Origin: Pyrinomonadaceae bacterium
GTDB lineage: Bacteria > Acidobacteriota > Blastocatellia > Pyrinomonadales > Pyrinomonadaceae
Assembly (NCBI GenBank): GCA_030841085.1
Contig: JAVEDP010000017.1
Span: 62,001-126,000, forward strand
DNA: 64,000 nt
Direction of reading: 5' to 3'
Shown here: positions 1 to 64,000 of the stretch, in pieces
Layout of the letters: every line of letters starts with the position of its first letter
Numbering within the stretch: position 1 is the stretch's first letter
Notes under the pieces: model-generated
Database searches by the model: none
What the model was told of the DNA's origin: nothing
Seen by the model: the letters and a program-made list of their open reading frames with translations, nothing else
Program-made: the position numbers and the translations under genes

Positions 1-664
1 TACTGCCGCCATCCCAACTCACCTCGACATGGAACGTGCGTTTGTGCGGCGGCCCGATTGCTTCAACGACTGAATAACGCGGGGCCGAGCTGCGCTCTGC
101 CTGAAGTTTCTCTTGCAACATCGTTTTGAAATCCGCCTGCGCGGCTGCCTTGGGCGTTACCACGCGCAACTCTTCACCAATAACGCGTTGCACAAAATTC
201 GTAGCGGCCGCCAATCCGCCATCGAGAAATATCGCGCCGGCCACTGCTTCCAACACATCCGCTAACAATGCATCTTTCCGCCGTCCGCCACTTCTCTCTT
301 CGCCGCGGCCAAACTTCAAAAAGTCGCCGAGCTGCATTCGCGCCGAGGCAGCGGCGAGCGTCGGGGCGCTGACCAGGCGGTGCTTCATGCGTGACAGTTC
401 GCCTTCCGTAACTTCCGGGTAGGCCGTGCAAAGATAGTCGGCCACTATCAATCCCAGCACCGAGTCGCCCAGGAACTCCAACGATTCATTGTGCAGCCGG
501 CGCGCTTCATCTTCAGCTCCGGGAGCAACCTGTTCGTGCGCCCAGGAACGATGCGTGACGGCGCGTTCAAGCAGCGCACGATTCTGAAAGTTGTAAGACA
601 GAACTGTTTCCAGTAGATCCAAATCGGGAAGGGTCTGCGGCTGCTTAGCGGTAGGTCTCGGCAT
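1..664 (-). CDS. rnc: Ribonuclease III, C-terminal end cut by window edge
   Basis: Double-strand-specific endoribonuclease that matures rRNA and cleaves structured mRNAs in the cytoplasm. Reading the minus strand from the ATG at 664 gives an open frame of 221 codons that runs off the window. The catalytic domain occupies about residues 12-150 and carries the family signature NESLEFLGDSVLG with its acidic metal ligands. A double-stranded-RNA-binding domain begins near residue 177 (DFKTMLQEKLQ) and is cut after EVSWDGGS. The ATG is the first in-frame Met. No Shine-Dalgarno is seen before it: the U-tract of a strong hairpin ends only a few nucleotides upstream, so expression may depend on that hairpin. 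Identity is secure; the start is less so. Confidence 0.93.
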   Translation of the reverse strand, partial: MPRPTAKQPQTLPDLDLLETVLSYNFQNRALLERAVTHRSWAHEQVAPGAEDEARRLHNESLEFLGDSVLGLIVADYLCTAYPEVTEGELSRMKHRLVSAPTLAAASARMQLGDFLKFGRGEERSGGRRKDALLADVLEAVAGAIFLDGGLAAATNFVQRVIGEELRVVTPKAAAQADFKTMLQEKLQAERSSAPRYSVVEAIGPPHKRTFHVEVSWDGGS

Positions 665-666
665 AA

Positions 667-709
667 TAAAAAGGCCGGAAGCATCGTCGACGTAAGACAA
701 GCTTCCGGC
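667..709 (-). terminator. Hairpin terminator between the secreted TPR gene and rnc
   Basis: On the minus strand a perfect 9-bp stem (GCCGGAAGC / GCTTCCGGC, 18-nt loop) is followed by CTTTTTATT. This is a textbook intrinsic terminator for the gene ending at 738. The U-run lies directly before the rnc start codon at 664. Confidence 0.75.
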
Positions 710-737
710 GCTTCGGAAAGTAAGCTGGCGAATGATC

Positions 738-1946
738 TCAGTTACGTCTGTGGTTGTTGCGCGGTTTCGGCTTAGTTGTCGTCGTGGTTGCAGGGGCGGT
801 CGTGGTTTTTGTTGTCGTTGTCACCGCAGTCGCTGGTTTCGCTCCCGCAGGTAAAGCCGCTGAACCACCGGCATTGTTAGCGCCGACGGCACCCGGAGTT
901 CCCGACGTCGGCGTGGCCGCCGGCGCCGAAGCAGGCAAGGTAGTTATCGGCGTTGGCAACGGCGGCAAAGGCTTTGACAACACGCTTGCGATCATTTCAT
1001 TCATACCAGCGTCTGATGAATTGTGTCGATATTTGTACCAGGTGCTTAACGCGTCTAACCAATCCTTCTTGTTCGCAGCGTATTTTGCGTCGCTGCCGGC
1101 CAAAGCTACGGCGCGCGCGTAAGCATCAACTATGCGATCGATAAGCTGGTTAACATTCTCAAGCGCCAACTTGCTTTCAGGCGTCTCGTCTTTGCCAGCA
1201 AACCTTTTGTAATCCGCAGACAACGTGGCGTATGGCCCACCTTCGTAAGAGAAACCGATGAAGTAGTAGTTCCACGGATCTTTCTTGAGGTCAGTTTCCA
1301 TTTGGACTGATTTGATCAAGGACTTTAGCGCGTCAGTAGGGTTGCTCTTAACTGCCTGGCGGCCGATAACGTTGTAAAGATACGCGAGTGTTTCTTCTTT
1401 GGACTTAAACGGAGTCCAGCTTTCGGGTGCTTTATTGGCTTCAAGAAGCTGGATCGCTTTCTTCGCGTAGTTCACCGCATCGGCATTAAGACTTTCATTC
1501 TTCAAGGCGACGGCGGCCAGGTAGCTGCCCCAGCCCATATCGATTAAGACTCTGAGGTTCTCGGGCTCCTCGGCCAGAATTTCTTTGCCCAGCGCAAGTG
1601 CTTCTGTGTACTTCTTGTCGTTATAAAGGAGAGGCTGAAATTTTCCGCGGCGAGCTCCCTTATCGTAAGCTGCGATCCACTTCTTCAAATACGTGGGAAT
1701 GTCACCCTCTTCTTGCGGACAACCAGCCAAATACTTTTTGCCGGCTTCAGCTGCCTTGGCTGGGTCGGTAGTACGGAACTTCATGAAGTCAGCGTACCAG
1801 GCGCCTTTGGCTTCATCGGTGCAGGCGCCCTGCGCGGCAGCCGGGGCCGGTGTCTGGGCACTGACTGCAGGCTTGTTCGTGAATGCAGTTACGGCAATCA
1901 CTGCCAGGCTCGCGTAAATGGCAAGCAATCTAATAAATGTTTTCAT
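738..1946 (-). CDS. Secreted TPR-like repeat protein, unknown function
   Basis: A 402-residue exported protein. The N-terminus is a Sec signal peptide (MKTFIRLLAIYASLAVIAVT, likely cut near residue 30). Residues about 45-320 are helical with TPR-like spacing (for example ALALGKEILAEEPENLRVLI and AVNYAKKAIQLLE), suggesting a periplasmic scaffold. The last 70 residues are an Ala/Pro/Thr linker ending in a short basic tail (KPKPRNNHRRN), which could contact the cell wall or nucleic acid. It is followed by its own terminator and then rnc. I do not recognise a named family; similar secreted TPR proteins are common in Acidobacteriota. Confidence 0.75.
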   Translation of the reverse strand: MKTFIRLLAIYASLAVIAVTAFTNKPAVSAQTPAPAAAQGACTDEAKGAWYADFMKFRTTDPAKAAEAGKKYLAGCPQEEGDIPTYLKKWIAAYDKGARRGKFQPLLYNDKKYTEALALGKEILAEEPENLRVLIDMGWGSYLAAVALKNESLNADAVNYAKKAIQLLEANKAPESWTPFKSKEETLAYLYNVIGRQAVKSNPTDALKSLIKSVQMETDLKKDPWNYYFIGFSYEGGPYATLSADYKRFAGKDETPESKLALENVNQLIDRIVDAYARAVALAGSDAKYAANKKDWLDALSTWYKYRHNSSDAGMNEMIASVLSKPLPPLPTPITTLPASAPAATPTSGTPGAVGANNAGGSAALPAGAKPATAVTTTTKTTTAPATTTTTKPKPRNNHRRN

Positions 1947-2196
1947 CAGTCGTTCAGAACCTCCCGAGTTCTCATATCCGGTCTACCCTGGCAGAGACAA
2001 TTATTATGCCGCATTGGGGCCATACTAAGATGCGCGCTTATAAAAACCAGTTGCCGATCTGCGGTGTTGTAAGGAGAGAGCCACAATTGTCGGCAAACGA
2101 AAGAGTTTGAATAAACAACGTCCGCAATATTCCTGCAACTGTCGCAGACCTGTCAAGGCGGCAGGTGCCTCCAAAAACATTCAGCAAATGTCTTGT

Positions 2197-2219
2197 AAAA
2201 GACCACCGCGCCGGCGGTC
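2197..2219 (-). terminator. Intrinsic terminator after the penicillin-binding protein gene
   Basis: On the minus strand GACCGCCG-GCG-CGGTGGTC forms an 8-bp stem with one mismatch and is followed by TTTT. It sits 54 nt after the stop of the transpeptidase gene. The rest of the 326-bp space 1947-2272 shows no gene; it must hold the promoter of the TPR gene, but no clear box was picked. Confidence 0.6.
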
Positions 2220-2272
2220 ATTTACAGACCCACCGGCGCAGTTCATTTTAACGAGTTGTAAATGCTTTTAAG

Positions 2273-3958
2273 TTAGGGACGCGGCGACTGAGTTCTCCTG
2301 AGCCGATCATCAGGTTGCGCCGTTGTCTTGCCGGCTTCCTTTGTAGTGGTTGGAGATTTCGAACTTGCGCTATTTGAGGACTGAACCGTCCGAGATGGTA
2401 TTGGCATCAACACTCGCTTGACGTTGTTGCGCTGCGCTGGATTGTTTAGCAGCGGCATTGGCGTCGCGAAGGGTGCGACACGGTTGGCGTCGGTCGAGTT
2501 CTGCGTGTTCGCGCCAGTATCAACCTGGGCGGTTGCCGCTTCATCGTCGTTCTCTTCGTCATCGGGCACCGAGGCAAGCTGTACATTTGCAGGCGTACCG
2601 AAGCGACGACTAAGGTCACGATAGATTTGACCGGCGACGGCTGCGGGCACGTGCCGATGGGCATCGGTTCCACGGGTTATTACGACGACGGCTAGTTTCG
2701 GGTTGACCAACGGAGCATAGGAAGCAAATAAGCCTACCCAACTTCCTTCACCACCATTACAGGTCCCCGTTTTTCCGGCGACCGTTTGCGTGGGGTTGTA
2801 GGCGCGACGTCCCGAGCCGTAATTAACTGCACCCACCATGCCGGGAATCATGCGCTGCCAAACGGCGCTGTCGATATTAAGTTTGCGTCGAACTTTTCCT
2901 TTGAACCGCGCTGCTTCCTGTGCGTTGCGCGGAATTTGCGGCTCATAGAGTTTGCCGCCATTTGCCATGGCTGAAACAAGACTGCCCAGTTGCAGCGGCG
3001 TTACTTCAAAACCATCGGCGTAAGAAAACATGCGACGAACTGTGAAGCCGGGTTTCATTTCCGGCACGCGGCCGGGATATTCGAACGGAACATTGAGACC
3101 GGTCTTTTCACCCAAGCCCAATTCGCGCGCGTAATGGACCATCTTGTCAAAACCAAGACTGCTGCCCACGTGCTCAAAATAGGAATTGTCTGAGTGCGCC
3201 AGGGCCGAGGTCAAATCCATACGCGGACGATCCGAGGTCAACAGCGACTCTGACGGAGCAATGATGTTTTCCGAGAGACCAGCAACACCGGTCACCAACT
3301 TTATCGTCGAGCAGGGTTTGAATCCCCGTCGCAGGGCCCACTCCTGATTGACTATCGAATAGACCTTGCCATTCATTGGATCCATCACCACGACTGTTCC
3401 TGCGTGATTTCCCAGGGCGCTAACAGCCACACGCCGCACTTCAGCGTCTTCGCCAACTGTGTTGTCGTGGCCGATCATCGTCTGGACTTCATTACGTAGC
3501 GCTTCATCAATCGCGCGCTGCCGCGCAATTGCTGCCTGGCGAGCTGCTTCGGCGCGCCTGCGTGCCTCGAGGATTTCGCGCCGGCGTTGCGCCGCCATGC
3601 GACGGGTTTCGGCGGCTCGTTCGCGTCGGCTCATCGGCCGGCCCAGTTTGCGTTCCCGCACCTTGAGCGACGATGCCTGCTCGCGCGCGGCCTCGCGCCT
3701 TAGTTCGCGCTTTGAAAGCTTTGCATTCCCACGTCCGCCGCGTCTCGAATCTCGAGCCGACAGCCGCTCATCGCGCTTGGCGGCACGGCGTTCTTTGGCC
3801 GAGAGCTTTCGGCCCTTTTCGACTCGCGCTACTTTGCGACGAGGCGCGTCTGCGTGACGTTTTTTGGCAAGAACTGAAGATTGTGAGGGGAGAAGGAGGA
3901 GAACGAAAAGTATTAGTGCGACATAAAAGGTTCGAGGGTGTCGGTTAATCAAAGTCAT
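2273..3958 (-). CDS. Penicillin-binding protein transpeptidase with Arg/Ala-rich N-terminal helix
   Basis: A D,D-transpeptidase that cross-links peptidoglycan outside the cytoplasmic membrane. Residues 1-32 are a signal anchor. Residues about 35-165 are extremely Arg/Lys/Ala/Glu-rich (RRAEAARQAAIARQRA) and probably form a long coiled coil. The transpeptidase domain follows with all three active-site motifs: STIK (nucleophile Ser217), SDN at 256-258 and KTG at 396-398. There is no transglycosylase or PASTA domain, and the C-terminal 110 residues are a low-complexity Ser/Thr/Pro tail. It is 561 residues long. The basic coiled coil in place of a normal pedestal domain is unusual. A related transpeptidase domain is encoded at 18845. 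Confidence 0.88.
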   Translation of the reverse strand: MTLINRHPRTFYVALILFVLLLLPSQSSVLAKKRHADAPRRKVARVEKGRKLSAKERRAAKRDERLSARDSRRGGRGNAKLSKRELRREAAREQASSLKVRERKLGRPMSRRERAAETRRMAAQRRREILEARRRAEAARQAAIARQRAIDEALRNEVQTMIGHDNTVGEDAEVRRVAVSALGNHAGTVVVMDPMNGKVYSIVNQEWALRRGFKPCSTIKLVTGVAGLSENIIAPSESLLTSDRPRMDLTSALAHSDNSYFEHVGSSLGFDKMVHYARELGLGEKTGLNVPFEYPGRVPEMKPGFTVRRMFSYADGFEVTPLQLGSLVSAMANGGKLYEPQIPRNAQEAARFKGKVRRKLNIDSAVWQRMIPGMVGAVNYGSGRRAYNPTQTVAGKTGTCNGGEGSWVGLFASYAPLVNPKLAVVVITRGTDAHRHVPAAVAGQIYRDLSRRFGTPANVQLASVPDDEENDDEAATAQVDTGANTQNSTDANRVAPFATPMPLLNNPAQRNNVKRVLMPIPSRTVQSSNSASSKSPTTTKEAGKTTAQPDDRLRRTQSPRP

Positions 3959-4354
3959 CGAGGGTAGTCACCTTTCCTGGGGTATGTTTGTTTGCTCACC
4001 TGTGGTGAGCTTCGCCGAAACTCGCGCCGCCTGCTCTATCACTAATCCAAGGCTGAAACCTTGAAGAACCCGAAACGCGTTTGCTGAGTCTTAAGAGTTT
4101 TCAAATCGCTCCTAAAAATTAGCTTCCAAATGGACCTTCGGCCCGTTTTCGATGAGGCGGGAGAATTCCCTAAATTGGCGGCCCCTGGGGACATTGATTC
4201 GAGACCGGGCCAAATATAGCATCGTGATCGTGGAGCGGCAACACAAAAGTAAGCTTTTGTACACAACTCGTCACATTGAAATGCAATTTTGCCTCCGTGT
4301 AGCTTTTCGCATCAGTACTTACAACGTATAAACTACTAAGCCCGTCAAAAACTT
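3959..4354. other. Divergent intergenic region between PBP and histidine kinase genes
   Basis: 396 bp between two divergent genes, so it must hold promoters for both. The open frame 4042-4266 on the minus strand has no signal, motif or ribosome site and is not called. No repeat of the families seen elsewhere in the window was found here. Confidence 0.5.
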
Positions 4355-5899
4355 ATGAGAACACCCCAGCTTTTGAACAGTTTTCGCGCCCGGCTAATTA
4401 TTTTGCTGGTCGTATTGTTAGGGCTGACGCTTGGTATGCAGTACTACGTCAACGTACGGTCGGTACGGCGTAACGCCCACATGCTGGTCGAACAAGAACA
4501 GGCGATCATGGCGGGTGTCGCATTGGGAGTGAACAGTCTTTCGAGTCCTGAGTACCTGGACAAGATGCAAAAAGAAGCAAAGCAACCGCTGCTCGATCAG
4601 CAAGCCGGACGCGTCAAAAACGTCATGGTGGTTGATAGCGAAGGAAACGTTCAGGATAGTCTCAACGGCGATTACGCGCCCACCACCAATGCCGACGGCT
4701 CGACGCATTACGTGCGCGTCAAGGACATTAACTTGCCACCGCTGAGCAGCGCCGTTGAGCTTAACGAGAGCCCCTCTTTGCCGGAAGGAATGAGCACCGC
4801 CACGCATTTGATAGCCGGAGATCCGGGTGCCTTTTATTTTCCTGTTGAGACGACAAACGGTCGCCGGTACATCATTGTCGTACTAGGCTCGGCCAACACG
4901 CTGACAAACCTGCTCGAGCGCCAGGCTTCGCGCTCTGCTTTCTACACGCTGATGTTGCTGCTCGCGACTACCTTGGTAACGGGTCTGTTTGTGTGGCGGT
5001 TTACGCGGCCGATCAAAGATTTATCGCTGGCAGCGCGCCGCGTTGCGAGCGGCGACTTTGATGTGCGGGTGCCGGCCGCCCGCAACGATGAGATGGGGGC
5101 ACTGGCAATCGCTTTTAACGAAATGACGTCCGGGCTTGGCCGCGCGCGCGAGTTGGAGTTACAGCTTCATCAGGTAGAAAAAGCGGCTGTCGTCGGCAGA
5201 CTCGCGGCGGCGATCGCGCACGAGATTCGTAATCCATTGAATTACATCAATCTCACCCTGGACCATCTGCGTTCGTCATTCGCGCCAGACGATCCTGCAA
5301 AGCGCGAGACTTTCGAACGGTTGGCCTTGCAACTAAAATCTGAAGTTGGCCGCATCAATCGCCACATCACTGACTTTCTTAAGTACTCGCGGCCTTCGGC
5401 GCTTGAACTCGAGTCGCTCGATTTGCGCGCGGAAGTGGAGGACGCATTGCGCGTAATTTCCGGACCAGCCGCCGAAAACGGGATTCAGACAAGCGTCGTT
5501 CAACACGGCGACGTGCAGCGAGTGTTTGCCGACAAAGATTCTTTACGGTCCGTCTTTACCAATCTGTTGATTAATAGTGTTGAGGCGATTGATGGCGCCG
5601 GCGGAAAAGTTGAGATTGACCTGTGGCCCGAACCGGCGAACCGCGCGCGCGTCGTGATCAGCGACACCGGCAAAGGAATCGCCCCGGACGACATAGCCAA
5701 AATATTTGAGCCTTACTATTCGACCAAGGAAACCGGCACCGGCCTTGGACTTGCTATTGTCAAAAAAGCAATCGATGATCATGGCGGTTCAATCAGTGTC
5801 AGTTCGAAACTGGAAAGCGGCACGACGTTTACAATAATTCTGCCGGCAAACCCTGCGGACGGAGGAGGAACGGAGAAAAGGCAGAAGGTTGATGGATGA
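4355..5899 (+). CDS. Membrane sensor histidine kinase (NtrB/ZraS-like)
   Basis: The sensor of a two-component system. It has a TM helix at residues 10-30, a periplasmic sensor domain to about 195, a second TM near 197-215, a HAMP linker (RPIKDLSLAARRVASGDFDV), a HisKA dimerisation domain with the phospho-acceptor His289 in IAHEIRNPLNY, and a HATPase_c domain with N, G1 (DTGKGI) and G2 (GTGLGLAIV) boxes. The IAHEIRNPL form and the sigma-54 activator next door fit an NtrB/ZraS-type kinase. The stop TGA at 5897 is followed by repeat-like sequence and then the regulator gene 80 nt later, so the two are probably co-transcribed. The signal sensed is unknown. Confidence 0.9.
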   Translation: MRTPQLLNSFRARLIILLVVLLGLTLGMQYYVNVRSVRRNAHMLVEQEQAIMAGVALGVNSLSSPEYLDKMQKEAKQPLLDQQAGRVKNVMVVDSEGNVQDSLNGDYAPTTNADGSTHYVRVKDINLPPLSSAVELNESPSLPEGMSTATHLIAGDPGAFYFPVETTNGRRYIIVVLGSANTLTNLLERQASRSAFYTLMLLLATTLVTGLFVWRFTRPIKDLSLAARRVASGDFDVRVPAARNDEMGALAIAFNEMTSGLGRARELELQLHQVEKAAVVGRLAAAIAHEIRNPLNYINLTLDHLRSSFAPDDPAKRETFERLALQLKSEVGRINRHITDFLKYSRPSALELESLDLRAEVEDALRVISGPAAENGIQTSVVQHGDVQRVFADKDSLRSVFTNLLINSVEAIDGAGGKVEIDLWPEPANRARVVISDTGKGIAPDDIAKIFEPYYSTKETGTGLGLAIVKKAIDDHGGSISVSSKLESGTTFTIILPANPADGGGTEKRQKVDG

Positions 5900-5979
5900 A
5901 AGCGTAAGCCTGAAAGATGAATCTTTCGGCGTGGCTTCTCATTCGTCCTTCATCATTCATCCTTGATCCTTTAGACACT
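5900..5979. repeat. Short inverted/heptamer repeat in the kinase-regulator gap
   Basis: The gap holds GATGGATGAAAG at the kinase stop and CCTTCATCATTCATCC before the regulator; the latter reads in 7-nt steps (cattcgt ccttcat cattcat ccttgat). If translated it adds a spurious RPSSFILDP peptide to the regulator, which is why the regulator start is placed at 5980. Confidence 0.5.
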
Positions 5980-7326
5980 ATGGCGCGCAAAACCATACTC
6001 GTAGTTGACGACGAAAAATCGCAACGCGAAATACTCGAGATGATTCTGTCGGGCGAGGGATATGACGTGACCACCGCTTCTTCAGGAGAGGCGGCGATTA
6101 AGTTCGCCAAAGAAAAGCGATTTGATCTGGCACTAACGGATTTGAAAATGACCGGCATGGACGGGATCGAGTTGTTGCAGCATTTGCTTGTCCTCGACTC
6201 GTCGATCATCGTCATTCTTTTGACTGCGCACGGCTCGATCGATTCGGCCAAAGAAGCGTTGCGGCGTGGCGCTTTCGATTATCTCGAAAAGCCGTACGAC
6301 AAAACGGCGTTACTGGAAACGATTAATCGCGCGTTGCAGCGGCTGGATGCCCTGGACACAGAAATCATTTCCGCTTCACCCAAAATGGAGTCGGTCAAGC
6401 GCATGATTTTGAAAGTCGCGCGCTCGAATTCAACGGTGCTCATTCGCGGCGAGTCGGGCACCGGCAAAGAGTTGATTGCGCGTGCGATTCACAACCAGTC
6501 GCCTCGCGCTCAGGATATGTTCCAGGCTGTTAACTGCGCGGCGATCAATGAAAACCTGCTCGAATCGGAATTGTTCGGTCACGAAAAGGGTTCATTTACC
6601 GGCGCGCATGCCGAGAAAAAGGGATTATTCGAAATAGCGGACCGCGGCACTTTGTTTCTTGACGAAATCGCGGAACTCGACGTGGCGATGCAGGCGAAAC
6701 TGCTGCGCGCATTGCAGGAACGAAAGATTAGACGCGTTGGCGGCACGCATGAAATCAATGTTGACGTGCGTGTGATTGCCGCCACCAATCGCGACTTGCG
6801 GGCGATGGTTGCTGATGGCCGCTTCCGCGACGATCTTTACTACCGCATAAATGTTTTGTCAGTCGATGTGCCGCCGCTGCGCGAACGTCGCGAAGATATT
6901 CCCGTGCTCATCGATTATTTTGTCAAGAAACACACGCGCAACACGTCGCGATTGGTGCGTGGGCTGACTCCGGAAACGCGCAAGCTGATGATGGATTACA
7001 GTTGGCCCGGCAACGTGCGCCAGCTCGAGTCGGCAATCGAACGCGCAATTCTTCTTTGCGAAGGCGATCAAATTACCATCGACGACCTGCCGCTCGAGGT
7101 GCGTCAGGAATCGCGCCCGGTTGCGGAAGGCGCGTTTAAGCTGCCGCCCGAAGGGATTAGTTTTGAGGAAGTCGAACGCGATCTGATCATGCAGGCGATG
7201 GAACAGACGGATTACAACATTACAAAGTCAGCGAAACTTTTAGGTCTGACTTTTCGCACCTTGCAATATCGTTTAGAAAAGTTTGGCATCAAGCGACCGG
7301 AAGGAAAGAAAGAGGCAGCAGGCTGA
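5980..7326 (+). CDS. Sigma-54-dependent response regulator (NtrC family)
   Basis: A 448-residue transcription activator, partner of the kinase just upstream. The receiver domain (residues 1-120) has the phospho-acceptor Asp54 (LALTDLKMTG) and Lys near 104. The central AAA+ domain (about 140-380) has Walker A GESGTGKE, the sigma-54 contact loop in the form GSFTGA, Walker B LFLDEI and the arginine-finger region. A Fis-type helix-turn-helix ends the protein (ITKSAKLLGLTFRTLQYRL). A longer frame from 5917 exists, but its first 21 residues come from repeat DNA. The start at MARKTILVVDDE gives a normal receiver N-terminus. Targets would have -24/-12 promoters; none was found in the window. Confidence 0.94.
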   Translation: MARKTILVVDDEKSQREILEMILSGEGYDVTTASSGEAAIKFAKEKRFDLALTDLKMTGMDGIELLQHLLVLDSSIIVILLTAHGSIDSAKEALRRGAFDYLEKPYDKTALLETINRALQRLDALDTEIISASPKMESVKRMILKVARSNSTVLIRGESGTGKELIARAIHNQSPRAQDMFQAVNCAAINENLLESELFGHEKGSFTGAHAEKKGLFEIADRGTLFLDEIAELDVAMQAKLLRALQERKIRRVGGTHEINVDVRVIAATNRDLRAMVADGRFRDDLYYRINVLSVDVPPLRERREDIPVLIDYFVKKHTRNTSRLVRGLTPETRKLMMDYSWPGNVRQLESAIERAILLCEGDQITIDDLPLEVRQESRPVAEGAFKLPPEGISFEEVERDLIMQAMEQTDYNITKSAKLLGLTFRTLQYRLEKFGIKRPEGKKEAAG

Positions 7327-7332
7327 GCGTCA

Positions 7333-7452
7333 GGCCGCAAACTGAAGTTTGTACTCTGAACCCCTGGCCCGTCATTCCAAGTAGTTCAGAGTCCAACCTT
7401 TAGGTTGTTCTTTCGCAACATCAAAGCTGAAGCCTGCACCCTGAACTGCTTG
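7333..7452. repeat. Cluster of short palindromes ending in CTCTGAAC
   Basis: Contains CAAACTGAAGTTTG followed by TACTCTGAAC, CAGAGTCCAACCTTTAGGTTG, and AAGCTGAAGCCTGCACCCTGAAC. A matching copy (CAACCTAAAGGTTGGACTCTGAACT) lies at 40156-40180. This is an interspersed palindrome family; the first hairpin follows the response-regulator stop by a few bases. Confidence 0.55.
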
Positions 7453-7488
7453 AGCCGCGGATACGTATCTTGGAATCGGAGACACACA

Positions 7489-8031
7489 ATGAATTCTTCC
7501 GCTCGTATTCCTATCGGCTGCCTTCTGCTCTTGCTTATCTCTGTGGCGTGCTCCAAACCGGCCCAAAATTCGGACAGTCAGCCGTCCGGCACCGCTAACA
7601 CATCCCCGTCCCCTCGAAGAATTAGATCCGAGTTGGTAGTACGAGCCGCAGCAGAACCAGCAGCTATTGTGGCAGGCGGTTCGATCGATGCGGTCGTGCG
7701 ACTAACAATTCAGCGCGGGTATCACATCAATGCCAATCCGCCAACGTTTCCTTATTTAATAGCTACTCAACTAGACGTAACCCCGAGCGACGGGATTTCC
7801 ACTTCGGCCGTTTCCTATCCCAAGGCAGTCGCCAGAAAGTTTGCGTTTGCCGATCAGCCGCTGGCCGTCTACGAAGGCGAGGCTGAATTGAAGGCTACAT
7901 TAAAGGCGGATCCCGCCGCCGCAAAAGGCGACCGATCGCTTGCTGCTCAATTACGTGTGCAGGCCTGCGACGAGGTAGTTTGCTATCCGCCGGGAAATAT
8001 TGAACTGCGAATTCCAGTGACGGTGAAATGA
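7489..8031 (+). CDS. Lipoprotein with DsbD alpha (N-terminal) domain
   Basis: A 180-residue lipoprotein. The signal peptide ends in the lipobox LISVAC (Cys near residue 18), followed by a Ser/Pro/Thr linker and a domain from about residue 45 resembling the periplasmic N-terminal domain of DsbD (RGYHINANPP, and a Cys pair in QACDEVVCYPP). In DsbD this domain passes electrons from the membrane domain to periplasmic partners. Here it stands alone without the membrane or thioredoxin domains, so its redox partner is not visible. The start at 7489 gives the signal peptide; the longer frame from 7405 reads through palindromic repeat DNA. Confidence 0.78.
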   Translation: MNSSARIPIGCLLLLLISVACSKPAQNSDSQPSGTANTSPSPRRIRSELVVRAAAEPAAIVAGGSIDAVVRLTIQRGYHINANPPTFPYLIATQLDVTPSDGISTSAVSYPKAVARKFAFADQPLAVYEGEAELKATLKADPAAAKGDRSLAAQLRVQACDEVVCYPPGNIELRIPVTVK

Positions 8032-8043
8032 AGCCGGTGACCG

Positions 8044-8247
8044 ATGAAAGTTTTTTGGATGATTGCAGCGGGTATCTGCATCGCAGTGGCAGCGTTTTTT
8101 TTGGCGCGTCGAGATTTCAATAGCGCGTTTGTCGTTGCCACAGCCGGCATGATTTTCTGGTTCCTGAATTATCGCGCGCAAATGAAAGAAGTAATTGCAG
8201 CGGCTGATGCCGAAGATGACAAGGGGGAGGAGCCAAATGAAAACTAA
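8044..8247 (+). CDS. Small two-helix membrane protein
   Basis: 67 residues with two hydrophobic segments (about 5-20 and 28-44) and an acidic C-terminus (AEDDKGEEPNEN). It starts 12 nt after the DsbD-like gene and overlaps the next gene by 11 nt, so all three look like one operon. No family is recognised. Confidence 0.6.
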   Translation: MKVFWMIAAGICIAVAAFFLARRDFNSAFVVATAGMIFWFLNYRAQMKEVIAAADAEDDKGEEPNEN

Positions 8248-8785
8248 CCACAGTCGTTTGAGTAGAACTGCGTTCGCCGCACTCATACTACTAATTACCA
8301 CATCAGTTTCGTTCGTCGCGCAGTCTTCAGAAGAATCTGCCGTGCGCGCCGTGGTCCAGCAAGTGTTCTCGCAATTGCAGTCGCATGATTACAGTTCCGT
8401 TTACGATTCGCTGCCTTCGTCAACGCGCAGCCGCATGCCCAAATCACGTTTCATCAGCGCGCTCCAACGAGCGCAGGATCGATATGTGCTCGATCGCATT
8501 AGCGTTGGGAAGGTTCGCGTGTCCGGCAATCTTGCGGTCGTCGAGACTGAACTCTTTGGCCGCATTAGTCAGCCCTTTCCAGCCGAAGGCAAGATCGCGG
8601 TGCAACAGTATCTGGTGCGCGAGGACGGCAAGTGGCGCGTGGCAACCGGTGACAACGGAACTATTCAACGATTTCTCAAAAGCAATCCAGCGTTCGCTCG
8701 CAAGTTTCCGATTCGCCAGCCGCGGATCTATGTAAAGCAGGGTGATAAGTGGGTGGAATTCAAGGGCGTTGGAGTAAGGGGATAG
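8237..8785 (+). CDS. Secreted protein with NTF2-like fold, unknown function
   Basis: 182 residues from the ATG at 8237, which has a good ribosome site (GGGGGAGGAG, ending 4 nt upstream) inside the previous gene, a sign of translational coupling. A signal peptide covers residues about 1-28. The mature part (ESAVRAVVQQVFSQLQSHDY ... GKWRVATGD) has the pattern of small SnoaL/NTF2-like cone folds that bind ligands or act as adaptors. No catalytic residues are evident. The C-terminal segment is basic. Confidence 0.6.
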   Translation: MKTNHSRLSRTAFAALILLITTSVSFVAQSSEESAVRAVVQQVFSQLQSHDYSSVYDSLPSSTRSRMPKSRFISALQRAQDRYVLDRISVGKVRVSGNLAVVETELFGRISQPFPAEGKIAVQQYLVREDGKWRVATGDNGTIQRFLKSNPAFARKFPIRQPRIYVKQGDKWVEFKGVGVRG

Positions 8786-8837
8786 GGTCGAACTTTTGTT
8801 GTTGCGTTGAGTACGAAGGGACCGTCATCGTCAGACC

Positions 8838-9128
8838 CTAACTTCCGGCGCTATGCGCCATGCCGCCTAAGGTCAAGTCGTCAAACGACAACTGCGCGTC
8901 GTCGACCGGCTCGTCATATTCGCCATGCCGAATCCGCGAACGCGGCACATCCAACGCCTCGCGCACCGCATCGAGATGGAAACGAATAATGTGCGGCGTC
9001 ACGCGCACTGAAGGAATGCGACGCTTGCGGGCCAGCCGCCTGACAGTTGACTCACTCACTTGCAAAATCTTCGCAAGTTGACGAGCAGTCAGAAACTCTT
9101 CACGTTCTTCCATGACTTGATCGCCCAT
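8838..9128 (-). CDS. Excisionase/MerR-type helix-turn-helix protein
   Basis: A 96-residue DNA-binding protein. Residues 10-60 match the short winged HTH used by excisionases and many small regulators (LTARQLAKILQVSESTVRRL then a wing with RIPSVRVTPHIIRF). The C-terminal 35 residues are acidic and may bind a partner. The ATG at 9128 is preceded by AGGATT at short spacing; MEEREEF a few codons in is an alternative start. No integrase or phage genes are nearby, so it is more likely a host regulator than a true Xis. Confidence 0.7.
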   Translation of the reverse strand: MGDQVMEEREEFLTARQLAKILQVSESTVRRLARKRRIPSVRVTPHIIRFHLDAVREALDVPRSRIRHGEYDEPVDDAQLSFDDLTLGGMAHSAGS

Positions 9129-9165
9129 AATCCTATAGCAACTTCAAATCCTGAACCAAGCATAA

Positions 9166-9457
9166 AACAGAAGGTAAATGGTAAATGGAAGATCGTTTGA
9201 CGCTTCGCCCCAGCGGGGCGAGATGTTTATAGCCAAGGATTCTTTTCTTTGCTCCTTAGCTCCGAAGGAGCGCAACCGCTCGTAGCCGGCGGGCTATCAC
9301 TCTGCTGCCGGGTTTCGCTCCTAAGGAGCGAAGACATGGAGTGTCGGTCATTAGCTATAAACATCTCGCTCCCCTGGAGCGAAGGGCGAATTCCAATGTT
9401 GCACTTGGAAGTTGAAACCACCATTTACGATTCACCATTTACCATTTACCATTTACT
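9166..9457. repeat. Composite palindromic element, family C copy 1, flanked by GTAAATG heptamers
   Basis: The core 9202-9420 begins CTTCGCCCCAGCGGGGCGAGATGTTTATAGC and ends with the reverse form GCTATAAACATCTCGCTCC, then TTGCACTTGGAAGTTGAA. It is bracketed by inverted 7-nt arrays: GGTAAATGGTAAATGG on the left, CCATTTACCATTTACCATTTA on the right. The right array supplies the TAA stop of the gene ending at 9453. Related copies lie at 39226, 44640 and 57547. Confidence 0.8.
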
Positions 9458-10073
9458 TAGCCGTGATTGCTAGAGCGATCCGATAAACAGCAGCGCCATC
9501 AACTTCAACGTCCTGGCTGACTGGCTCGGAATCCTTCCCCTTGGCGGTAACGCGATACTTCGCGACGTCCGGCGTCAGCCGAAAAACAAACGAGCCAATT
9601 TCATTGGTAACCCGGCCATCAATTTTCTTGACGTTGCCGTCAGTCTCAATCCTAAAAAGTTCAACCCGCACGTTGGGAACGCTGCGTCCCGTTGGATCAA
9701 AAACGCTGCCCTTGATGAAGGCGATGGAGCCTTCATCAATCGTTAAAATTAAGCGGTCGCCCAATGAACGCGTCTTGCCCGCTTTGACCTCAATGTTTTC
9801 AATGGTGCCGACACTTAAGCCCGGTTTTCTCAGTGTCACACCGTAAAGCCCGGGCTTGAGGCGAGCGACGTTGAATTCGCCGTTCTTGTCAGTTACCACT
9901 CGCCCTACTTCGCGCTCCGCTTGTCTTACAACAACGGTCACACCCACGGGCGTTCCTACTTCAACACGAACTTTGCCTTTGAATCCGCCCGTCGATTTGT
10001 CCTGCGCGACGGCCGGCACGACAGCGAAGATCGCGATCATGAGGAGCATTAGGAATGAACGAGTTTTCAGCAT
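9453..10073 (-). CDS. Secreted carboxypeptidase-regulatory-like (Ig-fold) protein
   Basis: 206 residues with a signal peptide (residues 1-23, cut after VVPAVAQ) and two beta-sandwich repeats of the carboxypeptidase-regulatory type: residues about 30-110 (VTVVVRQAEREVGRVVTDKNG ... LKPGLYGVTLRKPG) and 112-200 (KGSVFDPTGRSVPNVRVELF ... NEIGSFVFRLTPDVAKYRVTAKG). Such modules are common in acidobacterial envelope proteins and in the plug regions of outer-membrane receptors. No catalytic site is seen. Its TAA stop lies inside the heptamer array of the neighbouring repeat element. Confidence 0.75.
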   Translation of the reverse strand: MLKTRSFLMLLMIAIFAVVPAVAQDKSTGGFKGKVRVEVGTPVGVTVVVRQAEREVGRVVTDKNGEFNVARLKPGLYGVTLRKPGLSVGTIENIEVKAGKTRSLGDRLILTIDEGSIAFIKGSVFDPTGRSVPNVRVELFRIETDGNVKKIDGRVTNEIGSFVFRLTPDVAKYRVTAKGKDSEPVSQDVEVDGAAVYRIALAITAK

Positions 10074-10195
10074 GTCTTGATAATAACACCGCCAGAGACG
10101 TCAGCAGAGTTGAGGATACCTCTTGTTGATGCCGGACCGCTGCGAACATGTTGCCCCGAAATACCCGATTCAAAGGATACTGGTTGGAGAAAGAA

Positions 10196-10326
10196 ACGAT
10201 ACCTTCCGCAGATTACACAGATTACACAGATGGGCTTAAACAAATTCCGGCGCCTGAAGTTTTGAAACTGAACCGTCATGAAGCATTTACTTTTTGAATC
10301 TGTGTAATCTGCGTAATCTGCGGACA
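10196..10326. repeat. Inverted pair of 9-nt repeats (ACAGATTAC)
   Basis: CGCAGATTACACAGATTACACAGAT at about 10199-10230 faces AATCTGTGTAATCTGCGTAATCTGCGG at about 10298-10323. The unit is nine bases, unlike the 7-nt arrays elsewhere. The two arms could fold into a long hairpin. They fill most of the 321-bp gap between two divergent secreted-protein genes. Confidence 0.7.
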
Positions 10327-10394
10327 GTTCGCTTGGCGCGTGTTACCTGCCCACGTATAATCCTGTTCAAAGCTAGCGCGGATAAGGCCCCGGA

Positions 10395-11432
10395 ATGTCT
10401 CAGTTTTACCAATCCCATAAATCCATTTTTTTGCTGTCGCTGTTATTGCTTGCGGCCGTTGCAGTCGTGTTGCCAATTGCCGCCCAGCAATCGGATCCAA
10501 AGGCCGTGCGACCGCGCCAGGTGTTCCCAAGAAATGAACAGGCGCCGGACGAAGTTCTAAAGATCGACACGGACCTCGTCTCAGTCGACGTCAGGGCGAG
10601 CGACTCCGAAGGACGCCCCTTGCGAAACCTGGTGCAGGAAGACTTCAAGATTTTTATGGATGGAACCGAACAGCCTCTCGCTTTTTTCCAGGTCGAGCGA
10701 CGCAGCGGCGAGCCGCGACCGCTGGCGATGGTCTTTGCAGTCGACATTTCCGGCAGCATGACGCCCGATGAAATGAATCGTCTGCGACGCGCGTTGAATG
10801 CGTTTTCTGAAAAGTTGTCGGACCATCCTGCGCTCTACGCAGTCATGTCGTTTGGCATGAACGTGAAGACCGTGCAGAAGTTTACTACCGAAGCCAACAA
10901 GCTGGACCGCGCCATCGAGCGCCTGGCGAAAGAGCCAAACGGATTATCAACCCATACCTACGATGCGGTTGACGATGCGGTGCGCATGCTGGTGCGGCAT
11001 GCGCCACGGACGCGCGAGGGACGTTTGATAAAACGCGCGGTGTTGGTTGTGACCGACGGGTTTCCAGTGGGCGATACAGTTTCGGCGCCCGTCGTCATCG
11101 AACGCGCCAACGCCGCCGATGCCAGCATCTATGTGGTCACGCTTCCCTCTTATTCGCGCGTGTTGCCGGCGGCACTGCAAAATCCGCTGCCGACGCCGTT
11201 GGATGTTAGTGGCTTAGCAGAATTGACTGGAGGAAGAAGTGTCTACGCCGATGAAACGAATTACGAAGCGCTGTTTCGCGCCCTGGCAGAGGAAGTGACG
11301 TCGGCTTACGTGCTCGCGTTTTATCCGCCCGAAGAAAAACGTCATGACGGGCGATTTCACACTATCAAGGTTCAAGGTCCGAACGGCGTTATGCTGAGTC
11401 AAAGCCGTCCGGGATTCCAGACGGCAAAATAG
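10395..11432 (+). CDS. Secreted VWFA-related domain protein (acidobacterial type)
   Basis: 345 residues. A signal peptide covers residues about 1-30 and ends near PIAAQQ. A lead-in segment (KIDTDLVSVDVRASDSEGRP, NLVQEDFKIFMDG) typical of the acidobacterial VWFA-related family precedes a von Willebrand A domain with the metal-site motif DISGSM near residue 115 and VVTDGF later. VWA domains bind ligands through a divalent cation. The closing region (AYVLAFYPPEEKRHDGRFH) is also family-typical. The gene is flanked by repeat arrays on both sides. The function of this family is not established. Confidence 0.88.
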   Translation: MSQFYQSHKSIFLLSLLLLAAVAVVLPIAAQQSDPKAVRPRQVFPRNEQAPDEVLKIDTDLVSVDVRASDSEGRPLRNLVQEDFKIFMDGTEQPLAFFQVERRSGEPRPLAMVFAVDISGSMTPDEMNRLRRALNAFSEKLSDHPALYAVMSFGMNVKTVQKFTTEANKLDRAIERLAKEPNGLSTHTYDAVDDAVRMLVRHAPRTREGRLIKRAVLVVTDGFPVGDTVSAPVVIERANAADASIYVVTLPSYSRVLPAALQNPLPTPLDVSGLAELTGGRSVYADETNYEALFRALAEEVTSAYVLAFYPPEEKRHDGRFHTIKVQGPNGVMLSQSRPGFQTAK

Positions 11433-11535
11433 AAGGCAGCAGCAGTAGGCAGCAGGCACAAAGCAAAAGGCAGTAGGCAGAAAACAAGCGCACCCTAAGA
11501 TGCGAGCTTTCTGCCTACTGCCTGTTGCCTACTCT
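11430..11535. repeat. Inverted heptamer arrays, unit GGCAGTA
   Basis: GGCAGCAGCAGTAGGCAGCAGGCAC and AAAGGCAGTAGGCAG follow the TAG stop of the VWA gene directly. The reverse form CTGCCTACTGCCTGTTGCCTACT sits at about 11510-11533, beside the end of the zinc-ribbon gene. Unit length is seven with point changes. The arms could form a hairpin at the 3' ends of both convergent genes. Confidence 0.75.
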
Positions 11536-11538
11536 TCT

Positions 11539-11724
11539 TCAGAACTCGTCTTCATCCTCATCGTCGTCCAAGTCTTCTTCTTCGACGATGTCGAGCTCGA
11601 CCGGATCCAATCCGACCACTTCCAGATCCGTACCACACTCTTCACAGGAGACGAGTTCGCCTTTGTCTGTGTCGGTATCTACATGGACATCCGCATCACA
11701 TTCGGGACATGTTCCGATCGGCAC
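11539..11724 (-). CDS. Orphan LysW-like zinc-ribbon protein
   Basis: A 61-residue acidic protein with a zinc ribbon of four Cys (Cys6, Cys9, Cys27, Cys30) and the LysW-like stretch CEECGTDLEVVGLDPVELDI. LysW is the amino-group carrier protein of the alpha-aminoadipate lysine pathway and of related arginine pathways; substrates are attached to its C-terminal Glu in an EDWGE tail. Here the tail is instead a run of Asp/Glu ending in Phe, so the usual attachment site is absent. No lysine or arginine genes adjoin it. It is either a LysW homologue with another job or a divergent carrier. Confidence 0.7.
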   Translation of the reverse strand: MPIGTCPECDADVHVDTDTDKGELVSCEECGTDLEVVGLDPVELDIVEEEDLDDDEDEDEF

Positions 11725-12081
11725 TTAATTACCCTCCGCAAGGATCTTTTTGCCAGCGATAGGCCGCCCAATCTTCCGGCGACTCCGCATTCACTTATAT
11801 GGTTGGCTCCGACAATCTAACTGCGCTCGCCGCTTTTTGCAATACTCTTCTCGACTATTTTGAGGTGACGAAAAACAGGCGATATAAGGCGAGCATCTCG
11901 AGGTCCGGGAAAGCCAAACGTGTTCCTGCCGTTGAAATATGGACAGCAGGAATGTCTGTCCCGCTGTGGTTTCCCACAGGAACGGAATCAGTGCCAAGCG
12001 CGGTCGCCGGACGTGATAACATGGCGCCCGACTGATTAGCGCCGCCTCGTTCACATTCTGTCCAGGATCGATAATTCCCCC
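11725..12081. repeat. Intergenic region with a short palindrome
   Basis: 357 bp without a convincing gene. It contains GGACAGCAGGAATGTCTGTCC and, around it, GTTCCTGCCG ... CCACAGGAACGG, which pair as nested inverted repeats at about 11921-11983. The open frame 11799-12035 is composed largely of this palindrome and is not called. Confidence 0.5.
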
Positions 12082-12942
12082 ATGTTCGCGTTCCTGAAAC
12101 GTCGACAAGTTACGTTCGCATTAGTGCTTTGGTTCGCACTGTTCCTTTTGGTTTCCTACCTCGTGCTCGGCAGAAACCGGAAAAGCGAAACCATCGCGGC
12201 AAGCCAGCCGTCATCCAAAACTTCCCGCACAACCATTTCGCCGCTCGCCCATACTCCTTCGCTCGATTCAGACAACGACGGCCTGCCGGACGCGGCGGAG
12301 CTGCAAAGTTTCATGGACCGCCAAAATTTCCGGCAATGGTTCACCCTGATTGCAGAAGGCCAGTTTTATCATCTGAGCGATCAATGGAACGCCGAACAGC
12401 GCGACTGTGCCGGCCTGGTGCGCTTCGCCTGGCGCGAGGCACTCCGCCGTCATGACCGCGTGTGGTTTCAAAAGATGGGACCAGGCTACTCGCCGGTTGC
12501 GCCGGACGTCGGCAGGTACACGCTCGAGCAAGGACCATTGGGCGAAAAACTTTTTCGCACCGGCTTTGGCGCGTACAAGGATGGCGACGTGGCGAGCGGC
12601 GCATTTTCCGACTTTGCCGATGCGCGCACGCTCAAGAATTTCAACGTTAAATTCATCAGCCGCGATCGCCATAATGCGGAGCCCGGCGATCTGCTCTTTT
12701 TCTATCAACCCTGGGTGCAAAAGTTTCCCTACCACGTGATGATTTTTCTTGGGAGCGCGAAGCTTAGCAACGAACAGGCAAGCGATTGGGTCGTTTATCA
12801 CACTGGGGCGTCGCCAACCGACGAAGGAACAGTTAAGAAGGTCGAGCTGTCCGTGCTCGATCATCATCCCAACAGGCGCTGGCGGCCGCTTGAAAGTAAT
12901 TCCAACTTTCTCGGTTTCTATCGTCTGAAAATTCTCGACTAG
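12082..12942 (+). CDS. DUF1175 (YfaT-like) NlpC/P60-fold envelope protein
   Basis: A 286-residue membrane-anchored protein: TM helix at residues 10-30, a Ser/Thr-rich linker, a calcium-loop-like motif DSDNDGLPDAAE at 62-73, then a domain with Cys109 in RDCAGLVRFAW and a later His in YHVMIFLG. That Cys/His arrangement is that of the NlpC/P60 amidase/peptidase fold. E. coli YfaT (DUF1175) is encoded next to the alpha-2-macroglobulin YfaS, and here the next gene, 21 nt downstream, is also an alpha-2-macroglobulin. This supports a joint role in envelope protection or wall remodelling. Whether the Cys is catalytic is not known. Confidence 0.78.
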   Translation: MFAFLKRRQVTFALVLWFALFLLVSYLVLGRNRKSETIAASQPSSKTSRTTISPLAHTPSLDSDNDGLPDAAELQSFMDRQNFRQWFTLIAEGQFYHLSDQWNAEQRDCAGLVRFAWREALRRHDRVWFQKMGPGYSPVAPDVGRYTLEQGPLGEKLFRTGFGAYKDGDVASGAFSDFADARTLKNFNVKFISRDRHNAEPGDLLFFYQPWVQKFPYHVMIFLGSAKLSNEQASDWVVYHTGASPTDEGTVKKVELSVLDHHPNRRWRPLESNSNFLGFYRLKILD

Positions 12943-12963
12943 CCCAAAGGAGGCTAAGCCGTC

Positions 12964-15900
12964 TTGGACACAAAATCTCGTTCATATCGCATCCTGATTA
13001 CGTCGCTGGTCTACGTTGTAGCCATCGCCGCTGCGCTTACGATCGCAACCTTGCGCTCGCGTGCAAAAGCCGGCGCTCCACCACCGGAGCCTTACGAGGA
13101 AGTTGAACGGCCCATTCCCAGCAAGCCATTCTTTTCACTCTCGACGCATCGCACCTACGGCACAAACGACAACGCGCGTCTTTGGGTTGACTATCAGGCC
13201 GTGGACCATCTCGACTTTCGCGTCTACCAGGTAAAAGATCCGCGCAAGTTTTTCACTGACCTCAAAAATCCGCATCAGGTAGGTGAGAACGAACAGGAAC
13301 AAGTGGCCAGTTCCGTGCCGCATCGCAAATCGTTTCTTGAACGAGTGCGCAGTTTCAAGCGTTGGGCCTATTCAGGTATCAAGGGGTTCGTGCGCGGACA
13401 ACTGCAACACGATTCGCGCCAGGCTTTCAATCAAAAGTTTCGTCCCGAAAAAGAAATTGTGCGCACGCCTTTGAATGTTTCCGACTACGCGCGCGTGCCG
13501 CTTTTGAATCCGGATTTGCTGGTTAGCAGTTGGCGCGAGCCTTTGCCGCCGATCGAGAACGAATACGATCAACGCATGATCCCGCTGGGTAAACGCGGTC
13601 CCGGAGTTTACCTGGTTGAAGCCGTGGTCAATGATCTGCGCGCCTACACGGTCGTGGTCGTCACAGATTTGACGATGCTGGATAAGACTACGCGCGACGG
13701 CGAGATGTTGATCTACACCGTCGATCGCAAGACCGGCGAGCCGCGGCCCGGCGCGCAAGTTGAGATCATAAAAGAGAAGAAAGTGGTGGCTTCCGGAACA
13801 ACCGACGGTCAGGGCGTTCTGCGCGCCAAGGTGGACAAACCAAAAGCGGTGGAAGGTGAGGAAGCGGCTGACGTCGCCGCAGCCGACGAAGACACTTACT
13901 CCAAATCTTATCTGATTCTTGCAAAACAGAGTGGCAACTTTGCTATTTCAGATCTCGGCGGGCTGTTTTTCAGCGGCTACGATGGCGAAGAAGATTCGGA
14001 AAACGTGAAGGGATACGTTTATACCGACCGCCCGGTTTACAGACCCGCGCACAAGGTTTCATTTAAAGGAATCGTCCGGGCGATCGACCCGTCAGGTGCG
14101 TACAAGTCCGTCGGCGACAGCACCATCAACGTCACAGTCACAGATCCGAATAGCGCGAATGTCTTCACAAAAGAACTGCCGCTTTCAGCGCGCGGCACGT
14201 TCAACGGTGAAATGGAAATTTCCGAATCAGCGCCGCTGGGCACCTATACCATCGCGGCTGAGATTGAAGGCGGCAGCGCCAATGGCAATTTTGAAGTCGC
14301 CGAATACAAAAAGCCCGAATACAAAGTAACTGTTTCCGCGCCAGGAAAATTCATACAGGCCGGCCAGAAAACGAACTTCTCGGTCGATGCCAAGTATTTC
14401 TTTGGCTCGCCCGTAGCCAATGCTGACGTTCATTACTACATCTATCGTTCGCGCTATTACGCCTGGGGTTTTGGTGAGGACGATAGCGAGGACACTGGCG
14501 ACGAGTCTGATCGGGAAGATGAATACTCGTCTTTTTACCGTGGCGGCGACGACATGGTCCAGGAGAGCGATGGGACCCTCGACGCGCGCGGCCATTTGAA
14601 TGTCGCGTTTGATGTACCGCCACCCGACGAGAACGATACGAACGATTACAGTTACCGGCTGGAGGCCGAAGTGACCGATCCGGCGCGCCGGACTATGTCT
14701 GGCAGCGCCAGTTTTGTCGCTACGCGCGGAACGGTCGTCGCCAACGCCGAACCCGACAAATACGTTTACAACAAAGGCGACGTCGCGAAGATCAAAGTCA
14801 CCACCAGCGACTACGAGGGCCATCCTGTTTCGGCGAAGGTGCAACTGAAATTTGTCGAACGCAGCTGGACCAAAAAGCCTAAGAAGGATGATGAAGAGTA
14901 TTCCTACCCGGAATATGAGATGCACGAGCGCGAGGTTGCTTCGGGCGACGTGCAAACCGATTCACAGGGCCAGGCCAGCTACGACTACACCACAACTGAA
15001 GACGGAAACCTGTCGATCAAAACGATCGTCGACGACTCGGGCAAAAAGATCGCTTCAATCGGTGGCTATCTTTGGGTAACTGATCGGCAGTTTTCCTGGA
15101 GCGATTCCGCTTACTACAGCGAAGACTACAATTCCATCAAACTTGTTCCGGATAAAAAGTCCTATCGCGCCGGCGAAACTGCGCACGTGCTCGCCATCCT
15201 GCCGACTGACAATGCTCATCTCCTGGTCAGCACGGAATTGAATCAGGTCATGGATCTTCAGCAGGTGAACTCGGCGGGACGATCGATTGTGCTCGACATT
15301 CCGATCAAAGCTAACTATGCGCCCAACGTTTTTCTCAACGTTTCCTACGTGAAGAACGGCGACATGTTTACGAGCGACCAGCGGCTAGTCGTGCCCGCGC
15401 GCGACAAGATGCTAAACCTGGAAATCATTTCGAACAAGAAGGAATACAAGCCGCGCGAGTCCGCGTCTTATACGATCCTTGCGCGCAATTCCGACGGCGC
15501 GCCTGTTTCCGGCGCGGAAGTAAGTCTCGGCGTCGTCGATGAAGCTATCTACAGTGTTTCTCCGGATTTTGCCGGCAACATCAAGAATGAGTTTTACGGG
15601 ATGCGCTACAACACAGTCGAGACGCATCTCTCGATCAGCTATTCGTTTACTGGTTTCGCCGGCGACAAGCCGCTCTACCTCGCAAAGAACAAGCCGGCCT
15701 ACCAGCTGGCAGACTTCAAGAATGAAGGCGAACTGGTCCAACCAACTATCAGAAAAAACTTTAAAGACACTGCGTTTTGGCAACCGGACGTGATAACTGG
15801 TCCTGACGGCAAGGCTACGGTTAACGTTACCTTGCCCGATAACCTAACTACCTGGCGCGCCACCGCGCGTGCTGTAACGGCCGACACGAAAGTCGGCGCT

Positions 15901-17862
15901 ACCAAATACAAAGTGGTGGCTCGCAAAGACGTAATTATACGTTTGGAGACGCCGCGCTTTGTCACGCAAGGCGACACCGTTACCTTGTCCGGCATCGTTC
16001 ACAATTATTTGAACGCCGACAAGTCGACCCAAATCTCGCTCGAGGTCAGCGGTGCGCAATTACAGAATGGCGGCACCAAAACCGTGACCATCACCAAGCA
16101 GGGTGAACAGCGTATTGATTGGCAAATCACCGCGCCGAACGTCGGCGAAATCAAACTGCTGGCAAAGGCCTTGACCGACACGGAATCCGATGCGGTTGAA
16201 CTGCCGCTGCCGGTCGTGCCGCGCGGACTGCACCAGGTAAAGAACCAGAGCGAAACCTTCTCGGATGAAAATACCGACAAGACCTTTTCGCTAAGCATGC
16301 CCGCCGATGCTGATCAGCGCGCCCGCAGCTTGCGCATCGAAGTTGCCCCTTCGGTGGCTGGCACGTTGTTTGGCGCGCTCGATTATTTGACCAGCTACCC
16401 GTACGGCTGCACTGAACAAACCATGTCCAGTTTTCTGCCGAATGTGATCGTGACGAAGGCACTGAAAGACGTAAAGACTTCAACGATCCGCGGTTCAAAC
16501 GATCTGGAAAAGAAAGTGCAGAAAGGCGCGGATCGTCTTTATGCGTATCAGCACGAGGATGGCGGTTGGGGCTGGTGGAAAGACGACCAGAGCGATCCGT
16601 TCATGACCGCTTACGTCGTCGACGGCCTGACGCTGGCAAAGAATGCCGGCTATGAGGTGAATGAAGAACGGCTGGCCAGCGGACGACAGAAGCTGAAGGA
16701 AATGGTTGAGGCCGGCAAGACTGAAGCCGGCACGGTCATCGATCTGGAAACGCGTTCGTTCATGGTCTATGCGTTGGAAGAGAGTGGCGGCGCCGACAAT
16801 CAACAGGTTGAAAAGATTTTCGGCGAGCGCGGCAACCTGCAGCCTTATGGCCGTGCCTTGCTGGCGCTGACGCTCAAATTGAAAAAGGATGACAAGCGCG
16901 CGAAGGATATTGCCGCGGAGATCGAACGAACAGTCATCGCGGACAACTACTCCGCACATTGGGAGTCACGTCGCCGCGCGATGCTCGACTTTGCCGAAGA
17001 AGACGACACCGAAGCCACCGCACTTTCTCTTAAAGCATTGGCGCGCATCAAGCCGGATAGTTCACTGTTGCCGCGAGTGGCGCGTTGGCTGGTTTCGGAT
17101 CGGCGCAACAGCTACTACTGGGAATCCACCAAAGACACTGCTTTCGCTATCTTTGGTTTGATTGACTATTTGAAAGTCAGTCGCGAGCTGTCACCTGATT
17201 ACGACGTCGAGGTTTATCTGAACGGAGAGAATATCGCCACGCAGCACATTTCTTCCGTTGCTGCACAAACAATTTCACTTAATCGCAAGGCGGGAGAAGT
17301 TGGCGCAACTAACGACGTGCGCATTGTGAAGCGCGGCAAGGGAGTGATCTACTTTTCTTCGTCGCTTGATTACTACACCGGCGAAGAAGACGTGCCCGCG
17401 CGGGGCTCTGCCGATCTGAATGTGACTCGCGAATACTTGCGCCTGCGCGTGGTTGACGACGGTGGGACGCTGAAGTGGAAGCTCGATCCGCTGACTGGCG
17501 ACATTCATTCAGGCGACATGCTGGTAGTGCGTTTGAAATTGAATGGCGCAAAAGCACGGCACTTGATGCTGGAAGATCCGATTCCGGCAGGCGCCGAACA
17601 AGTGGAAAGCGTTAGCGGCCTGAACCTCGATTACAGTTCCGGTCACGACTGGTCGGATTGGTACAGCTCGCGCGAGTTTCGCGACAATCGCACGGTGTTC
17701 TTCCTGGATTATTTTGATGGCAGTTCAACTTTCCAGTACGCCATTCGCGTTCAGGTGCCCGGGCAATTTCGTATCGCGCCGGCGCGTGCGGAACTGATGT
17801 ATCGTCCGGCGGTGCAGTCAAACACAGCATCGGGACGCCTTTCGTTCCTGGAACGTAAATGA
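12964..17862 (+). CDS. Bacterial alpha-2-macroglobulin with thioester motif
   Basis: A 1632-residue envelope protein that traps proteases through a covalent thioester after bait-region cleavage. It starts at TTG with a strong ribosome site (AAAGGAGG, 10 nt upstream). It has an N-terminal membrane anchor (residues 8-28), MG-type beta-sandwich domains including an MG2 segment (GYVYTDRPVYRPAHKVSFKG), the central A2M domain (TAFWQPDVITGPDGKATVNV) and the thioester-containing helical domain with GCTEQ (Cys1149, Gln1152), so the thioester is intact. Residues about 505-535 hold an acidic, Tyr-rich insert. It has no lipobox. It is followed by an inverted repeat and then membrane, transpeptidase and DUF3352 genes. 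Bacterial homologues also lie beside wall-synthesis genes (YfhM with PbpC). Confidence 0.93.
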   Translation: MDTKSRSYRILITSLVYVVAIAAALTIATLRSRAKAGAPPPEPYEEVERPIPSKPFFSLSTHRTYGTNDNARLWVDYQAVDHLDFRVYQVKDPRKFFTDLKNPHQVGENEQEQVASSVPHRKSFLERVRSFKRWAYSGIKGFVRGQLQHDSRQAFNQKFRPEKEIVRTPLNVSDYARVPLLNPDLLVSSWREPLPPIENEYDQRMIPLGKRGPGVYLVEAVVNDLRAYTVVVVTDLTMLDKTTRDGEMLIYTVDRKTGEPRPGAQVEIIKEKKVVASGTTDGQGVLRAKVDKPKAVEGEEAADVAAADEDTYSKSYLILAKQSGNFAISDLGGLFFSGYDGEEDSENVKGYVYTDRPVYRPAHKVSFKGIVRAIDPSGAYKSVGDSTINVTVTDPNSANVFTKELPLSARGTFNGEMEISESAPLGTYTIAAEIEGGSANGNFEVAEYKKPEYKVTVSAPGKFIQAGQKTNFSVDAKYFFGSPVANADVHYYIYRSRYYAWGFGEDDSEDTGDESDREDEYSSFYRGGDDMVQESDGTLDARGHLNVAFDVPPPDENDTNDYSYRLEAEVTDPARRTMSGSASFVATRGTVVANAEPDKYVYNKGDVAKIKVTTSDYEGHPVSAKVQLKFVERSWTKKPKKDDEEYSYPEYEMHEREVASGDVQTDSQGQASYDYTTTEDGNLSIKTIVDDSGKKIASIGGYLWVTDRQFSWSDSAYYSEDYNSIKLVPDKKSYRAGETAHVLAILPTDNAHLLVSTELNQVMDLQQVNSAGRSIVLDIPIKANYAPNVFLNVSYVKNGDMFTSDQRLVVPARDKMLNLEIISNKKEYKPRESASYTILARNSDGAPVSGAEVSLGVVDEAIYSVSPDFAGNIKNEFYGMRYNTVETHLSISYSFTGFAGDKPLYLAKNKPAYQLADFKNEGELVQPTIRKNFKDTAFWQPDVITGPDGKATVNVTLPDNLTTWRATARAVTADTKVGATKYKVVARKDVIIRLETPRFVTQGDTVTLSGIVHNYLNADKSTQISLEVSGAQLQNGGTKTVTITKQGEQRIDWQITAPNVGEIKLLAKALTDTESDAVELPLPVVPRGLHQVKNQSETFSDENTDKTFSLSMPADADQRARSLRIEVAPSVAGTLFGALDYLTSYPYGCTEQTMSSFLPNVIVTKALKDVKTSTIRGSNDLEKKVQKGADRLYAYQHEDGGWGWWKDDQSDPFMTAYVVDGLTLAKNAGYEVNEERLASGRQKLKEMVEAGKTEAGTVIDLETRSFMVYALEESGGADNQQVEKIFGERGNLQPYGRALLALTLKLKKDDKRAKDIAAEIERTVIADNYSAHWESRRRAMLDFAEEDDTEATALSLKALARIKPDSSLLPRVARWLVSDRRNSYYWESTKDTAFAIFGLIDYLKVSRELSPDYDVEVYLNGENIATQHISSVAAQTISLNRKAGEVGATNDVRIVKRGKGVIYFSSSLDYYTGEEDVPARGSADLNVTREYLRLRVVDDGGTLKWKLDPLTGDIHSGDMLVVRLKLNGAKARHLMLEDPIPAGAEQVESVSGLNLDYSSGHDWSDWYSSREFRDNRTVFFLDYFDGSSTFQYAIRVQVPGQFRIAPARAELMYRPAVQSNTASGRLSFLERK

Positions 17863-17865
17863 GGT

Positions 17866-17995
17866 GCAGAACCGCGAGCGATTGTTTCGTAAAGCAAACT
17901 GTTAGTTTGCGGTCGCTCGTTACTACTAAGCGTGAATTCATGGGTACCACCGCAAACTAACAGTTTGCTTTACTTTCTTCGGCTCGCGGTTCTGC
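17866..17995. repeat. Inverted repeat family B, copy 1
   Basis: The inner arms GTAAAGCAAACTGTTAGTTTGCGGT (17889-17913) and its reverse complement (17948-17972) are perfect. The outer arms GCAGAACCGCGAGCG (17866-17880) and GCTCGCGGTTCTGC (17982-17995) extend it. Each inner arm is itself nearly palindromic (CAAACTGTTAGTTTG). It starts 4 nt after the alpha-2-macroglobulin stop. Copy 2 is at 29860-29945. Confidence 0.85.
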
Positions 17996-18008
17996 AAATG
18001 AGGACAAA

Positions 18009-18845
18009 ATGCTAACAGAAACATTTTCATCAATCGTGGCCGCCGTGCGAAAAGTCTTCGCAAACTGGCGCGCGCTTTTGCTGGTGGCCATTGTTTACGT
18101 CGCGCTGCTGGTCGCGCTCTACTTCTTCGTCGCTGTTAGAGAAGCGAGCGTCGCCCAGGTTGCATTGACGTTTGCGCTCGCGCTGCTGGCTCCGATTCTC
18201 TTCTTCATGTTGCAGGCCATGATTGCTAATGGGTTTTCTGATGCAGCCGAGCCGCTGAGCGCAGGGCTGGTGGCAAAAAGATCGCTGACCGGCTTTTGGA
18301 AATTCATAGTAATCACGCTGCCGCTTATCGCGTTGGCAATTCTTGTCGTCTACCTGCTGGCGAAATACCAATCACATCTTGCGTCGGTTCCCGACAGTGC
18401 GACGCAACTTCATCCGATGGCCGCATCGTCACGCAGCCACGAAACGACGCGCGCAGCGATCAATTGGAAGGGCGCGGCGCTTTCAACCATCAGATATTTG
18501 GCGCTCGGTTTGGTGTTACCGCTCGCTGCAATCCATCTGTGGCTGGCCACTGCTCGCGATGGCTTGGTCACGGCTCTTAAGAGAATCGGACAACTGCTGG
18601 CGCGCGCTTTCGCTCCTCAGTCTATTTTGATTTACGTCGTTGGCTTCCTGATTTTTGCAATTGCTCCTTACTTCCTATTGTTCCGCACCACGCCCAACAA
18701 GCATGCATGGTTGGACCTCATTCTGCTGGGCGTACGCGTCGCCGCGGTTTTCTCGCTGACGCTTCTCGGTTGGGTCATAACTGTTAAAGCTATTGCTTTG
18801 CTGACTGCGAAATCGTCGGAGCCAGTCACGAACGAGGCTGGCTGA
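18009..18845 (+). CDS. Multi-pass membrane protein of the wall-remodelling cluster
   Basis: 278 residues with six hydrophobic segments (about 24-43, 52-75, 98-118, 160-180, 203-222, 238-262) and no recognised motif. The stop TGA overlaps the next start (TGATG), so it is translationally coupled to the transpeptidase/SpoIID fusion at 18845. It probably anchors or assists that protein; this is inference from context only. Confidence 0.7.
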   Translation: MLTETFSSIVAAVRKVFANWRALLLVAIVYVALLVALYFFVAVREASVAQVALTFALALLAPILFFMLQAMIANGFSDAAEPLSAGLVAKRSLTGFWKFIVITLPLIALAILVVYLLAKYQSHLASVPDSATQLHPMAASSRSHETTRAAINWKGAALSTIRYLALGLVLPLAAIHLWLATARDGLVTALKRIGQLLARAFAPQSILIYVVGFLIFAIAPYFLLFRTTPNKHAWLDLILLGVRVAAVFSLTLLGWVITVKAIALLTAKSSEPVTNEAG

Positions 18846-21532
18846 TGATTGCATGGCGCGCAGTCGGCGCATTCGACGCACTTGGCGATCGAGCCGCCGA
18901 TGTCTGGGCGGGGCGATACTTTCGTCGCGCTGCCCTTGTCAGCTTAGTATTTCTGGCGTTGGCTGTTTCCGGCTGGTCCGCATGGTCGATTGCTCGGAAC
19001 GGCATTTCACCTAATGCTGCTGCTGTTACAACTGACGAGAGCGAGTTGGACCAGCGTATGCAGCAGGCCGCGACCTTCGCGCTTGGGAGTCGTCGGGGCA
19101 CGGTCATCGTCATGGATCCGCAAACCGGACGAGTGCGCGCCATAGTTAATTCCGAACTCGCCGTTCAGGAAAGTTTTCCACCCGGCTCGACAATCAAACC
19201 ATTCACTGCCCTGGCGGCGTTGCGCGCCGGCTTGATCGACGAAGACTCGCGCACGCTGTGCCACGAAAAATATTTTCGCGGCGAGTTTCATACAACTTGT
19301 TCGCATCCGCGCGACCTGCCGCCGCTAAATCCCACGGAAGCGATCGCCTACTCATGCAATTACTATTTTGGAAAACTGGGCGAGCGGCTTTCCGAAGAGA
19401 GCTTCTCGGCAACGCTGAGTGACTTTGGTTTTGCCCGAAAGACTGGAGTCAACACTGCGGGTGAGTCGACCGGAAAAATGCAACGCGCAGTCTGGCGCCC
19501 GCAGTCGGCGATGGGCGAAGGTGAATATCTGCAGACGACGCCGCTGCAATTAATCAATGCCTATACCGCGTTGGTGAATGGCGGCCATGTTCTGGTGCCG
19601 CATCTTCCGGCAACGTCAAAAGTCCGCCCGGAAATTCAAAGCAACATCGCAATTGATAGCGCACAACGCGAACTGATCGTTAAGGGAATGCGCGGCGCAA
19701 TTCGTTATGGAACCGCCGAGTCCGCGAACCTCTATTCATTGCCCCTCTACATTTTTGGCAAGACCGGCACAGCAACAGAAATCAACGGCTATCGCACCCA
19801 TGGCTGGTTCGTCGGGTTTGCCGCGCGAGCGAACAACGACGGGAATGATGGCGGTGTGCCGCCGCCGGATAAAGTTGAACTCGCAGTGCTGGTCTTTTTG
19901 GCGAGGGCTCACGGCGTCGAAGCTGCCGAAGTCGCACGGCCTATCTTTGCGGAGTTTGGCAAAACCGATCCGCCGGCAGTTTCCGCCGCGGCTGAATCAC
20001 AAGCGCCGGTGTTGGTTCCAGCTAACTCCGCAAACGATTCACTGTCGCCGTCAACGGTTCGCGTTTATGTTGCGCGCGAGAATGCGGTCCGCACCATGTC
20101 CGTTGAGGATTACGTGCGCGGCGTGGTAGCGGCCGAAGGCAGCACCGAAGAGGAGCCGGAAGCGTTGAAAGCGCTGGCTGTCGCAAGCCGTACTTACATT
20201 CGTAAGAACCTTGGGCGTCATAGTGCGGATGGTTACGACTTTTGCACCACAACTCATTGCCAACGATACGTGGCCGATGGTGTTGCAAACGTGCCGGCGC
20301 GCGTCAAAGAGGCAGTCGAAGAAACGAGCGGCGAAGTCTTACGCGATACAGATAATCAAATAGTCGATTCTTATTTCAGCGCTTCCTGCGGCGGCGCGAC
20401 GGCGAACCTGACGACGTTGTGGGGTAAGCGTGCGCCTGCTTATCTGCAAGGCGTCAATGATGAATACTGCGAGAGTCAACCACATCACAGTTGGACTGAC
20501 AGAATTCCGGAAGCGAAACTTTTGCAGGCGTTGCAAAGCGATCCGCGCACAAATATCGGCGCGCGGCTGGCCGACGTATCGGTTACCCGGCGTGACGATT
20601 CCGAACGCGCGCAACTGATCACCATCCAGGGCGAGCGGCGGTTAATCGTGAGCGGCTGGGACTTTAAGATTATCGTCGGGCGCGCGTTGGGCTGGAACCT
20701 GTTGAAGAGTTCACGCTTTGAAATTTCTCGTTCGGGGTCGGATTTTGTATTTCATGGCAGCGGCTTTGGCCATGGTCTGGGACTTTGTCAGGAAGGCGCT
20801 CATGTGATGGCGGCGCGTGGCGCAAGCTATCGCCAGATTCTCCGCAAATATTTTCCGACAACCCACCTTGCAAGCGAACATCCCGCCGCCGCTGATTTGC
20901 TTTGGGGCTCCCGCGCAATTGATCCGATCTCCACCGATAGCCAACGCACCACTCGCCTGACGATCGCGAGCGAAGGCTTTCGCCTTAATTATCCCAGCAC
21001 GGTAAGGACACGCGAGGCTGAAGACTTGCTGACGTGGGTGCAGTCGGCACGACGGCAGTTGATCGATCGAGTGAAAGCGGCCGGATTTAGTTTGCAGTTC
21101 CCTGCCCTGGAAATCTTTATCAATAACACGACTGGCAATTTCGTCGGTCGCACTGGTCAACCGCCCTGGGCAGCAGCGGCCACGCGCAACCAGCGTATCG
21201 AGTTGCAACCGCTACCGTTGCTCAAACGAAAGCGAATCCTTGAAACCACCTTACGGCACGAGTTGGCCCATGCGGCAATCGATGCGCTTGGTGGCGGCCG
21301 CACGCCGCATTGGTTGGCCGAAGGCCTGGCCATATACCTGGCCGGTGAAGGTAAATTCGTCGAGCGCTATGCGCCTCGTTCGCCAATGAAACCTGAAGAG
21401 ATTGAGCAGAAGCTTGCCGGCGCTCGATCGTCGCAGGAGATGCGAGTCGCCTACGCCGCCGCCTACTTAGAAGTAAAACGTCTGATTGAAAGTGAAGGCG
21501 AGGCCAAGATTTGGCGGCGTGTGGCCCAATGA
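18845..21532 (+). CDS. Transpeptidase-SpoIID-metallopeptidase triple fusion
   Basis: 895 residues, three apparent enzymes in one chain. After a TM helix (33-53), residues about 80-370 form a penicillin-binding transpeptidase with STIK (Ser115, Lys118), SCN (170-172) and KTGT (from Lys306). Residues about 400-680 match SpoIID/LytB, a lytic transglycosylase that cuts glycan strands: DYVRGVVAAEG with Glu431, SYFSASCGG, and GFGHGLGLCQEGA. Residues about 700-895 form a peptidase-MA-like zinc protease with HELAH (His805, Glu806, His809) followed by WLAEGLAIY. All key residues seen are intact. It starts at an ATG overlapping the upstream stop. A protein that could cross-link, cut glycan and hydrolyse peptide bonds suggests coupled wall synthesis and turnover. 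Confidence 0.88.
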   Translation: MIAWRAVGAFDALGDRAADVWAGRYFRRAALVSLVFLALAVSGWSAWSIARNGISPNAAAVTTDESELDQRMQQAATFALGSRRGTVIVMDPQTGRVRAIVNSELAVQESFPPGSTIKPFTALAALRAGLIDEDSRTLCHEKYFRGEFHTTCSHPRDLPPLNPTEAIAYSCNYYFGKLGERLSEESFSATLSDFGFARKTGVNTAGESTGKMQRAVWRPQSAMGEGEYLQTTPLQLINAYTALVNGGHVLVPHLPATSKVRPEIQSNIAIDSAQRELIVKGMRGAIRYGTAESANLYSLPLYIFGKTGTATEINGYRTHGWFVGFAARANNDGNDGGVPPPDKVELAVLVFLARAHGVEAAEVARPIFAEFGKTDPPAVSAAAESQAPVLVPANSANDSLSPSTVRVYVARENAVRTMSVEDYVRGVVAAEGSTEEEPEALKALAVASRTYIRKNLGRHSADGYDFCTTTHCQRYVADGVANVPARVKEAVEETSGEVLRDTDNQIVDSYFSASCGGATANLTTLWGKRAPAYLQGVNDEYCESQPHHSWTDRIPEAKLLQALQSDPRTNIGARLADVSVTRRDDSERAQLITIQGERRLIVSGWDFKIIVGRALGWNLLKSSRFEISRSGSDFVFHGSGFGHGLGLCQEGAHVMAARGASYRQILRKYFPTTHLASEHPAAADLLWGSRAIDPISTDSQRTTRLTIASEGFRLNYPSTVRTREAEDLLTWVQSARRQLIDRVKAAGFSLQFPALEIFINNTTGNFVGRTGQPPWAAAATRNQRIELQPLPLLKRKRILETTLRHELAHAAIDALGGGRTPHWLAEGLAIYLAGEGKFVERYAPRSPMKPEEIEQKLAGARSSQEMRVAYAAAYLEVKRLIESEGEAKIWRRVAQ

Positions 21533-21590
21533 ATCTGGAAGCGGGAATGAAAAATCTTGATTTTGCCGGTTGCTTACTTGACGATGCTTT

Positions 21591-21699
21591 ACTGGGACCG
21601 CGGGCGTCTCGCCCGCCTGGCTACGTCAGAAGACCGGTTGAGTAGTCGAGTTGTTCGCGCTACGCGCTCATTGCGGGCGGGACGCCCGCGGTCCCAGTA
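21591..21699. repeat. Long GC-rich inverted repeat, family D
   Basis: ACTGGGACCGCGGGCGTCTCGCCCGC at 21591 faces GCGGGCGGGACGCCCGCGGTCCCAGT at 21673-21698, with a nested palindromic arm on each side and about 56 nt between. The half-unit CCCAGTATTAA is then repeated at 21707-21717. It lies 58 nt after the triple-fusion gene in a 237-bp gap before the DUF3352 gene. Confidence 0.8.
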
Positions 21700-21769
21700 T
21701 TAACGTCCCAGTATTAACTCGGTGTCTCTCCTTTGCGACGGTCAAACACACGAAAGTGAATTGGCAGCA

Positions 21770-24148
21770 ATGAAGTTATCAACAATAGCGGCACTACTCA
21801 CGCGACTATTTCTTGCAGTAGTGCTTTCAGCATCGCCGTTGGCCGCGCAAAAACGTGGCATCGCTCCACAAAAACCAGCGCCGACTCCGCTCGCGAAACC
21901 TGCGGAACCTAATCCAACTTTTGACACGCTGCTCGCCGACGACAGCTACAAGATTTACTTTGAAGTTCGTGGCGTGGGCCAGTTGCTTCATTCTCCTGCC
22001 GTCAACGACTTGCTCGAACCTATAACGAAAATCGTAGGACCCTCAAAAGAGTTCAACGCGGTTTTGAAATGGCTGGATGCCCACGCTGAGAGTCTCGCCG
22101 GTTCGCGCCTGTTCGTGGCTAGTTGGCCCACGCAAACGAGTTTGCCGGCAGTTTTGCTGGCGATCGAATTCGCCTCGCCCGAGGAAGCGCAAAAGTTTGA
22201 GCCTCAGCTGCGCCGCTTTATGCCAACGTTGACACCCACGCCCGAACCAACTCCGGCATCGCGCGCCGGACAGCCTAAGCTTGCGTCGACGCCAGAGGTG
22301 CAGCCGCAACCGTCAGCGGCTTCTTCGTTTCCCTATCACATCGCGCATGTCGGATCGCTGGTTCTGCTTAGTGACAAGGCCTTTGCCTTTCGCGATCTAA
22401 AACCGCGCCGGGCAAAACTGCTTGCCGAAGATCAGAACTTCGTAACGGCGCGGAATCGTTTCGCTTCTGAGTCGCTGTTCCTGTACGTCGATGTGAAAGC
22501 GATCGAGAAAGAGGACCAGGAACGTCGCAAGAAATATGAAGAAGACGATCGACGAATCGTCGAAGAGGAACGCAGTCGGGCCAAACAGGAACAAACGTCA
22601 CCTCCTGAGACTACCGAACCTACGATCGTCGAGGCGACCGAGATGGCGACACCGGACGAGCCTCCGCCGCCCGCGCCAAAGGACACCGCAACCTTGAGTA
22701 CGTCGACGCAGGTTCAGACTCCTACCGCGACGCTCAGCGGTCAGGAGAAGACGCCGGACTCGGCGTTGCTGAGTACGCTATCGTATTCGCTTTACGGCGC
22801 ACTGTTTGGCGGCCAGCCCAGGTGGCCCGAAGCGATTGCCGCTGCTGTCGCTTTTGAAGGAGATGCTTATGTTTTGCGCGCTCTCATTGTCAACTCCGCC
22901 GAGAACAAAGACGTCGCTATACCGTTTCTGCCGCAGTTAGTCTCAGGTCCGGCTTTGATTCCCGCGTCGCCCGCAGTTCTACCGGCTGACGCCGATCTGT
23001 TTGTTTCAGCTTCGCTCGAATATCCGCAAATGTATGACGGACTGTTGAAAGCAATTGCCGCCATGAACGAGCGTGGACGCGATTATTCCATGCAAGCCGT
23101 CAGCGATGCGCCGGCCGTTTCTCCTTTCGCCGAATTCGAGAAAAAGCTCGGACTGAAAATCAAGGACGACATTCTGCCGTTGTTGGGAAATGAACTGGCA
23201 ATCGCGTTAGTGCCAAAACGCGCAGACGACAATTCTGCGAATCCGTCTGCGACACCGGCGGCAGACACTCAACAAAAAGTTAAGACGTACGATCCCGATC
23301 CAATAATCGCGATCGCTGTAAAAGACAAGGACGCTGTCCGCCATCTGATACCGAAGCTGATCGAAGCGATGGGGTTCAAGGGCGCCAGCCTGGTCGCGCA
23401 GACTGAACGGAAGGACGACACGGAAACTACAACTTACGCAGACCTGTTGTCGTATGCATTCGTCGGCGACTTTCTAATCCTGTCGCTAAATCCTGCCGCC
23501 GTAAAACGCGCCGTCGCGTCTTACCTGGCCGGTGAAACTCTCTCCTCGAACAGCTACTTTCGAAACGCGAGCCGTTGGCAGTCGCGCCAAGTACAAGCGC
23601 AGGCTTACATGGCGCCGGTTATGGTCCAGCGGTATGGGCTGGGCGGCGCGAACTCAGTAAACGAAAGAACGGCGGAGCTGCTGTCGCATGTGAATCTGCC
23701 GATCGAGCCACTCACCTATTCGCTTTCAAATGAAGGATCCGGTCCGCTGCATGAATTGCACTTCCCGAAGAACTTGCTGTTGCTGATGATGGCAAGCATT
23801 TCAAACGAGGGCAGCTCGACGCCGCTTCAGGCTAACGAAGCCGCGGTGAAAAGCCAGTTGCGGACGATAGTAAGCGCTGAGGCAACTTATCAAGCGACGA
23901 CTGGAGACGGCCGCTACGGAATAATTGATGAGCTTGTGAAGGCGGGCCTGCTCAGCAAAGAACCGATAGAGCGGTATGGTTATGAGATCGAGTTGACAGT
24001 CTCGGCGAACAAGTTTGCGGCGACGGCGGTGCCGCTTGAATATGGCAAGTCGGGCAGCCTTTCTTATTTTGTTGACGAGAGCGGAGTGATGCGCGGCAGC
24101 GATCGCGCCGGCGGTCCGGCCATGATTTCCGATCCGCCAATCCAGTAA
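21770..24148 (+). CDS. Exported DUF3352 protein with pseudopilin-like C-terminus
   Basis: 792 residues from the ATG at 21770, which begins a clear signal peptide (cut near SPLAAQ); the frame extends upstream to a GTG at 21722 without one. Residues about 45-690 are a DUF3352-type domain (FDTLLADDSYKIYFEVRGVG) broken near residues 165-260 by a Pro-rich linker, a highly charged helix (EKEDQERRKKYEEDDRR) and another Pro/Thr linker. The last 90 residues (SQLRTIVSAEATYQATTGDG, RYGIIDELVKAGL, YFVDESGVMRG) resemble the globular part of acidobacterial type IV pilin-like proteins, without the pilin N-terminal helix. Neither half has a known activity. It closes the alpha-2-macroglobulin/transpeptidase cluster. 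Confidence 0.75.
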   Translation: MKLSTIAALLTRLFLAVVLSASPLAAQKRGIAPQKPAPTPLAKPAEPNPTFDTLLADDSYKIYFEVRGVGQLLHSPAVNDLLEPITKIVGPSKEFNAVLKWLDAHAESLAGSRLFVASWPTQTSLPAVLLAIEFASPEEAQKFEPQLRRFMPTLTPTPEPTPASRAGQPKLASTPEVQPQPSAASSFPYHIAHVGSLVLLSDKAFAFRDLKPRRAKLLAEDQNFVTARNRFASESLFLYVDVKAIEKEDQERRKKYEEDDRRIVEEERSRAKQEQTSPPETTEPTIVEATEMATPDEPPPPAPKDTATLSTSTQVQTPTATLSGQEKTPDSALLSTLSYSLYGALFGGQPRWPEAIAAAVAFEGDAYVLRALIVNSAENKDVAIPFLPQLVSGPALIPASPAVLPADADLFVSASLEYPQMYDGLLKAIAAMNERGRDYSMQAVSDAPAVSPFAEFEKKLGLKIKDDILPLLGNELAIALVPKRADDNSANPSATPAADTQQKVKTYDPDPIIAIAVKDKDAVRHLIPKLIEAMGFKGASLVAQTERKDDTETTTYADLLSYAFVGDFLILSLNPAAVKRAVASYLAGETLSSNSYFRNASRWQSRQVQAQAYMAPVMVQRYGLGGANSVNERTAELLSHVNLPIEPLTYSLSNEGSGPLHELHFPKNLLLLMMASISNEGSSTPLQANEAAVKSQLRTIVSAEATYQATTGDGRYGIIDELVKAGLLSKEPIERYGYEIELTVSANKFAATAVPLEYGKSGSLSYFVDESGVMRGSDRAGGPAMISDPPIQ

Positions 24149-24155
24149 CCAATCG

Positions 24156-26129
24156 TCAACGCCCAGGCGCGCTTGCGGCCGTCAGGTTGTGAATTTCTAC
24201 TGGCTCGATTGCTTCGGCAGGTTCAAAGCCAAATACTCGCGAATAAAAATAGAACTCTCCGTCGAGCGCGCGCTTAATGTTTTGCGCCTGCCGGAATCCG
24301 TGTTGCTCACCGGCAAACGCGATGTAAGCGACCGGAATTCCTTTGCCCTGCAGCGCCGCTACCATCAGTTCCGCCTGACTTGGCGGGACAACCTTGTCTT
24401 CCAATCCCTGGAAGAAAATGACTGAACAAGACAGGCGATCCGTAAAGTTGATGGGCGAGCGCGCGTAGTAGATTTCACGCGCTTCCGGGTATGGCCCAAA
24501 CAAGCCATCCAAATAGCGCGACTCAAATTTGTGCGTGTCTTTCGCCAGCGCTTCGGCATCGCTGACTCCGTAATGACTGGCGCCGGCTTTGAAAGCATCG
24601 CGGAAAGTCAACGCGCAAAGCGTCGTGTAACCACCGGCACTGCCGCCGCTGATCATCAATCGATCCGGATCTGCATCGCCGCGCGCAACCAGGTATCGGG
24701 CCCCGTTCACACAATCATCGACGTCTACGATTCCCCACTTCCCTTTCAGCTTGTCGCGATACGCACGACCAAAACCGGTGCTGCCGCCGTAGTTAACATC
24801 CAAAACGCCGATACCGCGGCTGGTCCAGTATTGGATGATTAGACTCTTTGAAGTAGTGCTTGCCGAGGTTGGTCCGCCATGACTAAGTACCAACAGCGGC
24901 GGCCGCTCGCTGTCGGGTGCGCGATAGTTCGCGTTTGTTGGCGGATAGAAGAATCCATACGCGGTTAAGCCATCTTCTGTTGGGAACTCGACAGTTTCCG
25001 GCTCCGAGAGATAGCCGGCAGCGACCCCAATGTTGTTGGCTCTTCGCAGCACTTCGAACTCGCGCGTCTTCAGGTCAAGCCGGACCAGCGAAAGCGGTTC
25101 GGTTGGCGACCCGGCGCGCATTACCGCATAACCAGGCGCAGCGCGCACATAACTAATGTCCGTGTAGGAACTGTTAACGCGCTTCAGTTCGCGCGTTTGA
25201 GTGTCGATAGTGCCGAAATGCCAGATTCCTTTTTCAACGTAGCTGCAAACGATTCGTTCGGCGGATTCGAAAGCGTAAGTCGACATGCCAAAAACCCATT
25301 GCGGCATGCCAAGCTCAGCCTCCATTTCGAGCACCGCGTCGACAGCGCCAGCTTCGTTCAGACGGTAAAGATTCCACCAGCCATTGCGATCAGAAACAAA
25401 ATACAACTCGCCGCTCGGCGACCATTGCGGATGAAAGATCGATTCCTGATTTCCGCCTGCGATTTTTTTCAGTTGCTCCAGACCGCCGTCAGCTTTAACG
25501 CTGGTGACCCAAAGTTCGGTTTCGTCCCACGGCATGTTTGGGTGGTTCCAGGTTAACCACGCCAAGCGAGACCCGTCCGGACTCAGCCGTGGCGACGAAT
25601 AAAAATCATTACCGGAAACTAGAACGTCGCCGGCGCCGTTTCCGCCCTCCAGCTTTATGCTTACCAAAGTGTTTATCGGTTCACTGCGCGCGCCAGCGTG
25701 ATCTTCAGTGTGATCTTCTCTCGCGCAGATCAATCGACGCCGCCTGTCATCAATAGTTGCGTCGGCGTAGCGCATGTTTGGAATAGTCGTGAGCGCTTCA
25801 GGTGCCCCACCGTTTTTCTGCACATAAAGTTGTTGGTCGGAAAAGTTGGAAAAGTAAACTTCGCCGTCGCGCACGACATAGTCGCCGCCACCGTACTCGT
25901 GAACCCGAGTGCGCGCGTTAAACCCGTGTGGTGTTACGTCCGCAATGTGTCCCGCAGAATCACGTTTGACGATGACGCTGCGGCCCGCTTCGGTGGGCCG
26001 CATTTCGATCCAGTAAATATCCGCGCCGTCTATCGACGGTTGGCCCAGTCCAACCGTGCCCGCGACGATCAATGCCGAAGTAATAGGCGATTCCCAGGAA
26101 CCATAAGGCGCGATACGCCGCTCAGTCAT
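24156..26129 (-). CDS. S9 family prolyl-oligopeptidase-like serine peptidase
   Basis: A 657-residue peptidase of the acylaminoacyl-peptidase/dipeptidyl-peptidase group. Residues about 20-385 form the beta-propeller (repeated SPDGSRLAWLTWNHP and WSPSGELYFVSDRNG blades). The alpha/beta hydrolase domain follows with the nucleophile Ser497 in SGGSAGGYT, an acidic residue near EDKVVPPSQ, and the His in GEQHGFRQ. No signal peptide is seen, so it is probably cytoplasmic and degrades short peptides. It converges on the DUF3352 gene with only 7 nt between the stops and no visible terminator. Confidence 0.93.
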   Translation of the reverse strand: MTERRIAPYGSWESPITSALIVAGTVGLGQPSIDGADIYWIEMRPTEAGRSVIVKRDSAGHIADVTPHGFNARTRVHEYGGGDYVVRDGEVYFSNFSDQQLYVQKNGGAPEALTTIPNMRYADATIDDRRRRLICAREDHTEDHAGARSEPINTLVSIKLEGGNGAGDVLVSGNDFYSSPRLSPDGSRLAWLTWNHPNMPWDETELWVTSVKADGGLEQLKKIAGGNQESIFHPQWSPSGELYFVSDRNGWWNLYRLNEAGAVDAVLEMEAELGMPQWVFGMSTYAFESAERIVCSYVEKGIWHFGTIDTQTRELKRVNSSYTDISYVRAAPGYAVMRAGSPTEPLSLVRLDLKTREFEVLRRANNIGVAAGYLSEPETVEFPTEDGLTAYGFFYPPTNANYRAPDSERPPLLVLSHGGPTSASTTSKSLIIQYWTSRGIGVLDVNYGGSTGFGRAYRDKLKGKWGIVDVDDCVNGARYLVARGDADPDRLMISGGSAGGYTTLCALTFRDAFKAGASHYGVSDAEALAKDTHKFESRYLDGLFGPYPEAREIYYARSPINFTDRLSCSVIFFQGLEDKVVPPSQAELMVAALQGKGIPVAYIAFAGEQHGFRQAQNIKRALDGEFYFYSRVFGFEPAEAIEPVEIHNLTAASAPGR

Positions 26130-26773
26130 ATCTAGTTTCCCCTTAATTACTGGTTAATTTCACGTCCGAAACTCACTTCAAGGGTTAATTCTTGTTGGCG
26201 CAGAGAAATCTTTGAAAAGTTTTTGTTACGACCTTGTGAAAACTTTGCAAGGTTACTGCAACCATCACCCAATTGGCCGGCGCTACCATCCCCCATCGTT
26301 AATTCTCCATGGGAGAACTGAGATAAAGGCAAGGGCGTCGGTCTTGGGGGAGGTCGGCGCCCATCGTCTTTTTACCCGTAACGCTACTTCCGAACCTCTA
26401 CTCTTTTTCAATTCCGGCATCGCTTTCCTGAGTTTAAATCGCGTCCTCGTCAATTGTCGTGTTCGGCCTCTTAGCAACTGAACCTGGGAACGGTTTTGAA
26501 TTCTTGATCGCCAGGCAAAGGCAGTCAATGAATTGTTCATCGACAAGGAAACCTCAAATTCGCGCCAACCCAATGACTAACCTCCGGCGGCTAACCGACG
26601 CCTAAACTTCCGCAGTCCCGGACAAATAAATAAATTTCGACGAGGCCTAACTTTCGGACGAGCTTACCATTTTCTTTCTGGTTTACTGAGAGGCCTTACA
26701 GACATTTTCGACGTTGGCGCGTACAATTCGTGCTGACCTTGAATTTTCAATTAGCTTAGCGAGGCTGCGGATA
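26130..26773. other. Gene-poor region upstream of the S9 peptidase
   Basis: 644 bp without a supported gene. It must carry divergent promoters for the peptidase (minus) and the VOC gene (plus). The frame 26283-26573 has no motif or start signal. I see no repeat family here. Confidence 0.4.
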
Positions 26774-27178
26774 ATGGCTGATGCACCCAACTTATTTCGC
26801 ATGGTTCTGCAGGTTCCTGACCTTGATAAAGCCGCGGAGTTTTACTCACAACTGCTCGACAGCGAAGGCCGCAGAATTCCGCGCGGCTCGCGCCACTACT
26901 TTGATTGCGGCGCGGTGATATTGGCACTGGTCGATGTTACGGCTGGCGGCGAAGAGCCAAAGCCGATTCCCGATTACATTTACTTCGCAGTCGCTGATCT
27001 GGAAAAAGTCTATGACCGCGCTCGAGCCCAGGGTTGCTTGTCCGGCGAAGACGTTCATGGCGCGGCGGCGGGCGAGATCGTGAAACGTCCCTGGGGCGAG
27101 CTTTCCTTTTACGTTGAAGACCCGTGGGGCAATGGACTCTGTTTTGTGGATGAGAAAACTCTGTTCACCGGCAAATAG
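26774..27178 (+). CDS. VOC (glyoxalase/bleomycin-resistance fold) protein
   Basis: 134 residues with two beta-alpha-beta-beta-beta halves of the vicinal-oxygen-chelate fold (LFRMVLQVPDLDKAAEFYS and YIYFAVADLEKVYDRARAQG ... GELSFYVEDPWGNGLCFVDE). Members are metal-dependent lyases, dioxygenases or binding proteins; the substrate cannot be told from sequence. The start at ATG 26774 (MADAPNLF) removes 20 non-homologous residues of a longer frame. A family A inverted repeat follows the stop by 21 nt. A second, only distantly similar VOC gene is at 38681. Confidence 0.85.
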   Translation: MADAPNLFRMVLQVPDLDKAAEFYSQLLDSEGRRIPRGSRHYFDCGAVILALVDVTAGGEEPKPIPDYIYFAVADLEKVYDRARAQGCLSGEDVHGAAAGEIVKRPWGELSFYVEDPWGNGLCFVDEKTLFTGK

Positions 27179-27198
27179 AACCGCGGTCTCTAAGTTAT

Positions 27199-27255
27199 GT
27201 GGCATAGACTTTAGTCTGTGTCCGCTGGGCCGCCACAGACTAAAGTCTATGCCAC
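27199..27255. repeat. Inverted repeat family A, copy 1
   Basis: GTGGCATAGACTTTAGTCTGTG and its perfect reverse complement (27234-27255), 13-nt loop. It lies 21 nt after the VOC stop. Other copies: 40232, 41217, 48145, 61173. Confidence 0.9.
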
Positions 27256-27267
27256 TATGATTAACTG

Positions 27268-28449
27268 ATGACTCGAACAGCAACCTATCAGGCAGGCCGC
27301 GCCGTCGCCGCCTCAATCGAATCTCATTTCGCGCGCCATCTCGCGCTGGCGCACGAGCGCGGCGAGAACGGTCTGGCGCCGGCGCCGCGGGCCGAGGCTA
27401 TCCAAGCGATGATCGACGCTACCTTTTGGGCCAGCTTGCGCCCGGAAGAAGGCCGTTTTCCGAAAATCTCGTTGGCCTTTCTGCCTCCCGAACAAGCCGG
27501 GCGAGCGCTCATGTTCGAAAGGTCCATGCCGCTTGATCCCGGCGTGTTAACAAAACTCGCACCCGCAGTCGAACGTCCCGGAATTCATCTTGGCATCTGG
27601 TACGAAGGTGATGCGCAGCAAAGCAGCGACTCTGGCGCTTGTCGCTTGCGTGTCTGGGGCGCGACCCGAGTAGTTCCCAGCTTCGGGTTCGTGCTTGAAG
27701 ATGTAGAACCGGGTCTGCTGGTGATCAAACACCGTCGCGTCAACGGCTTTGGCAAGTACGCAAACGTCGCCGTGCTCATGGGCGAACAAGTAAAAGTGAT
27801 CGATGAGCAAGGAACCAGCCTGCCTGACTGCCCGGCGCTGCTGAAGGCGTTGCTGGCGTTCAATTCGGCCGCCGATCCAAATGACCGCCGCGCGTCGGTC
27901 AATGTGTTGGTGCAGTTGGCGGCTTCGATGCGCGCCCACGCGCACGGCGGTTCTTTGCTTGTAGTGCCCACGGGAAAAGAAACCTGGCACGACTCGATCG
28001 TTCAACCTGTGCTCTATTCAGTTGCACCTGCTTTCTCAGCCTTGGCGGAACTTGTGGGCCGCGACGAAACCGCACGCAGCGAGAATGCCTGGGAGTCATC
28101 GGTGCGCAAAGCGGTTGACACAGTCGCGGGGCTCACGGCAGTTGACGGTGCTACGGTGATAAACGATCGGTATGAAGTGCTGGCGTTTGGCGTGAAGATA
28201 CGGCGCCCGACTGGCAGTCAGCCTGTCGAGCAAATGGTTCTGACTGAACCAGTCGTCGGCAACCAAGCGGTCGTTGTTCCGCCCGTACAGCATGGCGGCA
28301 CACGACATTTGTCGGCGGCGCAATTTGTACACGATCAGCAAGATGCGCTGGCGCTGGTGGCGTCGCAGGATGGACGTTTCACCGTCTTTGCCTGGTCGCC
28401 TTGCGAAAACATGGTCCACGCCCATCGTGTGGATACGCTGCTGATGTAG
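27268..28449 (+). CDS. DisA_N/DAC-like nucleotidyl cyclase domain protein (DACNV type)
   Basis: 393 residues. The C-terminal part resembles diadenylate cyclase (DAC) domains: VDGATVINDRYEVLAFGVKI corresponds to the catalytic DGA region, and GTRHLSAAQFVHDQQDALAL to the nucleotide-binding GTRHR motif and the helix after it. The third residue of the RHR triad is Leu here. The N-terminal 250 residues (LGIWYEGDAQ, FGFVLEDVEPGLLVIKHRR) fit the sensor domain described as DACNV in a survey of nucleotide-based systems. If active it would make c-di-AMP or a related dinucleotide. No TM segment is seen, and no effector gene adjoins. Fold assignment is fairly confident; activity is not. Confidence 0.65.
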   Translation: MTRTATYQAGRAVAASIESHFARHLALAHERGENGLAPAPRAEAIQAMIDATFWASLRPEEGRFPKISLAFLPPEQAGRALMFERSMPLDPGVLTKLAPAVERPGIHLGIWYEGDAQQSSDSGACRLRVWGATRVVPSFGFVLEDVEPGLLVIKHRRVNGFGKYANVAVLMGEQVKVIDEQGTSLPDCPALLKALLAFNSAADPNDRRASVNVLVQLAASMRAHAHGGSLLVVPTGKETWHDSIVQPVLYSVAPAFSALAELVGRDETARSENAWESSVRKAVDTVAGLTAVDGATVINDRYEVLAFGVKIRRPTGSQPVEQMVLTEPVVGNQAVVVPPVQHGGTRHLSAAQFVHDQQDALALVASQDGRFTVFAWSPCENMVHAHRVDTLLM

Positions 28450-28525
28450 ATTTTATTGCCAACGCCGTGTTGTACGTCGATCTCGGGACGAGAGCAGAAC
28501 AAGGCCCCTGCCGGCAAAGAAGGCA

Positions 28526-28555
28526 TTGACAATAGGTCAGTGGTTGAAATATGAA
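28526..28555 (+). promoter_or_regulatory. Candidate sigma-70 promoter for the secreted protein at 28666
   Basis: A consensus -35 TTGACA at 28526 is followed after 18 nt by TATGAA at 28550. This would give a leader of about 100 nt before the ATG at 28666. It is only a sequence match, with spacing one above the optimum. Confidence 0.35.
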
Positions 28556-28665
28556 GGTGCTGCTAAACGCTATTACTCAGATCTCTTACTCGAGCGAGCA
28601 CGCAAAGAACGACAGTTTAAGCAGCTAATTGGACCTTGCTTTCACCCCCAACCAAAGGAAAAACC

Positions 28666-29136
28666 ATGAGAGTGACTAAAAGAATTTTGATGCTCTTTAG
28701 CACGATGTTACTGATTGCGGCGGCAAGCAACAGCGCCTTACGCTCTGTGACCGCGACGGCGCTTCCGCCTCCACCGCCAAATCCCGTTTTGTTTTTGACT
28801 GGTATGGAGTTCTATACGGCCAACGGCAAAAATTGGATCCGTTACGAGTACGATGTGCTTAACAAAGATCAGTATCCGGCAGACATGTTTGCCGCCGCAC
28901 CGGGGCTGCCACCGTGCGGCTTAAACACCAAGTCGTCCCGAAGCTGGGTCGACTTTTTCGACCAAAGGGGCAAACGGCTCTATGGATTTTGCGCGTTAGG
29001 TAAACCCGCGGATCTTGGTGGTATCTGGTTTGCCCTGGAAGACGGCGTGGTGCCGCCGAGTTGGGTGTACATCGAAATAAACGACCGGCAAACAAACACT
29101 AAATATAAATCCAACCTGGCCGACACGAGTATGTGA
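28666..29136 (+). CDS. Secreted protein of unknown function
   Basis: 156 residues from the ATG at 28666, with AAAGGA 8 nt upstream. A signal peptide covers residues about 1-28. The mature part (VLFLTGMEFYTANGKNWIRY ... SRSWVDFFDQRGKRLYGFCA) reads as a single beta-rich domain with Cys at AAPGLPPCGL and YGFCA that could form a disulfide. A Pro-rich stretch (LPPPPPNPV) marks the start of the mature protein. No family is recognised. Confidence 0.65.
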   Translation: MRVTKRILMLFSTMLLIAAASNSALRSVTATALPPPPPNPVLFLTGMEFYTANGKNWIRYEYDVLNKDQYPADMFAAAPGLPPCGLNTKSSRSWVDFFDQRGKRLYGFCALGKPADLGGIWFALEDGVVPPSWVYIEINDRQTNTKYKSNLADTSM

Positions 29137-29219
29137 GCCGGGAAGCAGTGTCCTGGTTTCACTTTTCTCTGTGTAACTTGATGCTCTTCGTGTCCGGTGA
29201 AAGGCAACACCTCGCATAA

Positions 29220-29462
29220 ATGAATTGGATAGATGCCATTCAATGGCCCGCTATGGTTGTGACCGTGGTGGCCGCGTGGTTGATTGCATCGCAAAGAAAG
29301 TTCAAGCGTAACTGGGCGTTCTGGCTTTTCTTGTTAAGCAATGTACTTTGGATAGCCTGGGGTGCCCGTGACCGTGCCTACGCCCTGATCTTCCTGCAAT
29401 TGTGTCTCGCCTTTCTAAATATTCGCGGGGCAATTAAAAATCGCGCGCCGAGTTCGAAATAA
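29220..29462 (+). CDS. Small three-helix membrane protein
   Basis: 80 residues with hydrophobic segments at about 8-24, 31-46 and 49-68, the last two close together, and a short basic tail. The aromatic-rich pattern (NWAFWLFLLSNVLWIAWGAR) is like that of small PnuC/YgjV-like membrane proteins, but the resemblance is weak. It begins 83 nt after the secreted protein gene. Confidence 0.55.
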   Translation: MNWIDAIQWPAMVVTVVAAWLIASQRKFKRNWAFWLFLLSNVLWIAWGARDRAYALIFLQLCLAFLNIRGAIKNRAPSSK

Positions 29463-29555
29463 TAAGCTGCGAACACGGCGCGTTTGTTTTGGCTGGGCTC
29501 CCGACAGGTAATCCGTCAGCGCGATGAGGTACGCATCGCGAGTGGAGTGATGATG

Positions 29556-29774
29556 TCACTCTGCGCTTTGCGGGTTAATTGACTCCGCCGCCTGGAATCC
29601 GATCTTGCTGTGAGTGCCATCGCAAAAAGGCTTGTTTGAGGAAGCACCGCAACGACAAAGCGCGATGCGCGGCTTGTCCAGTGTCACCTTATTCCCCTCC
29701 GTATCGTAAAGATCGACTTCGCCGTCAACTATGTATGGTCCGTTCTTTGACGGACGAATGGTTACGTCTGCCAT
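29556..29774 (-). CDS. CDGSH-type iron-sulfur protein
   Basis: 72 residues with the complete 2Fe-2S binding pattern CRCGASSNKPFCDGTH (Cys40, Cys42, Cys51, His55), the three-Cys one-His ligand set of the mitoNEET family. Bacterial stand-alone members are small cytoplasmic redox proteins. The start is the ATG at 29774, six nt from GGAGGTGAGC; a GTG two codons earlier would leave no room for the ribosome site. Confidence 0.9.
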   Translation of the reverse strand: MADVTIRPSKNGPYIVDGEVDLYDTEGNKVTLDKPRIALCRCGASSNKPFCDGTHSKIGFQAAESINPQSAE

Positions 29775-29859
29775 GCTCACCTCCGTAGTGTCGTGTTGTT
29801 GAATTGCGCTTCACATCTTAACATGACGCTGAAACTGGAAAGGCTGCCGGGGTTCGCTT

Positions 29860-29945
29860 GTAAAGCAAACTGTTAGTTTGCGTTGCTTTGCCAGGCACTC
29901 AAGTTGAGCGCTTACGCACCACCGCAAACTAACAGTTTGCTTTAC
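29860..29945. repeat. Inverted repeat family B, copy 2
   Basis: GTAAAGCAAACTGTTAGTTTGCG and its reverse complement (29923-29945), with about 40 nt between. It sits upstream of the TSUP gene; if the longer reading frame from 29883 were used, part of it would be translated, which argues for a later start. Confidence 0.85.
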
Positions 29946-29966
29946 GACGATAGGGCTCGTAAATCT

Positions 29967-30746
29967 TTGAACACTCAACTAGCGCACACATCCATAATGA
30001 TGGCAGCGGCCTTTGCGGCCGGTGTGATCAACTCCATTGCTGGTGGCGGCACGCTGATAACATTCCCGGTGTTGATTTGGCTGGGCCTCGATCCAAAAGT
30101 GGCGAATGCAACCAGCACGGTCGCTCTGTGGCCCGGGTTGTTTGGCGGACTATTTGGTTATCGCCGGGAACTCGAAAACAGCTCGGCGATTTTACTTCGC
30201 CTGGGAATCACCAGCGTGATTGGCGGCGCGATCGGCGCGTGGTTGCTCATCTGGACGCCGGCGCCAGTCTTTGCTTACCTGGTTCCCTTTCTGATTCTTT
30301 TCGCCACAATTCTTTTCATGGCCGGCGGATCCATCAATCGCTGGCTGCGCCTGCAGCCAATCGTCGCCGAACCAAAAACGTCGTGGTGGTTGGGCGCGAT
30401 CGTGTTTCAGTTTTTCTCGTCGATGTATGGCGGCTACTTTGGCGCCGGCAATGGAATCCTGATGCTTGCGGCGATGGGGTTGCTGGGGCTGCACGATATT
30501 AACCGCGCGAATGGCATCAAGAATTTTCTGGGCATCTGCATCAACAGCATTGCGGTGGTGAGCTTCGCGGTTACACACCTGGTTGTCTGGAATGATGCGT
30601 TGCTAATGGCCGTCGCTGCTTTGGTTGGCGGATACCTGGGCGCGAAGATGGCGGTCCGCATCGGACAAATCGTTATCCGCCGCGCGATCATCGTAATTGG
30701 ATTCGTGATCACCTTCGCAATGCTGTGGCGGTTGTGGCATCCATAA
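29967..30746 (+). CDS. TSUP (TauE/SafE-like) membrane transporter
   Basis: About 259 residues from the TTG at 29967, with eight hydrophobic segments and the family N-terminal motif GVINSIAGGGTLITFPVL, repeated in weaker form in the second half (YGGYFGAGNGILMLAAMGLLG). TSUP proteins export sulfite or organosulfonates or move other anions; substrate unknown. The frame opens at 29883, but that part is inverted-repeat DNA. ATG at 29997 is an alternative that shortens the first helix. The TAA stop overlaps the first unit of an AAGTTTC array. Confidence 0.82.
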   Translation: MNTQLAHTSIMMAAAFAAGVINSIAGGGTLITFPVLIWLGLDPKVANATSTVALWPGLFGGLFGYRRELENSSAILLRLGITSVIGGAIGAWLLIWTPAPVFAYLVPFLILFATILFMAGGSINRWLRLQPIVAEPKTSWWLGAIVFQFFSSMYGGYFGAGNGILMLAAMGLLGLHDINRANGIKNFLGICINSIAVVSFAVTHLVVWNDALLMAVAALVGGYLGAKMAVRIGQIVIRRAIIVIGFVITFAMLWRLWHP

Positions 30747-31073
30747 GTTTCAAGTTCCAAGTTTCAAGTTCCAAGTTAGTTCGTTGCTGGGTAGTCCCCG
30801 TTTCGAATCTTCTCTCTGCGTCCTCCGTGTTCTCTGTGTCTCGGTGGTAAATCTTGTTAGCGACTGGTCACCACAGAGACACAAAGTGCACCAAGGTTGC
30901 ACAGAGAAACTGGAATTAAGTCACTACCGGTGCTGGGGTGGACCACAGTTTGGATTGCGGCGGCTTGACGCCGCTTTGAGGACTGCCGCGGCTTGACGCT
31001 TTTCAGCCAGCTAAACCTGGAACTCCGAAATTAAAACTTGAAACTTGAAACTTGGAACTTGAAACTCTAATCC
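30744..31073. repeat. Repeat-filled gap: AAGTTTC heptamers, 9-nt repeats, AACTTGA heptamers
   Basis: A 328-bp gap built of three nested layers. Outside: AAGTTTCAAGTTCCAAGTTT at 30748 and the inverse ACTTGAAACTTGAAACTTGG at about 31035-31068, both 7-nt units. Inside: CTCTGCGTCCTCCGTGTTCT at about 30814 and the inverse ACCACAGAGACACAAAG at about 30870, 9-nt units. Near 30957-30997 there is also GCGGCGGCTTGACGCCGC. No gene is seen. Confidence 0.8.
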
Positions 31074-31074
31074 A

Positions 31075-31674
31075 ATGTCAGCCACCAAACTCCCGCGCGA
31101 ATTTTACACTCGCTCAAATGTTGTAACAGTCGCCCGCGAACTGCTCGGCAAATTGTTAGTCGTTCCCTCATCAAGCGGACGGCGAATTTCCGGAATCATC
31201 GTTGAAACTGAAGCCTATCGTGGTCCACACGATCGCGCGGCGCATTCTTACGGCGGTCGTCGCACCAAGCGAACCGAGACGATGTATGGAATGGGCGGCA
31301 CCGCCTACGTCTTTTTCGTTTACGGCATGTACAACCAATTTAATGTGGTGACGAATGTTGCGGACGCGCCGCACGCCGTCTTGATTCGCGCGCTCGAACC
31401 CGTCGAGGGAATTGAACTGATGCGCCGGCGCCGCGGCCAACCCGATCACAATCTCACCAATGGACCAGGCAAGTTGTGTATCGCCATGGGCATCGATCGC
31501 AAACTCGACGCGGCGGATTTGTTAGGCAACAAAGTGTGGTTGGAGGAAGGGGAAAATATTTCGCGCACGCGCATTGCTTCCGGCCCGCGCATTGGCATCG
31601 ATTACGCCGAAGAATGGATCGACAAACCCTGGCGCTTCTGGATCAAGGACAACCCGTTCGCCAGCCGGCATTAG
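31075..31674 (+). CDS. DNA-3-methyladenine glycosylase (AAG/MPG family)
   Basis: 199 residues of the monofunctional alkyl-adenine glycosylase family that starts base-excision repair by releasing 3-methyladenine, hypoxanthine and related bases. Family blocks are present: REFYTRSNVVTVARELLGKLL, the catalytic-Glu block IIVETEAYRG, HSYGGRRTKRTETMYG, and AYVFFVYGMYNQFNVVTN with the intercalating Tyr region, then NGPGKLCIAMGI. Length is normal for bacterial members. The ATG lies directly after a heptamer array; no strong ribosome site is visible. Confidence 0.93.
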   Translation: MSATKLPREFYTRSNVVTVARELLGKLLVVPSSSGRRISGIIVETEAYRGPHDRAAHSYGGRRTKRTETMYGMGGTAYVFFVYGMYNQFNVVTNVADAPHAVLIRALEPVEGIELMRRRRGQPDHNLTNGPGKLCIAMGIDRKLDAADLLGNKVWLEEGENISRTRIASGPRIGIDYAEEWIDKPWRFWIKDNPFASRH

Positions 31675-32034
31675 AACCGGGCGGCCATAGGTGCGACGCG
31701 CAGCCGCCGACGATCCACCCACCCTGCCGAATCGCAAGCAGACACGCGCGGCTTTGCCGCCTTCCGTGCGGAAAGGCTATGCCTTTCCGTTGATGCCATT
31801 ATTTTCCGAGGCTGCGCCTCCGGTGATGTTGAGGCACAGCCTCAAGAATTTCGTAACTTGATCGGAAAGGCAGAGCCTTTCCGCACGGGGCGCTGCAAAG
31901 CCGCGGGACGGCTGCACGATGCATGTCGCTTGAGCTGCCCCGCGGACGAGCTGGTGCTCAAACTCAATACGGTTTGGAATTCAGAGCCAACTGCGAAACA
32001 AAGACTTTGGACTTTGGACCTTGGACTTGGACTC
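31675..32034. repeat. Palindrome-rich gap between convergent genes, with TTTGGAC heptamers
   Basis: Contains CGGCTTTGCCGCC, CGGAAAGGCTATGCCTTTCCG, GAGGCTGCGCCTC, GAGGCACAGCCTC, CGGAAAGGCAGAGCCTTTCCG and GCTGCAAAGCCGCGG between 31750 and 31905, a series of short hairpins arranged roughly symmetrically. The last 30 bp (32005-32034) are a TTTGGAC heptamer array (ACTTTGGACTTTGGACCTTGG) that ends exactly at the stop codon of the DinB gene. Confidence 0.7.
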
Positions 32035-32520
32035 TTAAGGCGTTACTCCGGTGTCATCAGCGGACGGTCCATAAATCGAAGGGACCTTCGCGCCCATGGG
32101 TCGGAGATACGCACTCAACTGCCCACGATGATGGATCGCGTCGAACATGAAGTCCCAAAGAAATTCCACCGTTGGCCTTTCCATTACGACCTTTCCTTGA
32201 TAAAGAAACTGTGCGTTTCTCTCTTGCGCAGCATCATCAAGCGCGGCAACCTTGTCGAGTAACTCAGTCGACCACTTTTCAAACATTCGGATCATGTCTT
32301 CCCGACTCGGTGGCTTGGTATTTTCCCATTCAGACTTTCCGGTCTCGACGACATCGTTTAATGCTTTCAGTTCATTAGTCACGGTCCAAACTAGTTGCTC
32401 GGCCGAGGGTGAACGGTCATGTGGCTTGTAGCTAAGGTCTTCGGGTAACGCCCTCAGCACCTTTAGAAAGACGGGAAACTCTGCCTTCGCACGTTTTAGA
32501 TAGAAATCTCGCAGCGTCAT
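32035..32520 (-). CDS. DinB superfamily protein
   Basis: 161 residues, predicted four-helix bundle of the DinB/YfiT family, with the typical metal-ligand helix DAIHHRGQLSAYLRPMGAKV near the C-terminus. Family members include thiol-dependent transferases and damage-inducible proteins of unknown function. The TAA stop abuts a heptamer array. It is the last GC-rich gene before the AT-rich island. Confidence 0.85.
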   Translation of the reverse strand: MTLRDFYLKRAKAEFPVFLKVLRALPEDLSYKPHDRSPSAEQLVWTVTNELKALNDVVETGKSEWENTKPPSREDMIRMFEKWSTELLDKVAALDDAAQERNAQFLYQGKVVMERPTVEFLWDFMFDAIHHRGQLSAYLRPMGAKVPSIYGPSADDTGVTP

Positions 32521-32706
32521 CTTTGGTTCCTCCTGAATTCACTTAATCAATAACTAATGATTGGCCCCAAAACGGTGCTTACTCTGCTCCAAACACTGAG
32601 ACAGTTTCAAGTGGTAATATCGAAGAAATTTAGCAAGCCTGCCCGACTGTGCAAATGATAAAATCCGGCTTAAATAACCGATGCGTGAGTTGCCACAGGA
32701 GGAGGG

Positions 32707-32859
32707 ATGGCGAAAGAAGGAATTGAAGAAGAGCGGAAGTACGAAATCCGAAAATATACCTTTAGTACGGGAGTTGGTACCACCGTTGGAGAGGTGTACC
32801 ACACGAAACAGTCATTATCAGTAACGGCGGCAGGCCAGGAGAGAAGAGATGAAGTATGA
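32707..32859 (+). CDS. Small protein opening the TIR/nuclease operon, 50 aa
   Basis: A short gene with a very strong ribosome site (AGGAGGAGGG directly before ATG). The 50-residue product begins MAKEGIEEERKYEIRKYTFS and ends QERRDEV; it is charged and has no TM segment. Its TGA stop overlaps the next gene's start by 11 nt (ATG at 32849), the arrangement expected for translational coupling. No homologue is recognised. It is the first gene of a tightly packed run to 34425. Confidence 0.6.
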   Translation: MAKEGIEEERKYEIRKYTFSTGVGTTVGEVYHTKQSLSVTAAGQERRDEV

Positions 32860-33097
32860 CTATGCGGTCCAAAAAATGCCGGGCTTCGGATATCCCACCC
32901 CTTACGACCGAAATGAAAAAACAAAGAGAATTTGGCAGGTATCCCTGATAGAACATGACGACATGGGAGCATACGTCAAAGACATTCATGTGCAACGAGA
33001 CAATATGACTTACGACGAGGCGACCAGTTTCTGGAATGAATTGCGTCAAGAACTCACAAAGGCTAGTGAACAAAAGGCCAAAAACGAAGGGACTTAG
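32849..33097 (+). CDS. Small protein of unknown function in the TIR/nuclease operon
   Basis: 82 residues (MKYDYAVQKMPGFGYPTPYD ... TSFWNELRQELTKASEQKAK), an N-terminal beta-like half and a C-terminal charged helix. A GGAGAG ribosome site precedes the ATG, inside the previous gene. No TM segment, Cys pair or known motif is visible. Codon use is more AT-rich than in genes before 32.5 kb. Confidence 0.6.
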   Translation: MKYDYAVQKMPGFGYPTPYDRNEKTKRIWQVSLIEHDDMGAYVKDIHVQRDNMTYDEATSFWNELRQELTKASEQKAKNEGT

Positions 33098-33098
33098 T

Positions 33099-33419
33099 AT
33101 GGGAAGCTTTCGAGAAAAATTCATGCGAACTGAACGTAACTTTGCGAGACATCCCGCAGCTATCAAGGAACGGCTAATTGATGCTGCGCGTCATGGAATC
33201 GCCGCGCTTCATAGTAATCAACATGAGCTTGCTAAGATGCCGGAAGACATTCGCCAACAGTTTTTGGAGTACATGGATGACCTAACCAAAATTCCCGGCG
33301 CGGAAGGCTCAATTCATGCAACCGTCAGTCAGATGTCTGAGGGAGAGGCCCAAATCATGGTAGACAGGTTTTTGGCCTTAGGCTACGAAGTAAAACAAGT
33401 TGGACACGGAAAATCCTGA
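33099..33419 (+). CDS. Small helical protein of unknown function in the TIR/nuclease operon
   Basis: 106 residues from the ATG at 33099, one base after the previous stop, with GAAGGGA upstream. The sequence is largely helical and charged (MGSFREKFMRTERNFARHPA ... SEGEAQIMVDRFLALGYEVK). A longer frame from 33036 overlaps the previous gene and is not preferred. No family is recognised; in this setting it could be an adaptor, sensor or antitoxin-like partner. Confidence 0.6.
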   Translation: MGSFREKFMRTERNFARHPAAIKERLIDAARHGIAALHSNQHELAKMPEDIRQQFLEYMDDLTKIPGAEGSIHATVSQMSEGEAQIMVDRFLALGYEVKQVGHGKS

Positions 33420-33436
33420 TTCTATTCAAACGCTGA

Positions 33437-33949
33437 ATGAAGAACACCCTCGACTTTTCTGAGATTAGAGATTGGAAGCACTTTGAAGATTTGCTGTTGG
33501 CATATTTTGAACTCTTAAAGATTGAAGAGAAAGATATTGTTGATGTTGAAGTCCGTCCATCAGGTGTCGGAAGTGATGGCGGCAGAGATCTTTTAGTGAT
33601 ATTCCGAGTAAATGATGGTGTGGTTTCGTTCAACCGTCGTTGGGTCGTGCAAGGCAAATTTCAAGAAGCCAATGTATTGCAGCGCGATCTTAGCAGCGTA
33701 AATATTCCTTCCCTTATTCACCAATATGGAGCAGATGGATATCTTTTGGTTTGCAAGGGAAGCGTCAGCGGCGGTGTAACAAAAATGTTTGAAGGGCTCA
33801 ACGCCGAATGCCGGTTCAAGTACAAGTACCAAATCTGGCAAGGTGAACAATTCAAACGGAGGCTATTAACAAAGTTCTCTCTTCATGCTCAGTTCTTTCC
33901 TAAATACCATGAATTTACTGAACTAAAGAACAGGAGATTAGAACCATGA
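33437..33949 (+). CDS. PD-(D/E)xK (Mrr-like) nuclease-fold protein
   Basis: 170 residues. Residues about 8-120 follow the restriction-endonuclease fold: an N-terminal helix (WKHFEDLLLAYFELL), then GVGSDGGRDLLVIF with Asp47 and Asp51, then RWVVQGKFQ with Gln72 and Lys74, the D-(Q)xK catalytic pattern of Mrr-type enzymes. The remaining residues contain no obvious DNA-binding domain, so targeting may come from partners. It begins 17 nt after the preceding gene, and its TGA overlaps the TIR gene start by 4 nt (ATGA), so the two are almost surely made together. No methylase is nearby, which argues against a classical restriction system. Confidence 0.72.
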   Translation: MKNTLDFSEIRDWKHFEDLLLAYFELLKIEEKDIVDVEVRPSGVGSDGGRDLLVIFRVNDGVVSFNRRWVVQGKFQEANVLQRDLSSVNIPSLIHQYGADGYLLVCKGSVSGGVTKMFEGLNAECRFKYKYQIWQGEQFKRRLLTKFSLHAQFFPKYHEFTELKNRRLEP

Positions 33950-34425
33950 ATGCCTTCATATCCTATTCAATCGCTGACCATGAACAGTATATGTTAACTT
34001 TGCTCTCTCAGAAGATTGCGGAGTTGGGAATAACCCTGGTAACAAGTTACGACCAGAGTGATTACCCTAACCCAGACACCACCAACGACATTCAGAATTC
34101 AGTTTTGTTTATTGGTCTGATTACGCGCGAAGGAGGGCTATCGAACATGTCTCGGGTCTATTCAGAGTTCCAGCAAGCACAACTTCTAAAAAAGCCGTCG
34201 ATCTTGCTCGTCGAAGATACAGCTGCAATCAACATACCGGCAGACAGCTATTACAACACAATTAGTTTTAATCGCCTCAATATTTTGCAGACAATTCAAG
34301 ACGTTCAGAATAGGATACGTACATCACAATTGAACCCGCCGCCTACGTCCAATGCCGCGGCTTGGGTGCTAGGCGGGCTCGCCGCCCTGGCCCTTCTAAA
34401 ACTCCTATCAAATGAGAATGACTGA
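33946..34425 (+). CDS. TIR-domain protein with C-terminal membrane segment
   Basis: 159 residues. Residues 1-120 have the TIR fold pattern: MNAFISYSIADHEQYMLTLL (beta-A with the SYS motif and helix A), a middle strand SVLFIGLIT, and GLSNMSRVYSEFQQAQ with Glu74 at the position of the NADase catalytic glutamate. After a Pro/Asn linker (QLNPPPTSN), residues about 136-152 form a hydrophobic helix (AAAWVLGGLAALALLKLL). TIR proteins in bacterial defence deplete or modify NAD+; a membrane tail would localise the effector. The 4-nt overlap with the nuclease gene shows one transcription unit. TIR assignment is by pattern and needs a profile check. Confidence 0.72.
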   Translation: MNAFISYSIADHEQYMLTLLSQKIAELGITLVTSYDQSDYPNPDTTNDIQNSVLFIGLITREGGLSNMSRVYSEFQQAQLLKKPSILLVEDTAAINIPADSYYNTISFNRLNILQTIQDVQNRIRTSQLNPPPTSNAAAWVLGGLAALALLKLLSNEND

Positions 34426-34612
34426 TTGGCTTACAGGCCTGCGATTCTTTTGATGCTTTCGCCGGCAAAGTAAACATTTGGCTGCTCGTTAGAATTGCAC
34501 GCTTGCACCTCACCCGTGCAGTGACCTCACTTCAATTGTGTAGACTGTCCCGACAAATTAGTTCTGCATCGTGCTCTAATTCGCAGAGGACCGCATGGTG
34601 CTAGGGAGAGAA

Positions 34613-36142
34613 TCAACCCCGAATCGGCTGTTTGCCCTTTCTTGAATATGTTTCCGCGAGATTATGGCGGGCCATTTCATTTGGTGGGTCTGCGGATAAC
34701 ACCCACTCAAAGCACTCAATTGCTTTATCGTATAAGCCGTGTTTGCCGAAAACCACGCCCACTGAGTTATGTGTATCTACCGGATTCGGAGAGATATGGA
34801 AAGCGGTCTGAAAAAAGTTAAACGCTTGCGCTTCAAGCGCCTTTTTTATTCCAAGATCTTCCAATACGGATTTTTTCAATAAAGCTTCGGCTTGCGAGAG
34901 GAATGCCATCACTAAATACTGAGCAAAGTCTGTTCGAGGAAACTTTTCAAGATAGCCAGCGAGATCAATGACCTCATCTAGCTTCTCCTTTTTCATTAGC
35001 AACCTGACATCGATATGATCACCCGAGTCAGTAGGAATAATTACAGGTTCTCCAAGAAACGCCGGTTCTTGCATAGAGCGAAAATCTTCGACTTCTTCAA
35101 ATTGCAGCTGCGGTAACTTCTCCACTTCTTCCTTGGAAAGATTCTCGGTGCCTACCATGAATTTATCCATGGCCTTTTTGCTCATGGGCTCAAGATGATT
35201 GCGCACGAAAATCTTGGGCAGTCTAAGTCGGTTCTCGATGCTTGTCGTCGCCTCTCTCTTTAACTTGTTCAACTCTTCCTCTGTAAAAATCGGTTGTTGA
35301 TGGTTGGACTTAATTAGATTGTTAAGAACATCGAAATTAGCTTGCAAATGGAATTTTTCAATTTTATCGGTATCAGCTTCTTTAAGCTTGTATTCTTCTA
35401 TCTTGCCCTTCATTTCTGCTAAATAACCGACAACCCGAACTTCCGCTCTGATGTTCGAAGGGTAGATTATTTTGCCATTTAATACCTGATACCATCCTTG
35501 AGGAAGCTTTAAATCAAGCTGATATTCACCTAAGCTTTGTGGTATTCCCCCATTGCGCCAGTGACTAACTATTAAATCTGAAACCCAACCAATAATGTTG
35601 TTGTCTTCCTCCCAGAAACAAACGGCCAGATATCCGTCGGCTACTTCACTACTTATGTGCATCTTTTCAACGACAAGCAGCAAATATACGAAGTACTGAA
35701 ACGTATCTTTGATTTCAGCTTTTAATCTAGTCTCGTCCAACCCTTCCAAAACAAGGGCTTTCATCCCTAATTCTTTTGCGCGCTTTGTTCCTCCTGCTTG
35801 GTAGCCGTGAACACTGACAATGATTCCGTATTGAGGCGGGATGCCGACATCTTCCAGCAAATCCCTGAATTCCCCTATTTGACCTATCGTTATGGGCTTA
35901 CCATAATTCTTACATTGAATAGCGACTCTGACAGAATATCCGGCTACCTCCCCGGTTAATAGAACATCAATTTCGCGCTTCCTAGACTGGTCGCCGCTTT
36001 TAGGTGGGAGGAAAACATTTGTTTCAATTTTCACACCTTCGGTCTTGTGAAGCATTGCGACAATTTGTTCTAGAATTATTCCCTTATCATTTCGGGTTCT
36101 ATCTTTCTTAGAGTTTGAACTGCTGCTAGACTTTCGATTCAT
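34613..36142 (-). CDS. Mrr-like restriction endonuclease domain fused to TPR region
   Basis: 509 residues. Residues about 20-130 form a restriction-endonuclease-like domain: KGIILEQIVAMLHKTEG, then REIDVLL (Glu and Asp), then VAIQCKNYGKPITIGQIGEF with the QxK pair, then YGIIVSVHGYQAGGTKRAKE. The middle is unassigned, with long charged segments. The last 100 residues are TPR-like (ALEAQAFNFFQTAFHISPNP, GVVFGKHGLYDKAIECFEWV). It could be a solitary defence nuclease regulated by partners through the TPR. It converges on the TIR operon and diverges from the SatD-like gene. Base use is AT-rich like its neighbours. Confidence 0.72.
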   Translation of the reverse strand: MNRKSSSSSNSKKDRTRNDKGIILEQIVAMLHKTEGVKIETNVFLPPKSGDQSRKREIDVLLTGEVAGYSVRVAIQCKNYGKPITIGQIGEFRDLLEDVGIPPQYGIIVSVHGYQAGGTKRAKELGMKALVLEGLDETRLKAEIKDTFQYFVYLLLVVEKMHISSEVADGYLAVCFWEEDNNIIGWVSDLIVSHWRNGGIPQSLGEYQLDLKLPQGWYQVLNGKIIYPSNIRAEVRVVGYLAEMKGKIEEYKLKEADTDKIEKFHLQANFDVLNNLIKSNHQQPIFTEEELNKLKREATTSIENRLRLPKIFVRNHLEPMSKKAMDKFMVGTENLSKEEVEKLPQLQFEEVEDFRSMQEPAFLGEPVIIPTDSGDHIDVRLLMKKEKLDEVIDLAGYLEKFPRTDFAQYLVMAFLSQAEALLKKSVLEDLGIKKALEAQAFNFFQTAFHISPNPVDTHNSVGVVFGKHGLYDKAIECFEWVLSADPPNEMARHNLAETYSRKGKQPIRG

Positions 36143-36290
36143 GATGTTAGAGACCTCTTTTTACCGACGCAAGCATCCGATCTACACCCTTTGAAATGTG
36201 AAAGAAGATCGCATCGTAGAAGGCTAGAAAGTCTTCGCAACGCGCTGGATGCATCACACAACGAACAAAATAGTCAAAGACTTGGAAACC

Positions 36291-36321
36291 TTGATTGCAC
36301 CCAAAATAGGGTGTATATAAT
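36291..36321 (+). promoter_or_regulatory. Candidate promoter of the SatD-like gene
   Basis: A perfect -10 TATAAT at 36316 has upstream TTGATT (36291, 19-nt spacing) or TTGCAC (36295, 15-nt spacing) as possible -35. The -10 lies between two matching palindromes, so a protein bound to them would cover the promoter. Transcription would begin near 36328, giving a very short leader before the ATG at 36351. Confidence 0.5.
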
Positions 36322-36342
36322 AATGCACCTTATTCTGGGTGC
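36297..36342. promoter_or_regulatory. Paired 18-bp operator-like palindromes before the SatD-like gene
   Basis: Site 1 (36297-36314) GCACCCAAAATAGGGTGT and site 2 (36325-36342) GCACCTTATTCTGGGTGC fit RCACCCN6GGGTGY (one change in site 2). Their starts are exactly 28 bp apart, with a 10-bp spacer that holds the -10 box. The same pair with the same spacing recurs at 37016-37061. Confidence 0.75.
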
Positions 36343-36350
36343 AAGAAAAA

Positions 36351-37028
36351 ATGAGAAAATCTAAGAAACTTGTTTCTGTTATCACTGCTGACATTATTCA
36401 TTCGAGAAGTTATAGCCCAAGTTTACGACGCCGCGTTAATACAGTTATCAGACGTTCATTCACCGATGTCGCGCGAAAATATCCCAAAGCCGTACGTACA
36501 CGCCTAGCGTTCCGAATCACTGCTGGAGACGAGTTCCAGTGTGTTTTCTTTAACGTTCCTGACATCTTCGATCTGCTAACATATTTAAGAGCTTCAACTG
36601 CAACTAGCGGCGTTGAACCTCTAATTCGTTTCCGAGCATCGATCGGGATTGGCGGCATAACCGTAAGTTCAAAATCCAACTCTTACGAGGAAGATGGTGA
36701 AGCTTTTGTTCGTGCGCGCACGGGACTTGATCAATTAAAAAAACAAAGACAGCGACTGACAAAAGTAGTGACGGGGGACGCGGAAGTTGACAAGGTGGCT
36801 GATACAGTCTTGTTGTTCTTAGATCATCTTCAGCTTAACTGGACCGCGGCCCAATGGGAAGCTGTTAAATGGAGCCTCTTGGACCTGAAGCGCGAAGAAA
36901 TCGCAAAGAAAATAGATGTAGCTCATCAAAACGTTACTAAACGCTTATCTGCGGCCGGGTGGAGCCAATTTAGAGAAGGCTCAAAGTTTCTTCGGGAATT
37001 ATTAGAAGGATATGTACACCCTAAATAG
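36351..37028 (+). CDS. SatD-like regulatory protein
   Basis: 225 residues from the ATG at 36351 (a GTG at 36339 lies inside the operator and is less likely). The N-terminal 170 residues (KKLVSVITADIIHSRSYSPS, RITAGDEFQCVF, RFRASIGIGGITVSSKSNSY) have a cyclase-like alpha/beta pattern seen in SatD-family proteins. The C-terminus (EIAKKIDVAHQNVTKRLSAAGW) is a helix-turn-helix. SatD-like genes are commonly paired with DUF3307 genes, as here. No ribosome site is visible and the leader would be short. The gene is bracketed by identical operator pairs, which suggests autoregulation and control of the next gene. Role is unknown. Confidence 0.7.
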   Translation: MRKSKKLVSVITADIIHSRSYSPSLRRRVNTVIRRSFTDVARKYPKAVRTRLAFRITAGDEFQCVFFNVPDIFDLLTYLRASTATSGVEPLIRFRASIGIGGITVSSKSNSYEEDGEAFVRARTGLDQLKKQRQRLTKVVTGDAEVDKVADTVLLFLDHLQLNWTAAQWEAVKWSLLDLKREEIAKKIDVAHQNVTKRLSAAGWSQFREGSKFLRELLEGYVHPK

Positions 37029-37061
37029 GGTGCAAATTGCTTAGCACCCTATTTTGGGTGC
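37016..37061. promoter_or_regulatory. Second pair of 18-bp palindromes, before the DUF3307 gene
   Basis: Site 3 (37016-37033) ACACCCTAAATAGGGTGC overlaps the stop codon of the SatD-like gene. Site 4 (37044-37061) is GCACCCTATTTTGGGTGC. Start-to-start spacing is again exactly 28 bp with a 10-bp spacer. Site 4 followed by a T-run (37070-37075) could also act as a weak terminator. Confidence 0.75.
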
Positions 37062-37078
37062 AATCGAGTTTTTTTGCT

Positions 37079-37810
37079 ATGCTACTGTTTCTCAAACTCT
37101 ACCTCGCCCATCTGATCGCGGACTTTTTATTACAACCGAATTGGATCGCGAGAAATAAGAAAAAGATCCCGAGTCTTGCTCTGCACTCATTAGTCCATTT
37201 TGTCGTAACACTTGCATTAGTCAATTTTGACCTAACAAAAAGATTGCTTCTCGGTTTAATTTTATTGGCAATTCTCCACGCGATCTCTGATTACCTCAAA
37301 GCTAAGTTCACCGGGGATAATTGGTTGGCTTTCACGTTAGATCAGCTCGTTCATTTAATTCTGATAATTGTCGCCTCCATTTGGCTAAGTGCGAAAGCAG
37401 GTGAGAATGCTAAAACAATTATCGGCATTCTCCAAAACTCAACCAAGCTATATTTATATCTATGCGTATACGTGGCAACCACTTTCGGGGGTGGTTACTT
37501 TGTGCAAAAAATCAGTCAGTATTTTATGCGAGAAATCGATGAGACGTTGGCGGCGGCAAAGCCAGGTCTACCAAAGGCCGGCAAATATATTGGTTGGTTG
37601 GAACGTTCTCTCGTCTTAACGTTTATTCTAGCCGGTTACCCGGATGGCATTGGTCTTTTGTTGGCCGCTAAGGCGTTGGTGCGTTATCCAGAGATTAAGG
37701 ATGACAAAGGGCATTTTGCAGAATATTTCCTCGTTGGAACGTTGACAAGTGTAACTCTGGCTTTGATAGCTGGTTTTGTGCTCTTGAAGTTCCGTATGTA
37801 CATTCACTAA
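37079..37810 (+). CDS. DUF3307 multi-pass membrane protein
   Basis: 243 residues from the ATG at 37079, giving the family start FLKLYLAHLIADFLLQPNWIARNKK. About seven hydrophobic segments follow (for example LILLAILHAISDYLK, LDQLVHLILIIVASIW, YLCVYVATTFGGGYFV). The longer frame from 37037 runs through the operator. DUF3307 proteins have no assigned activity and are often encoded next to SatD-like genes, as here. AT-rich codons match the island. Confidence 0.8.
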   Translation: MLLFLKLYLAHLIADFLLQPNWIARNKKKIPSLALHSLVHFVVTLALVNFDLTKRLLLGLILLAILHAISDYLKAKFTGDNWLAFTLDQLVHLILIIVASIWLSAKAGENAKTIIGILQNSTKLYLYLCVYVATTFGGGYFVQKISQYFMREIDETLAAAKPGLPKAGKYIGWLERSLVLTFILAGYPDGIGLLLAAKALVRYPEIKDDKGHFAEYFLVGTLTSVTLALIAGFVLLKFRMYIH

Positions 37811-37842
37811 TTGGTGTTCGACCCCGCGAGGAATACTTGTCT

Positions 37843-37935
37843 TCATGAATCGTAAATGGTAAATCGTAAATCGTGAATAGTGGCGGGTATCAGGTGTCAA
37901 GTGGCGGGTATCGGGTGACGGGTGTCGGCGGAACC
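37843..37935. repeat. Heptamer arrays, units ATCGTAA and GGGTGTC
   Basis: ATGAATCGTAAATGGTAAATCGTAAATCGTGAA (7-nt units) is followed by GGCGGGTATCAGGTGTCAAGTGGCGGGTATCGGGTGACGGGTGTCGG, a second array with a different unit but the same period. It marks the right edge of the AT-rich island. Matching arrays lie at 38550-38676. Confidence 0.8.
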
Positions 37936-37986
37936 ATTTCTGTCTTTGGCCTGTGGCTAGAGCGTTGGCCAAGCTTCGACGGATGG

Positions 37987-38547
37987 CTACCTTCTCGGCT
38001 CATACCGCAGCGCCACCGCACCCGAGCCGAACTCCAGCCGGCTCACAAGCTTCAAGTCGATATGCTGCGATAGCCCCGCGAACAAGGTTGGCCCATGGCC
38101 CGCTAGTCTGGGGTGCACTACGAACTCGTACTCATCGATCAATCCCAGCTCCGCCAACGCGAGGGGGAGCGTCACGCCTCCCGTGAGCAGCCCTTTACCC
38201 GACTCCTGCTTGAGCTGCTGAACGGCCTTCGCCAGATCTCCGCGCACGAGCTCCGCGTTCCAATCGACGTGGTCCAGGGTGCGCGACACGACGTACTTCT
38301 TTGCCGCGTCAATCGTCCGGGCGAAAGGTTCCATCCAAGTTTCCATCGAGGCAGGCCTCGCTCCCGCCGGCGCCGGCGGCCGAAACGCTGCCTCCATCAT
38401 TTCGTAAGTCACCCGGCCAACAAGTAGAGCATCGGCCTGTTCGAGGTTTTCCACCGCGTGACGATGTAATTCTTCGTCCGCGGGCATTGCACGATGATCG
38501 CAGCACCCGTCCAGTGTAACGTTGATGGAATATCGAAGGGGTCGCAT
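37987..38547 (-). CDS. Dihydrofolate-reductase-like (RibD C-terminal) oxidoreductase
   Basis: 186 residues of the RibD_C/DHFR-fold family: MRPLRYSINVTLDGCCDHRA at the N-terminus, ADALLVGRVTYEMM near residue 40, KYVVSRTL near 85 and the nucleotide-site GKGLLTGGVTLPLALAELGLIDEY. Such proteins reduce pteridine- or flavin-precursor-like substrates with NADPH; the true substrate of stand-alone members is mostly unknown. It ends 52 nt from a heptamer array and starts 3 nt from another. Confidence 0.87.
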   Translation of the reverse strand: MRPLRYSINVTLDGCCDHRAMPADEELHRHAVENLEQADALLVGRVTYEMMEAAFRPPAPAGARPASMETWMEPFARTIDAAKKYVVSRTLDHVDWNAELVRGDLAKAVQQLKQESGKGLLTGGVTLPLALAELGLIDEYEFVVHPRLAGHGPTLFAGLSQHIDLKLVSRLEFGSGAVALRYEPRR

Positions 38548-38549
38548 TT

Positions 38550-38676
38550 AATCGTGAATCGTAAATCGTAAATCGTAAATAGGAAAGCTGATGAATCGTA
38601 AATGGTAAATCGTGAATGGAAATACCGTTGGCGGGTGCCAGGTGTCGGGTGTCGGGTGTCGGGTGTCGGGTGGGGG
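38550..38676. repeat. Heptamer arrays between two minus-strand genes
   Basis: ATCGTGAATCGTAAATCGTAAATCGTAAAT, then ATCGTAAATGGTAAATCGTGAATGG, then GGTGCCAGGTGTCGGGTGTCGGGTGTCGGGTGTCGGGTGGGG. All units are 7 nt. The same two unit types appear in the same order at 37843-37935, so the DHFR-like gene is bracketed by a direct duplication of the double array. Confidence 0.85.
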
Positions 38677-38680
38677 GAAA

Positions 38681-39121
38681 TCAGAAGAGTTCCTCGGCCA
38701 GCGCGACGATGATGCCCGCAGGGCCTCGCATGTAGCAGAGTCTGTACTTGTCCTCGTATTGGGCTACCTCGCCGACGAGTTCGGCGCCAATGGCGCGCAG
38801 GCGAGCGACAGTGTCGTCGACGCTTTCGACTGTAAACATGACGCTCCGGAGGCCCAGCGTGTTCGGCGGTGCGATCGCCGGTTCGATTTCGACCAGTTTT
38901 GGATTGCGAAACTTCGTCAGCTCAAGCCGCCCGTGCCCATCCGGGGTCCGCATCATAACGATGTCGACTTGGACATTTTCGAGCCGGTTGATGCGGTCTA
39001 CCCACGGGCCCTCGATCGACGCCTCGCCTTCGCGCGTCATGCCGAGCACGGTGAAAAAAGCGATAGCGGCTGCAAGGTCGTCGACGACGACGCTGACGTG
39101 GTCCAATCTCTTGATCGTCAT
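38681..39121 (-). CDS. VOC family protein
   Basis: 146 residues, two VOC modules: IKRLDHVSVVVDDLAAAIAF ... and GLRSVMFTVESVDDTVARLR ... CYMRGPAGIIVALAEEL, with His8 and a C-terminal Glu as likely metal ligands. It resembles glyoxalase I-like or methylmalonyl-CoA-epimerase-like proteins; the substrate is not evident. Its stop is 5 nt from the GGTGTCG array on the minus-strand 3' side. Confidence 0.87.
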   Translation of the reverse strand: MTIKRLDHVSVVVDDLAAAIAFFTVLGMTREGEASIEGPWVDRINRLENVQVDIVMMRTPDGHGRLELTKFRNPKLVEIEPAIAPPNTLGLRSVMFTVESVDDTVARLRAIGAELVGEVAQYEDKYRLCYMRGPAGIIVALAEELF

Positions 39122-39137
39122 GTCCTTAGTATAACAG

Positions 39138-39523
39138 CGAGTGATACTGAGTACTGAGTGCTGAGTGCTGAGTGGTAAATGGATGGCATTCAGACAAACG
39201 AATTCGACACTCGTAGCCGAATAGACTGGAAGTGCAACAGCTCCTTGTTAGTCACTTCGCCCCAGCGGGGCGTGATGTTTATAGGCTGATGCTCCTTTTT
39301 TTGTCCTTAGCTCCACAGGAGCGCAACCGCTTTGCCGGCTAATCTCTCACTGTTGTTGGGTTTCGTTCCGCCGGAGCGAGAGTCTTTTGGAGTGCGACTA
39401 GCTATAAACATCTCGCTCCGCTGGAGCGAAAGGCAATTTCACTGTTGCACTTAGAAGTTGAATCCGCTATTTACCATTCACTATTTACTGCTTCAAAAAC
39501 GTCGGTTTTCACCGGAGGGATAA
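39138..39523. repeat. Composite palindromic element, family C copy 2, with ACTGAGT and GTAAATG heptamers
   Basis: TACTGAGTACTGAGTGCTGAGTGCTGAG at about 39148-39175 precedes the element. The core 39226-39463 begins TGGAAGTGCAAC, contains CTTCGCCCCAGCGGGGCGTGATGTTTATAG and the inverse GCTATAAACATCTCGCTCCG, and ends GTTGCACTTAGAAGTTGAA. CTATTTACCATTCACTATTTA closes it on the right. It fills most of the 402-bp gap before the TMEM175-like gene. Confidence 0.8.
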
Positions 39524-40108
39524 ATGGGAAAGGGACGGTTGGAAGCATTCAGCGACGGCGTGATGGCGATCATCATCACGATCATGGTGCTGGAGATTAA
39601 GGTACCGCACGGCGACGCACTAAACGATTTGCGTCCAGTCCTCCCGGTCCTTCTCAGCTACATCCTGAGTTTTGTTTACGTAGGCATCTACTGGAACAAC
39701 CACCATCACATGTTGCATGCCACCACAACGGTGACGGGTGCGATGCTGTGGGCGAACCTGCACTTGTTGTTCTGGCTATCGTTGTTTCCATTTGCCACCG
39801 GCTGGATGGGAGAGAATCATTTCACCGCACTACCAACCGCACTCTACGGCGCAGTCTTGCTAATGGCCGCAATCGCGTATTACTTGCTTGAGCGAACAAT
39901 CATCCGCGCGCAAGGGACGGAGTCGATCCTGCAGAAAGCAGTAGGGCGCGACTGGAAGGGTAAGTTGTCGCCGGTGCTTTATGTAGCGGCAATCCTTGCG
40001 ACGCTGTTATCGCCGGCGATCTCGCAAGTGATGTTCGTAGCGGTGGCGCTCATCTGGCTCATTCCCGACCGTCGAATCGAAAGCGTCCTGCCGCGCAATC
40101 AGACCTGA
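39524..40108 (+). CDS. TMEM175/DUF1211-type membrane protein (potassium-channel family)
   Basis: 194 residues with six hydrophobic segments and the family motif RLEAFSDGVMAIIIT in the first helix. Bacterial TMEM175 proteins are leak-type K+ channels formed by tetramers, in which the first helix lines the pore. The second conserved block (YIWNNHHH-like, here IYWNNHHHMLHA) is also present. A GGAGGG ribosome site stands 7 nt before the ATG. Confidence 0.85.
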   Translation: MGKGRLEAFSDGVMAIIITIMVLEIKVPHGDALNDLRPVLPVLLSYILSFVYVGIYWNNHHHMLHATTTVTGAMLWANLHLLFWLSLFPFATGWMGENHFTALPTALYGAVLLMAAIAYYLLERTIIRAQGTESILQKAVGRDWKGKLSPVLYVAAILATLLSPAISQVMFVAVALIWLIPDRRIESVLPRNQT

Positions 40109-40228
40109 AACGTCCTCTCACGATTTACGATTCACAATTTACGATTACGAGGACAGCAACCTAAAGGTTGGACTCTGAACTACCCGCGCCATGCGAAACT
40201 TCGATTTACGATCCACGATTCACCGGCC
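40109..40228. repeat. Heptamer arrays (CGATTTA) and palindrome family E copy
   Basis: CACGATTTACGATTCACAATTTACGATTACGA follows the TMEM175-like stop within 10 nt, then CAACCTAAAGGTTGGACTCTGAACT (shared with 7386-7410), then TTCGATTTACGATCCACGATTCACC. All arrays are 7-nt. Confidence 0.75.
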
Positions 40229-40231
40229 GGA

Positions 40232-40288
40232 GTGGCATAGACTTTAGTCTGTGTTTGTTGAGATAGCACAGACTGAAGTCTATGCAAC
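40232..40288. repeat. Inverted repeat family A, copy 2
   Basis: GTGGCATAGACTTTAGTCTGTG and the imperfect inverse CACAGACTGAAGTCTATGCAAC. It lies 23 nt after the stop of the ABC permease gene at 40312 (minus strand). Confidence 0.85.
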
Positions 40289-40311
40289 TTCTATTCACGA
40301 TTCACGGTTTT

Positions 40312-41184
40312 TCAGTCGCTGCCGTAGCGGATTTCCATGCGGCGAATGCGATAGCTGGCGATAATCAGAACCAGCGCGGTAACGATGATCAAACTGGGCA
40401 CCGCGATCCATGCCGGTGTCGGTTCGGCGACGACCGCGAATGGACCTTCAGAAACCGGGACCGGCGCCAACGAATGCAGATAATGGATGACGCTGATTTT
40501 TTTCAGCAGCGGCGGCATCAGAAAGTTGAGCCATTCCCAGCCATAAAGCACCAGCGCCGGAATGATCGGGTTGCGGAAAAAGAGTCCGACTACGAGAAAG
40601 AACGCGCCATACCCGATGCAAGCAAGCGCGGTGACGCTAGTGTACGTCAACAACTGGCCCAGGCCTGGACCATCGAAGAAGAAGCGCGTGCTTTCGGAAT
40701 AGAAGTGAGGTAGATAAACCAGCAGCATCGCGATGATCGTCGTTGCCCCAAACAAGGCGACAGACGTGACCAGGCCGGCAAGATATTTCCCGACGACGAC
40801 CACTTGACGACGCACCGGGCTTAAGAAATAAAAATGCAGGCTGCGGTCGATGATGTCGCCGCGAAAGAGATTCATGAAGATCCAGGCGCAACCAAAAAAT
40901 ACAACTGTGCGCAGGATTAGCCCGCCGTAGAAGATGGCGAAAATCATGTTGTACTGGTTGAAATCCCGCCACTCGTTTCCCGGTGGAGTGAACGGGGCGA
41001 GCAGAACCAGCGGCACGATTGGCACCAAAGCCAACAAGTAAAGCAGTATCGACCGGCGTCCGAGAAAATTCTTCTCGACTTCGAGTCTGAAAATGGCGCG
41101 AATCTGACGCCACCAAAGCGACCACGGCAGCGGTTGCTTCTCGATTGTCTTCTGCGGCGCAATGTTCACAGTTGAGCTACTCAT
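40312..41184 (-). CDS. ABC-2 type transporter permease (distal gene of operon)
   Basis: 290 residues with six or seven hydrophobic segments, an N-terminal amphipathic region (WWRQIRAIFRLEVEKNFLGRR) and a broad middle (FFGCAWIFMNLFRGDIIDRS, then LHFYFLSPVRRQVVVVGKYLAG) typical of ABC-2 permeases. It is the last of four genes reading 44236 to 40312: ATPase, permease, ATPase, permease. The arrangement suggests two related exporters or one heteromeric exporter; the substrate is unknown. Confidence 0.85.
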   Translation of the reverse strand: MSSSTVNIAPQKTIEKQPLPWSLWWRQIRAIFRLEVEKNFLGRRSILLYLLALVPIVPLVLLAPFTPPGNEWRDFNQYNMIFAIFYGGLILRTVVFFGCAWIFMNLFRGDIIDRSLHFYFLSPVRRQVVVVGKYLAGLVTSVALFGATTIIAMLLVYLPHFYSESTRFFFDGPGLGQLLTYTSVTALACIGYGAFFLVVGLFFRNPIIPALVLYGWEWLNFLMPPLLKKISVIHYLHSLAPVPVSEGPFAVVAEPTPAWIAVPSLIIVTALVLIIASYRIRRMEIRYGSD

Positions 41185-41216
41185 ATTTTTTGGACTGCTT
41201 AGTTATGTGGCATAGA

Positions 41217-41263
41217 CTTCAGTCTGTGGCTGCATCGTTGCACAGACTAAAGTCTATGCTACT
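41217..41263. repeat. Inverted repeat family A, copy 3
   Basis: GTGGCATAGACTTCAGTCTGTG and CACAGACTAAAGTCTATGCTAC with a 5-10 nt loop. It sits between the second ATPase gene (stop at 41267, 3 nt away) and the last permease gene of the same operon, so it is internal to a probable polycistronic message. Confidence 0.85.
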
Positions 41264-41266
41264 AAC

Positions 41267-42268
41267 TTAACCTTCGGAGCCGATCAGGTATTGGTAAACC
41301 GCGCTCAGGTCATCGTCGACTGGCGCGATCGACTCAATATTAATTTCGCCTTCAGCGACCACTTCGTTCAGCAGCAGATAAAACCGATCGGCGTCGCGCG
41401 TCCTGACAAACAGACCCATGCGATCGTCATGCAGGCGCGCCTCGACGACGTGATCTTTATCAAACACGCGTGCTGCAAGTTTCGAGGGATTGTCGCAGCG
41501 AATCAGAATCTGCATCGGGTGCTCTTGCATCTCGTCGCGCACGCCGTGCACGTCGCCTTCAGCAACCACGTAACCGTTGTTCAGCAAAATCACGCGATCG
41601 GACATCATGTCTACTTCGTGCAGAATGTGGCTCGAGATGATCAAATGCAGCCCGTCCGCGGCGAGCTTGCGAAACAGAGCAATGGTTTCGGCGCGCACCA
41701 TCGGGTCCAGGCCGTTTAGTGGTTCGTCCAGAATCATCACCGCCGGCTGATGCGCGATTGCCTGCGCCAGGCGAATACGCTGCCGCATACCTTTACTGTA
41801 GGCCGCGACTTTCCGATCCGCCGCCTCCATCAAACTCACGCGTTCCAAAGCGATTGTGGTTAACTCGGCGGCCTTTTTCTTTTCATAACCGTGGACCAGC
41901 AGAAACGAGTTGATGAATTCCCTTCCCGTTAGCCCGCGCGGAAATGAATCAAACTGCGTGCAATACCCTAAATATCTAAAAAGTTGTTCCGGCTGATCGG
42001 TAGGAATGCCGAGAATCGTAATGCGCCCGCGCGTTGGTCGCAGCAAGCCGGTCATCAAATTCATGAGCGTGGACTTGCCCGCGCCATTTGGTCCCACCAG
42101 GCTTGTGATGCCCGGCGCAATCTGCAGGTTGACGCGGTTTACCCCAAGTATCTCGCCATAGAACTTTGAGACGTCATCGAACACGATCAATGAATTTCGG
42201 ATTTCGGATTTCGAATTTCGAATTTCGTCTTGGCCAATCGGCCTATGTTTTGAATTCGTCTCAGACAT
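41267..42268 (-). CDS. ABC transporter ATP-binding protein
   Basis: 333 residues: Walker [11 protein letters not shown]-loop YCTQFD, signature [16 protein letters not shown], Walker [10 protein letters not shown] and the H-loop in IISSHILHE. The C-terminal 100 residues form the extra domain seen in ATPases paired with ABC-2 permeases. The first 26 residues (including [13 protein letters not shown]) are encoded by a 7-nt repeat array, so either the N-terminus is a repeat-derived extension or the true start is later, at the TTG/GTG codons near [12 protein letters not shown] (about 42190). Confidence 0.88.
42186..42232. repeat. Heptamer array overlapping the 5' end of the ATPase frame, unit GATTTCG
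   Basis: ATTTCGGATTTCGGATTTCGAATTTCGAATTTCG, five 7-nt units. The inverse array (ATTCGAATTCCGAAATTCGAAATCCGAAATTC) lies at 42305-42340. The pair flanks the ATG at 42268. Confidence 0.85.
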
Positions 42269-42302
42269 AAGTCTTCAAAAAAGCCGGCGCTTCAACTATT
42301 AC

Positions 42303-42354
42303 AGAAAATTCGAATTCCGAAATTCGAAATCCGAAATTCAACCACCGAAATTCA
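42303..42354. repeat. Heptamer array at the permease stop codon
   Basis: Seven-nt units TTCGAAA/CCGAAAT. On the minus strand the TGA stop of the permease gene (42352-42354) is the first triplet of the array (TGAATTTCGG), so the array begins at the stop codon. Confidence 0.85.
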
Positions 42355-43266
42355 CTTGATCACTTCGTACGCTTTCACCTTGCGCGAAAGCAGCGCCAGG
42401 CAAATCATGCAAATCAAACCCAAAGCCAACCACGAAGCCCAAAGCGGCGGTTCATTCATCACAATGTCGCGCGCGACGCCGCCATCGAAGTCGGTCATAT
42501 GGCCCGTAGTGCGCACAAATGTTCCAAACAGACCGGCGGAGACGTTTTTCATCAACCCGCCGAGGCTAATGATGTTTCCCCAATGCGTGAAAAACAGTTG
42601 GTTGATGACTTCGCCAAACACTGAGGGGATGAAAAATATTCCCAGCAGCGCGCCACTGGCGATCACCCGCCATTTCACCAGCGCCGAGATCACCTGCGAC
42701 AACAATGCCAACACCAGAATCCAGACGACGCTGCCAATGAAAATCGCGCTGGCCATCCAAAGGTTGCCGACGAACCAGCCGGCGCCTTCGAGATAAGCCT
42801 GAAAACAAAATAAGATCAATTGCGGGATCCAGGTCATTGCCGACAACAGAATCAAGAGCACTGACATTTTTCCCAGCACATATTCGGTACGCGTAAACGG
42901 CCGGCATAAATATAGCGGCAACGCGTTGTTGCGAAGATCCCGAGCAACCAGCGGCGGTCCAATCAACAGCGTGACAAAGAACGCAAAGGTGGCTTGCAGG
43001 TTGACGAACGTCTGAAAGAAAAACGCGTCGATCGGAATTAGCTCGCGCACGTTAACCTTCAGCAGCGCCAGCGCGTTCACATTGTGGTGCAGATAAATCA
43101 GAATTGCCTCGACCAGCAGCGGAGCAAAGCACACAACGAAGAACGCGGTGAACAATTTTGACTTGAACACGTCGCGAAAAGCATGGCGCGGAATTATCAG
43201 GAAGCGGCTCCATTCCGGAGTCAGCTTTCCCAGATACTGCTTGTAAGTCTGCTCATAGACCGCCAT
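42352..43266 (-). CDS. ABC-2 type transporter permease (proximal gene)
   Basis: 304 residues with six hydrophobic segments (about 33-58, 88-104, 128-152, 165-190, 198-215, 274-295). It starts inside the end of the ATPase gene at 43253 (14-nt overlap), showing tight coupling with that ATPase. The cytoplasmic loop [20 protein letters not shown] is a permease-typical contact region. The stop codon belongs to a heptamer array. Confidence 0.87.
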
Positions 43267-44236
43267 GGCCGTTCTCCATCGCTTTTAAGAAAATGTCTTC
43301 CAACGAATCGCGCTTGTAACTCAAGCGGCGGATTTGAATATTCTGCTGCGCCGCAATGCGATAAAGATCGCGCACTTCAACACCGTCCTGCAAGACAACC
43401 TTGACGCGCGTCTCGCCGGTCAGCGCGTACTCACAGCCAAGTGCGCCAATCGCCGCGGCAAACTTGTGTTGGTCGCCGCGCGTCTCGAGCATCAGAAACT
43501 TGCGATTTGCTTTTCGTTCCTCTTCCAAATTGCAGTAAACCGCTAACCGCCCATCTTTCAGAATCAGGATTTCTTCGCAGCATTCCTCGACGTCGCGCAG
43601 CAGGTGCGAAGACAAAACAATGTGTGCCTTACCGCTGTCACGAATTTCGCGGACCAGCCGGATCATGCGCGCGCGGGCGGGCGGATCGAGGCCGTTGGTC
43701 GGCTCGTCAAGGAAAATCAAACGCGGGCCATGGACGATTGCCTGGGCCAACTTTGCGAGTTGCTTCATGCCCAGCGAATAAGTGTCGAGACTGCGATAAC
43801 GAGCTTCGCCGAGGCCAACGTAAAAGAGCGCTTCATGTGCCCGTTCAAGTGCGGCCTCCGAAGGCAAGCCGGAAAGTTCAGCCATCAAACGCACGAAATG
43901 CACCGCGCTCATCTTGGCAATAAAGGAATCGCGCTCGGGCATGTAACCGACGAGCGCGCGGATCTGCTTGGCGTCGGTCGTGATGTCGCGGCCGAAGATG
44001 TGGGCGGTGCCTGATGACGGCGGATGAAAACCCAGCAGCGTGTGAATCAGCGTGGTTTTGCCGGCGCCGTTGGGTCCCAACAGACCGATGGCGCGACCAC
44101 GCAGTTCACCTCTCAGGCTCTGGAGAATTGGACGTTTGCCGAAGCGCACGCTGAGGTCGTTGAGATCTATGACCGGTGCGAAATTGGCAGGATTCCTGAT
44201 GGCTGTTTGGTCGTGAATGGGTTCGGGTATCGCCAT
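43253..44236 (-). CDS. ABC transporter ATP-binding protein (first gene of operon)
   Basis: 327 residues from the ATG at 44236; a longer frame to 44461 reads through the upstream gene and has no ABC similarity. Motifs: Walker [11 protein letters not shown]-loop YMPERD, signature [15 protein letters not shown], Walker [10 protein letters not shown]-loop VLSSHLL. The C-terminal part ([20 protein letters not shown] ... [20 protein letters not shown]) resembles GldA-type ATPases. It overlaps the permease downstream by 14 nt and the small membrane-protein gene upstream by 70 nt. Confidence 0.9.
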
Positions 44237-44637
44237 GCTGCTGACTTTATATCTCTGTTTTGAAAATTCCAAACAAAACCAAGACCAAATACTGCGCCCA
44301 TTAAAACGAATGCGCTGATGAAAGCAAACGCTTCCGCCGCCGCTAAAGTTCTGCCAATCGCTAAAATGCCGATCAGAAAAACCGGTAGATTGATTACGAA
44401 CGCGCAGGCGAGCGGAAACAAAGCAGCGGGACGGCAACCACCCAGGCGATTGCGCAGCCAAAACAGAGATGGAGCATAAGCGAGCGAGAAAAGGAGTGCG
44501 GTGATAACAAGCGAAACGAGGGTGGAACCCTTCGCGTTAGCGCTGCTCAGGGTTGCACCCTCTACTAAAAAGAACGTCAGCAGAAGGGCGGACAATCCGA
44601 GCAGCCACGAGCCAAGAGAAATGGAAAGAAGTTTCAT
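44167..44637 (-). CDS. Four-helix membrane protein preceding the ABC operon
   Basis: 156 residues with hydrophobic segments at about 5-27, 40-62, 72-98 and 103-125. The C-terminal 30 residues (about 128-156) are read in a different frame from the ATPase gene that overlaps them by 70 nt. That long overlap is unusual; either coupling is real or the true C-terminus was extended by loss of a stop. No family is recognised. Confidence 0.55.
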
Positions 44638-44639
44638 TT

Positions 44640-44985
44640 GAAATTGGCGAATTCAAGTTGGAAGTGCAACCAGTTGACGTTGTGGAATTGGTTTTTTCTT
44701 GAGCGCCAAAGGCGCGGAATGTAATAGCCAGGGGCAAAGCGCTGAGCGCAGCGAAGCGCGACGCCCCTGAAAAGTGAGGCGGATACTGCCCAAGCTCCGA
44801 AGGAGCGGCATAGCGTCTCAGTCATAGAATCGATTGCGCACTTTCAGCGCTCTCTGAAGTTTTCTTGTACTGTTCCAGGGGCGACGTGCTTCACTATGCT
44901 CAGCACTTGCCCCTGGCTATTCCAGTCGGCGCCCTTGGCGCTCAGGACGTTGCACTTCAAACTTGAATCCACCATTTCAGCGGCG
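44640..44985. repeat. Composite palindromic element, family C-related copy 4
   Basis: The left end GAATTCAAGTTGGAAGTGCAAC and right end GTTGCACTTCAAACTTGAATCC match the ends of the family C elements. The interior differs: GAGCGCCAAAGGCGC ... AGCCAGGGGCAA and the inverses TTGCCCCTGGCT ... GCGCCCTTGGCGCTC, plus GCTCCGAAGGAGC. It fills the 371-bp gap before the lipoprotein gene. Confidence 0.75.
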
Positions 44986-45008
44986 CCTTTAACACACGCT
45001 CCCCAGAT

Positions 45009-45389
45009 CTAGTTTGTCGCGGCAACGGTTGAATTATTGGCCCGAAGATATTTTTCAGACTGGCCGTAGTCCAGAGAATTAATGGCCACGCCATCGTCGC
45101 TGATGAGGACGGCGTCTCCTGGCCGCAGTTTGCCGTCAATGCCATTGACTTTCAGGCTATCTCCATTCATAGAAACCTTAAGGCCTTCACCGCCCCGGCC
45201 AATCCCCGCATATTCAAGCGTGCCGACTTTTTCATCAACGTCGAGTCTCTTGACCAGGCCATGTCTGGAAACCGTCACCTTATGCGAACCGACTTGATGA
45301 GTTTCACGGTGAGCACAGGACGGAACAACGATCAGCAATCCCATGAGCATAAAGCCGGCGGCGTAAGAGTTTTTGATCCGATTAAACAT
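45009..45389 (-). CDS. Small lipoprotein of unknown function
   Basis: 126 residues with a lipoprotein signal (lipobox IVVPSC, Cys near residue 25) and a short beta-rich domain (HKVTVSRHGLVKRLDVDEKV ... MNGDSLKVNGIDGKLRPGDA). A possible ribosome site AAGGAAAG precedes the ATG. It is encoded 71 nt downstream of the FecR/DUF3352 protein on the same strand and may share its regulation. No family is recognised. Confidence 0.6.
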   Translation of the reverse strand: MFNRIKNSYAAGFMLMGLLIVVPSCAHRETHQVGSHKVTVSRHGLVKRLDVDEKVGTLEYAGIGRGGEGLKVSMNGDSLKVNGIDGKLRPGDAVLISDDGVAINSLDYGQSEKYLRANNSTVAATN

Positions 45390-45460
45390 GATACTTTCCT
45401 TTCTGAAATGACAGCCTGTCTGTCAACCGCGATGACAGACAGGAATGCGTGAGCGTTATT

Positions 45461-48130
45461 CTACTTGTGCATGCCTTGTTGAAGAACGTGCTGAATCTCC
45501 AGTGAGTTTGGCATTCCGAAAAGAGTTGCCGGGCTCAACCCGAACGGTCCACCTTCAGTATTTGCTGCGAACGTTATGCTGTCGCCCTGCGCATAAGCGT
45601 AGGCGAGTGTCGGCGCCATGTTGGCCGCCATTGTCTTAATCGCCTGCTGTTGTGCATCCGGCACCGCCCCGGAGTTTGCGACCCGTTCGGCAAACGGCTG
45701 CACTAGCGGCGCCAGGTTCTGATAAAAGACAGCCGAGAAATTCGCGTTGCCATCGGTTGGCAAACCTGCCGTGAAACGCGCCGACCGCAACAGGCTGGAA
45801 CCAGATTCCTGCGAACGCACCGACCGTTCGACCATGGCGCGGCTGGGGCCCATCACGACATAGCCATTCACGTAGGTGTAATTCACTTCAACACCAAAGT
45901 CTGCGGAGCGCAGCGTGTAATATGGGCGTCCGTTAATATCGGCCTGGTCCCACACCAATCCCGCTTTGCCAAATTTGGCTGCTTCTTTGTTTATTTCCAC
46001 GACCAGGCGCTTGAGTGTCTGTTGCAAGTGCGCGGAATCGTTGACTTCAAAAACCATTTTCCACGACGGTGTTGGCAGCAGTGGGCCATCTATCGCGAAG
46101 GCAAACTCGCCGCCGAGTGGCGCCGCGATATCTTTGCGCAGATCGAAACCGTGATCCGCCTGCTGCTGGTCCAGGTTCTTCTTGAGATCGGGTGAAACTG
46201 TTTCCACTACACCCAACAGATCGTCAACCAGCCGCACCGGATCCTTCACCACAAAGCCTGCAACTACATTCGCATCCGGCGAAATGTATTCGAGCGAGCC
46301 CATTGGTCCCGGCGCCGCCAGCCACGAGGGAATGCCGTGCTGCGCATCGCTGAAAGAGACGGAAGCCCGCGTATGGGTCTTACCATCGCTCTGGTTTTGA
46401 TCGAGCACCAGATACTTGACGCTTAACACGCCGAGCTTGTTCAGCGCTTCCTCATTACGGGCGTCGTTCGCGCCTTTGCTGCGCTCAGCTTTTGTTTGCG
46501 CAATTATCTTCTCGAGGTTTGCGGCGACGACCAGACCCGCACCCTGCTGGTAAACCTCAGCAATGCGATTATGAAACGGGCTGGAAGTGAAACTGTTGGA
46601 GCCGCCGCGCGCCAGCGATTGCAGTTGTCGCAAGTCCGGACTGGCGGCAAACAAATCATTCTGAATCCAAACAAAGAGCGTCTTCTCTTTTTCAGTGGAA
46701 GCAGTCGCTGTCAGCGGGTCCTCGACAAACCGAATATCAGGCGTGTTCGTTGCCTTCGCGTATTTGGCTATCTGTTGTTCCAGAAATGGGCGAAAGCCGT
46801 TGGAGTTTTTCAACTCCGCGAGCACCAGCGGCGCCTCTGGCTCATTCTTCTCATCCAGGGAAACCGACACCGCGATTTCTTCGCCGAGGTAATCGCCAAA
46901 CTCGCGAATCGAATTGATCACCTGATCAACGTTTTGGCCATGAAGGCCGGACTGTTCCCTGGCCCACCACTCTTTCAATGCCGGATTCTCGTTGATGCGT
47001 TCCTGCATAATGCGGTGCGACTCGACAATCGTTGATGTCAGGTTTGGCAACGCCGCATAAACGATCGTGTTTTCCGGCATCATGTCGAGCAGACGAGTTG
47101 AATTGCGCACGCCCGGCTGCGGCACTCTGCTCAATTCCCTGTTAAGCGCGGTCAGGCTGGCCAGAGTCGCGGTATAGTTAGCCGCCTTGTGGCTCCACGC
47201 CAATTCATCTTTGATTGGAATCTTGTCTATTGAAGCATTAGTCGTAGCCTGCTCGCCGCCGTGCAGTACCGTATCGTGGTTCGCGTGGTCCAAATGCACT
47301 TCGCCTTCGACCACGGAAACGCGCGAGCCTTTCGTGCCGTTGTTAACGGAAAAGATTGTTCCGGTAACTGAAACCAGCGAATCGCCAGTGTCGACGAACA
47401 GGTGCTGGTTCTTTTGCTTGGCGGCTTCGACGATGATCGCGCCGCGGTTCAAGTGGATAGTTGTGCCCTGACCGTTCTTCGTTATGAAGAACTCCGAGCG
47501 TTCGCGCATTTCAATCGTTGAGCCATCGCTCAGACGAATGTTGGCGTGCGCGTCCTTCGCCGTGCGAATGCGGTCGCCCTTTTGCAGTTTCTCGCCAGTC
47601 GTTACCTGGGCACTACGCGTATCGGCAATTTGATAAACCTGTCCCTCGGCCGCCTGCACCGTCGCTTCAAGCTCGCCGCCAAAAGGCGAGTAGCGTTGAA
47701 TCAAAGGCAGCGCCAGCAAACCAACACCGATGATCAACGCGGCAGCAATGCCCCAACGCAAAACAACCGGCTGGATGCTGTAACGCTTCGTGCCGGCGAC
47801 TTTCTTCACCGGCAGGACGTCACGCGAGCGCGCATCCTTCATCGCCTTGCGACAAGGAATGCATTCGTGCGTGTGGTCTACCAGCAACAGCGAGCGAGCT
47901 TCGGACAAATCACCATTCAGGTAGGCCGGAATCAGCGATTGAAAGTCACTGCAATTCTCAATTCGTTCCGCCGCGTGACTCTCGGTTGCGATCGCGTTTG
48001 TGTTTTCTGCAGCAAGACGCTCCCAAACGCGCTCAGCCGCTTGTTTGACTACCACTGAATCGAGCTCTTCATTTCTCATTTCACTGGTTGCCTGGTCGAG
48101 GATGTTGTCAAGATCATTATTGCTTTTCAT
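45461..48130 (-). CDS. Anti-sigma factor-type zinc finger, FecR and DUF3352 fusion
   Basis: 889 residues. Residues 1-110 are cytoplasmic with a zinc-finger-like pattern DHTHECIPCRKA, the form seen in ZAS anti-sigma factors. A TM helix follows (about 127-147). Residues about 155-290 match FecR (VQAAEGQVYQIADTRSAQVT, GDRIRTAKDAHANIRLSDGS). Residues about 345-870 match DUF3352-type proteins (MMPENTIVYAALPNLTSTIV, GEEIAVSVSL). It should hold the ECF sigma factor encoded just upstream and release it on a periplasmic signal. The two genes are separated by a family A repeat that contains the sigma stop codon. Confidence 0.82.
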   Translation of the reverse strand: MKSNNDLDNILDQATSEMRNEELDSVVVKQAAERVWERLAAENTNAIATESHAAERIENCSDFQSLIPAYLNGDLSEARSLLLVDHTHECIPCRKAMKDARSRDVLPVKKVAGTKRYSIQPVVLRWGIAAALIIGVGLLALPLIQRYSPFGGELEATVQAAEGQVYQIADTRSAQVTTGEKLQKGDRIRTAKDAHANIRLSDGSTIEMRERSEFFITKNGQGTTIHLNRGAIIVEAAKQKNQHLFVDTGDSLVSVTGTIFSVNNGTKGSRVSVVEGEVHLDHANHDTVLHGGEQATTNASIDKIPIKDELAWSHKAANYTATLASLTALNRELSRVPQPGVRNSTRLLDMMPENTIVYAALPNLTSTIVESHRIMQERINENPALKEWWAREQSGLHGQNVDQVINSIREFGDYLGEEIAVSVSLDEKNEPEAPLVLAELKNSNGFRPFLEQQIAKYAKATNTPDIRFVEDPLTATASTEKEKTLFVWIQNDLFAASPDLRQLQSLARGGSNSFTSSPFHNRIAEVYQQGAGLVVAANLEKIIAQTKAERSKGANDARNEEALNKLGVLSVKYLVLDQNQSDGKTHTRASVSFSDAQHGIPSWLAAPGPMGSLEYISPDANVVAGFVVKDPVRLVDDLLGVVETVSPDLKKNLDQQQADHGFDLRKDIAAPLGGEFAFAIDGPLLPTPSWKMVFEVNDSAHLQQTLKRLVVEINKEAAKFGKAGLVWDQADINGRPYYTLRSADFGVEVNYTYVNGYVVMGPSRAMVERSVRSQESGSSLLRSARFTAGLPTDGNANFSAVFYQNLAPLVQPFAERVANSGAVPDAQQQAIKTMAANMAPTLAYAYAQGDSITFAANTEGGPFGLSPATLFGMPNSLEIQHVLQQGMHK

Positions 48131-48144
48131 GAATGTTTCTCCGA

Positions 48145-48219
48145 AGTAGCACAGACTTTAGTCTGTGTGTATGTTTTCAACTTTTTTCCAAAACCGCACA
48201 GACTAAAGTCTGGGCTACT
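48145..48219. repeat. Inverted repeat family A, copy 4, containing a stop codon
   Basis: AGTAGCACAGACTTTAGTCTGTG and CGCACAGACTAAAGTCTGGGCTACT. On the minus strand the TAG stop of the sigma-factor gene (48215-48217) is part of the repeat arm. It separates the sigma and anti-sigma genes. Confidence 0.85.
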
Positions 48220-48769
48220 TATAATGTTTTCCCAGATATGCTGCGATTTCTTTCTTCAGTTTCGTGCGCGCGCGATGCAAGACGACTCCGACAACCATCT
48301 GCGACGTGCCCAGCAGTTTCGCAATCTCCTGGTTGTCATGACCTTCGTAATAGCGCAACGCAAACATTTCTCCCGCCGTTTTTCCTAAACGCGCGACCGC
48401 CTGCCGAATCAGAGTTTGTAACTCGCGATCGGCATGCTGCGTTTCGGGACTCTTTGATTTGCTTTCGAGCGCCGCGGCATCAACGTCAGCAAGCCCGACT
48501 GATTTTGCGCGACTGCGGCTGCGCATTAAATCCAGTGACGCGTTAATGGCAGCGCGTGATAGATAGGCCTGCGCGTGGTCGGCAAGGTCGTGGAACTCGC
48601 CGCTTTTGACCAGTCGCAGGAAAACTGTTTGCAGCACGTCTTCAGCGTCTGCGGGGCTGCCGGTAATGCGCTGGGCGGTACGAAAAACGCGAGCATGATG
48701 CGTCTCGAACAGCGTTTCCAGCTCGCTTGGCGGTTGGGGAAGTGGTCTCAAGGTTCTGACTGCCTGCAC
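48215..48769 (-). CDS. ECF-type RNA polymerase sigma factor
   Basis: 184 residues with region 2 (HHARVFRTAQRITGSPADAE, DVLQTVFLRL) and region 4 (YYEGHDNQEIAKLLGTSQMV) of extracytoplasmic-function sigma factors, and no region 1 or 3. It starts at GTG with an AGGAGG ribosome site 5 nt upstream. The next gene is its probable membrane anti-sigma factor. ECF units of this kind respond to envelope stress or substrates; target promoters were not identified. Confidence 0.88.
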   Translation of the reverse strand: MQAVRTLRPLPQPPSELETLFETHHARVFRTAQRITGSPADAEDVLQTVFLRLVKSGEFHDLADHAQAYLSRAAINASLDLMRSRSRAKSVGLADVDAAALESKSKSPETQHADRELQTLIRQAVARLGKTAGEMFALRYYEGHDNQEIAKLLGTSQMVVGVVLHRARTKLKKEIAAYLGKHYK

Positions 48770-48884
48770 GGTGGCCTCCTGAAAATCGTTTCCAATGAGT
48801 AAAACGATGGTCAGGAAAGTTTATTAACAGCTATTTAGAAAAATAATAGGAAGCCCAGATTGTGGGAAATAAATGCTGACAGAT

Positions 48885-48924
48885 AATCTCAGGGTCAGGA
48901 AGGCGGGCTTGCCCCCGCTCTTTC
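48885..48924. repeat. REP-like arm, left end of the transposase unit
   Basis: AATCTCAGGGTCAGGAAGGC followed by GGGCTTGCCCCCGCTCTTTC. It is inverted relative to 49526-49565, with 37 of 40 positions matching. The inner part GCGGGCTTGCCCCCGC folds as a hairpin. Confidence 0.85.
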
Positions 48925-49506
48925 CTAGCCCCGCTTATGATATGTCCTCCACCCCAACTCTTTCATAGACTTTGATAGCTTTTCAGAATCTTCCTCCCAC
49001 CACCATTCCTTGTCGACTTTCAGAGGCTCTTCACTTCCTGAATAGAAGGCTCCAAAGCTAGACCAAGGGTAATCCTTTGCAGAGTTCACCAGTTTGGCTT
49101 TCACTGGATTGGCGTGAATGTAGTTTATCTTTTGCCAGATCATCCAAGCGCTCCAAAGCGGTATAGCTTTGAAGCTCTCCTGCCAGACCTCATGCGATCC
49201 TTCAGAATCAACCTTGAACCTGATCTCTGGCACATCGCGGACAATAGTTCTCGCAGAAATGCTCTTGAGCTGACCCGTAAACTCAATAATTTTTCCGTCT
49301 TTTGGGTTAACGATCAAATGAAGATGATCAGGCATTAACACGTATGCAATCAATTTGCACGGCCAATCATTGAGTGAGGTTCGCAAAGTGTCGATGAAAC
49401 ACTTGCAAGCTGCCGCTTTGCTGAAAACTGAGATTCGATCCTGGAAGTTTCCGGTGACGTAGTGAAGGGCACCAGGTAGATTTAGGTTGGACCATTTGCG
49501 CGCCAC
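48925..49506 (-). CDS. REP-associated tyrosine transposase (RAYT, Y1_Tnp)
   Basis: 193 residues of the IS200/IS605-type HUH transposase family in its REP-associated form. The HUH pair is in VLMPDHLHLIV, and the probable catalytic Tyr is in INYIHANPVKAKLV near residue 130. RAYTs cut single-stranded DNA at REP hairpins and are linked to their spread. The stop codon lies directly against the left inverted arm. The unit (48885-49565) is intact, so the gene may be functional. It could be the source of some of the palindromic repeats in this genome. Confidence 0.88.
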   Translation of the reverse strand: MARKWSNLNLPGALHYVTGNFQDRISVFSKAAACKCFIDTLRTSLNDWPCKLIAYVLMPDHLHLIVNPKDGKIIEFTGQLKSISARTIVRDVPEIRFKVDSEGSHEVWQESFKAIPLWSAWMIWQKINYIHANPVKAKLVNSAKDYPWSSFGAFYSGSEEPLKVDKEWWWEEDSEKLSKSMKELGWRTYHKRG

Positions 49507-49525
49507 CCAGATAAGGAAGCAAAAA

Positions 49526-49565
49526 GAAAGAGCGGGGGCAAGCCCGCCTTCCCTACCCCGAGGTT
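49526..49565. repeat. REP-like arm, right end of the transposase unit
   Basis: GAAAGAGCGGGGGCAAGCCC followed by GCCTTCCCTACCCCGAGGTT, the inverse of the left arm. Confidence 0.85.
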
Positions 49566-49642
49566 ATTAAACTTGCCTAATTATTTGCTACCTCGCGCCT
49601 TCAACAGCAAACGCGGAGCATAAGCTTGAGTGTCTGCAAAAA

Positions 49643-51388
49643 CTAAAACAACGAACCTGCATCTCCCGGCAGCATTGCCTTTCGGACCAACGGAATTGGT
49701 GGCCCCCCATACTTCAGAAACTCATCATGAAACTGTTGCCAGGCCTGTTTGCCGCCGCGCGTTGCGGTCCAGTCTGCGCGCAGTTTTCGAATCATCAACT
49801 TTCCCATGGTGTAGTTGAGATAAGCCGGATCAAACGTGCCGCGCGCCGCTTGCTGTCGCGCGTTGCCGGCGTCCTGATAGCCCTGTTCGAGAAACATTTT
49901 TTCCGACTCTTCAACCGTCATCTTGCCGGTATGCATTTCAATCGCCGAGATGAAACGCACGTCGCGCAGCAGCGCCGCCAACAACTGGCCAACGTGCATC
50001 TCCTCGGAACCATTCCCGAGTCCTTCTTCCCACATCATCTCTTCACAGTAATGGGCCCAGCCTTCGGCGAACGCGTAACCAACGAAGAGCTGGCCCAATT
50101 TTGAAGAGGAACGATTGGCATGCAGGAACTGCAAAAAGTGACCGGGCCAAACTTCATGCGCGGAAGTGAAAAGCAAATTGCCCTGCCCCGGCACATAGGC
50201 ATCCTTCTCCTGTTGCGACCAGGTTGGATCAGGCGGCGACAGATAATAGATGGACGCCAGCCCTTTTTCGTATGGTCCGGGAATGTTGATGTAGGCAAAG
50301 TTCCAGCGGCGATAGGCAGGAGCTTCCGCAACTTTTGCTTCTTCGTTGCCGGGAATCGTTACTACCTTTTTCTCGAGAATGAACGCCTTCAGATCTTTCA
50401 GTTGTTGGCGCGCGAACTCCACCGGCCCGCCCTCAGGCTTGTGGGCCTGCTCCTGCGCGACGCACTCAGTGAGTGATTTCCCAGGCGCGTAAGAAGCGCA
50501 GGCAGTTTTCAACGCGTCGAGGTTGCGCTGAAGATCCTGTCGTCCGACTGCGGCTAACTTATCGAGCGGCACATCGACATTCTCGGTTGCTTTCAACATC
50601 TCGCTGAATTTCTCGGCGCCTAGTTGAAAATTTGTGGTCGCGCTGGATTCCTGAGACGTGAACCAGGCATTAAGGTCCTGCATCGCCTTGATGGCGGCAT
50701 CGTTCGCTTCTTTGAAATCTTTTTGCAGTTGCTCGTCCTTGACGGAGGCAAAAATTCCCGGCACATCTTTCTGGTAAAAGGAAACCAACCCGCCAAAGTT
50801 GGTGTGACCGATGTTCACAAAAGTCTTAGGCAGCGGCGTTCGCAGGTTCTTGCGAATCTGCTCGACGGTATTGGGAATCGCTTTCGCGTAAGCAGTGTAG
50901 GCACGCAGGCGCTGGTCGAGCGGCGCGTATTCGCGGGACACATAAACGTCAGGATCAATGCTATCGGCGTAGAACTGCGGATTGCGGAACGGCCATTCGG
51001 CTGACTCCAGCCAGAAAAGATCGCCGTTAATGACGGATGCAACATAGTCGCGTTCAAAACGCTGTCGCTCGTTCAGCGTCGTATCCTGAAAACCAGCGAC
51101 ACGATCCCGGGCCGCATGCAGCCGTTTGATCTCGTTGGCGATGCCCGCCGCACTCCAGTCCGTCAGCTTGCCATCGAACTCGTGCCTTCCGGCGTGCACC
51201 GCAACCTCGGGATGCGCAACGAAATTGGCCTCGATGAACTCGTTTACATACGAGTCCCACTCTTTTGATTCGACTGTGTTCGTTGCTTGTTGATTGGCTG
51301 GTGGCGTCGCTTGCTGGCAAGACGAAACCGTCAATAAGACGAGGGCAAAGACGACGATGAAGATCCGTGACTGGAATTTAACTGACAT
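49643..51388 (-). CDS. DUF885 family lipoprotein, putative peptidase
   Basis: 581 residues from the ATG at 51388, which opens a lipoprotein signal (TVSSCQQ lipobox). DUF885 proteins share a metallopeptidase-like core: here SAHEVWPGHFLQFLH (His and Glu of the metal site) and YAFAEGWAHYCEEMMWEEG (downstream Glu/His). The enzyme is probably attached to a membrane facing the periplasm and may cleave peptides. The longer frame to 51448 has no signal sequence. It reads away from the REP/RAYT unit and stands alone. Confidence 0.85.
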   Translation of the reverse strand: MSVKFQSRIFIVVFALVLLTVSSCQQATPPANQQATNTVESKEWDSYVNEFIEANFVAHPEVAVHAGRHEFDGKLTDWSAAGIANEIKRLHAARDRVAGFQDTTLNERQRFERDYVASVINGDLFWLESAEWPFRNPQFYADSIDPDVYVSREYAPLDQRLRAYTAYAKAIPNTVEQIRKNLRTPLPKTFVNIGHTNFGGLVSFYQKDVPGIFASVKDEQLQKDFKEANDAAIKAMQDLNAWFTSQESSATTNFQLGAEKFSEMLKATENVDVPLDKLAAVGRQDLQRNLDALKTACASYAPGKSLTECVAQEQAHKPEGGPVEFARQQLKDLKAFILEKKVVTIPGNEEAKVAEAPAYRRWNFAYINIPGPYEKGLASIYYLSPPDPTWSQQEKDAYVPGQGNLLFTSAHEVWPGHFLQFLHANRSSSKLGQLFVGYAFAEGWAHYCEEMMWEEGLGNGSEEMHVGQLLAALLRDVRFISAIEMHTGKMTVEESEKMFLEQGYQDAGNARQQAARGTFDPAYLNYTMGKLMIRKLRADWTATRGGKQAWQQFHDEFLKYGGPPIPLVRKAMLPGDAGSLF

Positions 51389-51498
51389 GCGGCACTCCTC
51401 TTCAGGCGATGATATTGAAGCGAAGTGTATGAGACGGCAATACGTCAATCAAGTCCGCCTGCACTTTGGCCTATTGGAGATATTGTGAAGCTTTCGGA

Positions 51499-51909
51499 TT
51501 AGGTCGCGTGAGGATAAAGCGAATAGTCACAGTCAAACCAGATAATCCGGAAAATCTCTCGCTCTCTATAGCCCACCATTCGAGCTTTATCCCAAAAACG
51601 GATAGCAATCAAAGACTGATCGGGCGTCAGGTGGCTGGGTTTCGGTCTAGCAATAGCAGTTTGGGGCAACTTCTCTGATCCATACTTGCTTCGTTTGTGC
51701 GTCAGAAGAATTTGCCGCCACGTAATCTGACTCAACGCTCGCATCGCCTGAATGAAATCCGCCTTCTGTTCATCTGAGCATGTGGTAATGCAATAGGCCG
51801 GGTCAACGTGCTTAAGACAGAAGACAGGGGTGTCTAGATCGTAGTCGTGAGTCGGAACATCGGGCGCAGCAAACCGTCTGCCCTTATTCCAACGATCCTT
51901 GTGCTTCAT
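51499..51909 (-). CDS. Putative toxin partner of a Panacea antitoxin
   Basis: 136 residues, no clear family. It has a Cys/His-rich first half (HDYDLDTPVFCLKHVDPAYC, ITTCSDEQKADFIQAMRAL), a basic middle (QILLTHKRSKYGSEKLP) and a C-terminal RFWDKARMVGYRERE motif. It overlaps the end of the Panacea gene by 26 nt, the layout of toxin-antitoxin operons. I infer a toxin role from the neighbour only. Confidence 0.55.
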   Translation of the reverse strand: MKHKDRWNKGRRFAAPDVPTHDYDLDTPVFCLKHVDPAYCITTCSDEQKADFIQAMRALSQITWRQILLTHKRSKYGSEKLPQTAIARPKPSHLTPDQSLIAIRFWDKARMVGYREREIFRIIWFDCDYSLYPHAT

Positions 51910-52348
51910 CTTTAATTAGGAGGGTTTTGAAAAAGGTCTTCATTGTTTCGCGTGAGATTGTGCCGCGATTGTTTTCAAACGCTTCTATCCACGGTGGCTC
52001 TTCGTGCGTCATCTTACGGAGCTTGCCAGCAGAGAATTGTCCATACACGCTGTAAACTTCATCCAAAAACTCTTGAAGTTCCTCACTATATTGTGAGACG
52101 TCAAAGTCCTCGGGAGGCGATAATGGGCTTGCCCCGAACTCCTTGTATTTGTGATACACAGAAGTTACGACGGGGCCATGATTCCACGCTGAAGTCGACT
52201 CGGGAAACAACGGCCCTTTATCCAAGGCCAAGTGGCTACCCTGCGCGTAATAGAGCAGTTTCTGGAGTTTGAGATTCGAGATAAATTCGCCGTCTTCTTG
52301 TGCTGCTTTTGCCAAGAAGTAAGCGGCGACATGCTCTGCTGAAATCAT
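51884..52348 (-). CDS. Panacea-domain (DUF4065, SocA-like) antitoxin
   Basis: 154 residues with the domain start SAEHVAAYFLAKAAQEDGEF, then NLKLQKLLYYAQGSHLALDK, AWNHGPVVTSVYHKYKEFG and LDEVYSVYGQFSAGKLRKMT, all blocks of the Panacea/GepA family. Panacea proteins neutralise many unrelated toxins, and one (SocA) is a proteolytic adaptor. The overlapping downstream gene is the likely toxin. Confidence 0.85.
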   Translation of the reverse strand: MISAEHVAAYFLAKAAQEDGEFISNLKLQKLLYYAQGSHLALDKGPLFPESTSAWNHGPVVTSVYHKYKEFGASPLSPPEDFDVSQYSEELQEFLDEVYSVYGQFSAGKLRKMTHEEPPWIEAFENNRGTISRETMKTFFKTLLIKDEAQGSLE

Positions 52349-52472
52349 TAGGTGTTGTCTCCTCGGAAATAAGGGGAGTTTACCTTTGAGAACGCGGATG
52401 ATGTTTCAGTATCGCCGTTCGCGCCGATGAAGTCCAGCGTTTACGCGGCGTTAAGGTGCATCAGTACCCCGG

Positions 52473-53210
52473 TCATCGTCGCAGCGATGCGGCATCTAAA
52501 CGTTTGCGCGCCTCCGCCGCCTGCGGGCTGCGCGGGTAACGATGAACTAACTCCTGCCAGCCCTCACCGTCGTAGCGAAATTGTTTCGCGCGCTGATCAA
52601 AGACAAAGGTGATGCCCTGCCGGTTGTAACGGTCCAACTCATTAAAGTTTAGAAAGTAACTAAAGACCGGCGCCGTGCCGGCATTCATTTCTTTCTCGTC
52701 GAGCCGCCGTGCGGCATCACGCGAAAGATGAACGACAGCGTCTTCGGCGGCCAGGGCGTAAATCAATAATACTTCGGGACGCAGCTCGGAACCGCTGAAG
52801 TAGTCCAGAAAGATTTTCGCGCGCACCACCTGATCAAAACTGTCCGAGACTTTGATAAGCCGTAACAGACGCGCGTCATCGCCCGCACGCGACGGCGCGA
52901 ACACCGCGTCGCGCTGAATCCACCCACCGGTCCGGACGGTCACGTTTACTTTATAGAAAACAATTCCGTCCCGGCTGCGCTTGTCCCCCTTGATTGCGAC
53001 CAGACTGCCGCGACCCAGGCGGCGTAACAGCTTTGCCGAAAGTTCCGGATTGGCTCTTAGCGCCGACAATCTTTCATCAGCAACTATCGCCAGCCGTCCA
53101 CCCGTTGGCGGCCGCCGCTTGGCGAGTGCCGCGTTTGGCAAGCTGCCGAGGCACAGAAAAATAACGACTGAGAAGACGCGCAAGAATCGATTCGTCACGA
53201 CGGCCCTCAA
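52473..53210 (-). CDS. Secreted protein with SH3-like region, unknown function
   Basis: 245 residues with a signal peptide ending near NAALAK. Residues about 38-105 (LAIVADERLSALRANPELSA ... DGIVFYKVNVTVRTGGWIQR) have the spacing of a bacterial SH3-like domain. The rest is helical, with a closing TPR-like segment (WQELVHRYPRSPQAAEARKR). It is encoded 44 nt downstream of ruvC on the same strand. Confidence 0.65.
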   Translation of the reverse strand: MRAVVTNRFLRVFSVVIFLCLGSLPNAALAKRRPPTGGRLAIVADERLSALRANPELSAKLLRRLGRGSLVAIKGDKRSRDGIVFYKVNVTVRTGGWIQRDAVFAPSRAGDDARLLRLIKVSDSFDQVVRAKIFLDYFSGSELRPEVLLIYALAAEDAVVHLSRDAARRLDEKEMNAGTAPVFSYFLNFNELDRYNRQGITFVFDQRAKQFRYDGEGWQELVHRYPRSPQAAEARKRLDAASLRR

Positions 53211-53254
53211 AATGGGAGCTAATTTAGGGTGAATTATTGCCAGACGCGCCAGGG

Positions 53255-53806
53255 TTAGCGGGCGACGCGACGCCGGTTTTGAACAGAACCTAACTTACTG
53301 GCAGCCCCAGCCTGCGCCGCGAGAATGCGCTGGGCATAAGACGCATGATGAAAATGACAGATGGCCACGGCCAGCGCATCGGCAGCGTCGTGCGGTTCGG
53401 GAATGCTGTCGAGAGCGAGTAAGGTCTTGACCATTTGTTGGACTTGAAATTTTTCCGCATTGCCATGACCAACAACCGTTTGCTTCACAAGTCTGGGAGA
53501 ATACTCGTGAATCCCAATTGCTGCTCGCTCCGCGACGAGCATGGCCACGCCACGGACCTGTCCAAGTTTTAAGGTGACCTTAACGTTGGTAGCAAGAAAT
53601 CCATCTTCAATGGCACAAGCTTCCGGACTGTGACGTGCAATCACGTCCGCAAGCGCATCGGCGATTTTCAACAGCCGCGCCGGAAATCTTTGGCCGGCAG
53701 GCGAGCGAATCGTACCGCATTCCACCAGGCGATAGTGCCGGCCATCGCTTTCGATGACGCCCCACCCGGTGGTTTCGCTACCTGGATCGATTCCCAAAAC
53801 GCGCAT
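53255..53806 (-). CDS. ruvC: Holliday junction resolvase RuvC
   Basis: 183 residues with the RNase-H-fold metal residues in place: Asp7 in GIDPGSETTGWG, Glu67 in CAIEDGFLATN, and the Asp140/Asp143 pair in HDAADALAVAICH. RuvC cleaves four-way DNA junctions as a dimer with RuvAB. ruvA and ruvB are not in the window. The C-terminus is a basic 30-residue extension. Confidence 0.95.
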   Translation of the reverse strand: MRVLGIDPGSETTGWGVIESDGRHYRLVECGTIRSPAGQRFPARLLKIADALADVIARHSPEACAIEDGFLATNVKVTLKLGQVRGVAMLVAERAAIGIHEYSPRLVKQTVVGHGNAEKFQVQQMVKTLLALDSIPEPHDAADALAVAICHFHHASYAQRILAAQAGAASKLGSVQNRRRVAR

Positions 53807-53865
53807 GTTGAATTAGAAACTCGTATTCTCTAAAGGAGGTGAGCGGCCGCGTCACTTAAATTGAA

Positions 53866-53900
53866 ATTTGAGATCTGACATTTCAGATTTCAGATTCACG
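53866..53900. repeat. Heptamer array, unit ATTTCAG
   Basis: ATCTGACATTTCAGATTTCAGATTCACG, four 7-nt units, upstream of ruvC. The rest of the gap (53807-54067) shows no gene. Confidence 0.65.
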
Positions 53901-54067
53901 AATCAGCGCGGCGAGTATACTACAGCGCCCGCTGGGCGAACCGACTTTTCTTGAAAGAGGTTGTTCAAGTTCTTGCCGGATTTCTTGTATCTGACTCTGG
54001 AAATAATGAAGACATTTCCGGCATGCGGGTGGGCGGATCCCTGAAATGTCGATCGCGAATCAAAAGC

Positions 54068-54556
54068 CTATTCGCCTTTCGGAATGGTTAGTTGCTGCCC
54101 AACCTTAATCTTGTCCGGATCCCCAAGCTTGTCGCGATTAGCATAAAAGATTCGCATGTATTCGTTTGCGTCTCCGTAATACTGCTTGCTGATTCGAGAA
54201 AGATTGTCACCCGCCTTGACCGTGTAGGTTTCGCCTTGTCCCGATCCGCCACCGGCGGCGGCGGCCGCTGCCCGCGTGGAGTCGACATTAATTTCGGCAG
54301 TGATGTCGTCCTGACTCGGGTTGACTAACTTTATCTGGTCCCAAAACTTGTTCTTAGCATCTTCCGACGGCGCAGTACCCTTGATGTAAAGCTTGTTGTC
54401 CTGAACGTGAAGATTCTGAAATTGAATCTGCTGCTGGTCGGCCATATTCAGTACCGACTGGTATTTCTGTTTCAACTCATTAAAGCGCTGCTGGGCGCCT
54501 TGTTGTTGTTCCGATTCAGACGCGCCGTGCCCAAACATTTTGTCGAAGAGTCCCAT
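54068..54556 (-). CDS. BON-LysM protein of the Kbp (YgaU) family
   Basis: 162 residues from the ATG at 54556, preceded by AAGGAATAAGGAT. A long frame to 54859 reads through the next gene. It starts MGLFDKMFG as E. coli Kbp starts MGLFNF. Residues about 20-95 form a BON-like domain (QIQFQNLHVQDNKLYIKGTA). A poly-Ala/Gly linker leads to a LysM module (YTVKAGDNLSRISKQYYGDA ... GQQLTIPKGE). In E. coli Kbp binds K+ in the cytoplasm and has no signal peptide; the same lack is seen here. Confidence 0.85.
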   Translation of the reverse strand: MGLFDKMFGHGASESEQQQGAQQRFNELKQKYQSVLNMADQQQIQFQNLHVQDNKLYIKGTAPSEDAKNKFWDQIKLVNPSQDDITAEINVDSTRAAAAAAGGGSGQGETYTVKAGDNLSRISKQYYGDANEYMRIFYANRDKLGDPDKIKVGQQLTIPKGE

Positions 54557-54644
54557 AATCCTTATTCCTTTCCCGTTTCTTTTTTTCAAACTCACGGGGG
54601 CTGTATTAACGCGAAGTCCGCGAAGAGCGTACCTCATCTTGCAA

Positions 54645-55508
54645 CTAGAGAGCGGCAGAGCGTTGCGGAAAGAGATTCGCCAAAGCGTCGCAGGCAAGTG
54701 ACTGCCATTCCTGACTGGTCGGCGCCCAGGCAAAATTTTCGTAATGAAGTTTTCCCTCTTGCGGCGGAGAAGTGAAATCGTAAGCCAGCGGCTGCCGAAA
54801 TTTTTCCGGACCGATTGGCGAGACATCAAGGCTCTCACGCTGTGTTTCAAAACACGCAAACATTCTCTGCTTCATTTCCTTTGCGCGATCGTCCAACAGC
54901 AAGGTCGTCGTCTCGCGCTCAGTCCCTGGTAAAAAGTCCGGCAGCTTAGCTTTAAAGTCTTCACTCGGATGCAGTCCCATCTCGAATATCGCCGGCGGCT
55001 TAAATCCGTTTTGCGTCATCAGCCGCAGCGCCGCATGCGTTGCAAACGCAGTCGCATCGTGATCCGGATGTCCGCCTTCGTAAGGATGAGTGACAACGAT
55101 GTCCGGCGCTGACTGCTGAAGAAAGGTTGCGACCTTCTTTGTTAAATCAGCCAAACAAGTCGAAGCGCACTGGTCGGTGATTTCTAAATCGACCACGCGA
55201 TCCTGCGGCACATTCGCAATCGCCAGCGCGGCCAGGCATTCTTCCCGGCGCGCGCGCGCGTAATCGGCACGCGCTTCAAAGCCGGCGGCTTTTGCATCCT
55301 GCATGTCGGCTGGCGCGCCATCGGTCACGTGCAAGACTGTGACGTCGACGAGTTTGGAGATCAAACACCCCGCCCCCACAACCTCATCAGCAGGGTGCGC
55401 AACGATCACTGAGCAGCGCATCTTTCGATTCAGATCTCCCGTGCCAAATAATTTGACGCGGGGCGAGCGCGGTTTTCTGTACTGAGAATGTTGAACGGGC
55501 TCAATCAT
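54645..55508 (-). CDS. PIG-L family deacetylase with altered AHPDDE motif
   Basis: 287 residues from the ATG at 55508 (GGAG 11 nt upstream); a frame to 55583 adds 25 residues. Family blocks: AHPADEVVGAGCLI, LHVTDGAPAD, RREECLAALAI and VVTHPYEGGHPDHDA. The usual AHPDDE is AHPADE here, so the first Asp, the general base in MshB-type enzymes (Asp15), is Ala, while the metal ligands His, second Asp and the HPDHD His are kept. Without that base activity may be lost or changed. Confidence 0.85.
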   Translation of the reverse strand: MIEPVQHSQYRKPRSPRVKLFGTGDLNRKMRCSVIVAHPADEVVGAGCLISKLVDVTVLHVTDGAPADMQDAKAAGFEARADYARARREECLAALAIANVPQDRVVDLEITDQCASTCLADLTKKVATFLQQSAPDIVVTHPYEGGHPDHDATAFATHAALRLMTQNGFKPPAIFEMGLHPSEDFKAKLPDFLPGTERETTTLLLDDRAKEMKQRMFACFETQRESLDVSPIGPEKFRQPLAYDFTSPPQEGKLHYENFAWAPTSQEWQSLACDALANLFPQRSAAL

Positions 55509-55827
55509 CAATGCTATTTGCTCCAGATTAACGCGACAGCAATCGCACTCCGCCCCTGCATTACTCGCATGGAATTGAGACATGCGCTGTGTATGTCCGA
55601 TACGACTTTGCAGTGCCGCCTTATTCAGGGTTAGGCCTAAAAGATTGGGACGAACACGGCCAACACCTGGCCTGCGTGGGATGATTGCGAAAACTTTCGG
55701 CGTTTGTCCTCGATCTTTTAGGCTGTGCCCGTAACTGACTAGTCAACCCTCATACCAAAGAAGATCGAAAGAACGCGGGAGCGGCTTTTGCTAGAGGTTG
55801 CGAAACCACTTAGTGAGAAATACAAGG
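55509..55827. other. Gap between PIG-L and GNAT genes
   Basis: 319 bp with no supported gene and no clear repeat or terminator. It carries the upstream region of the PIG-L gene, which reads away on the minus strand. Confidence 0.4.
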
Positions 55828-56346
55828 CTACATGTCGTCGGTCTTTGCGTACATGAACTGATCCAAAACTATACCATCCTTGATCGCGCTGCGGCGTAAG
55901 CGGCCTTCGCAAGTGTAGCCGGCCTTTTCCAGCACCCTGATCGAAGCGTCGTTGCGCGCGAAAGGCAGCGCGAACACGCGGGTCAGATTAAAATTTTTGA
56001 AGGCGTAAGCGGTCAGGGTTTTAAGTGCGGCGGTCGCTATGCCGCGCCCCCAGTACTGCTCGCCAAGCCAGTATCCGACTTCCGCGGAGCAGCGCTCAAT
56101 ATCGCTCTGTAACACTAACCCTATCCCGCCAACCGCCTCGCCAGCGACATCGATGGCAAAACTGCTTTCGGGCCTTACCGCAGTAATATGCTGGAGCCAC
56201 CGTTGGGCGTCACCGGTAGTGTAAGGATGTGGGAACTGGTCCCGAAGATTCAGCCAGATCTTCCGATTGTTGGCTTGTATTGGCAAACTTTCTTCATCGT
56301 CGTTCCGCCACGAACGAATTGTGCATGGGCCGCATTCGAGATACAC
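55828..56346 (-). CDS. GNAT acetyltransferase (RimJ/RimL-like)
   Basis: 172 residues with the acetyl-CoA loop region GYWLGEQYWGRGIATAALKT and AFKNFNLTRVFALPFARNDA, then IRVLEKAGYTCEGRLRR, a pattern shared with RimJ/RimL-type N-acetyltransferases and small-molecule acetylases. Substrate unknown. It is encoded 23 nt downstream of the DNA ligase. Confidence 0.87.
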   Translation of the reverse strand: MYLECGPCTIRSWRNDDEESLPIQANNRKIWLNLRDQFPHPYTTGDAQRWLQHITAVRPESSFAIDVAGEAVGGIGLVLQSDIERCSAEVGYWLGEQYWGRGIATAALKTLTAYAFKNFNLTRVFALPFARNDASIRVLEKAGYTCEGRLRRSAIKDGIVLDQFMYAKTDDM

Positions 56347-56369
56347 AATGTGATCCTTTTCGTCTTGTT

Positions 56370-57374
56370 TCAGTGGCTGTCGAGTTGCTCAAAGTCGCAT
56401 TGCTTTGGTTTCTTTTCCGGTCGCCAGCGCAGGAACTTCGTGCCGTGACGGAAACGTCCGCCGGTGAAATGATCGTATTGAACTTCGACCACGAGTTTTG
56501 TTTTCAGCGGTTGCCATTCTCCTGAACGTTCGGTGCTCCAGCGGCTTGGACCACCCGGCGCGTTACCGGTAAAGCCCGGTGGTCCAATCAGCGGTTCGAG
56601 TTTCTTTGTTAACTCTTTTTTGCCGGCTTCGTTAAAGCTTGAAGTGAACCCAACGTGGTGCAACAAGCCCGCATCATCGTACAAACCTAACAACAGCGAA
56701 CCGACCACCTTGCCTTTAGATGCGTAACGAAATCCGCCAACGACGCAATCGGCGGTGCGCATCCTTTTGACTTTCTGCATACCGTCGCGCGTCCCCGAGC
56801 GATACTCGAGATCGCTGCGTTTGGCAATCACTCCATCAAGCTTGATGCCCGCCGACGAAAGCCATTTTTGCGCAGTCGCATAGTCTTCTGTCTTGGGAGA
56901 CAACTCAATGCTCGCGTTCTTCGCGAAATATTTCTTGGAAAACTTTTCGAGTTTTGTCCGGCGTTTGGCGAGTGGCTCTTCAAAGACAGCTTTGCCTGCA
57001 TCATCAACCAGCAGATCAAAAATGATGTAGTTTGCCGGCGTGGCTAGTGATAACTTTTGAATGCGACTGGCCGCCGGATGAATGCGCTGAAGCAAATCGT
57101 CGAACGACAGCCCGCCTTTGACTGGAATTACTAGTTCACCGTCCAACACAAACTTGGTTGCCTTTAGCTTTAGCAACGCCTCGACCACTTCCGGAAAGTA
57201 GCGCGCGAGTGGCTGGCCCGATTTTGATTGCAGCTCGAGCTTCTTGCCGTCGCGAAAAGCTAAACAACGAAAGCCGTCCCACTTCGGCTCATACTGCCAA
57301 TGTTCACCCGCGGGAATCTTGTCCACAAGCAGCGCTTCCATCGGCGGAAAAGGTGGTTTGATCGGCAGAGTCAT
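56370..57374 (-). CDS. ATP-dependent DNA ligase (LigC-like)
   Basis: 334 residues. The adenylation domain carries the Lys31 nucleophile in EPKWDGFRC, then FVLDGELVIP, YIIFDLLVDD, DGVIAKRSDLEYRSG and QKVKRMRTADCVVGGFRY. The OB-fold C-terminus (VVEVQYDHFTGGRFRHGTKF) is that of LigC/LigD ligases. There is no polymerase or nuclease domain and no Ku gene in the window, so it is not a full non-homologous end-joining unit here. It may act in base-excision repair or with Ku encoded elsewhere. Confidence 0.92.
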   Translation of the reverse strand: MTLPIKPPFPPMEALLVDKIPAGEHWQYEPKWDGFRCLAFRDGKKLELQSKSGQPLARYFPEVVEALLKLKATKFVLDGELVIPVKGGLSFDDLLQRIHPAASRIQKLSLATPANYIIFDLLVDDAGKAVFEEPLAKRRTKLEKFSKKYFAKNASIELSPKTEDYATAQKWLSSAGIKLDGVIAKRSDLEYRSGTRDGMQKVKRMRTADCVVGGFRYASKGKVVGSLLLGLYDDAGLLHHVGFTSSFNEAGKKELTKKLEPLIGPPGFTGNAPGGPSRWSTERSGEWQPLKTKLVVEVQYDHFTGGRFRHGTKFLRWRPEKKPKQCDFEQLDSH

Positions 57375-57399
57375 GCGCGCAACGATAGCAGAACAGCGG

Positions 57400-57893
57400 G
57401 CGGAAGTCAGAGGTCAGAGGCCGGAGCTCAGAGATCAGAGGTCAGAGATCAGAGATCAGAGGTAAAGAGGTCAGAAGTCAGAGATCAGAGATCAGAAGTC
57501 AGAGATCAAGAGTCCGAGGTCAAGTCAGAAATAAGAGGTCTGGGGTGGATTCAATTGGAAGTGCAAAAGTGCAATTGGCTTTCGCTCCGGCGGAGCGAGA
57601 TGTTTATAGCTACGGACGCATCCTAAAAGGATCTCGCTCCGGTAGGAGCGAAACCCTGCAGCATAACGATAGCCCGGTAAGAGCGGTTGCGCTCCTCCGG
57701 AGCTAAGGAACAAGAAAAGGATCACTTGCTATAAACATCTCGCTCCCCTGGAGCGAAAGCCTAGTACACTCCCGCACGTCTACGATTGAATCTTGCGCAA
57801 TCTGATCCCCTCACCGCTATTCCTGATCGCGTTACCTCTGACCTCTGACTTCTGACTTCTGACTTCTGACTTCTGATCTCTGACTTAGGCATC
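57400..57893. repeat. Family C copy 3 between inverted GTCAGAG heptamer arrays
   Basis: A long GTCAGAG/ATCAGAG array (57402-57532, about 18 units of 7 nt with small slips), then the element 57547-57763 (TTCAATTGGAAGTGCAA ... TTCGCTCCGGCGGAGCGAGA, ATGTTTATAGC, inverse GCTATAAACATCTCGCTCC), then the inverse array CCTCTGACCTCTGACTTCTGACTTCTGACTT (57838-57885). The whole block could fold on itself. Confidence 0.85.
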
Positions 57894-58029
57894 GATATTG
57901 CTATCTCTTCAATGGAACAAAGTAGTAACGCAAAGGCTGGGTATCAACGGTGCAAACGAGACACCAACTTTCCGATTTGTACCGGATGACTACATTAAGA
58001 TCCGCGTCGCACAAGGCAGGAATGAAATT

Positions 58030-59601
58030 ATGAGCAAACCAATTGAAACTCCGACCGGGCGACATGAAGACGAACCAGCGCAAACCCTTTCGGTTTGGAT
58101 GGACACTGGCGCTATCCCGCTCGAGACGCCGTTGACAGAACGGGTGAACGCCGATGTGTGCATCGTGGGCGCGGGTATCGCCGGTATGACCACCGCTTAT
58201 CTGCTTGCGCGCGAAGGCAAGTCGGTGGTCGTACTCGATGATGGTCCAATTGGCGGCGGTATGACCGGGCGAACGACTGCGCATCTGGTTAACGCGCTCG
58301 ACGATCGTTACTTCGAGCTGGAAAGATTGCATGGCGAAGAGGGCGCGCGACTCGCTGCTGAAAGTCACACCGCGGCGATTGACAAGGTCGAGCAGATCGT
58401 CGACGAGGAAAAGATTGCTTGCGAGTTTGAACGGCTGGATGGATACCTGTTTGTGCCGCCGCGTGCTGCAAAGAAAATTCTTGACGATGAATTGGCCGCT
58501 GCGCACCGGGCGGGATTGCTCGACATAGAAAAAGTGGAGCGCGTTCCCTGGGATTCCTTCGACACTGGACCAGCATTAAGGTTTCCGCGCCAGGCGCAGT
58601 TTCATCCGCTCAAATATTTGGCCGGCCTGGCGAAGGCGATAAAACAAAAGGGCGGGCGCATCTATACCGAAAGTCATGCGAAAGAAATCGAAGGCGGCAG
58701 GAAGGCGCGCGTCGAAACCAATGGTGGCGGAGTCGTAAACGCGGAGGCTGTCGTGATTGCGACGAACAGTCCGGTGAACGATCTGATCGCGATTCACACT
58801 AAACAAGCGGGATACCAAACTTTTGTGATCGGCGCGCGCATTCCGCGGGGTTCAGTGAAACGCGGGCTCTACTGGGACACGCCCGATCCTTACCATTACA
58901 TTCGCATTGAAACCGTTGGGAAGGGTGCGGCCGCTTATGACGTCTTGATTGTTGGTGGAGAAGATCACAAGACGGGACAAAAGGACGACGCGGGCAAACG
59001 CTTTGGCGCGCTTGAGCGCTGGACGCGTCATCGTTTCCCGATGATCGAAAGCATTGATTATCGCTGGTCCGGCGAAGTTATGGAACCGATCGATGGCCTG
59101 GCGTTTATTGGCCGAAACCCGATGGACTCGAAAAATGTTTTCATTGCCACCGGCGATTCCGGCAACGGCATGACGCACGGCACGATCGCCGGAATGCTTT
59201 TGACGGAGATGATTTTGGGTCGAAAGAACGACTGGGAATCAATCTACGATCCCTCGCGCATCACGCTGAAAGCGCTGGGCGAGTTTGCGAAAGAGAACCT
59301 GAATGTCGCAGCTCAATATAAGGATTTGATCTTCGGCGCAGACGTTGATTCTGAAAGCGAAATCAAAGCAGGGTCGGGCGCGGTCATCTTGCGAGGGCTG
59401 CACAAAGTTGCGGTCTATCGTGACACCGACGGCGCAACGCATGAACGTTCCGCTGTTTGCCGGCACCTCGGCTGCATCGTTAACTGGAACACGTTGGAAA
59501 ATACCTGGGACTGCCCGTGTCATGGATCACGTTACGATGCGCTGGGTCACGTGGTCCAGGGTCCGGCGAATAGCGACTTGCCGCCGGTCGAAGACGAGTA
59601 G
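58030..59601 (+). CDS. FAD-dependent oxidoreductase with C-terminal Rieske domain
   Basis: 523 residues from the ATG at 58030 with AGGAATGAAATT upstream; a frame from 57898 has no ribosome site and no similarity. The DAO-type FAD fold begins [20 protein letters not shown], and [20 protein letters not shown] near residue 385 completes the FAD site. The C-terminal Rieske module has CRHLGC and CPCHGSRYD, the two Cys and two His of the 2Fe-2S centre. The architecture is like B. subtilis YhfW. Substrate is unknown. The TAG stop is the first triplet of a TAGGCAG heptamer array. Confidence 0.9.
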
Positions 59602-59652
59602 GCAGGAGAACAGTAGGCAGTCGGCAGTCGGCAGTCGGCGGTAGGCAGACGA
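59599..59652. repeat. Heptamer array starting at the oxidoreductase stop codon, unit CAGTCGG
   Basis: TAGGCAGGAGAACAGTAGGCAGTCGGCAGTCGGCAGTCGGCGGTAGGCAG, 7-nt units. The stop TAG (59599-59601) is part of the first unit. Confidence 0.85.
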
Positions 59653-59735
59653 AATGAAAGACCGCAACGCAAGGTATGAAGTCAGTACCACCACGCGGTA
59701 GCGGGTGGGCGGTTTGTTTTCAGGAGGAAAAGGTA

Positions 59736-59918
59736 ATGTCAGATAAAGATCGGCAAAAGAAAGACGGACACGACAAGGGCAAGAAGAACGAGCGCATGCG
59801 CGAGAGTGTCAACGAGCGCCAGTCAAAGACTATGACTGAGCGCGAGCGGCAAAAGCACGAAGCCAAGATGACGAATTCAATTCCGGAAGGCGCAGCTAGA
59901 GCAAAGAAAAAGAAGTGA
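59736..59918 (+). CDS. Small, highly charged protein, 60 aa
   Basis: 60 residues with a strong ribosome site (CAGGAGGAAAAGGTA before ATG 59736). It is nearly all Lys, Arg, Asp, Glu and Gln (DRQKKDGHDKGKKNERMRES, MTERERQKHEAKM), so probably disordered or nucleic-acid-binding. No family is recognised. The TGA stop runs into a GCTGAGT heptamer array. Confidence 0.6.
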   Translation: MSDKDRQKKDGHDKGKKNERMRESVNERQSKTMTERERQKHEAKMTNSIPEGAARAKKKK

Positions 59919-60369
59919 AAAGTGCTGAGTACTGAGTGCTGAGTACTGAGTTCTGAGTACTGAGTGCTGAGCACTCAGTGTCGAGTAATAATCACGGTGC
60001 TACAAAGGCATTTCTCAGTCCGCGCTAGCGGACGAATGAGAGTAGCCCAGCAGTTCACTGCTGGGATAAGAGGCGAAGACAAATTAGTCCGTGACGCGGA
60101 CGGCTGAATACGAGGGCTTAATACCTATCCTTTCAACCGTCCGTTACACGGACTTAAACTTATATTCGCAGGGATCCCAGCGATAAATCGCTGGGCTATT
60201 ATCGGTCGTCCGCCAGGGCGGACTGGGGAATTACTTTTTCAAAGCCAACCTGAGAACCGTGCGCTCGCTCAGTACTCAATACTCCGTACTCATCACTCAT
60301 CACTCATCACTCATCACTCAGCACTCAGCACTCAGCACTCAGCACTCAGCACTCATCACTCAGTACTTC
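59916..60369. repeat. Long composite repeat: ACTGAGT arrays around palindromes
   Basis: GTGCTGAGTACTGAGTGCTGAGTACTGAG (59927-59985) faces the inverse GTACTCATCACTCATCACTCATCACTCATCACTCAGCACTCAGCACTC (60265-60369), both 7-nt. Inside lie GTCCGCGCTAGCGGAC, AGCCCAGCAGTTCACTGCTGGG, AGTCCGTGACGCGGAC, GTCCGTTACACGGAC, CCCAGCGATAAATCGCTGGG and GTCCGCCAGGGCGGAC. The 455 bp hold no gene. The right array ends 5 nt from the YebC stop. Confidence 0.85.
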
Positions 60370-60373
60370 GTTC

Positions 60374-61120
<747 letters not shown>

Positions 61121-61172
61121 CGGTCTAGGTCCTTCTGTTAATCAGACTGTTCTATCTGTGTGGGCCGGGAAT

Positions 61173-61244
61173 AGTAGCACAGACTTTAGTCTGTGTTCCT
61201 CACTCATCCCGCCTGACAGGCACCGACTAAAGTCTGTGCCACTA
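61173..61244. repeat. Inverted repeat family A, copy 5, containing a stop codon
   Basis: AGTAGCACAGACTTTAGTCTGTG and CACCGACTAAAGTCTGTGCCACTA. The kinase stop TAG (61242-61244, minus strand) is the outermost triplet of the repeat. Confidence 0.85.
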
Positions 61245-64000
61245 TTTCAACTGTTCATATTCCTTCTTTGCCTGGACCAGCACCGGCAGATCGGCATCGG
61301 CATCTTTCCAGGCCGCAAAGAAGTTCTGGTATTCCGTGCGACTCTTTGCAGTATCACCGCTCAAAGCCGTTGCGCGCGCGAGTCCCAGGTGGGCCAACGC
61401 ATAGATGGGAGAGAACGGTTCCGCGGTGCGATGGTCGAGGATTTTCTGAAATTCGCCCACGGCCTCCTTGCCGGAATGTTGGCCCAGGTAAGCCTGCCCG
61501 CGCAGATAGTTAACCCAAAACCCAGCAATCGCGCCTAACTCAAAACGAACGGCGGGCTGTGTTGCTTCAAGAGCTTGCGCATATTTTCCACGATTGTTTT
61601 CGATCGCGCCGCTTATTAACGGAATCATTACGCCATTGCTTATCGTTTCTTGCGGAAATCTTTTTAGTAACTCGTCAGCAAGCGCCTGCGCCTCCGCGGT
61701 GTCGCCGCACAAAGCAAAGTCGAGGGCCGCCACGCTCAAGTCAACTTTACCGCGCGAAAGAGTTATCGCGTGCGCGGCTTGCTGTTTCGACTCAGAGCAG
61801 CGACCCAACACTGCCTGCGAGAAAGCTGTAGCCGCCTCGTTCTGACTCGCGTTTTCTTTGCGATCCTGACTCACAAGTAATTCCGTTGAGCGGCGATTAA
61901 GTTCAAGCGCCTTTTTCACTTGGCCTCGAGAAAGGGCGACGCCGGCCTGAAGATCAAAAAAGTCTGTTTCCGTTGGCTTACTGGCAAACCAGTCAAGGTC
62001 GTTCTTCATAGTCGCTTCATCGCCCCGCAGAAAGGCAATGGTGAAACTGTAATTCCGGTACACACCTCGGTCGGAATTCTTGCCCAGAGTTTGTTCAAGC
62101 AGTTGCTTTGCTTCGTCGATACGGCCCAGGCGAATAAATCCTTCGACCAGATTTCCCTGCACCGACGTAGTGGTCGGGCTCAAGCGCATGGCCTCTTGCG
62201 CTTCCCGTAAAGCCTCCTCGAATTGTCCGCTGAAATTGTAATTAACTGCGAGGTTGTTATGCGGGATGTAATCGTTTGGGTAAGTTTGAGTCCAGGTCTT
62301 CAGGACTTTGATTGCCTCGTCACGATTGCCAGTAACATAGCTGTGATACTTTTCCGAGATATAAAATTTTTCGCGTTCGCTAACGCGATCCCGCAGGTCG
62401 TAAGCCTTTTGACTGTATTCCTTGGCAAGTTCTGTCTCACCCCAGTTGTTATAAGCGACCGCGACACGCGCGTAGGCAAGCGCAAAGTTTGGATCGATTT
62501 CGACGGCACGCTTATATAAGGGGATTGCCTCGCGCTCGTGGCCCTGCTGTCGCAAGTCGTTGCCTTGCGAAAAAGCCTTGAGGGCCTCGAGCGAAGAAGT
62601 CGTAGCTTGTTCGATCGGCGCGTCAAACTTCTTAATCGATCCCAACGATTCGCCGAGTTTTTCCCGAAGTTGCGAAGCGACCCGGCCCAGCGTGCTCAGT
62701 ACTTGTTCCTTGCTGTCTGCTTCTCCCTGTTCGCGCGCGATTGCATCACCGCTTTGCACGTTGATCGCTTCCAAGGTGAGCACATAATGACTGCCCAAGC
62801 TGGAAATCGATCCGGCGAGCATCGCCTTCAAACCCTGCCGCTGCCCGATTTCGCGCGCCACATCTCGGGTTACGCGATCGTCGGATGAGCGGCCCATGAA
62901 ACGCAGTGCTTCACGGACTCTTTCATCAGGATAAATATTCAGGAAGGGGGACTGGCCCAGTTGCACCGCCAGCGCTTGCTTCAAAGTTCCATCGAATACA
63001 GGCTCACCCGTCGTGTTTACAAAATCAGCGAGCAGCACGGTGTCTTTATCGGTAAGCGCCTGCGCGCGATGAAAATAGAAAAAGACTCCGGCGCCAACCA
63101 GTACGACAAAGAGTGCGGCGAAGATACCTGCGCCTGTCTTGTGTCGTTTGATTTCGCTGACGATGTATTCCGCGCTCGACGGCGTATGCGTCCCTGTTTG
63201 CTCAGCAGTCGGGGGCACGCGATCTGAAATTGTCGGCGCTGCGCCGCTCGCGCTAATGGTCGATCTACCGAGCGTGTCGGGTGAAACTGAACGTTCGAGT
63301 TCTGCTTCAAATTCGGTCTTCTGTTTCAAGCGGCGCAGATCAGTTATCAATTCCTTGATGGTCTGATAGCGCTCGTCTCGATCCTTGCGTAGCGCCTTAG
63401 TGATGATCCAATCGAGTTCCGCCGGGACGTTGGGCGCGAAACGCGCGAGCGGCGGCGCTTCTTTTTGTGTGATTGAAACCAGCACGTCGGTCGAGGTTTC
63501 GCCTTCAAACGGCGTGCGGCCCGCGACCATCTCGTACAGCACCACGCCCAAACTCCAGATGTCGCTGCGTGCATCAACCGGCTTGCCGCGCGCCTGTTCC
63601 GGCGACATGTAGTGCGACGTGCCCATCACGACGCCCGCGTCCGTGTGCACCAAAACTCGGGTCGATGCCTCGCCGTCGGACGAGCTGCGATCGATTGATC
63701 GCTCGGTAAGTTTGGCTAGTCCAAAATCAAGCACCTTAACGTAACCGTTGCGGCGGATCATGATGTTGTCAGGCTTGATGTCGCGATGAATGATGCCGGC
63801 CGAGTGCGCCTCTTCCAGCGCGCCGGCGACTTGCACCGCGATATCCAGAATCTCGCCGACGTCCATCGGCGTGCCGGAAATTTTTCGGCGCAAGGTGACG
63901 CCGTCGATGTATTCAGTGGCGATGAAGTGCCTGCCGTCGTCGTTTCCGACTTCGTGGATGGTGAGAATGTTTGGATGGTTAAGGGCCGACGCGGCGCAGG
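61242..64000 (-). CDS. Ser/Thr protein kinase with TPR domain, N-terminus beyond the window
   Basis: Open frame of 919 codons from the right edge, in which the kinase domain is already under way (ASALNHPNILTIHEVGNDDG); the ATP-binding loop lies outside. Catalytic elements: HRDIKPDN, DFGLAK and YMSPEQARG, DIWSLGVVLYEM. A TM helix (GIFAALFVVLVGAGVFFYF) leads to a C-terminal part with a TolB-N-like region (DTVLLADFVNTTGEPVFDGT) and many TPR units (AIPLYKRAVEIDPNFALAYA). This is the common acidobacterial Hanks-type kinase-TPR receptor. Its stop codon is part of a family A repeat. Confidence 0.92.
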   Translation of the reverse strand, partial: CAASALNHPNILTIHEVGNDDGRHFIATEYIDGVTLRRKISGTPMDVGEILDIAVQVAGALEEAHSAGIIHRDIKPDNIMIRRNGYVKVLDFGLAKLTERSIDRSSSDGEASTRVLVHTDAGVVMGTSHYMSPEQARGKPVDARSDIWSLGVVLYEMVAGRTPFEGETSTDVLVSITQKEAPPLARFAPNVPAELDWIITKALRKDRDERYQTIKELITDLRRLKQKTEFEAELERSVSPDTLGRSTISASGAAPTISDRVPPTAEQTGTHTPSSAEYIVSEIKRHKTGAGIFAALFVVLVGAGVFFYFHRAQALTDKDTVLLADFVNTTGEPVFDGTLKQALAVQLGQSPFLNIYPDERVREALRFMGRSSDDRVTRDVAREIGQRQGLKAMLAGSISSLGSHYVLTLEAINVQSGDAIAREQGEADSKEQVLSTLGRVASQLREKLGESLGSIKKFDAPIEQATTSSLEALKAFSQGNDLRQQGHEREAIPLYKRAVEIDPNFALAYARVAVAYNNWGETELAKEYSQKAYDLRDRVSEREKFYISEKYHSYVTGNRDEAIKVLKTWTQTYPNDYIPHNNLAVNYNFSGQFEEALREAQEAMRLSPTTTSVQGNLVEGFIRLGRIDEAKQLLEQTLGKNSDRGVYRNYSFTIAFLRGDEATMKNDLDWFASKPTETDFFDLQAGVALSRGQVKKALELNRRSTELLVSQDRKENASQNEAATAFSQAVLGRCSESKQQAAHAITLSRGKVDLSVAALDFALCGDTAEAQALADELLKRFPQETISNGVMIPLISGAIENNRGKYAQALEATQPAVRFELGAIAGFWVNYLRGQAYLGQHSGKEAVGEFQKILDHRTAEPFSPIYALAHLGLARATALSGDTAKSRTEYQNFFAAWKDADADLPVLVQAKKEYEQLK

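Follow-up and report, generated by a model that had tools for sequence, protein, structure and literature searches.

The alpha-2-macroglobulin gene set and its fourth member

The window considered here is a stretch of 64,000 nucleotides from a Pyrinomonadaceae soil bacterium of the class Blastocatellia (contig JAVEDP010000017.1, positions 62,001 to 126,000), and four of its genes, all on the forward strand, follow one another in the order DUF1175, alpha-2-macroglobulin (A2M), membrane protein and, fourth, a fusion of three enzyme domains. The DUF1175 protein (12082..12942) is NlpC/P60-like (PF06672 E 9.8e-68; NLPC_P60 E 4.8e-5), and whereas one paper calls DUF1175 inactive (PMC10318531), in our alignment Cys109 and His218 are both kept in 51 of 51 sequences, and His240 is found in 50 of 51. 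The A2M (1632 aa; 12964..17862), which resembles our own protease-trapping protein and is the sole PF00207 match in the genome, comprises MG2, A2M, bait region, TED and bMG10, and its CTEQ thioester motif at residue 1149 sets it apart from the thioester-less Type II proteins. Between the A2M and the fusion lies a polytopic membrane protein of no known family (18009..18845), recognized by its hydrophobic segments and conserved position, for which all Pfam matches fall below cut-off and PADLOC offers just one weak 4TM match (E 0.09); PADLOC has no listing for the fusion, DUF1175, A2M or DUF3352. Downstream of the fusion is a forward-strand DUF3352 protein (21722..24148; PF11832 E 4.1e-11), whose membership of the set is uncertain because it adjoins the fusion in some relatives only.

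The fusion gene (18845..21532, forward strand) is a single open frame of 895 aa, and its start ATG, read in the sequence, overlaps the stop codon of the upstream gene (TGATG). A membrane helix is predicted at residues of about 24-50 (18914..18994) from the model and from hydropathy, which peaks at 1.85 in a 19-residue stretch from residue 31; this would be a type II anchor, with the remainder of the protein probably periplasmic. Two flexible linkers separate the enzyme domains, the first at residues 373-404 (19961..20056; pLDDT <50 at 378-400) and the second at residues 679-702 (20879..20950; pLDDT <50 at 680-700), and the model of the whole fusion (pTM 0.45) places the domains relative to one another with low confidence. 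Measured against a relative 82% identical (L093), dN/dS comes to 0.13, 0.14 and 0.12 in the enzyme domains, as compared with 0.63 and 0.28 in the linkers; the transpeptidase, SpoIID and peptidase domains are each under purifying selection.

Could the fusion simply be two or more adjacent genes joined by a sequencing error? A separate peptidase frame in 3 of the 43 Blastocatellia loci (L104, L117 and L122) would suit this idea, which we consider next to impossible: it is ruled out by the 38 of 43 loci that hold the fusion in one frame (these come from different assemblies, though some few may be near-copies of each other) together with the purifying selection on all domains. No error is apparent at the domain joints, a point that the preliminary description had flagged, and its reading of a single polypeptide with three domains, each with its motifs intact, is borne out by Pfam and NCBIfam, by the folds found for every domain in models and fold matches, and by the alignments. 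In a first alignment of 23 sequences (A1; the window and 22 relatives), each named catalytic or motif residue is identical in 22 or 23; a larger alignment of 43 rows adds to the window all of the 43 loci but L116, 42 in number, and its conservation figures also count those rows in which a contig end or a split gene has cost a domain. The fusion of L026 is identical to that of L135. Searched with the A3 profile, the PDB yields no relative by sequence at E <0.5.

Three enzyme domains on one chain

The first domain, at residues 62-372 (19028..19960), is a transpeptidase (TP) of the class B type, matched by Pfam Transpeptidase PF00905 over residues 85-330 (E 2.2e-47; 162.2 bits against a cut-off of 22.1) and bearing the motifs GSTIK (S115, K118), SCN (S170, N172) and KTGT (K306). 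VIA aligns it with penicillin-binding protein (PBP) structures at Z 33.7-35.5 over 286-307 residues among the matches listed, a list that this one domain fills. GSxxK, SCN and KTG occur in 42 of the 42 Blastocatellia TP domains found, and the catalytic residues are at least 90% conserved in the 43-row alignment. Class B PBPs carry an N-terminal pedestal or dimerisation domain ahead of the TP; in the fusion no such domain is seen, since the roughly 60 residues before the TP are modelled as the membrane helix and a low-confidence stretch, and it is the TP type and not the N-terminal domain of the whole protein that the fusion shares with class B.

The second domain, at residues 405-678 (20057..20878), belongs to the SpoIID/LytB family, with NCBIfam SpoIID_LytB TIGR02669 covering residues 414-676 (177.7 bits against a cut-off of 83.3; E 4.3e-52), Pfam SpoIID covering 412-499 (E 9.1e-22) and Foldseek matching it to Clostridioides difficile SpoIID 5i1t (E 3.4e-18). 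Glu431, Cys467, His471, Cys472, the CGG at 515-517 and His643 of HGLG are invariant in the 43 rows; among 16 further rows the catalytic position is readable in 14 and is Glu in all 14, the other 2 being cut by the boundaries chosen. The domain is a predicted lytic transglycosylase that shares its fold and its aligned catalytic Glu with the SpoIID proteins of Bacillus, Clostridioides and Waddlia, which are stand-alone and lie in other surroundings, whereas the domain in the window is fused. In C. difficile SpoIID the Cys/His cluster binds zinc. Whether the A2M-linked SpoIIDs have a single origin is neither shown nor rejected by a comparison of 28 linked with 39 solo rows, from which L026 was taken out (p-AU 0.219).

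The third domain, at residues 703-895 (20951..21529), is by motif and modelled fold a gluzincin metallopeptidase, with HELAH (H805-E806-xx-H809) followed by E826. Its separate AlphaFold model (pLDDT 96.6, pTM 0.91) finds its best Foldseek matches in clostridial collagenases (E 7e-5 to 1e-3), with peptidases of M1, M61 and M30 behind them (E 2e-3 or weaker), and no named Pfam peptidase family exceeds its cut-off (SprT-like 17.1 against 25.6 bits, Peptidase_MA_2 14.1 against 32.4). HExxH..E is present in 41 of the 42 Blastocatellia peptidase copies found, the fusion of L130 having lost the second His, and the catalytic residues are at least 90% conserved in the 43-row alignment.

A TP and an HExxH motif in one protein bring to mind BlaR1, in which a metalloprotease is joined to a penicillin-binding sensor, and the TP region itself resembles BlaR1 weakly (24.9 bits, where the cut-off is 400). 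By this analogy the fusion might sense wall damage or beta-lactams, acylation of the TP switching the peptidase on. The BlaR1 protease domain, however, is embedded in the membrane and cleaves a repressor in the cytoplasm, unlike the peptidase of the fusion, which is a C-terminal domain behind SpoIID and presumably extracytoplasmic, and we hold a sensor of this kind to be very improbable.

Linkage to A2M across lineages

An A2M gene lies upstream of the fusion in all 34 Blastocatellia loci whose contig extends that far; the remaining 9 of the 43 start at a contig edge. Across 98 genomes of the class, DUF1175 and the fusion occur together in 27 and are both missing from 69, with one genome holding DUF1175 alone, where the contig ends at the A2M, and one the fusion alone; as the 98 genomes are related, these counts are not independent events. 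In other Acidobacteriota the same domains lie within about 4 kb at 15 of the 18 DUF1175-A2M loci read, fused in 4, as a TP gene beside a SpoIID-peptidase gene in 4, and as a peptidase-SpoIID gene with a diverged TP in 7. No module was seen within about 12 kb at two of the 18 (L202 and L208), and one (L204) is cut by a contig edge. At 8 of the 15 the module is on the strand opposite the A2M, so that the two do not form one operon there. Four loci of family f16 and 6 of the 7 of f29 have the TP in a gene of its own. A first search of the loci missed the f29 TP genes, and a later one gives weak values (E 0.11-1.7 for six, 7.4 for the seventh); they are supported by the three motifs in 7 of 7, by position and by hhalign (E 5e-8, probability 95%, for a single comparison with no database correction). 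In Atribacterota the peptidase follows the A2M in 10 of the 10 loci with room for it, and neither TP nor SpoIID is seen in the sequence at hand, so that wall remodelling is not required at every A2M locus. The same domains thus recur at the A2M loci of other lineages, fused, split or reordered. The preliminary description had named separate genes in relatives, with a frameshift here, or a domain without its fold, as grounds for giving up the fusion: some relatives do have separate genes, the window has no frameshift, all three folds are present, and the pattern reads as recombination of linked modules, not as an error in the window.

These distributions bear on whether the fusion is a general enzyme of wall growth or division, in which cross-linking and glycan cleavage insert new wall and the A2M is an incidental neighbour. 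The intact TP and SpoIID motifs would suit such an enzyme, as would a SpoIID homologue that is reported to act at the division septum in Chlamydiales (PMC6635528). Against this, the genome has 8 transpeptidase proteins, and the fusion is absent from 70 of the 98 genomes, 69 of which also lack DUF1175; it is therefore dispensable and tied to the A2M set. We judge general growth or division an unlikely role. Because the fusion gene travels with A2M and DUF1175, a protease trap combined with envelope repair fits better, and of the two roles first proposed for the fusion, insertion of new wall loses ground, while the opening of the wall for a large periplasmic complex stays live.

YfaQ/MagE relatives and the proposed role

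The Enterobacteriaceae yfaA-yfaT-yfaS-yfaQ-yfaP locus has the order DUF2138-DUF1175-A2M-DUF2300-DUF2135 and, like the window, places DUF1175 beside A2M, followed by a protein that matches SpoIID and contains an HExxH. It differs in its A2M, which at the two loci read has no CxEQ thioester where the window has CTEQ, and in its neighbours, which in the window are the membrane protein and DUF3352. The yfa locus is a counterpart of Pseudomonas aeruginosa magABCDEF, an A2M-centred operon from a distant phylum whose A2M is thioester-less, unlike that of the window, and which we liken to the window from papers only; its YfaQ-like protein is PA4488/magE, and magE is listed as YfaQ in a published table (PMC10977779). 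From gene order and length MagB is probably DUF2138. The idea of DUF3352 as a counterpart of DUF2138/MagB finds no support, the two showing no detectable kinship (hhalign score 16.1, probability 0.1).

How close are YfaQ and the fusion? YfaQ matches Pfam SpoIID above the gathering score, and its best-aligned stretches (TP 53-133, SpoIID 295-398, peptidase 501-531) come in the order of the fusion. BLASTP of the fusion against YfaQ aligns the SpoIID part only (E 4e-4), and the whole-fusion alignment A1 aligns just 44 SpoIID columns (probability 25.9, E 7e-4). For the TP, a profile including f29 ranks the Citrobacter protein and YfaQ 41 and 42 behind family members (hmmsearch E 0.0046 and 0.09), an f29-only profile gives E 0.32 and 16 for the two DUF2300 proteins, a profile without f29 gives 27.1 by hhalign (a value with no decoy comparison), and the two DUF2300 proteins outscore all 420 decoys. 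For the peptidase, hmmsearch against the two is non-significant (E 15 and 52); against the 420 decoys, a set that leaves out true family members such as L216 (score 284), a single decoy (22.9) outscores YfaQ alone (22.6), and the Citrobacter copy (27.7) and the pair (25.2) are above all. By eye, SCN has become SCG in YfaQ, KTG has become KTW, and the SpoIID Cys/His cluster is mostly gone. No DUF2300 (PF10062) match occurs in the 23 A1 sequences (E up to 10) or in the genome (E 0.001), and the relation therefore rests on DUF2300's own SpoIID match and the profile comparison. Judged from these sequences, YfaQ/MagE looks like a degenerate relative of the fusion, its SpoIID part clear, its TP supported and its peptidase weak. 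In open-licence PMC literature we found no mention of DUF2300 or DUF2138, and the titles and abstract starts hold no description of the fusion, nor of YfaQ/MagE as its relative.

A second comparison is with Type I A2M beside pbpC (PBP1c), which likewise pairs a thioester A2M with a penicillin-binding enzyme. PBP1c belongs to class A and includes a glycosyltransferase domain, whereas the fusion joins a lone TP to SpoIID and a peptidase; Pfam finds no glycosyltransferase domain in it, and the genome has no second PF00207 A2M to form a pbpC pair. For A2M-pbpC, protease trapping joined to wall repair has been suggested (PMC5764988).

Our best explanation, which we would back about evenly, is that the fusion remodels wall and cleaves protein as one arm of a periplasmic A2M system related to yfa/mag, with a probable role in defence or repair. 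Held in the inner membrane, its three enzyme domains on two flexible linkers, the fusion would work beside an A2M that captures proteases entering the periplasm; SpoIID would cleave glycan strands and the TP re-cross-link them, and in this way damaged wall would be trimmed back and sealed again or, alternatively, a gap would be opened for the A2M complex (about 180 kDa, judged from its length) and shut around it. The gluzincin, the module most widely found with A2M, may act on A2M itself, in maturation or triggering, or on trapped or damaged proteins.

Dedicated lytic enzymes open the wall for flagella and secretion systems, and the fusion might do so solely to place a large A2M complex, SpoIID opening the wall, the TP resealing it and the peptidase maturing the A2M. 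To this account, which is the less probable though a serious one, belong the 1632-residue length of the A2M and its position next to the membrane protein, the presence of the peptidase even at loci where TP and SpoIID are unseen, and magB and magE mutants in which the amount or forms of the A2M MagD change, magE deletion altering both amount and form (PMC5764988); the Atribacterota loci, with neither SpoIID nor TP in view, speak against it. The magE result also favours our best explanation, against which stand the thioester-less A2M and distant phylum of the mag data and the report, in that study, of MagE as cytoplasmic, with no stable binding to MagD (PMC5764988). We would also mention, as a long shot, a bacterial counterpart of the complement convertase, in which the gluzincin would cut the thioester A2M and the wall enzymes would bring this protease to sites of wall breakage. 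A2M would then be triggered and covalently fixed at an envelope breach as TP and SpoIID repair it, and in E. coli and Pseudomonas a reduced form of the trigger would survive as YfaQ/MagE.

For the protease-trap and repair reading speaks the mag operon: the A2M protects P. aeruginosa from certain wall-targeting T6SS toxins, a magD mutant being more sensitive to such effectors, by a mechanism that the report leaves to be elucidated (PMC12663445). The A2M locus of the window bears openly, with intact motifs, the wall-cutting, cross-linking and peptidase domains, and the relatives of the fusion suggest an ancestry for the unexplained YfaQ/MagE (DUF2300). With the enzyme set on one chain, the old proposal that A2M traps proteases and a partner repairs the wall becomes directly testable, and the gluzincin is singled out as a candidate A2M-processing enzyme. 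From this locus it seems that protease trapping and wall repair go together in some bacteria, and the E. coli locus, with its gene of unexplained role, may be understood in the same light.

One reading frame, three folded domains

The fusion gene (18845-21532) lies in a 4.69-Mb genome and stays open over 895 codons, and its start codon shares bases with the stop codon of the preceding gene (TGATG), a sequence arrangement that suggests translational coupling. Residues 85-330 match the Pfam transpeptidase family (E 2.2e-47) and residues 412-499 match Pfam SpoIID (E 9.1e-22), with the SpoIID_LytB model covering residues 414-676 at twice its cut-off score; the C-terminal 190 residues match no Pfam family above cut-off, and this domain carries HELAH with a glutamate 17 residues past the second histidine. 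Among solved structures, its sequence comes closest to those of PBP2 (MrdA) and of Stage II sporulation protein D, and Foldseek groups the transpeptidase with penicillin-binding proteins (VIA-align Z 33.7-35.5 across 286-307 residues) and the SpoIID domain with C. difficile SpoIID. Class B penicillin-binding proteins possess a pedestal domain, whereas the transpeptidase of the fusion does not. In an AlphaFold2 model of the whole chain (43 rows; mean pLDDT 84.7, pTM 0.45), pLDDT falls below 50 near the N-terminus (1-23 and 49-63) and in two linkers (378-400 and 680-700) and, since these are the low-scoring stretches, the protein is predicted to consist of three folded domains joined by flexible linkers. 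The C-terminal domain modelled alone (pLDDT 96.6, pTM 0.91) matches the fold of clostridial collagenase peptidase domains (three chains with E <0.001) and next that of M61, M1 and M30 enzymes, all of them gluzincins. The preliminary description, made from sequence alone, had placed a transpeptidase, SpoIID and an HExxH peptidase in one 895-codon frame, and the Pfam and SpoIID_LytB matches together with the gluzincin fold of the model bear it out.

Active-site residues are nearly all invariant when the protein is aligned with 22 relatives (23 sequences, the relatives being 32-82% identical to it). Among the matches listed, the named relatives closest to the fusion come from a Blastocatellia bacterium (82%) and Chloracidobacterium sp. 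UBA6041 (61%), both Blastocatellia (Acidobacteriota). A GTDB genome scan with two peptide patterns, which relatives without those patterns escape, gave 77 loci from the best 80 of 98 matches, and the locus counts in this paragraph refer to these: 43 (L093-L135) encode the fusion and are labelled Blastocatellia, Pyrinomonadaceae, Chloracidobacterium, Acidobacteria or Acidobacteriota, and in the other 34 the similarity is confined to the SpoIID part. The fusion is a single frame in 38 of the 43, the peptidase is its own frame directly after SpoIID in three (L104, L117, L122) and a contig end truncates the gene in two (L116, L134). Transpeptidase motifs are intact in 42/42 domains found and HExxH..E in 41 of 42 peptidase domains, the sole exception having HELAL (L130). 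Against the 82%-identical relative, dN/dS is 0.13, 0.14 and 0.12 for the transpeptidase, SpoIID and peptidase, and 0.63 and 0.28 for the linkers. A sequencing error at the domain joints is thus refuted by the 38 single-frame loci and the domain dN/dS of 0.12-0.14.

A macroglobulin neighbourhood within and beyond Blastocatellia

The fusion is preceded by DUF1175 (12082-12942), by an alpha-2-macroglobulin (A2M; 12964-17862) whose thioester motif reads CTEQ, and by a polytopic membrane protein (18009-18845). This is the only A2M in the genome, which encodes eight transpeptidase proteins; a second penicillin-binding protein in the window (2273-3958, minus strand) has the transpeptidase as its only domain and a long basic N-terminal stretch. 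A2M precedes the fusion in all 34 Blastocatellia loci with upstream sequence, the remaining nine of the 43 (best 80 of 98 matches) beginning at a contig edge at most about 1 kb before the fusion. Among 98 genomes of the class, DUF1175 and the fusion occur together in 27 (four of them, G072, G076, G080 and G086, with partial matches or genes split across contigs), neither occurs in 69, many of which come from one genus and so are not independent events, and each occurs alone once: the DUF1175-only contig (G056) stops at A2M, and the fusion-only genome (G067) still has A2M. The DUF1175 match of G087 is a fragment. Of 52 long A2Ms, 50 have CxEQ, and both exceptions are enterobacterial.

Since DUF1175 is NlpC/P60-like with conserved Cys and His (NlpC/P60-type Cys109 and His218 in 51/51 sequences, His240 in 50/51), it may be a fourth enzyme of the A2M set, either wall-acting or proteolytic; passages of a published survey call the family inactive (PMC10318531).

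Several other features were seen in the window. A VWA-domain protein (10395-11432) lies upstream of DUF1175, as in L031, L050 and L051. One inverted repeat, with 22-base arms separated by 37-38 bases, is present in two copies, one between the A2M and membrane-protein genes (17891-17971) and one over the listed start of frame 29883 (29862-29943); it is absent from shuffled sequences and may be a small mobile element. A GC-rich inverted repeat (21596-21693), possibly a terminator or repeat element, separates the fusion from the DUF3352 gene, and 27268-28449 encodes a DACNV sensor domain (E 8.9e-27) with a sub-cut-off DAC (diadenylate cyclase) match.

Across the phylum, DUF1175 occurs in 37 of 297 genomes, 29 of them outside the class; 18 of these 29 loci were read, the other 11 all belonging to family f29. 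By our own profile models, the module (transpeptidase, SpoIID and peptidase domains, fused or split) lies within about 4 kb of A2M in 15 of the 18; two (L202, L208) have no module within about 12 kb and L204 is cut by a contig edge. Four families (f30, f51, f63 and f66; four loci) have one transpeptidase-SpoIID-peptidase gene, and in f16 (four loci) the stop of a separate transpeptidase gene overlaps the start of a SpoIID-peptidase gene. Because the module is on the strand opposite to A2M in all eight, it is linked to A2M there without sharing its operon. In f29 (seven loci, L210-L216) the order is reversed, peptidase-SpoIID, on the A2M strand, with a diverged transpeptidase that keeps GSLAK, SCN and KTG as a separate neighbouring gene in six loci and as the N-terminus of the same frame in L214. 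In Atribacterota, DUF1175 occurs in 15 of 50 genomes and a stand-alone HExxH..E peptidase directly follows A2M in 10/10 loci with room there (the other five end inside A2M or 270 bases past it), which makes the peptidase the module most widely found with A2M.

Probable kinship with the yfa and mag loci

The Enterobacteriaceae order is DUF2138-DUF1175-A2M-DUF2300-DUF2135, so that YfaQ (DUF2300) follows A2M in the same place as the fusion in the window. YfaQ scores 27 bits against Pfam SpoIID (gathering score 23), and profiles run against the YfaQ/Citrobacter pair give collinear matches to all three domains: 72.9 for SpoIID (top of 150 decoys 21.8), 33.7 for the transpeptidase with f29 included (top of 420 decoys 26.5; 27.1 without f29, the decoy maximum belonging to the profile with f29) and 25.2 for the peptidase (top of 420 decoys 22.9), for which YfaQ alone scores 22.6, behind one decoy, and hmmsearch gives DUF2300 proteins no significant match (E 15 and 52). 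By eye, YfaQ keeps GSLWK and HEYLH but has SCG for SxN and KTW for KTG of transpeptidase enzymes. The fusion probably has a degenerate relative in DUF2300: kinship is secure for the SpoIID part, supported for the transpeptidase part and weak for the peptidase part, where it leans mainly on the motif and its place. The excerpted table of PMC10977779 equates PA4488 (magE) with YfaQ, our comparison being made on sequences from outside Pseudomonas. We place the gene set found in the window outside the mag operon proper, because its A2M has a thioester, the Pfam DUF2300 model matches none of the 23 aligned sequences and DUF3352 showed no relationship to DUF2138 in the comparison test run.

The single domains of the fusion and A2M operons are already known; in searches of the open-licence literature, no title or abstract was seen to describe the fusion, the module around A2M or YfaQ/MagE as a relative of the fusion.

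A proposed role at the cell wall

In published work, magD guards P. aeruginosa against VgrG3, a T6SS effector that targets the wall, and gives limited protection from Tae1 (PMC12663445), strains deleted for magB or magE differ in how much of the A2M MagD they contain and in its forms, text and legend disagree on the effect of magC, an older A2M-pbpC idea joins wall repair to protease trapping (all PMC5764988), and SpoIID homologues cut glycan strands (PMC6635528). We propose that A2M would trap proteases, that SpoIID and the transpeptidase would trim and then reseal the wall, and that the fusion peptidase would act on A2M or on trapped protein. How probable we hold the main readings to be depends on what was seen at the loci of Acidobacteriota and Atribacterota, and the weak peptidase likeness of DUF2300 leaves it unchanged. 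Because the peptidase is present at loci where the wall domains were not seen, its partner may be A2M or DUF1175 rather than the wall.
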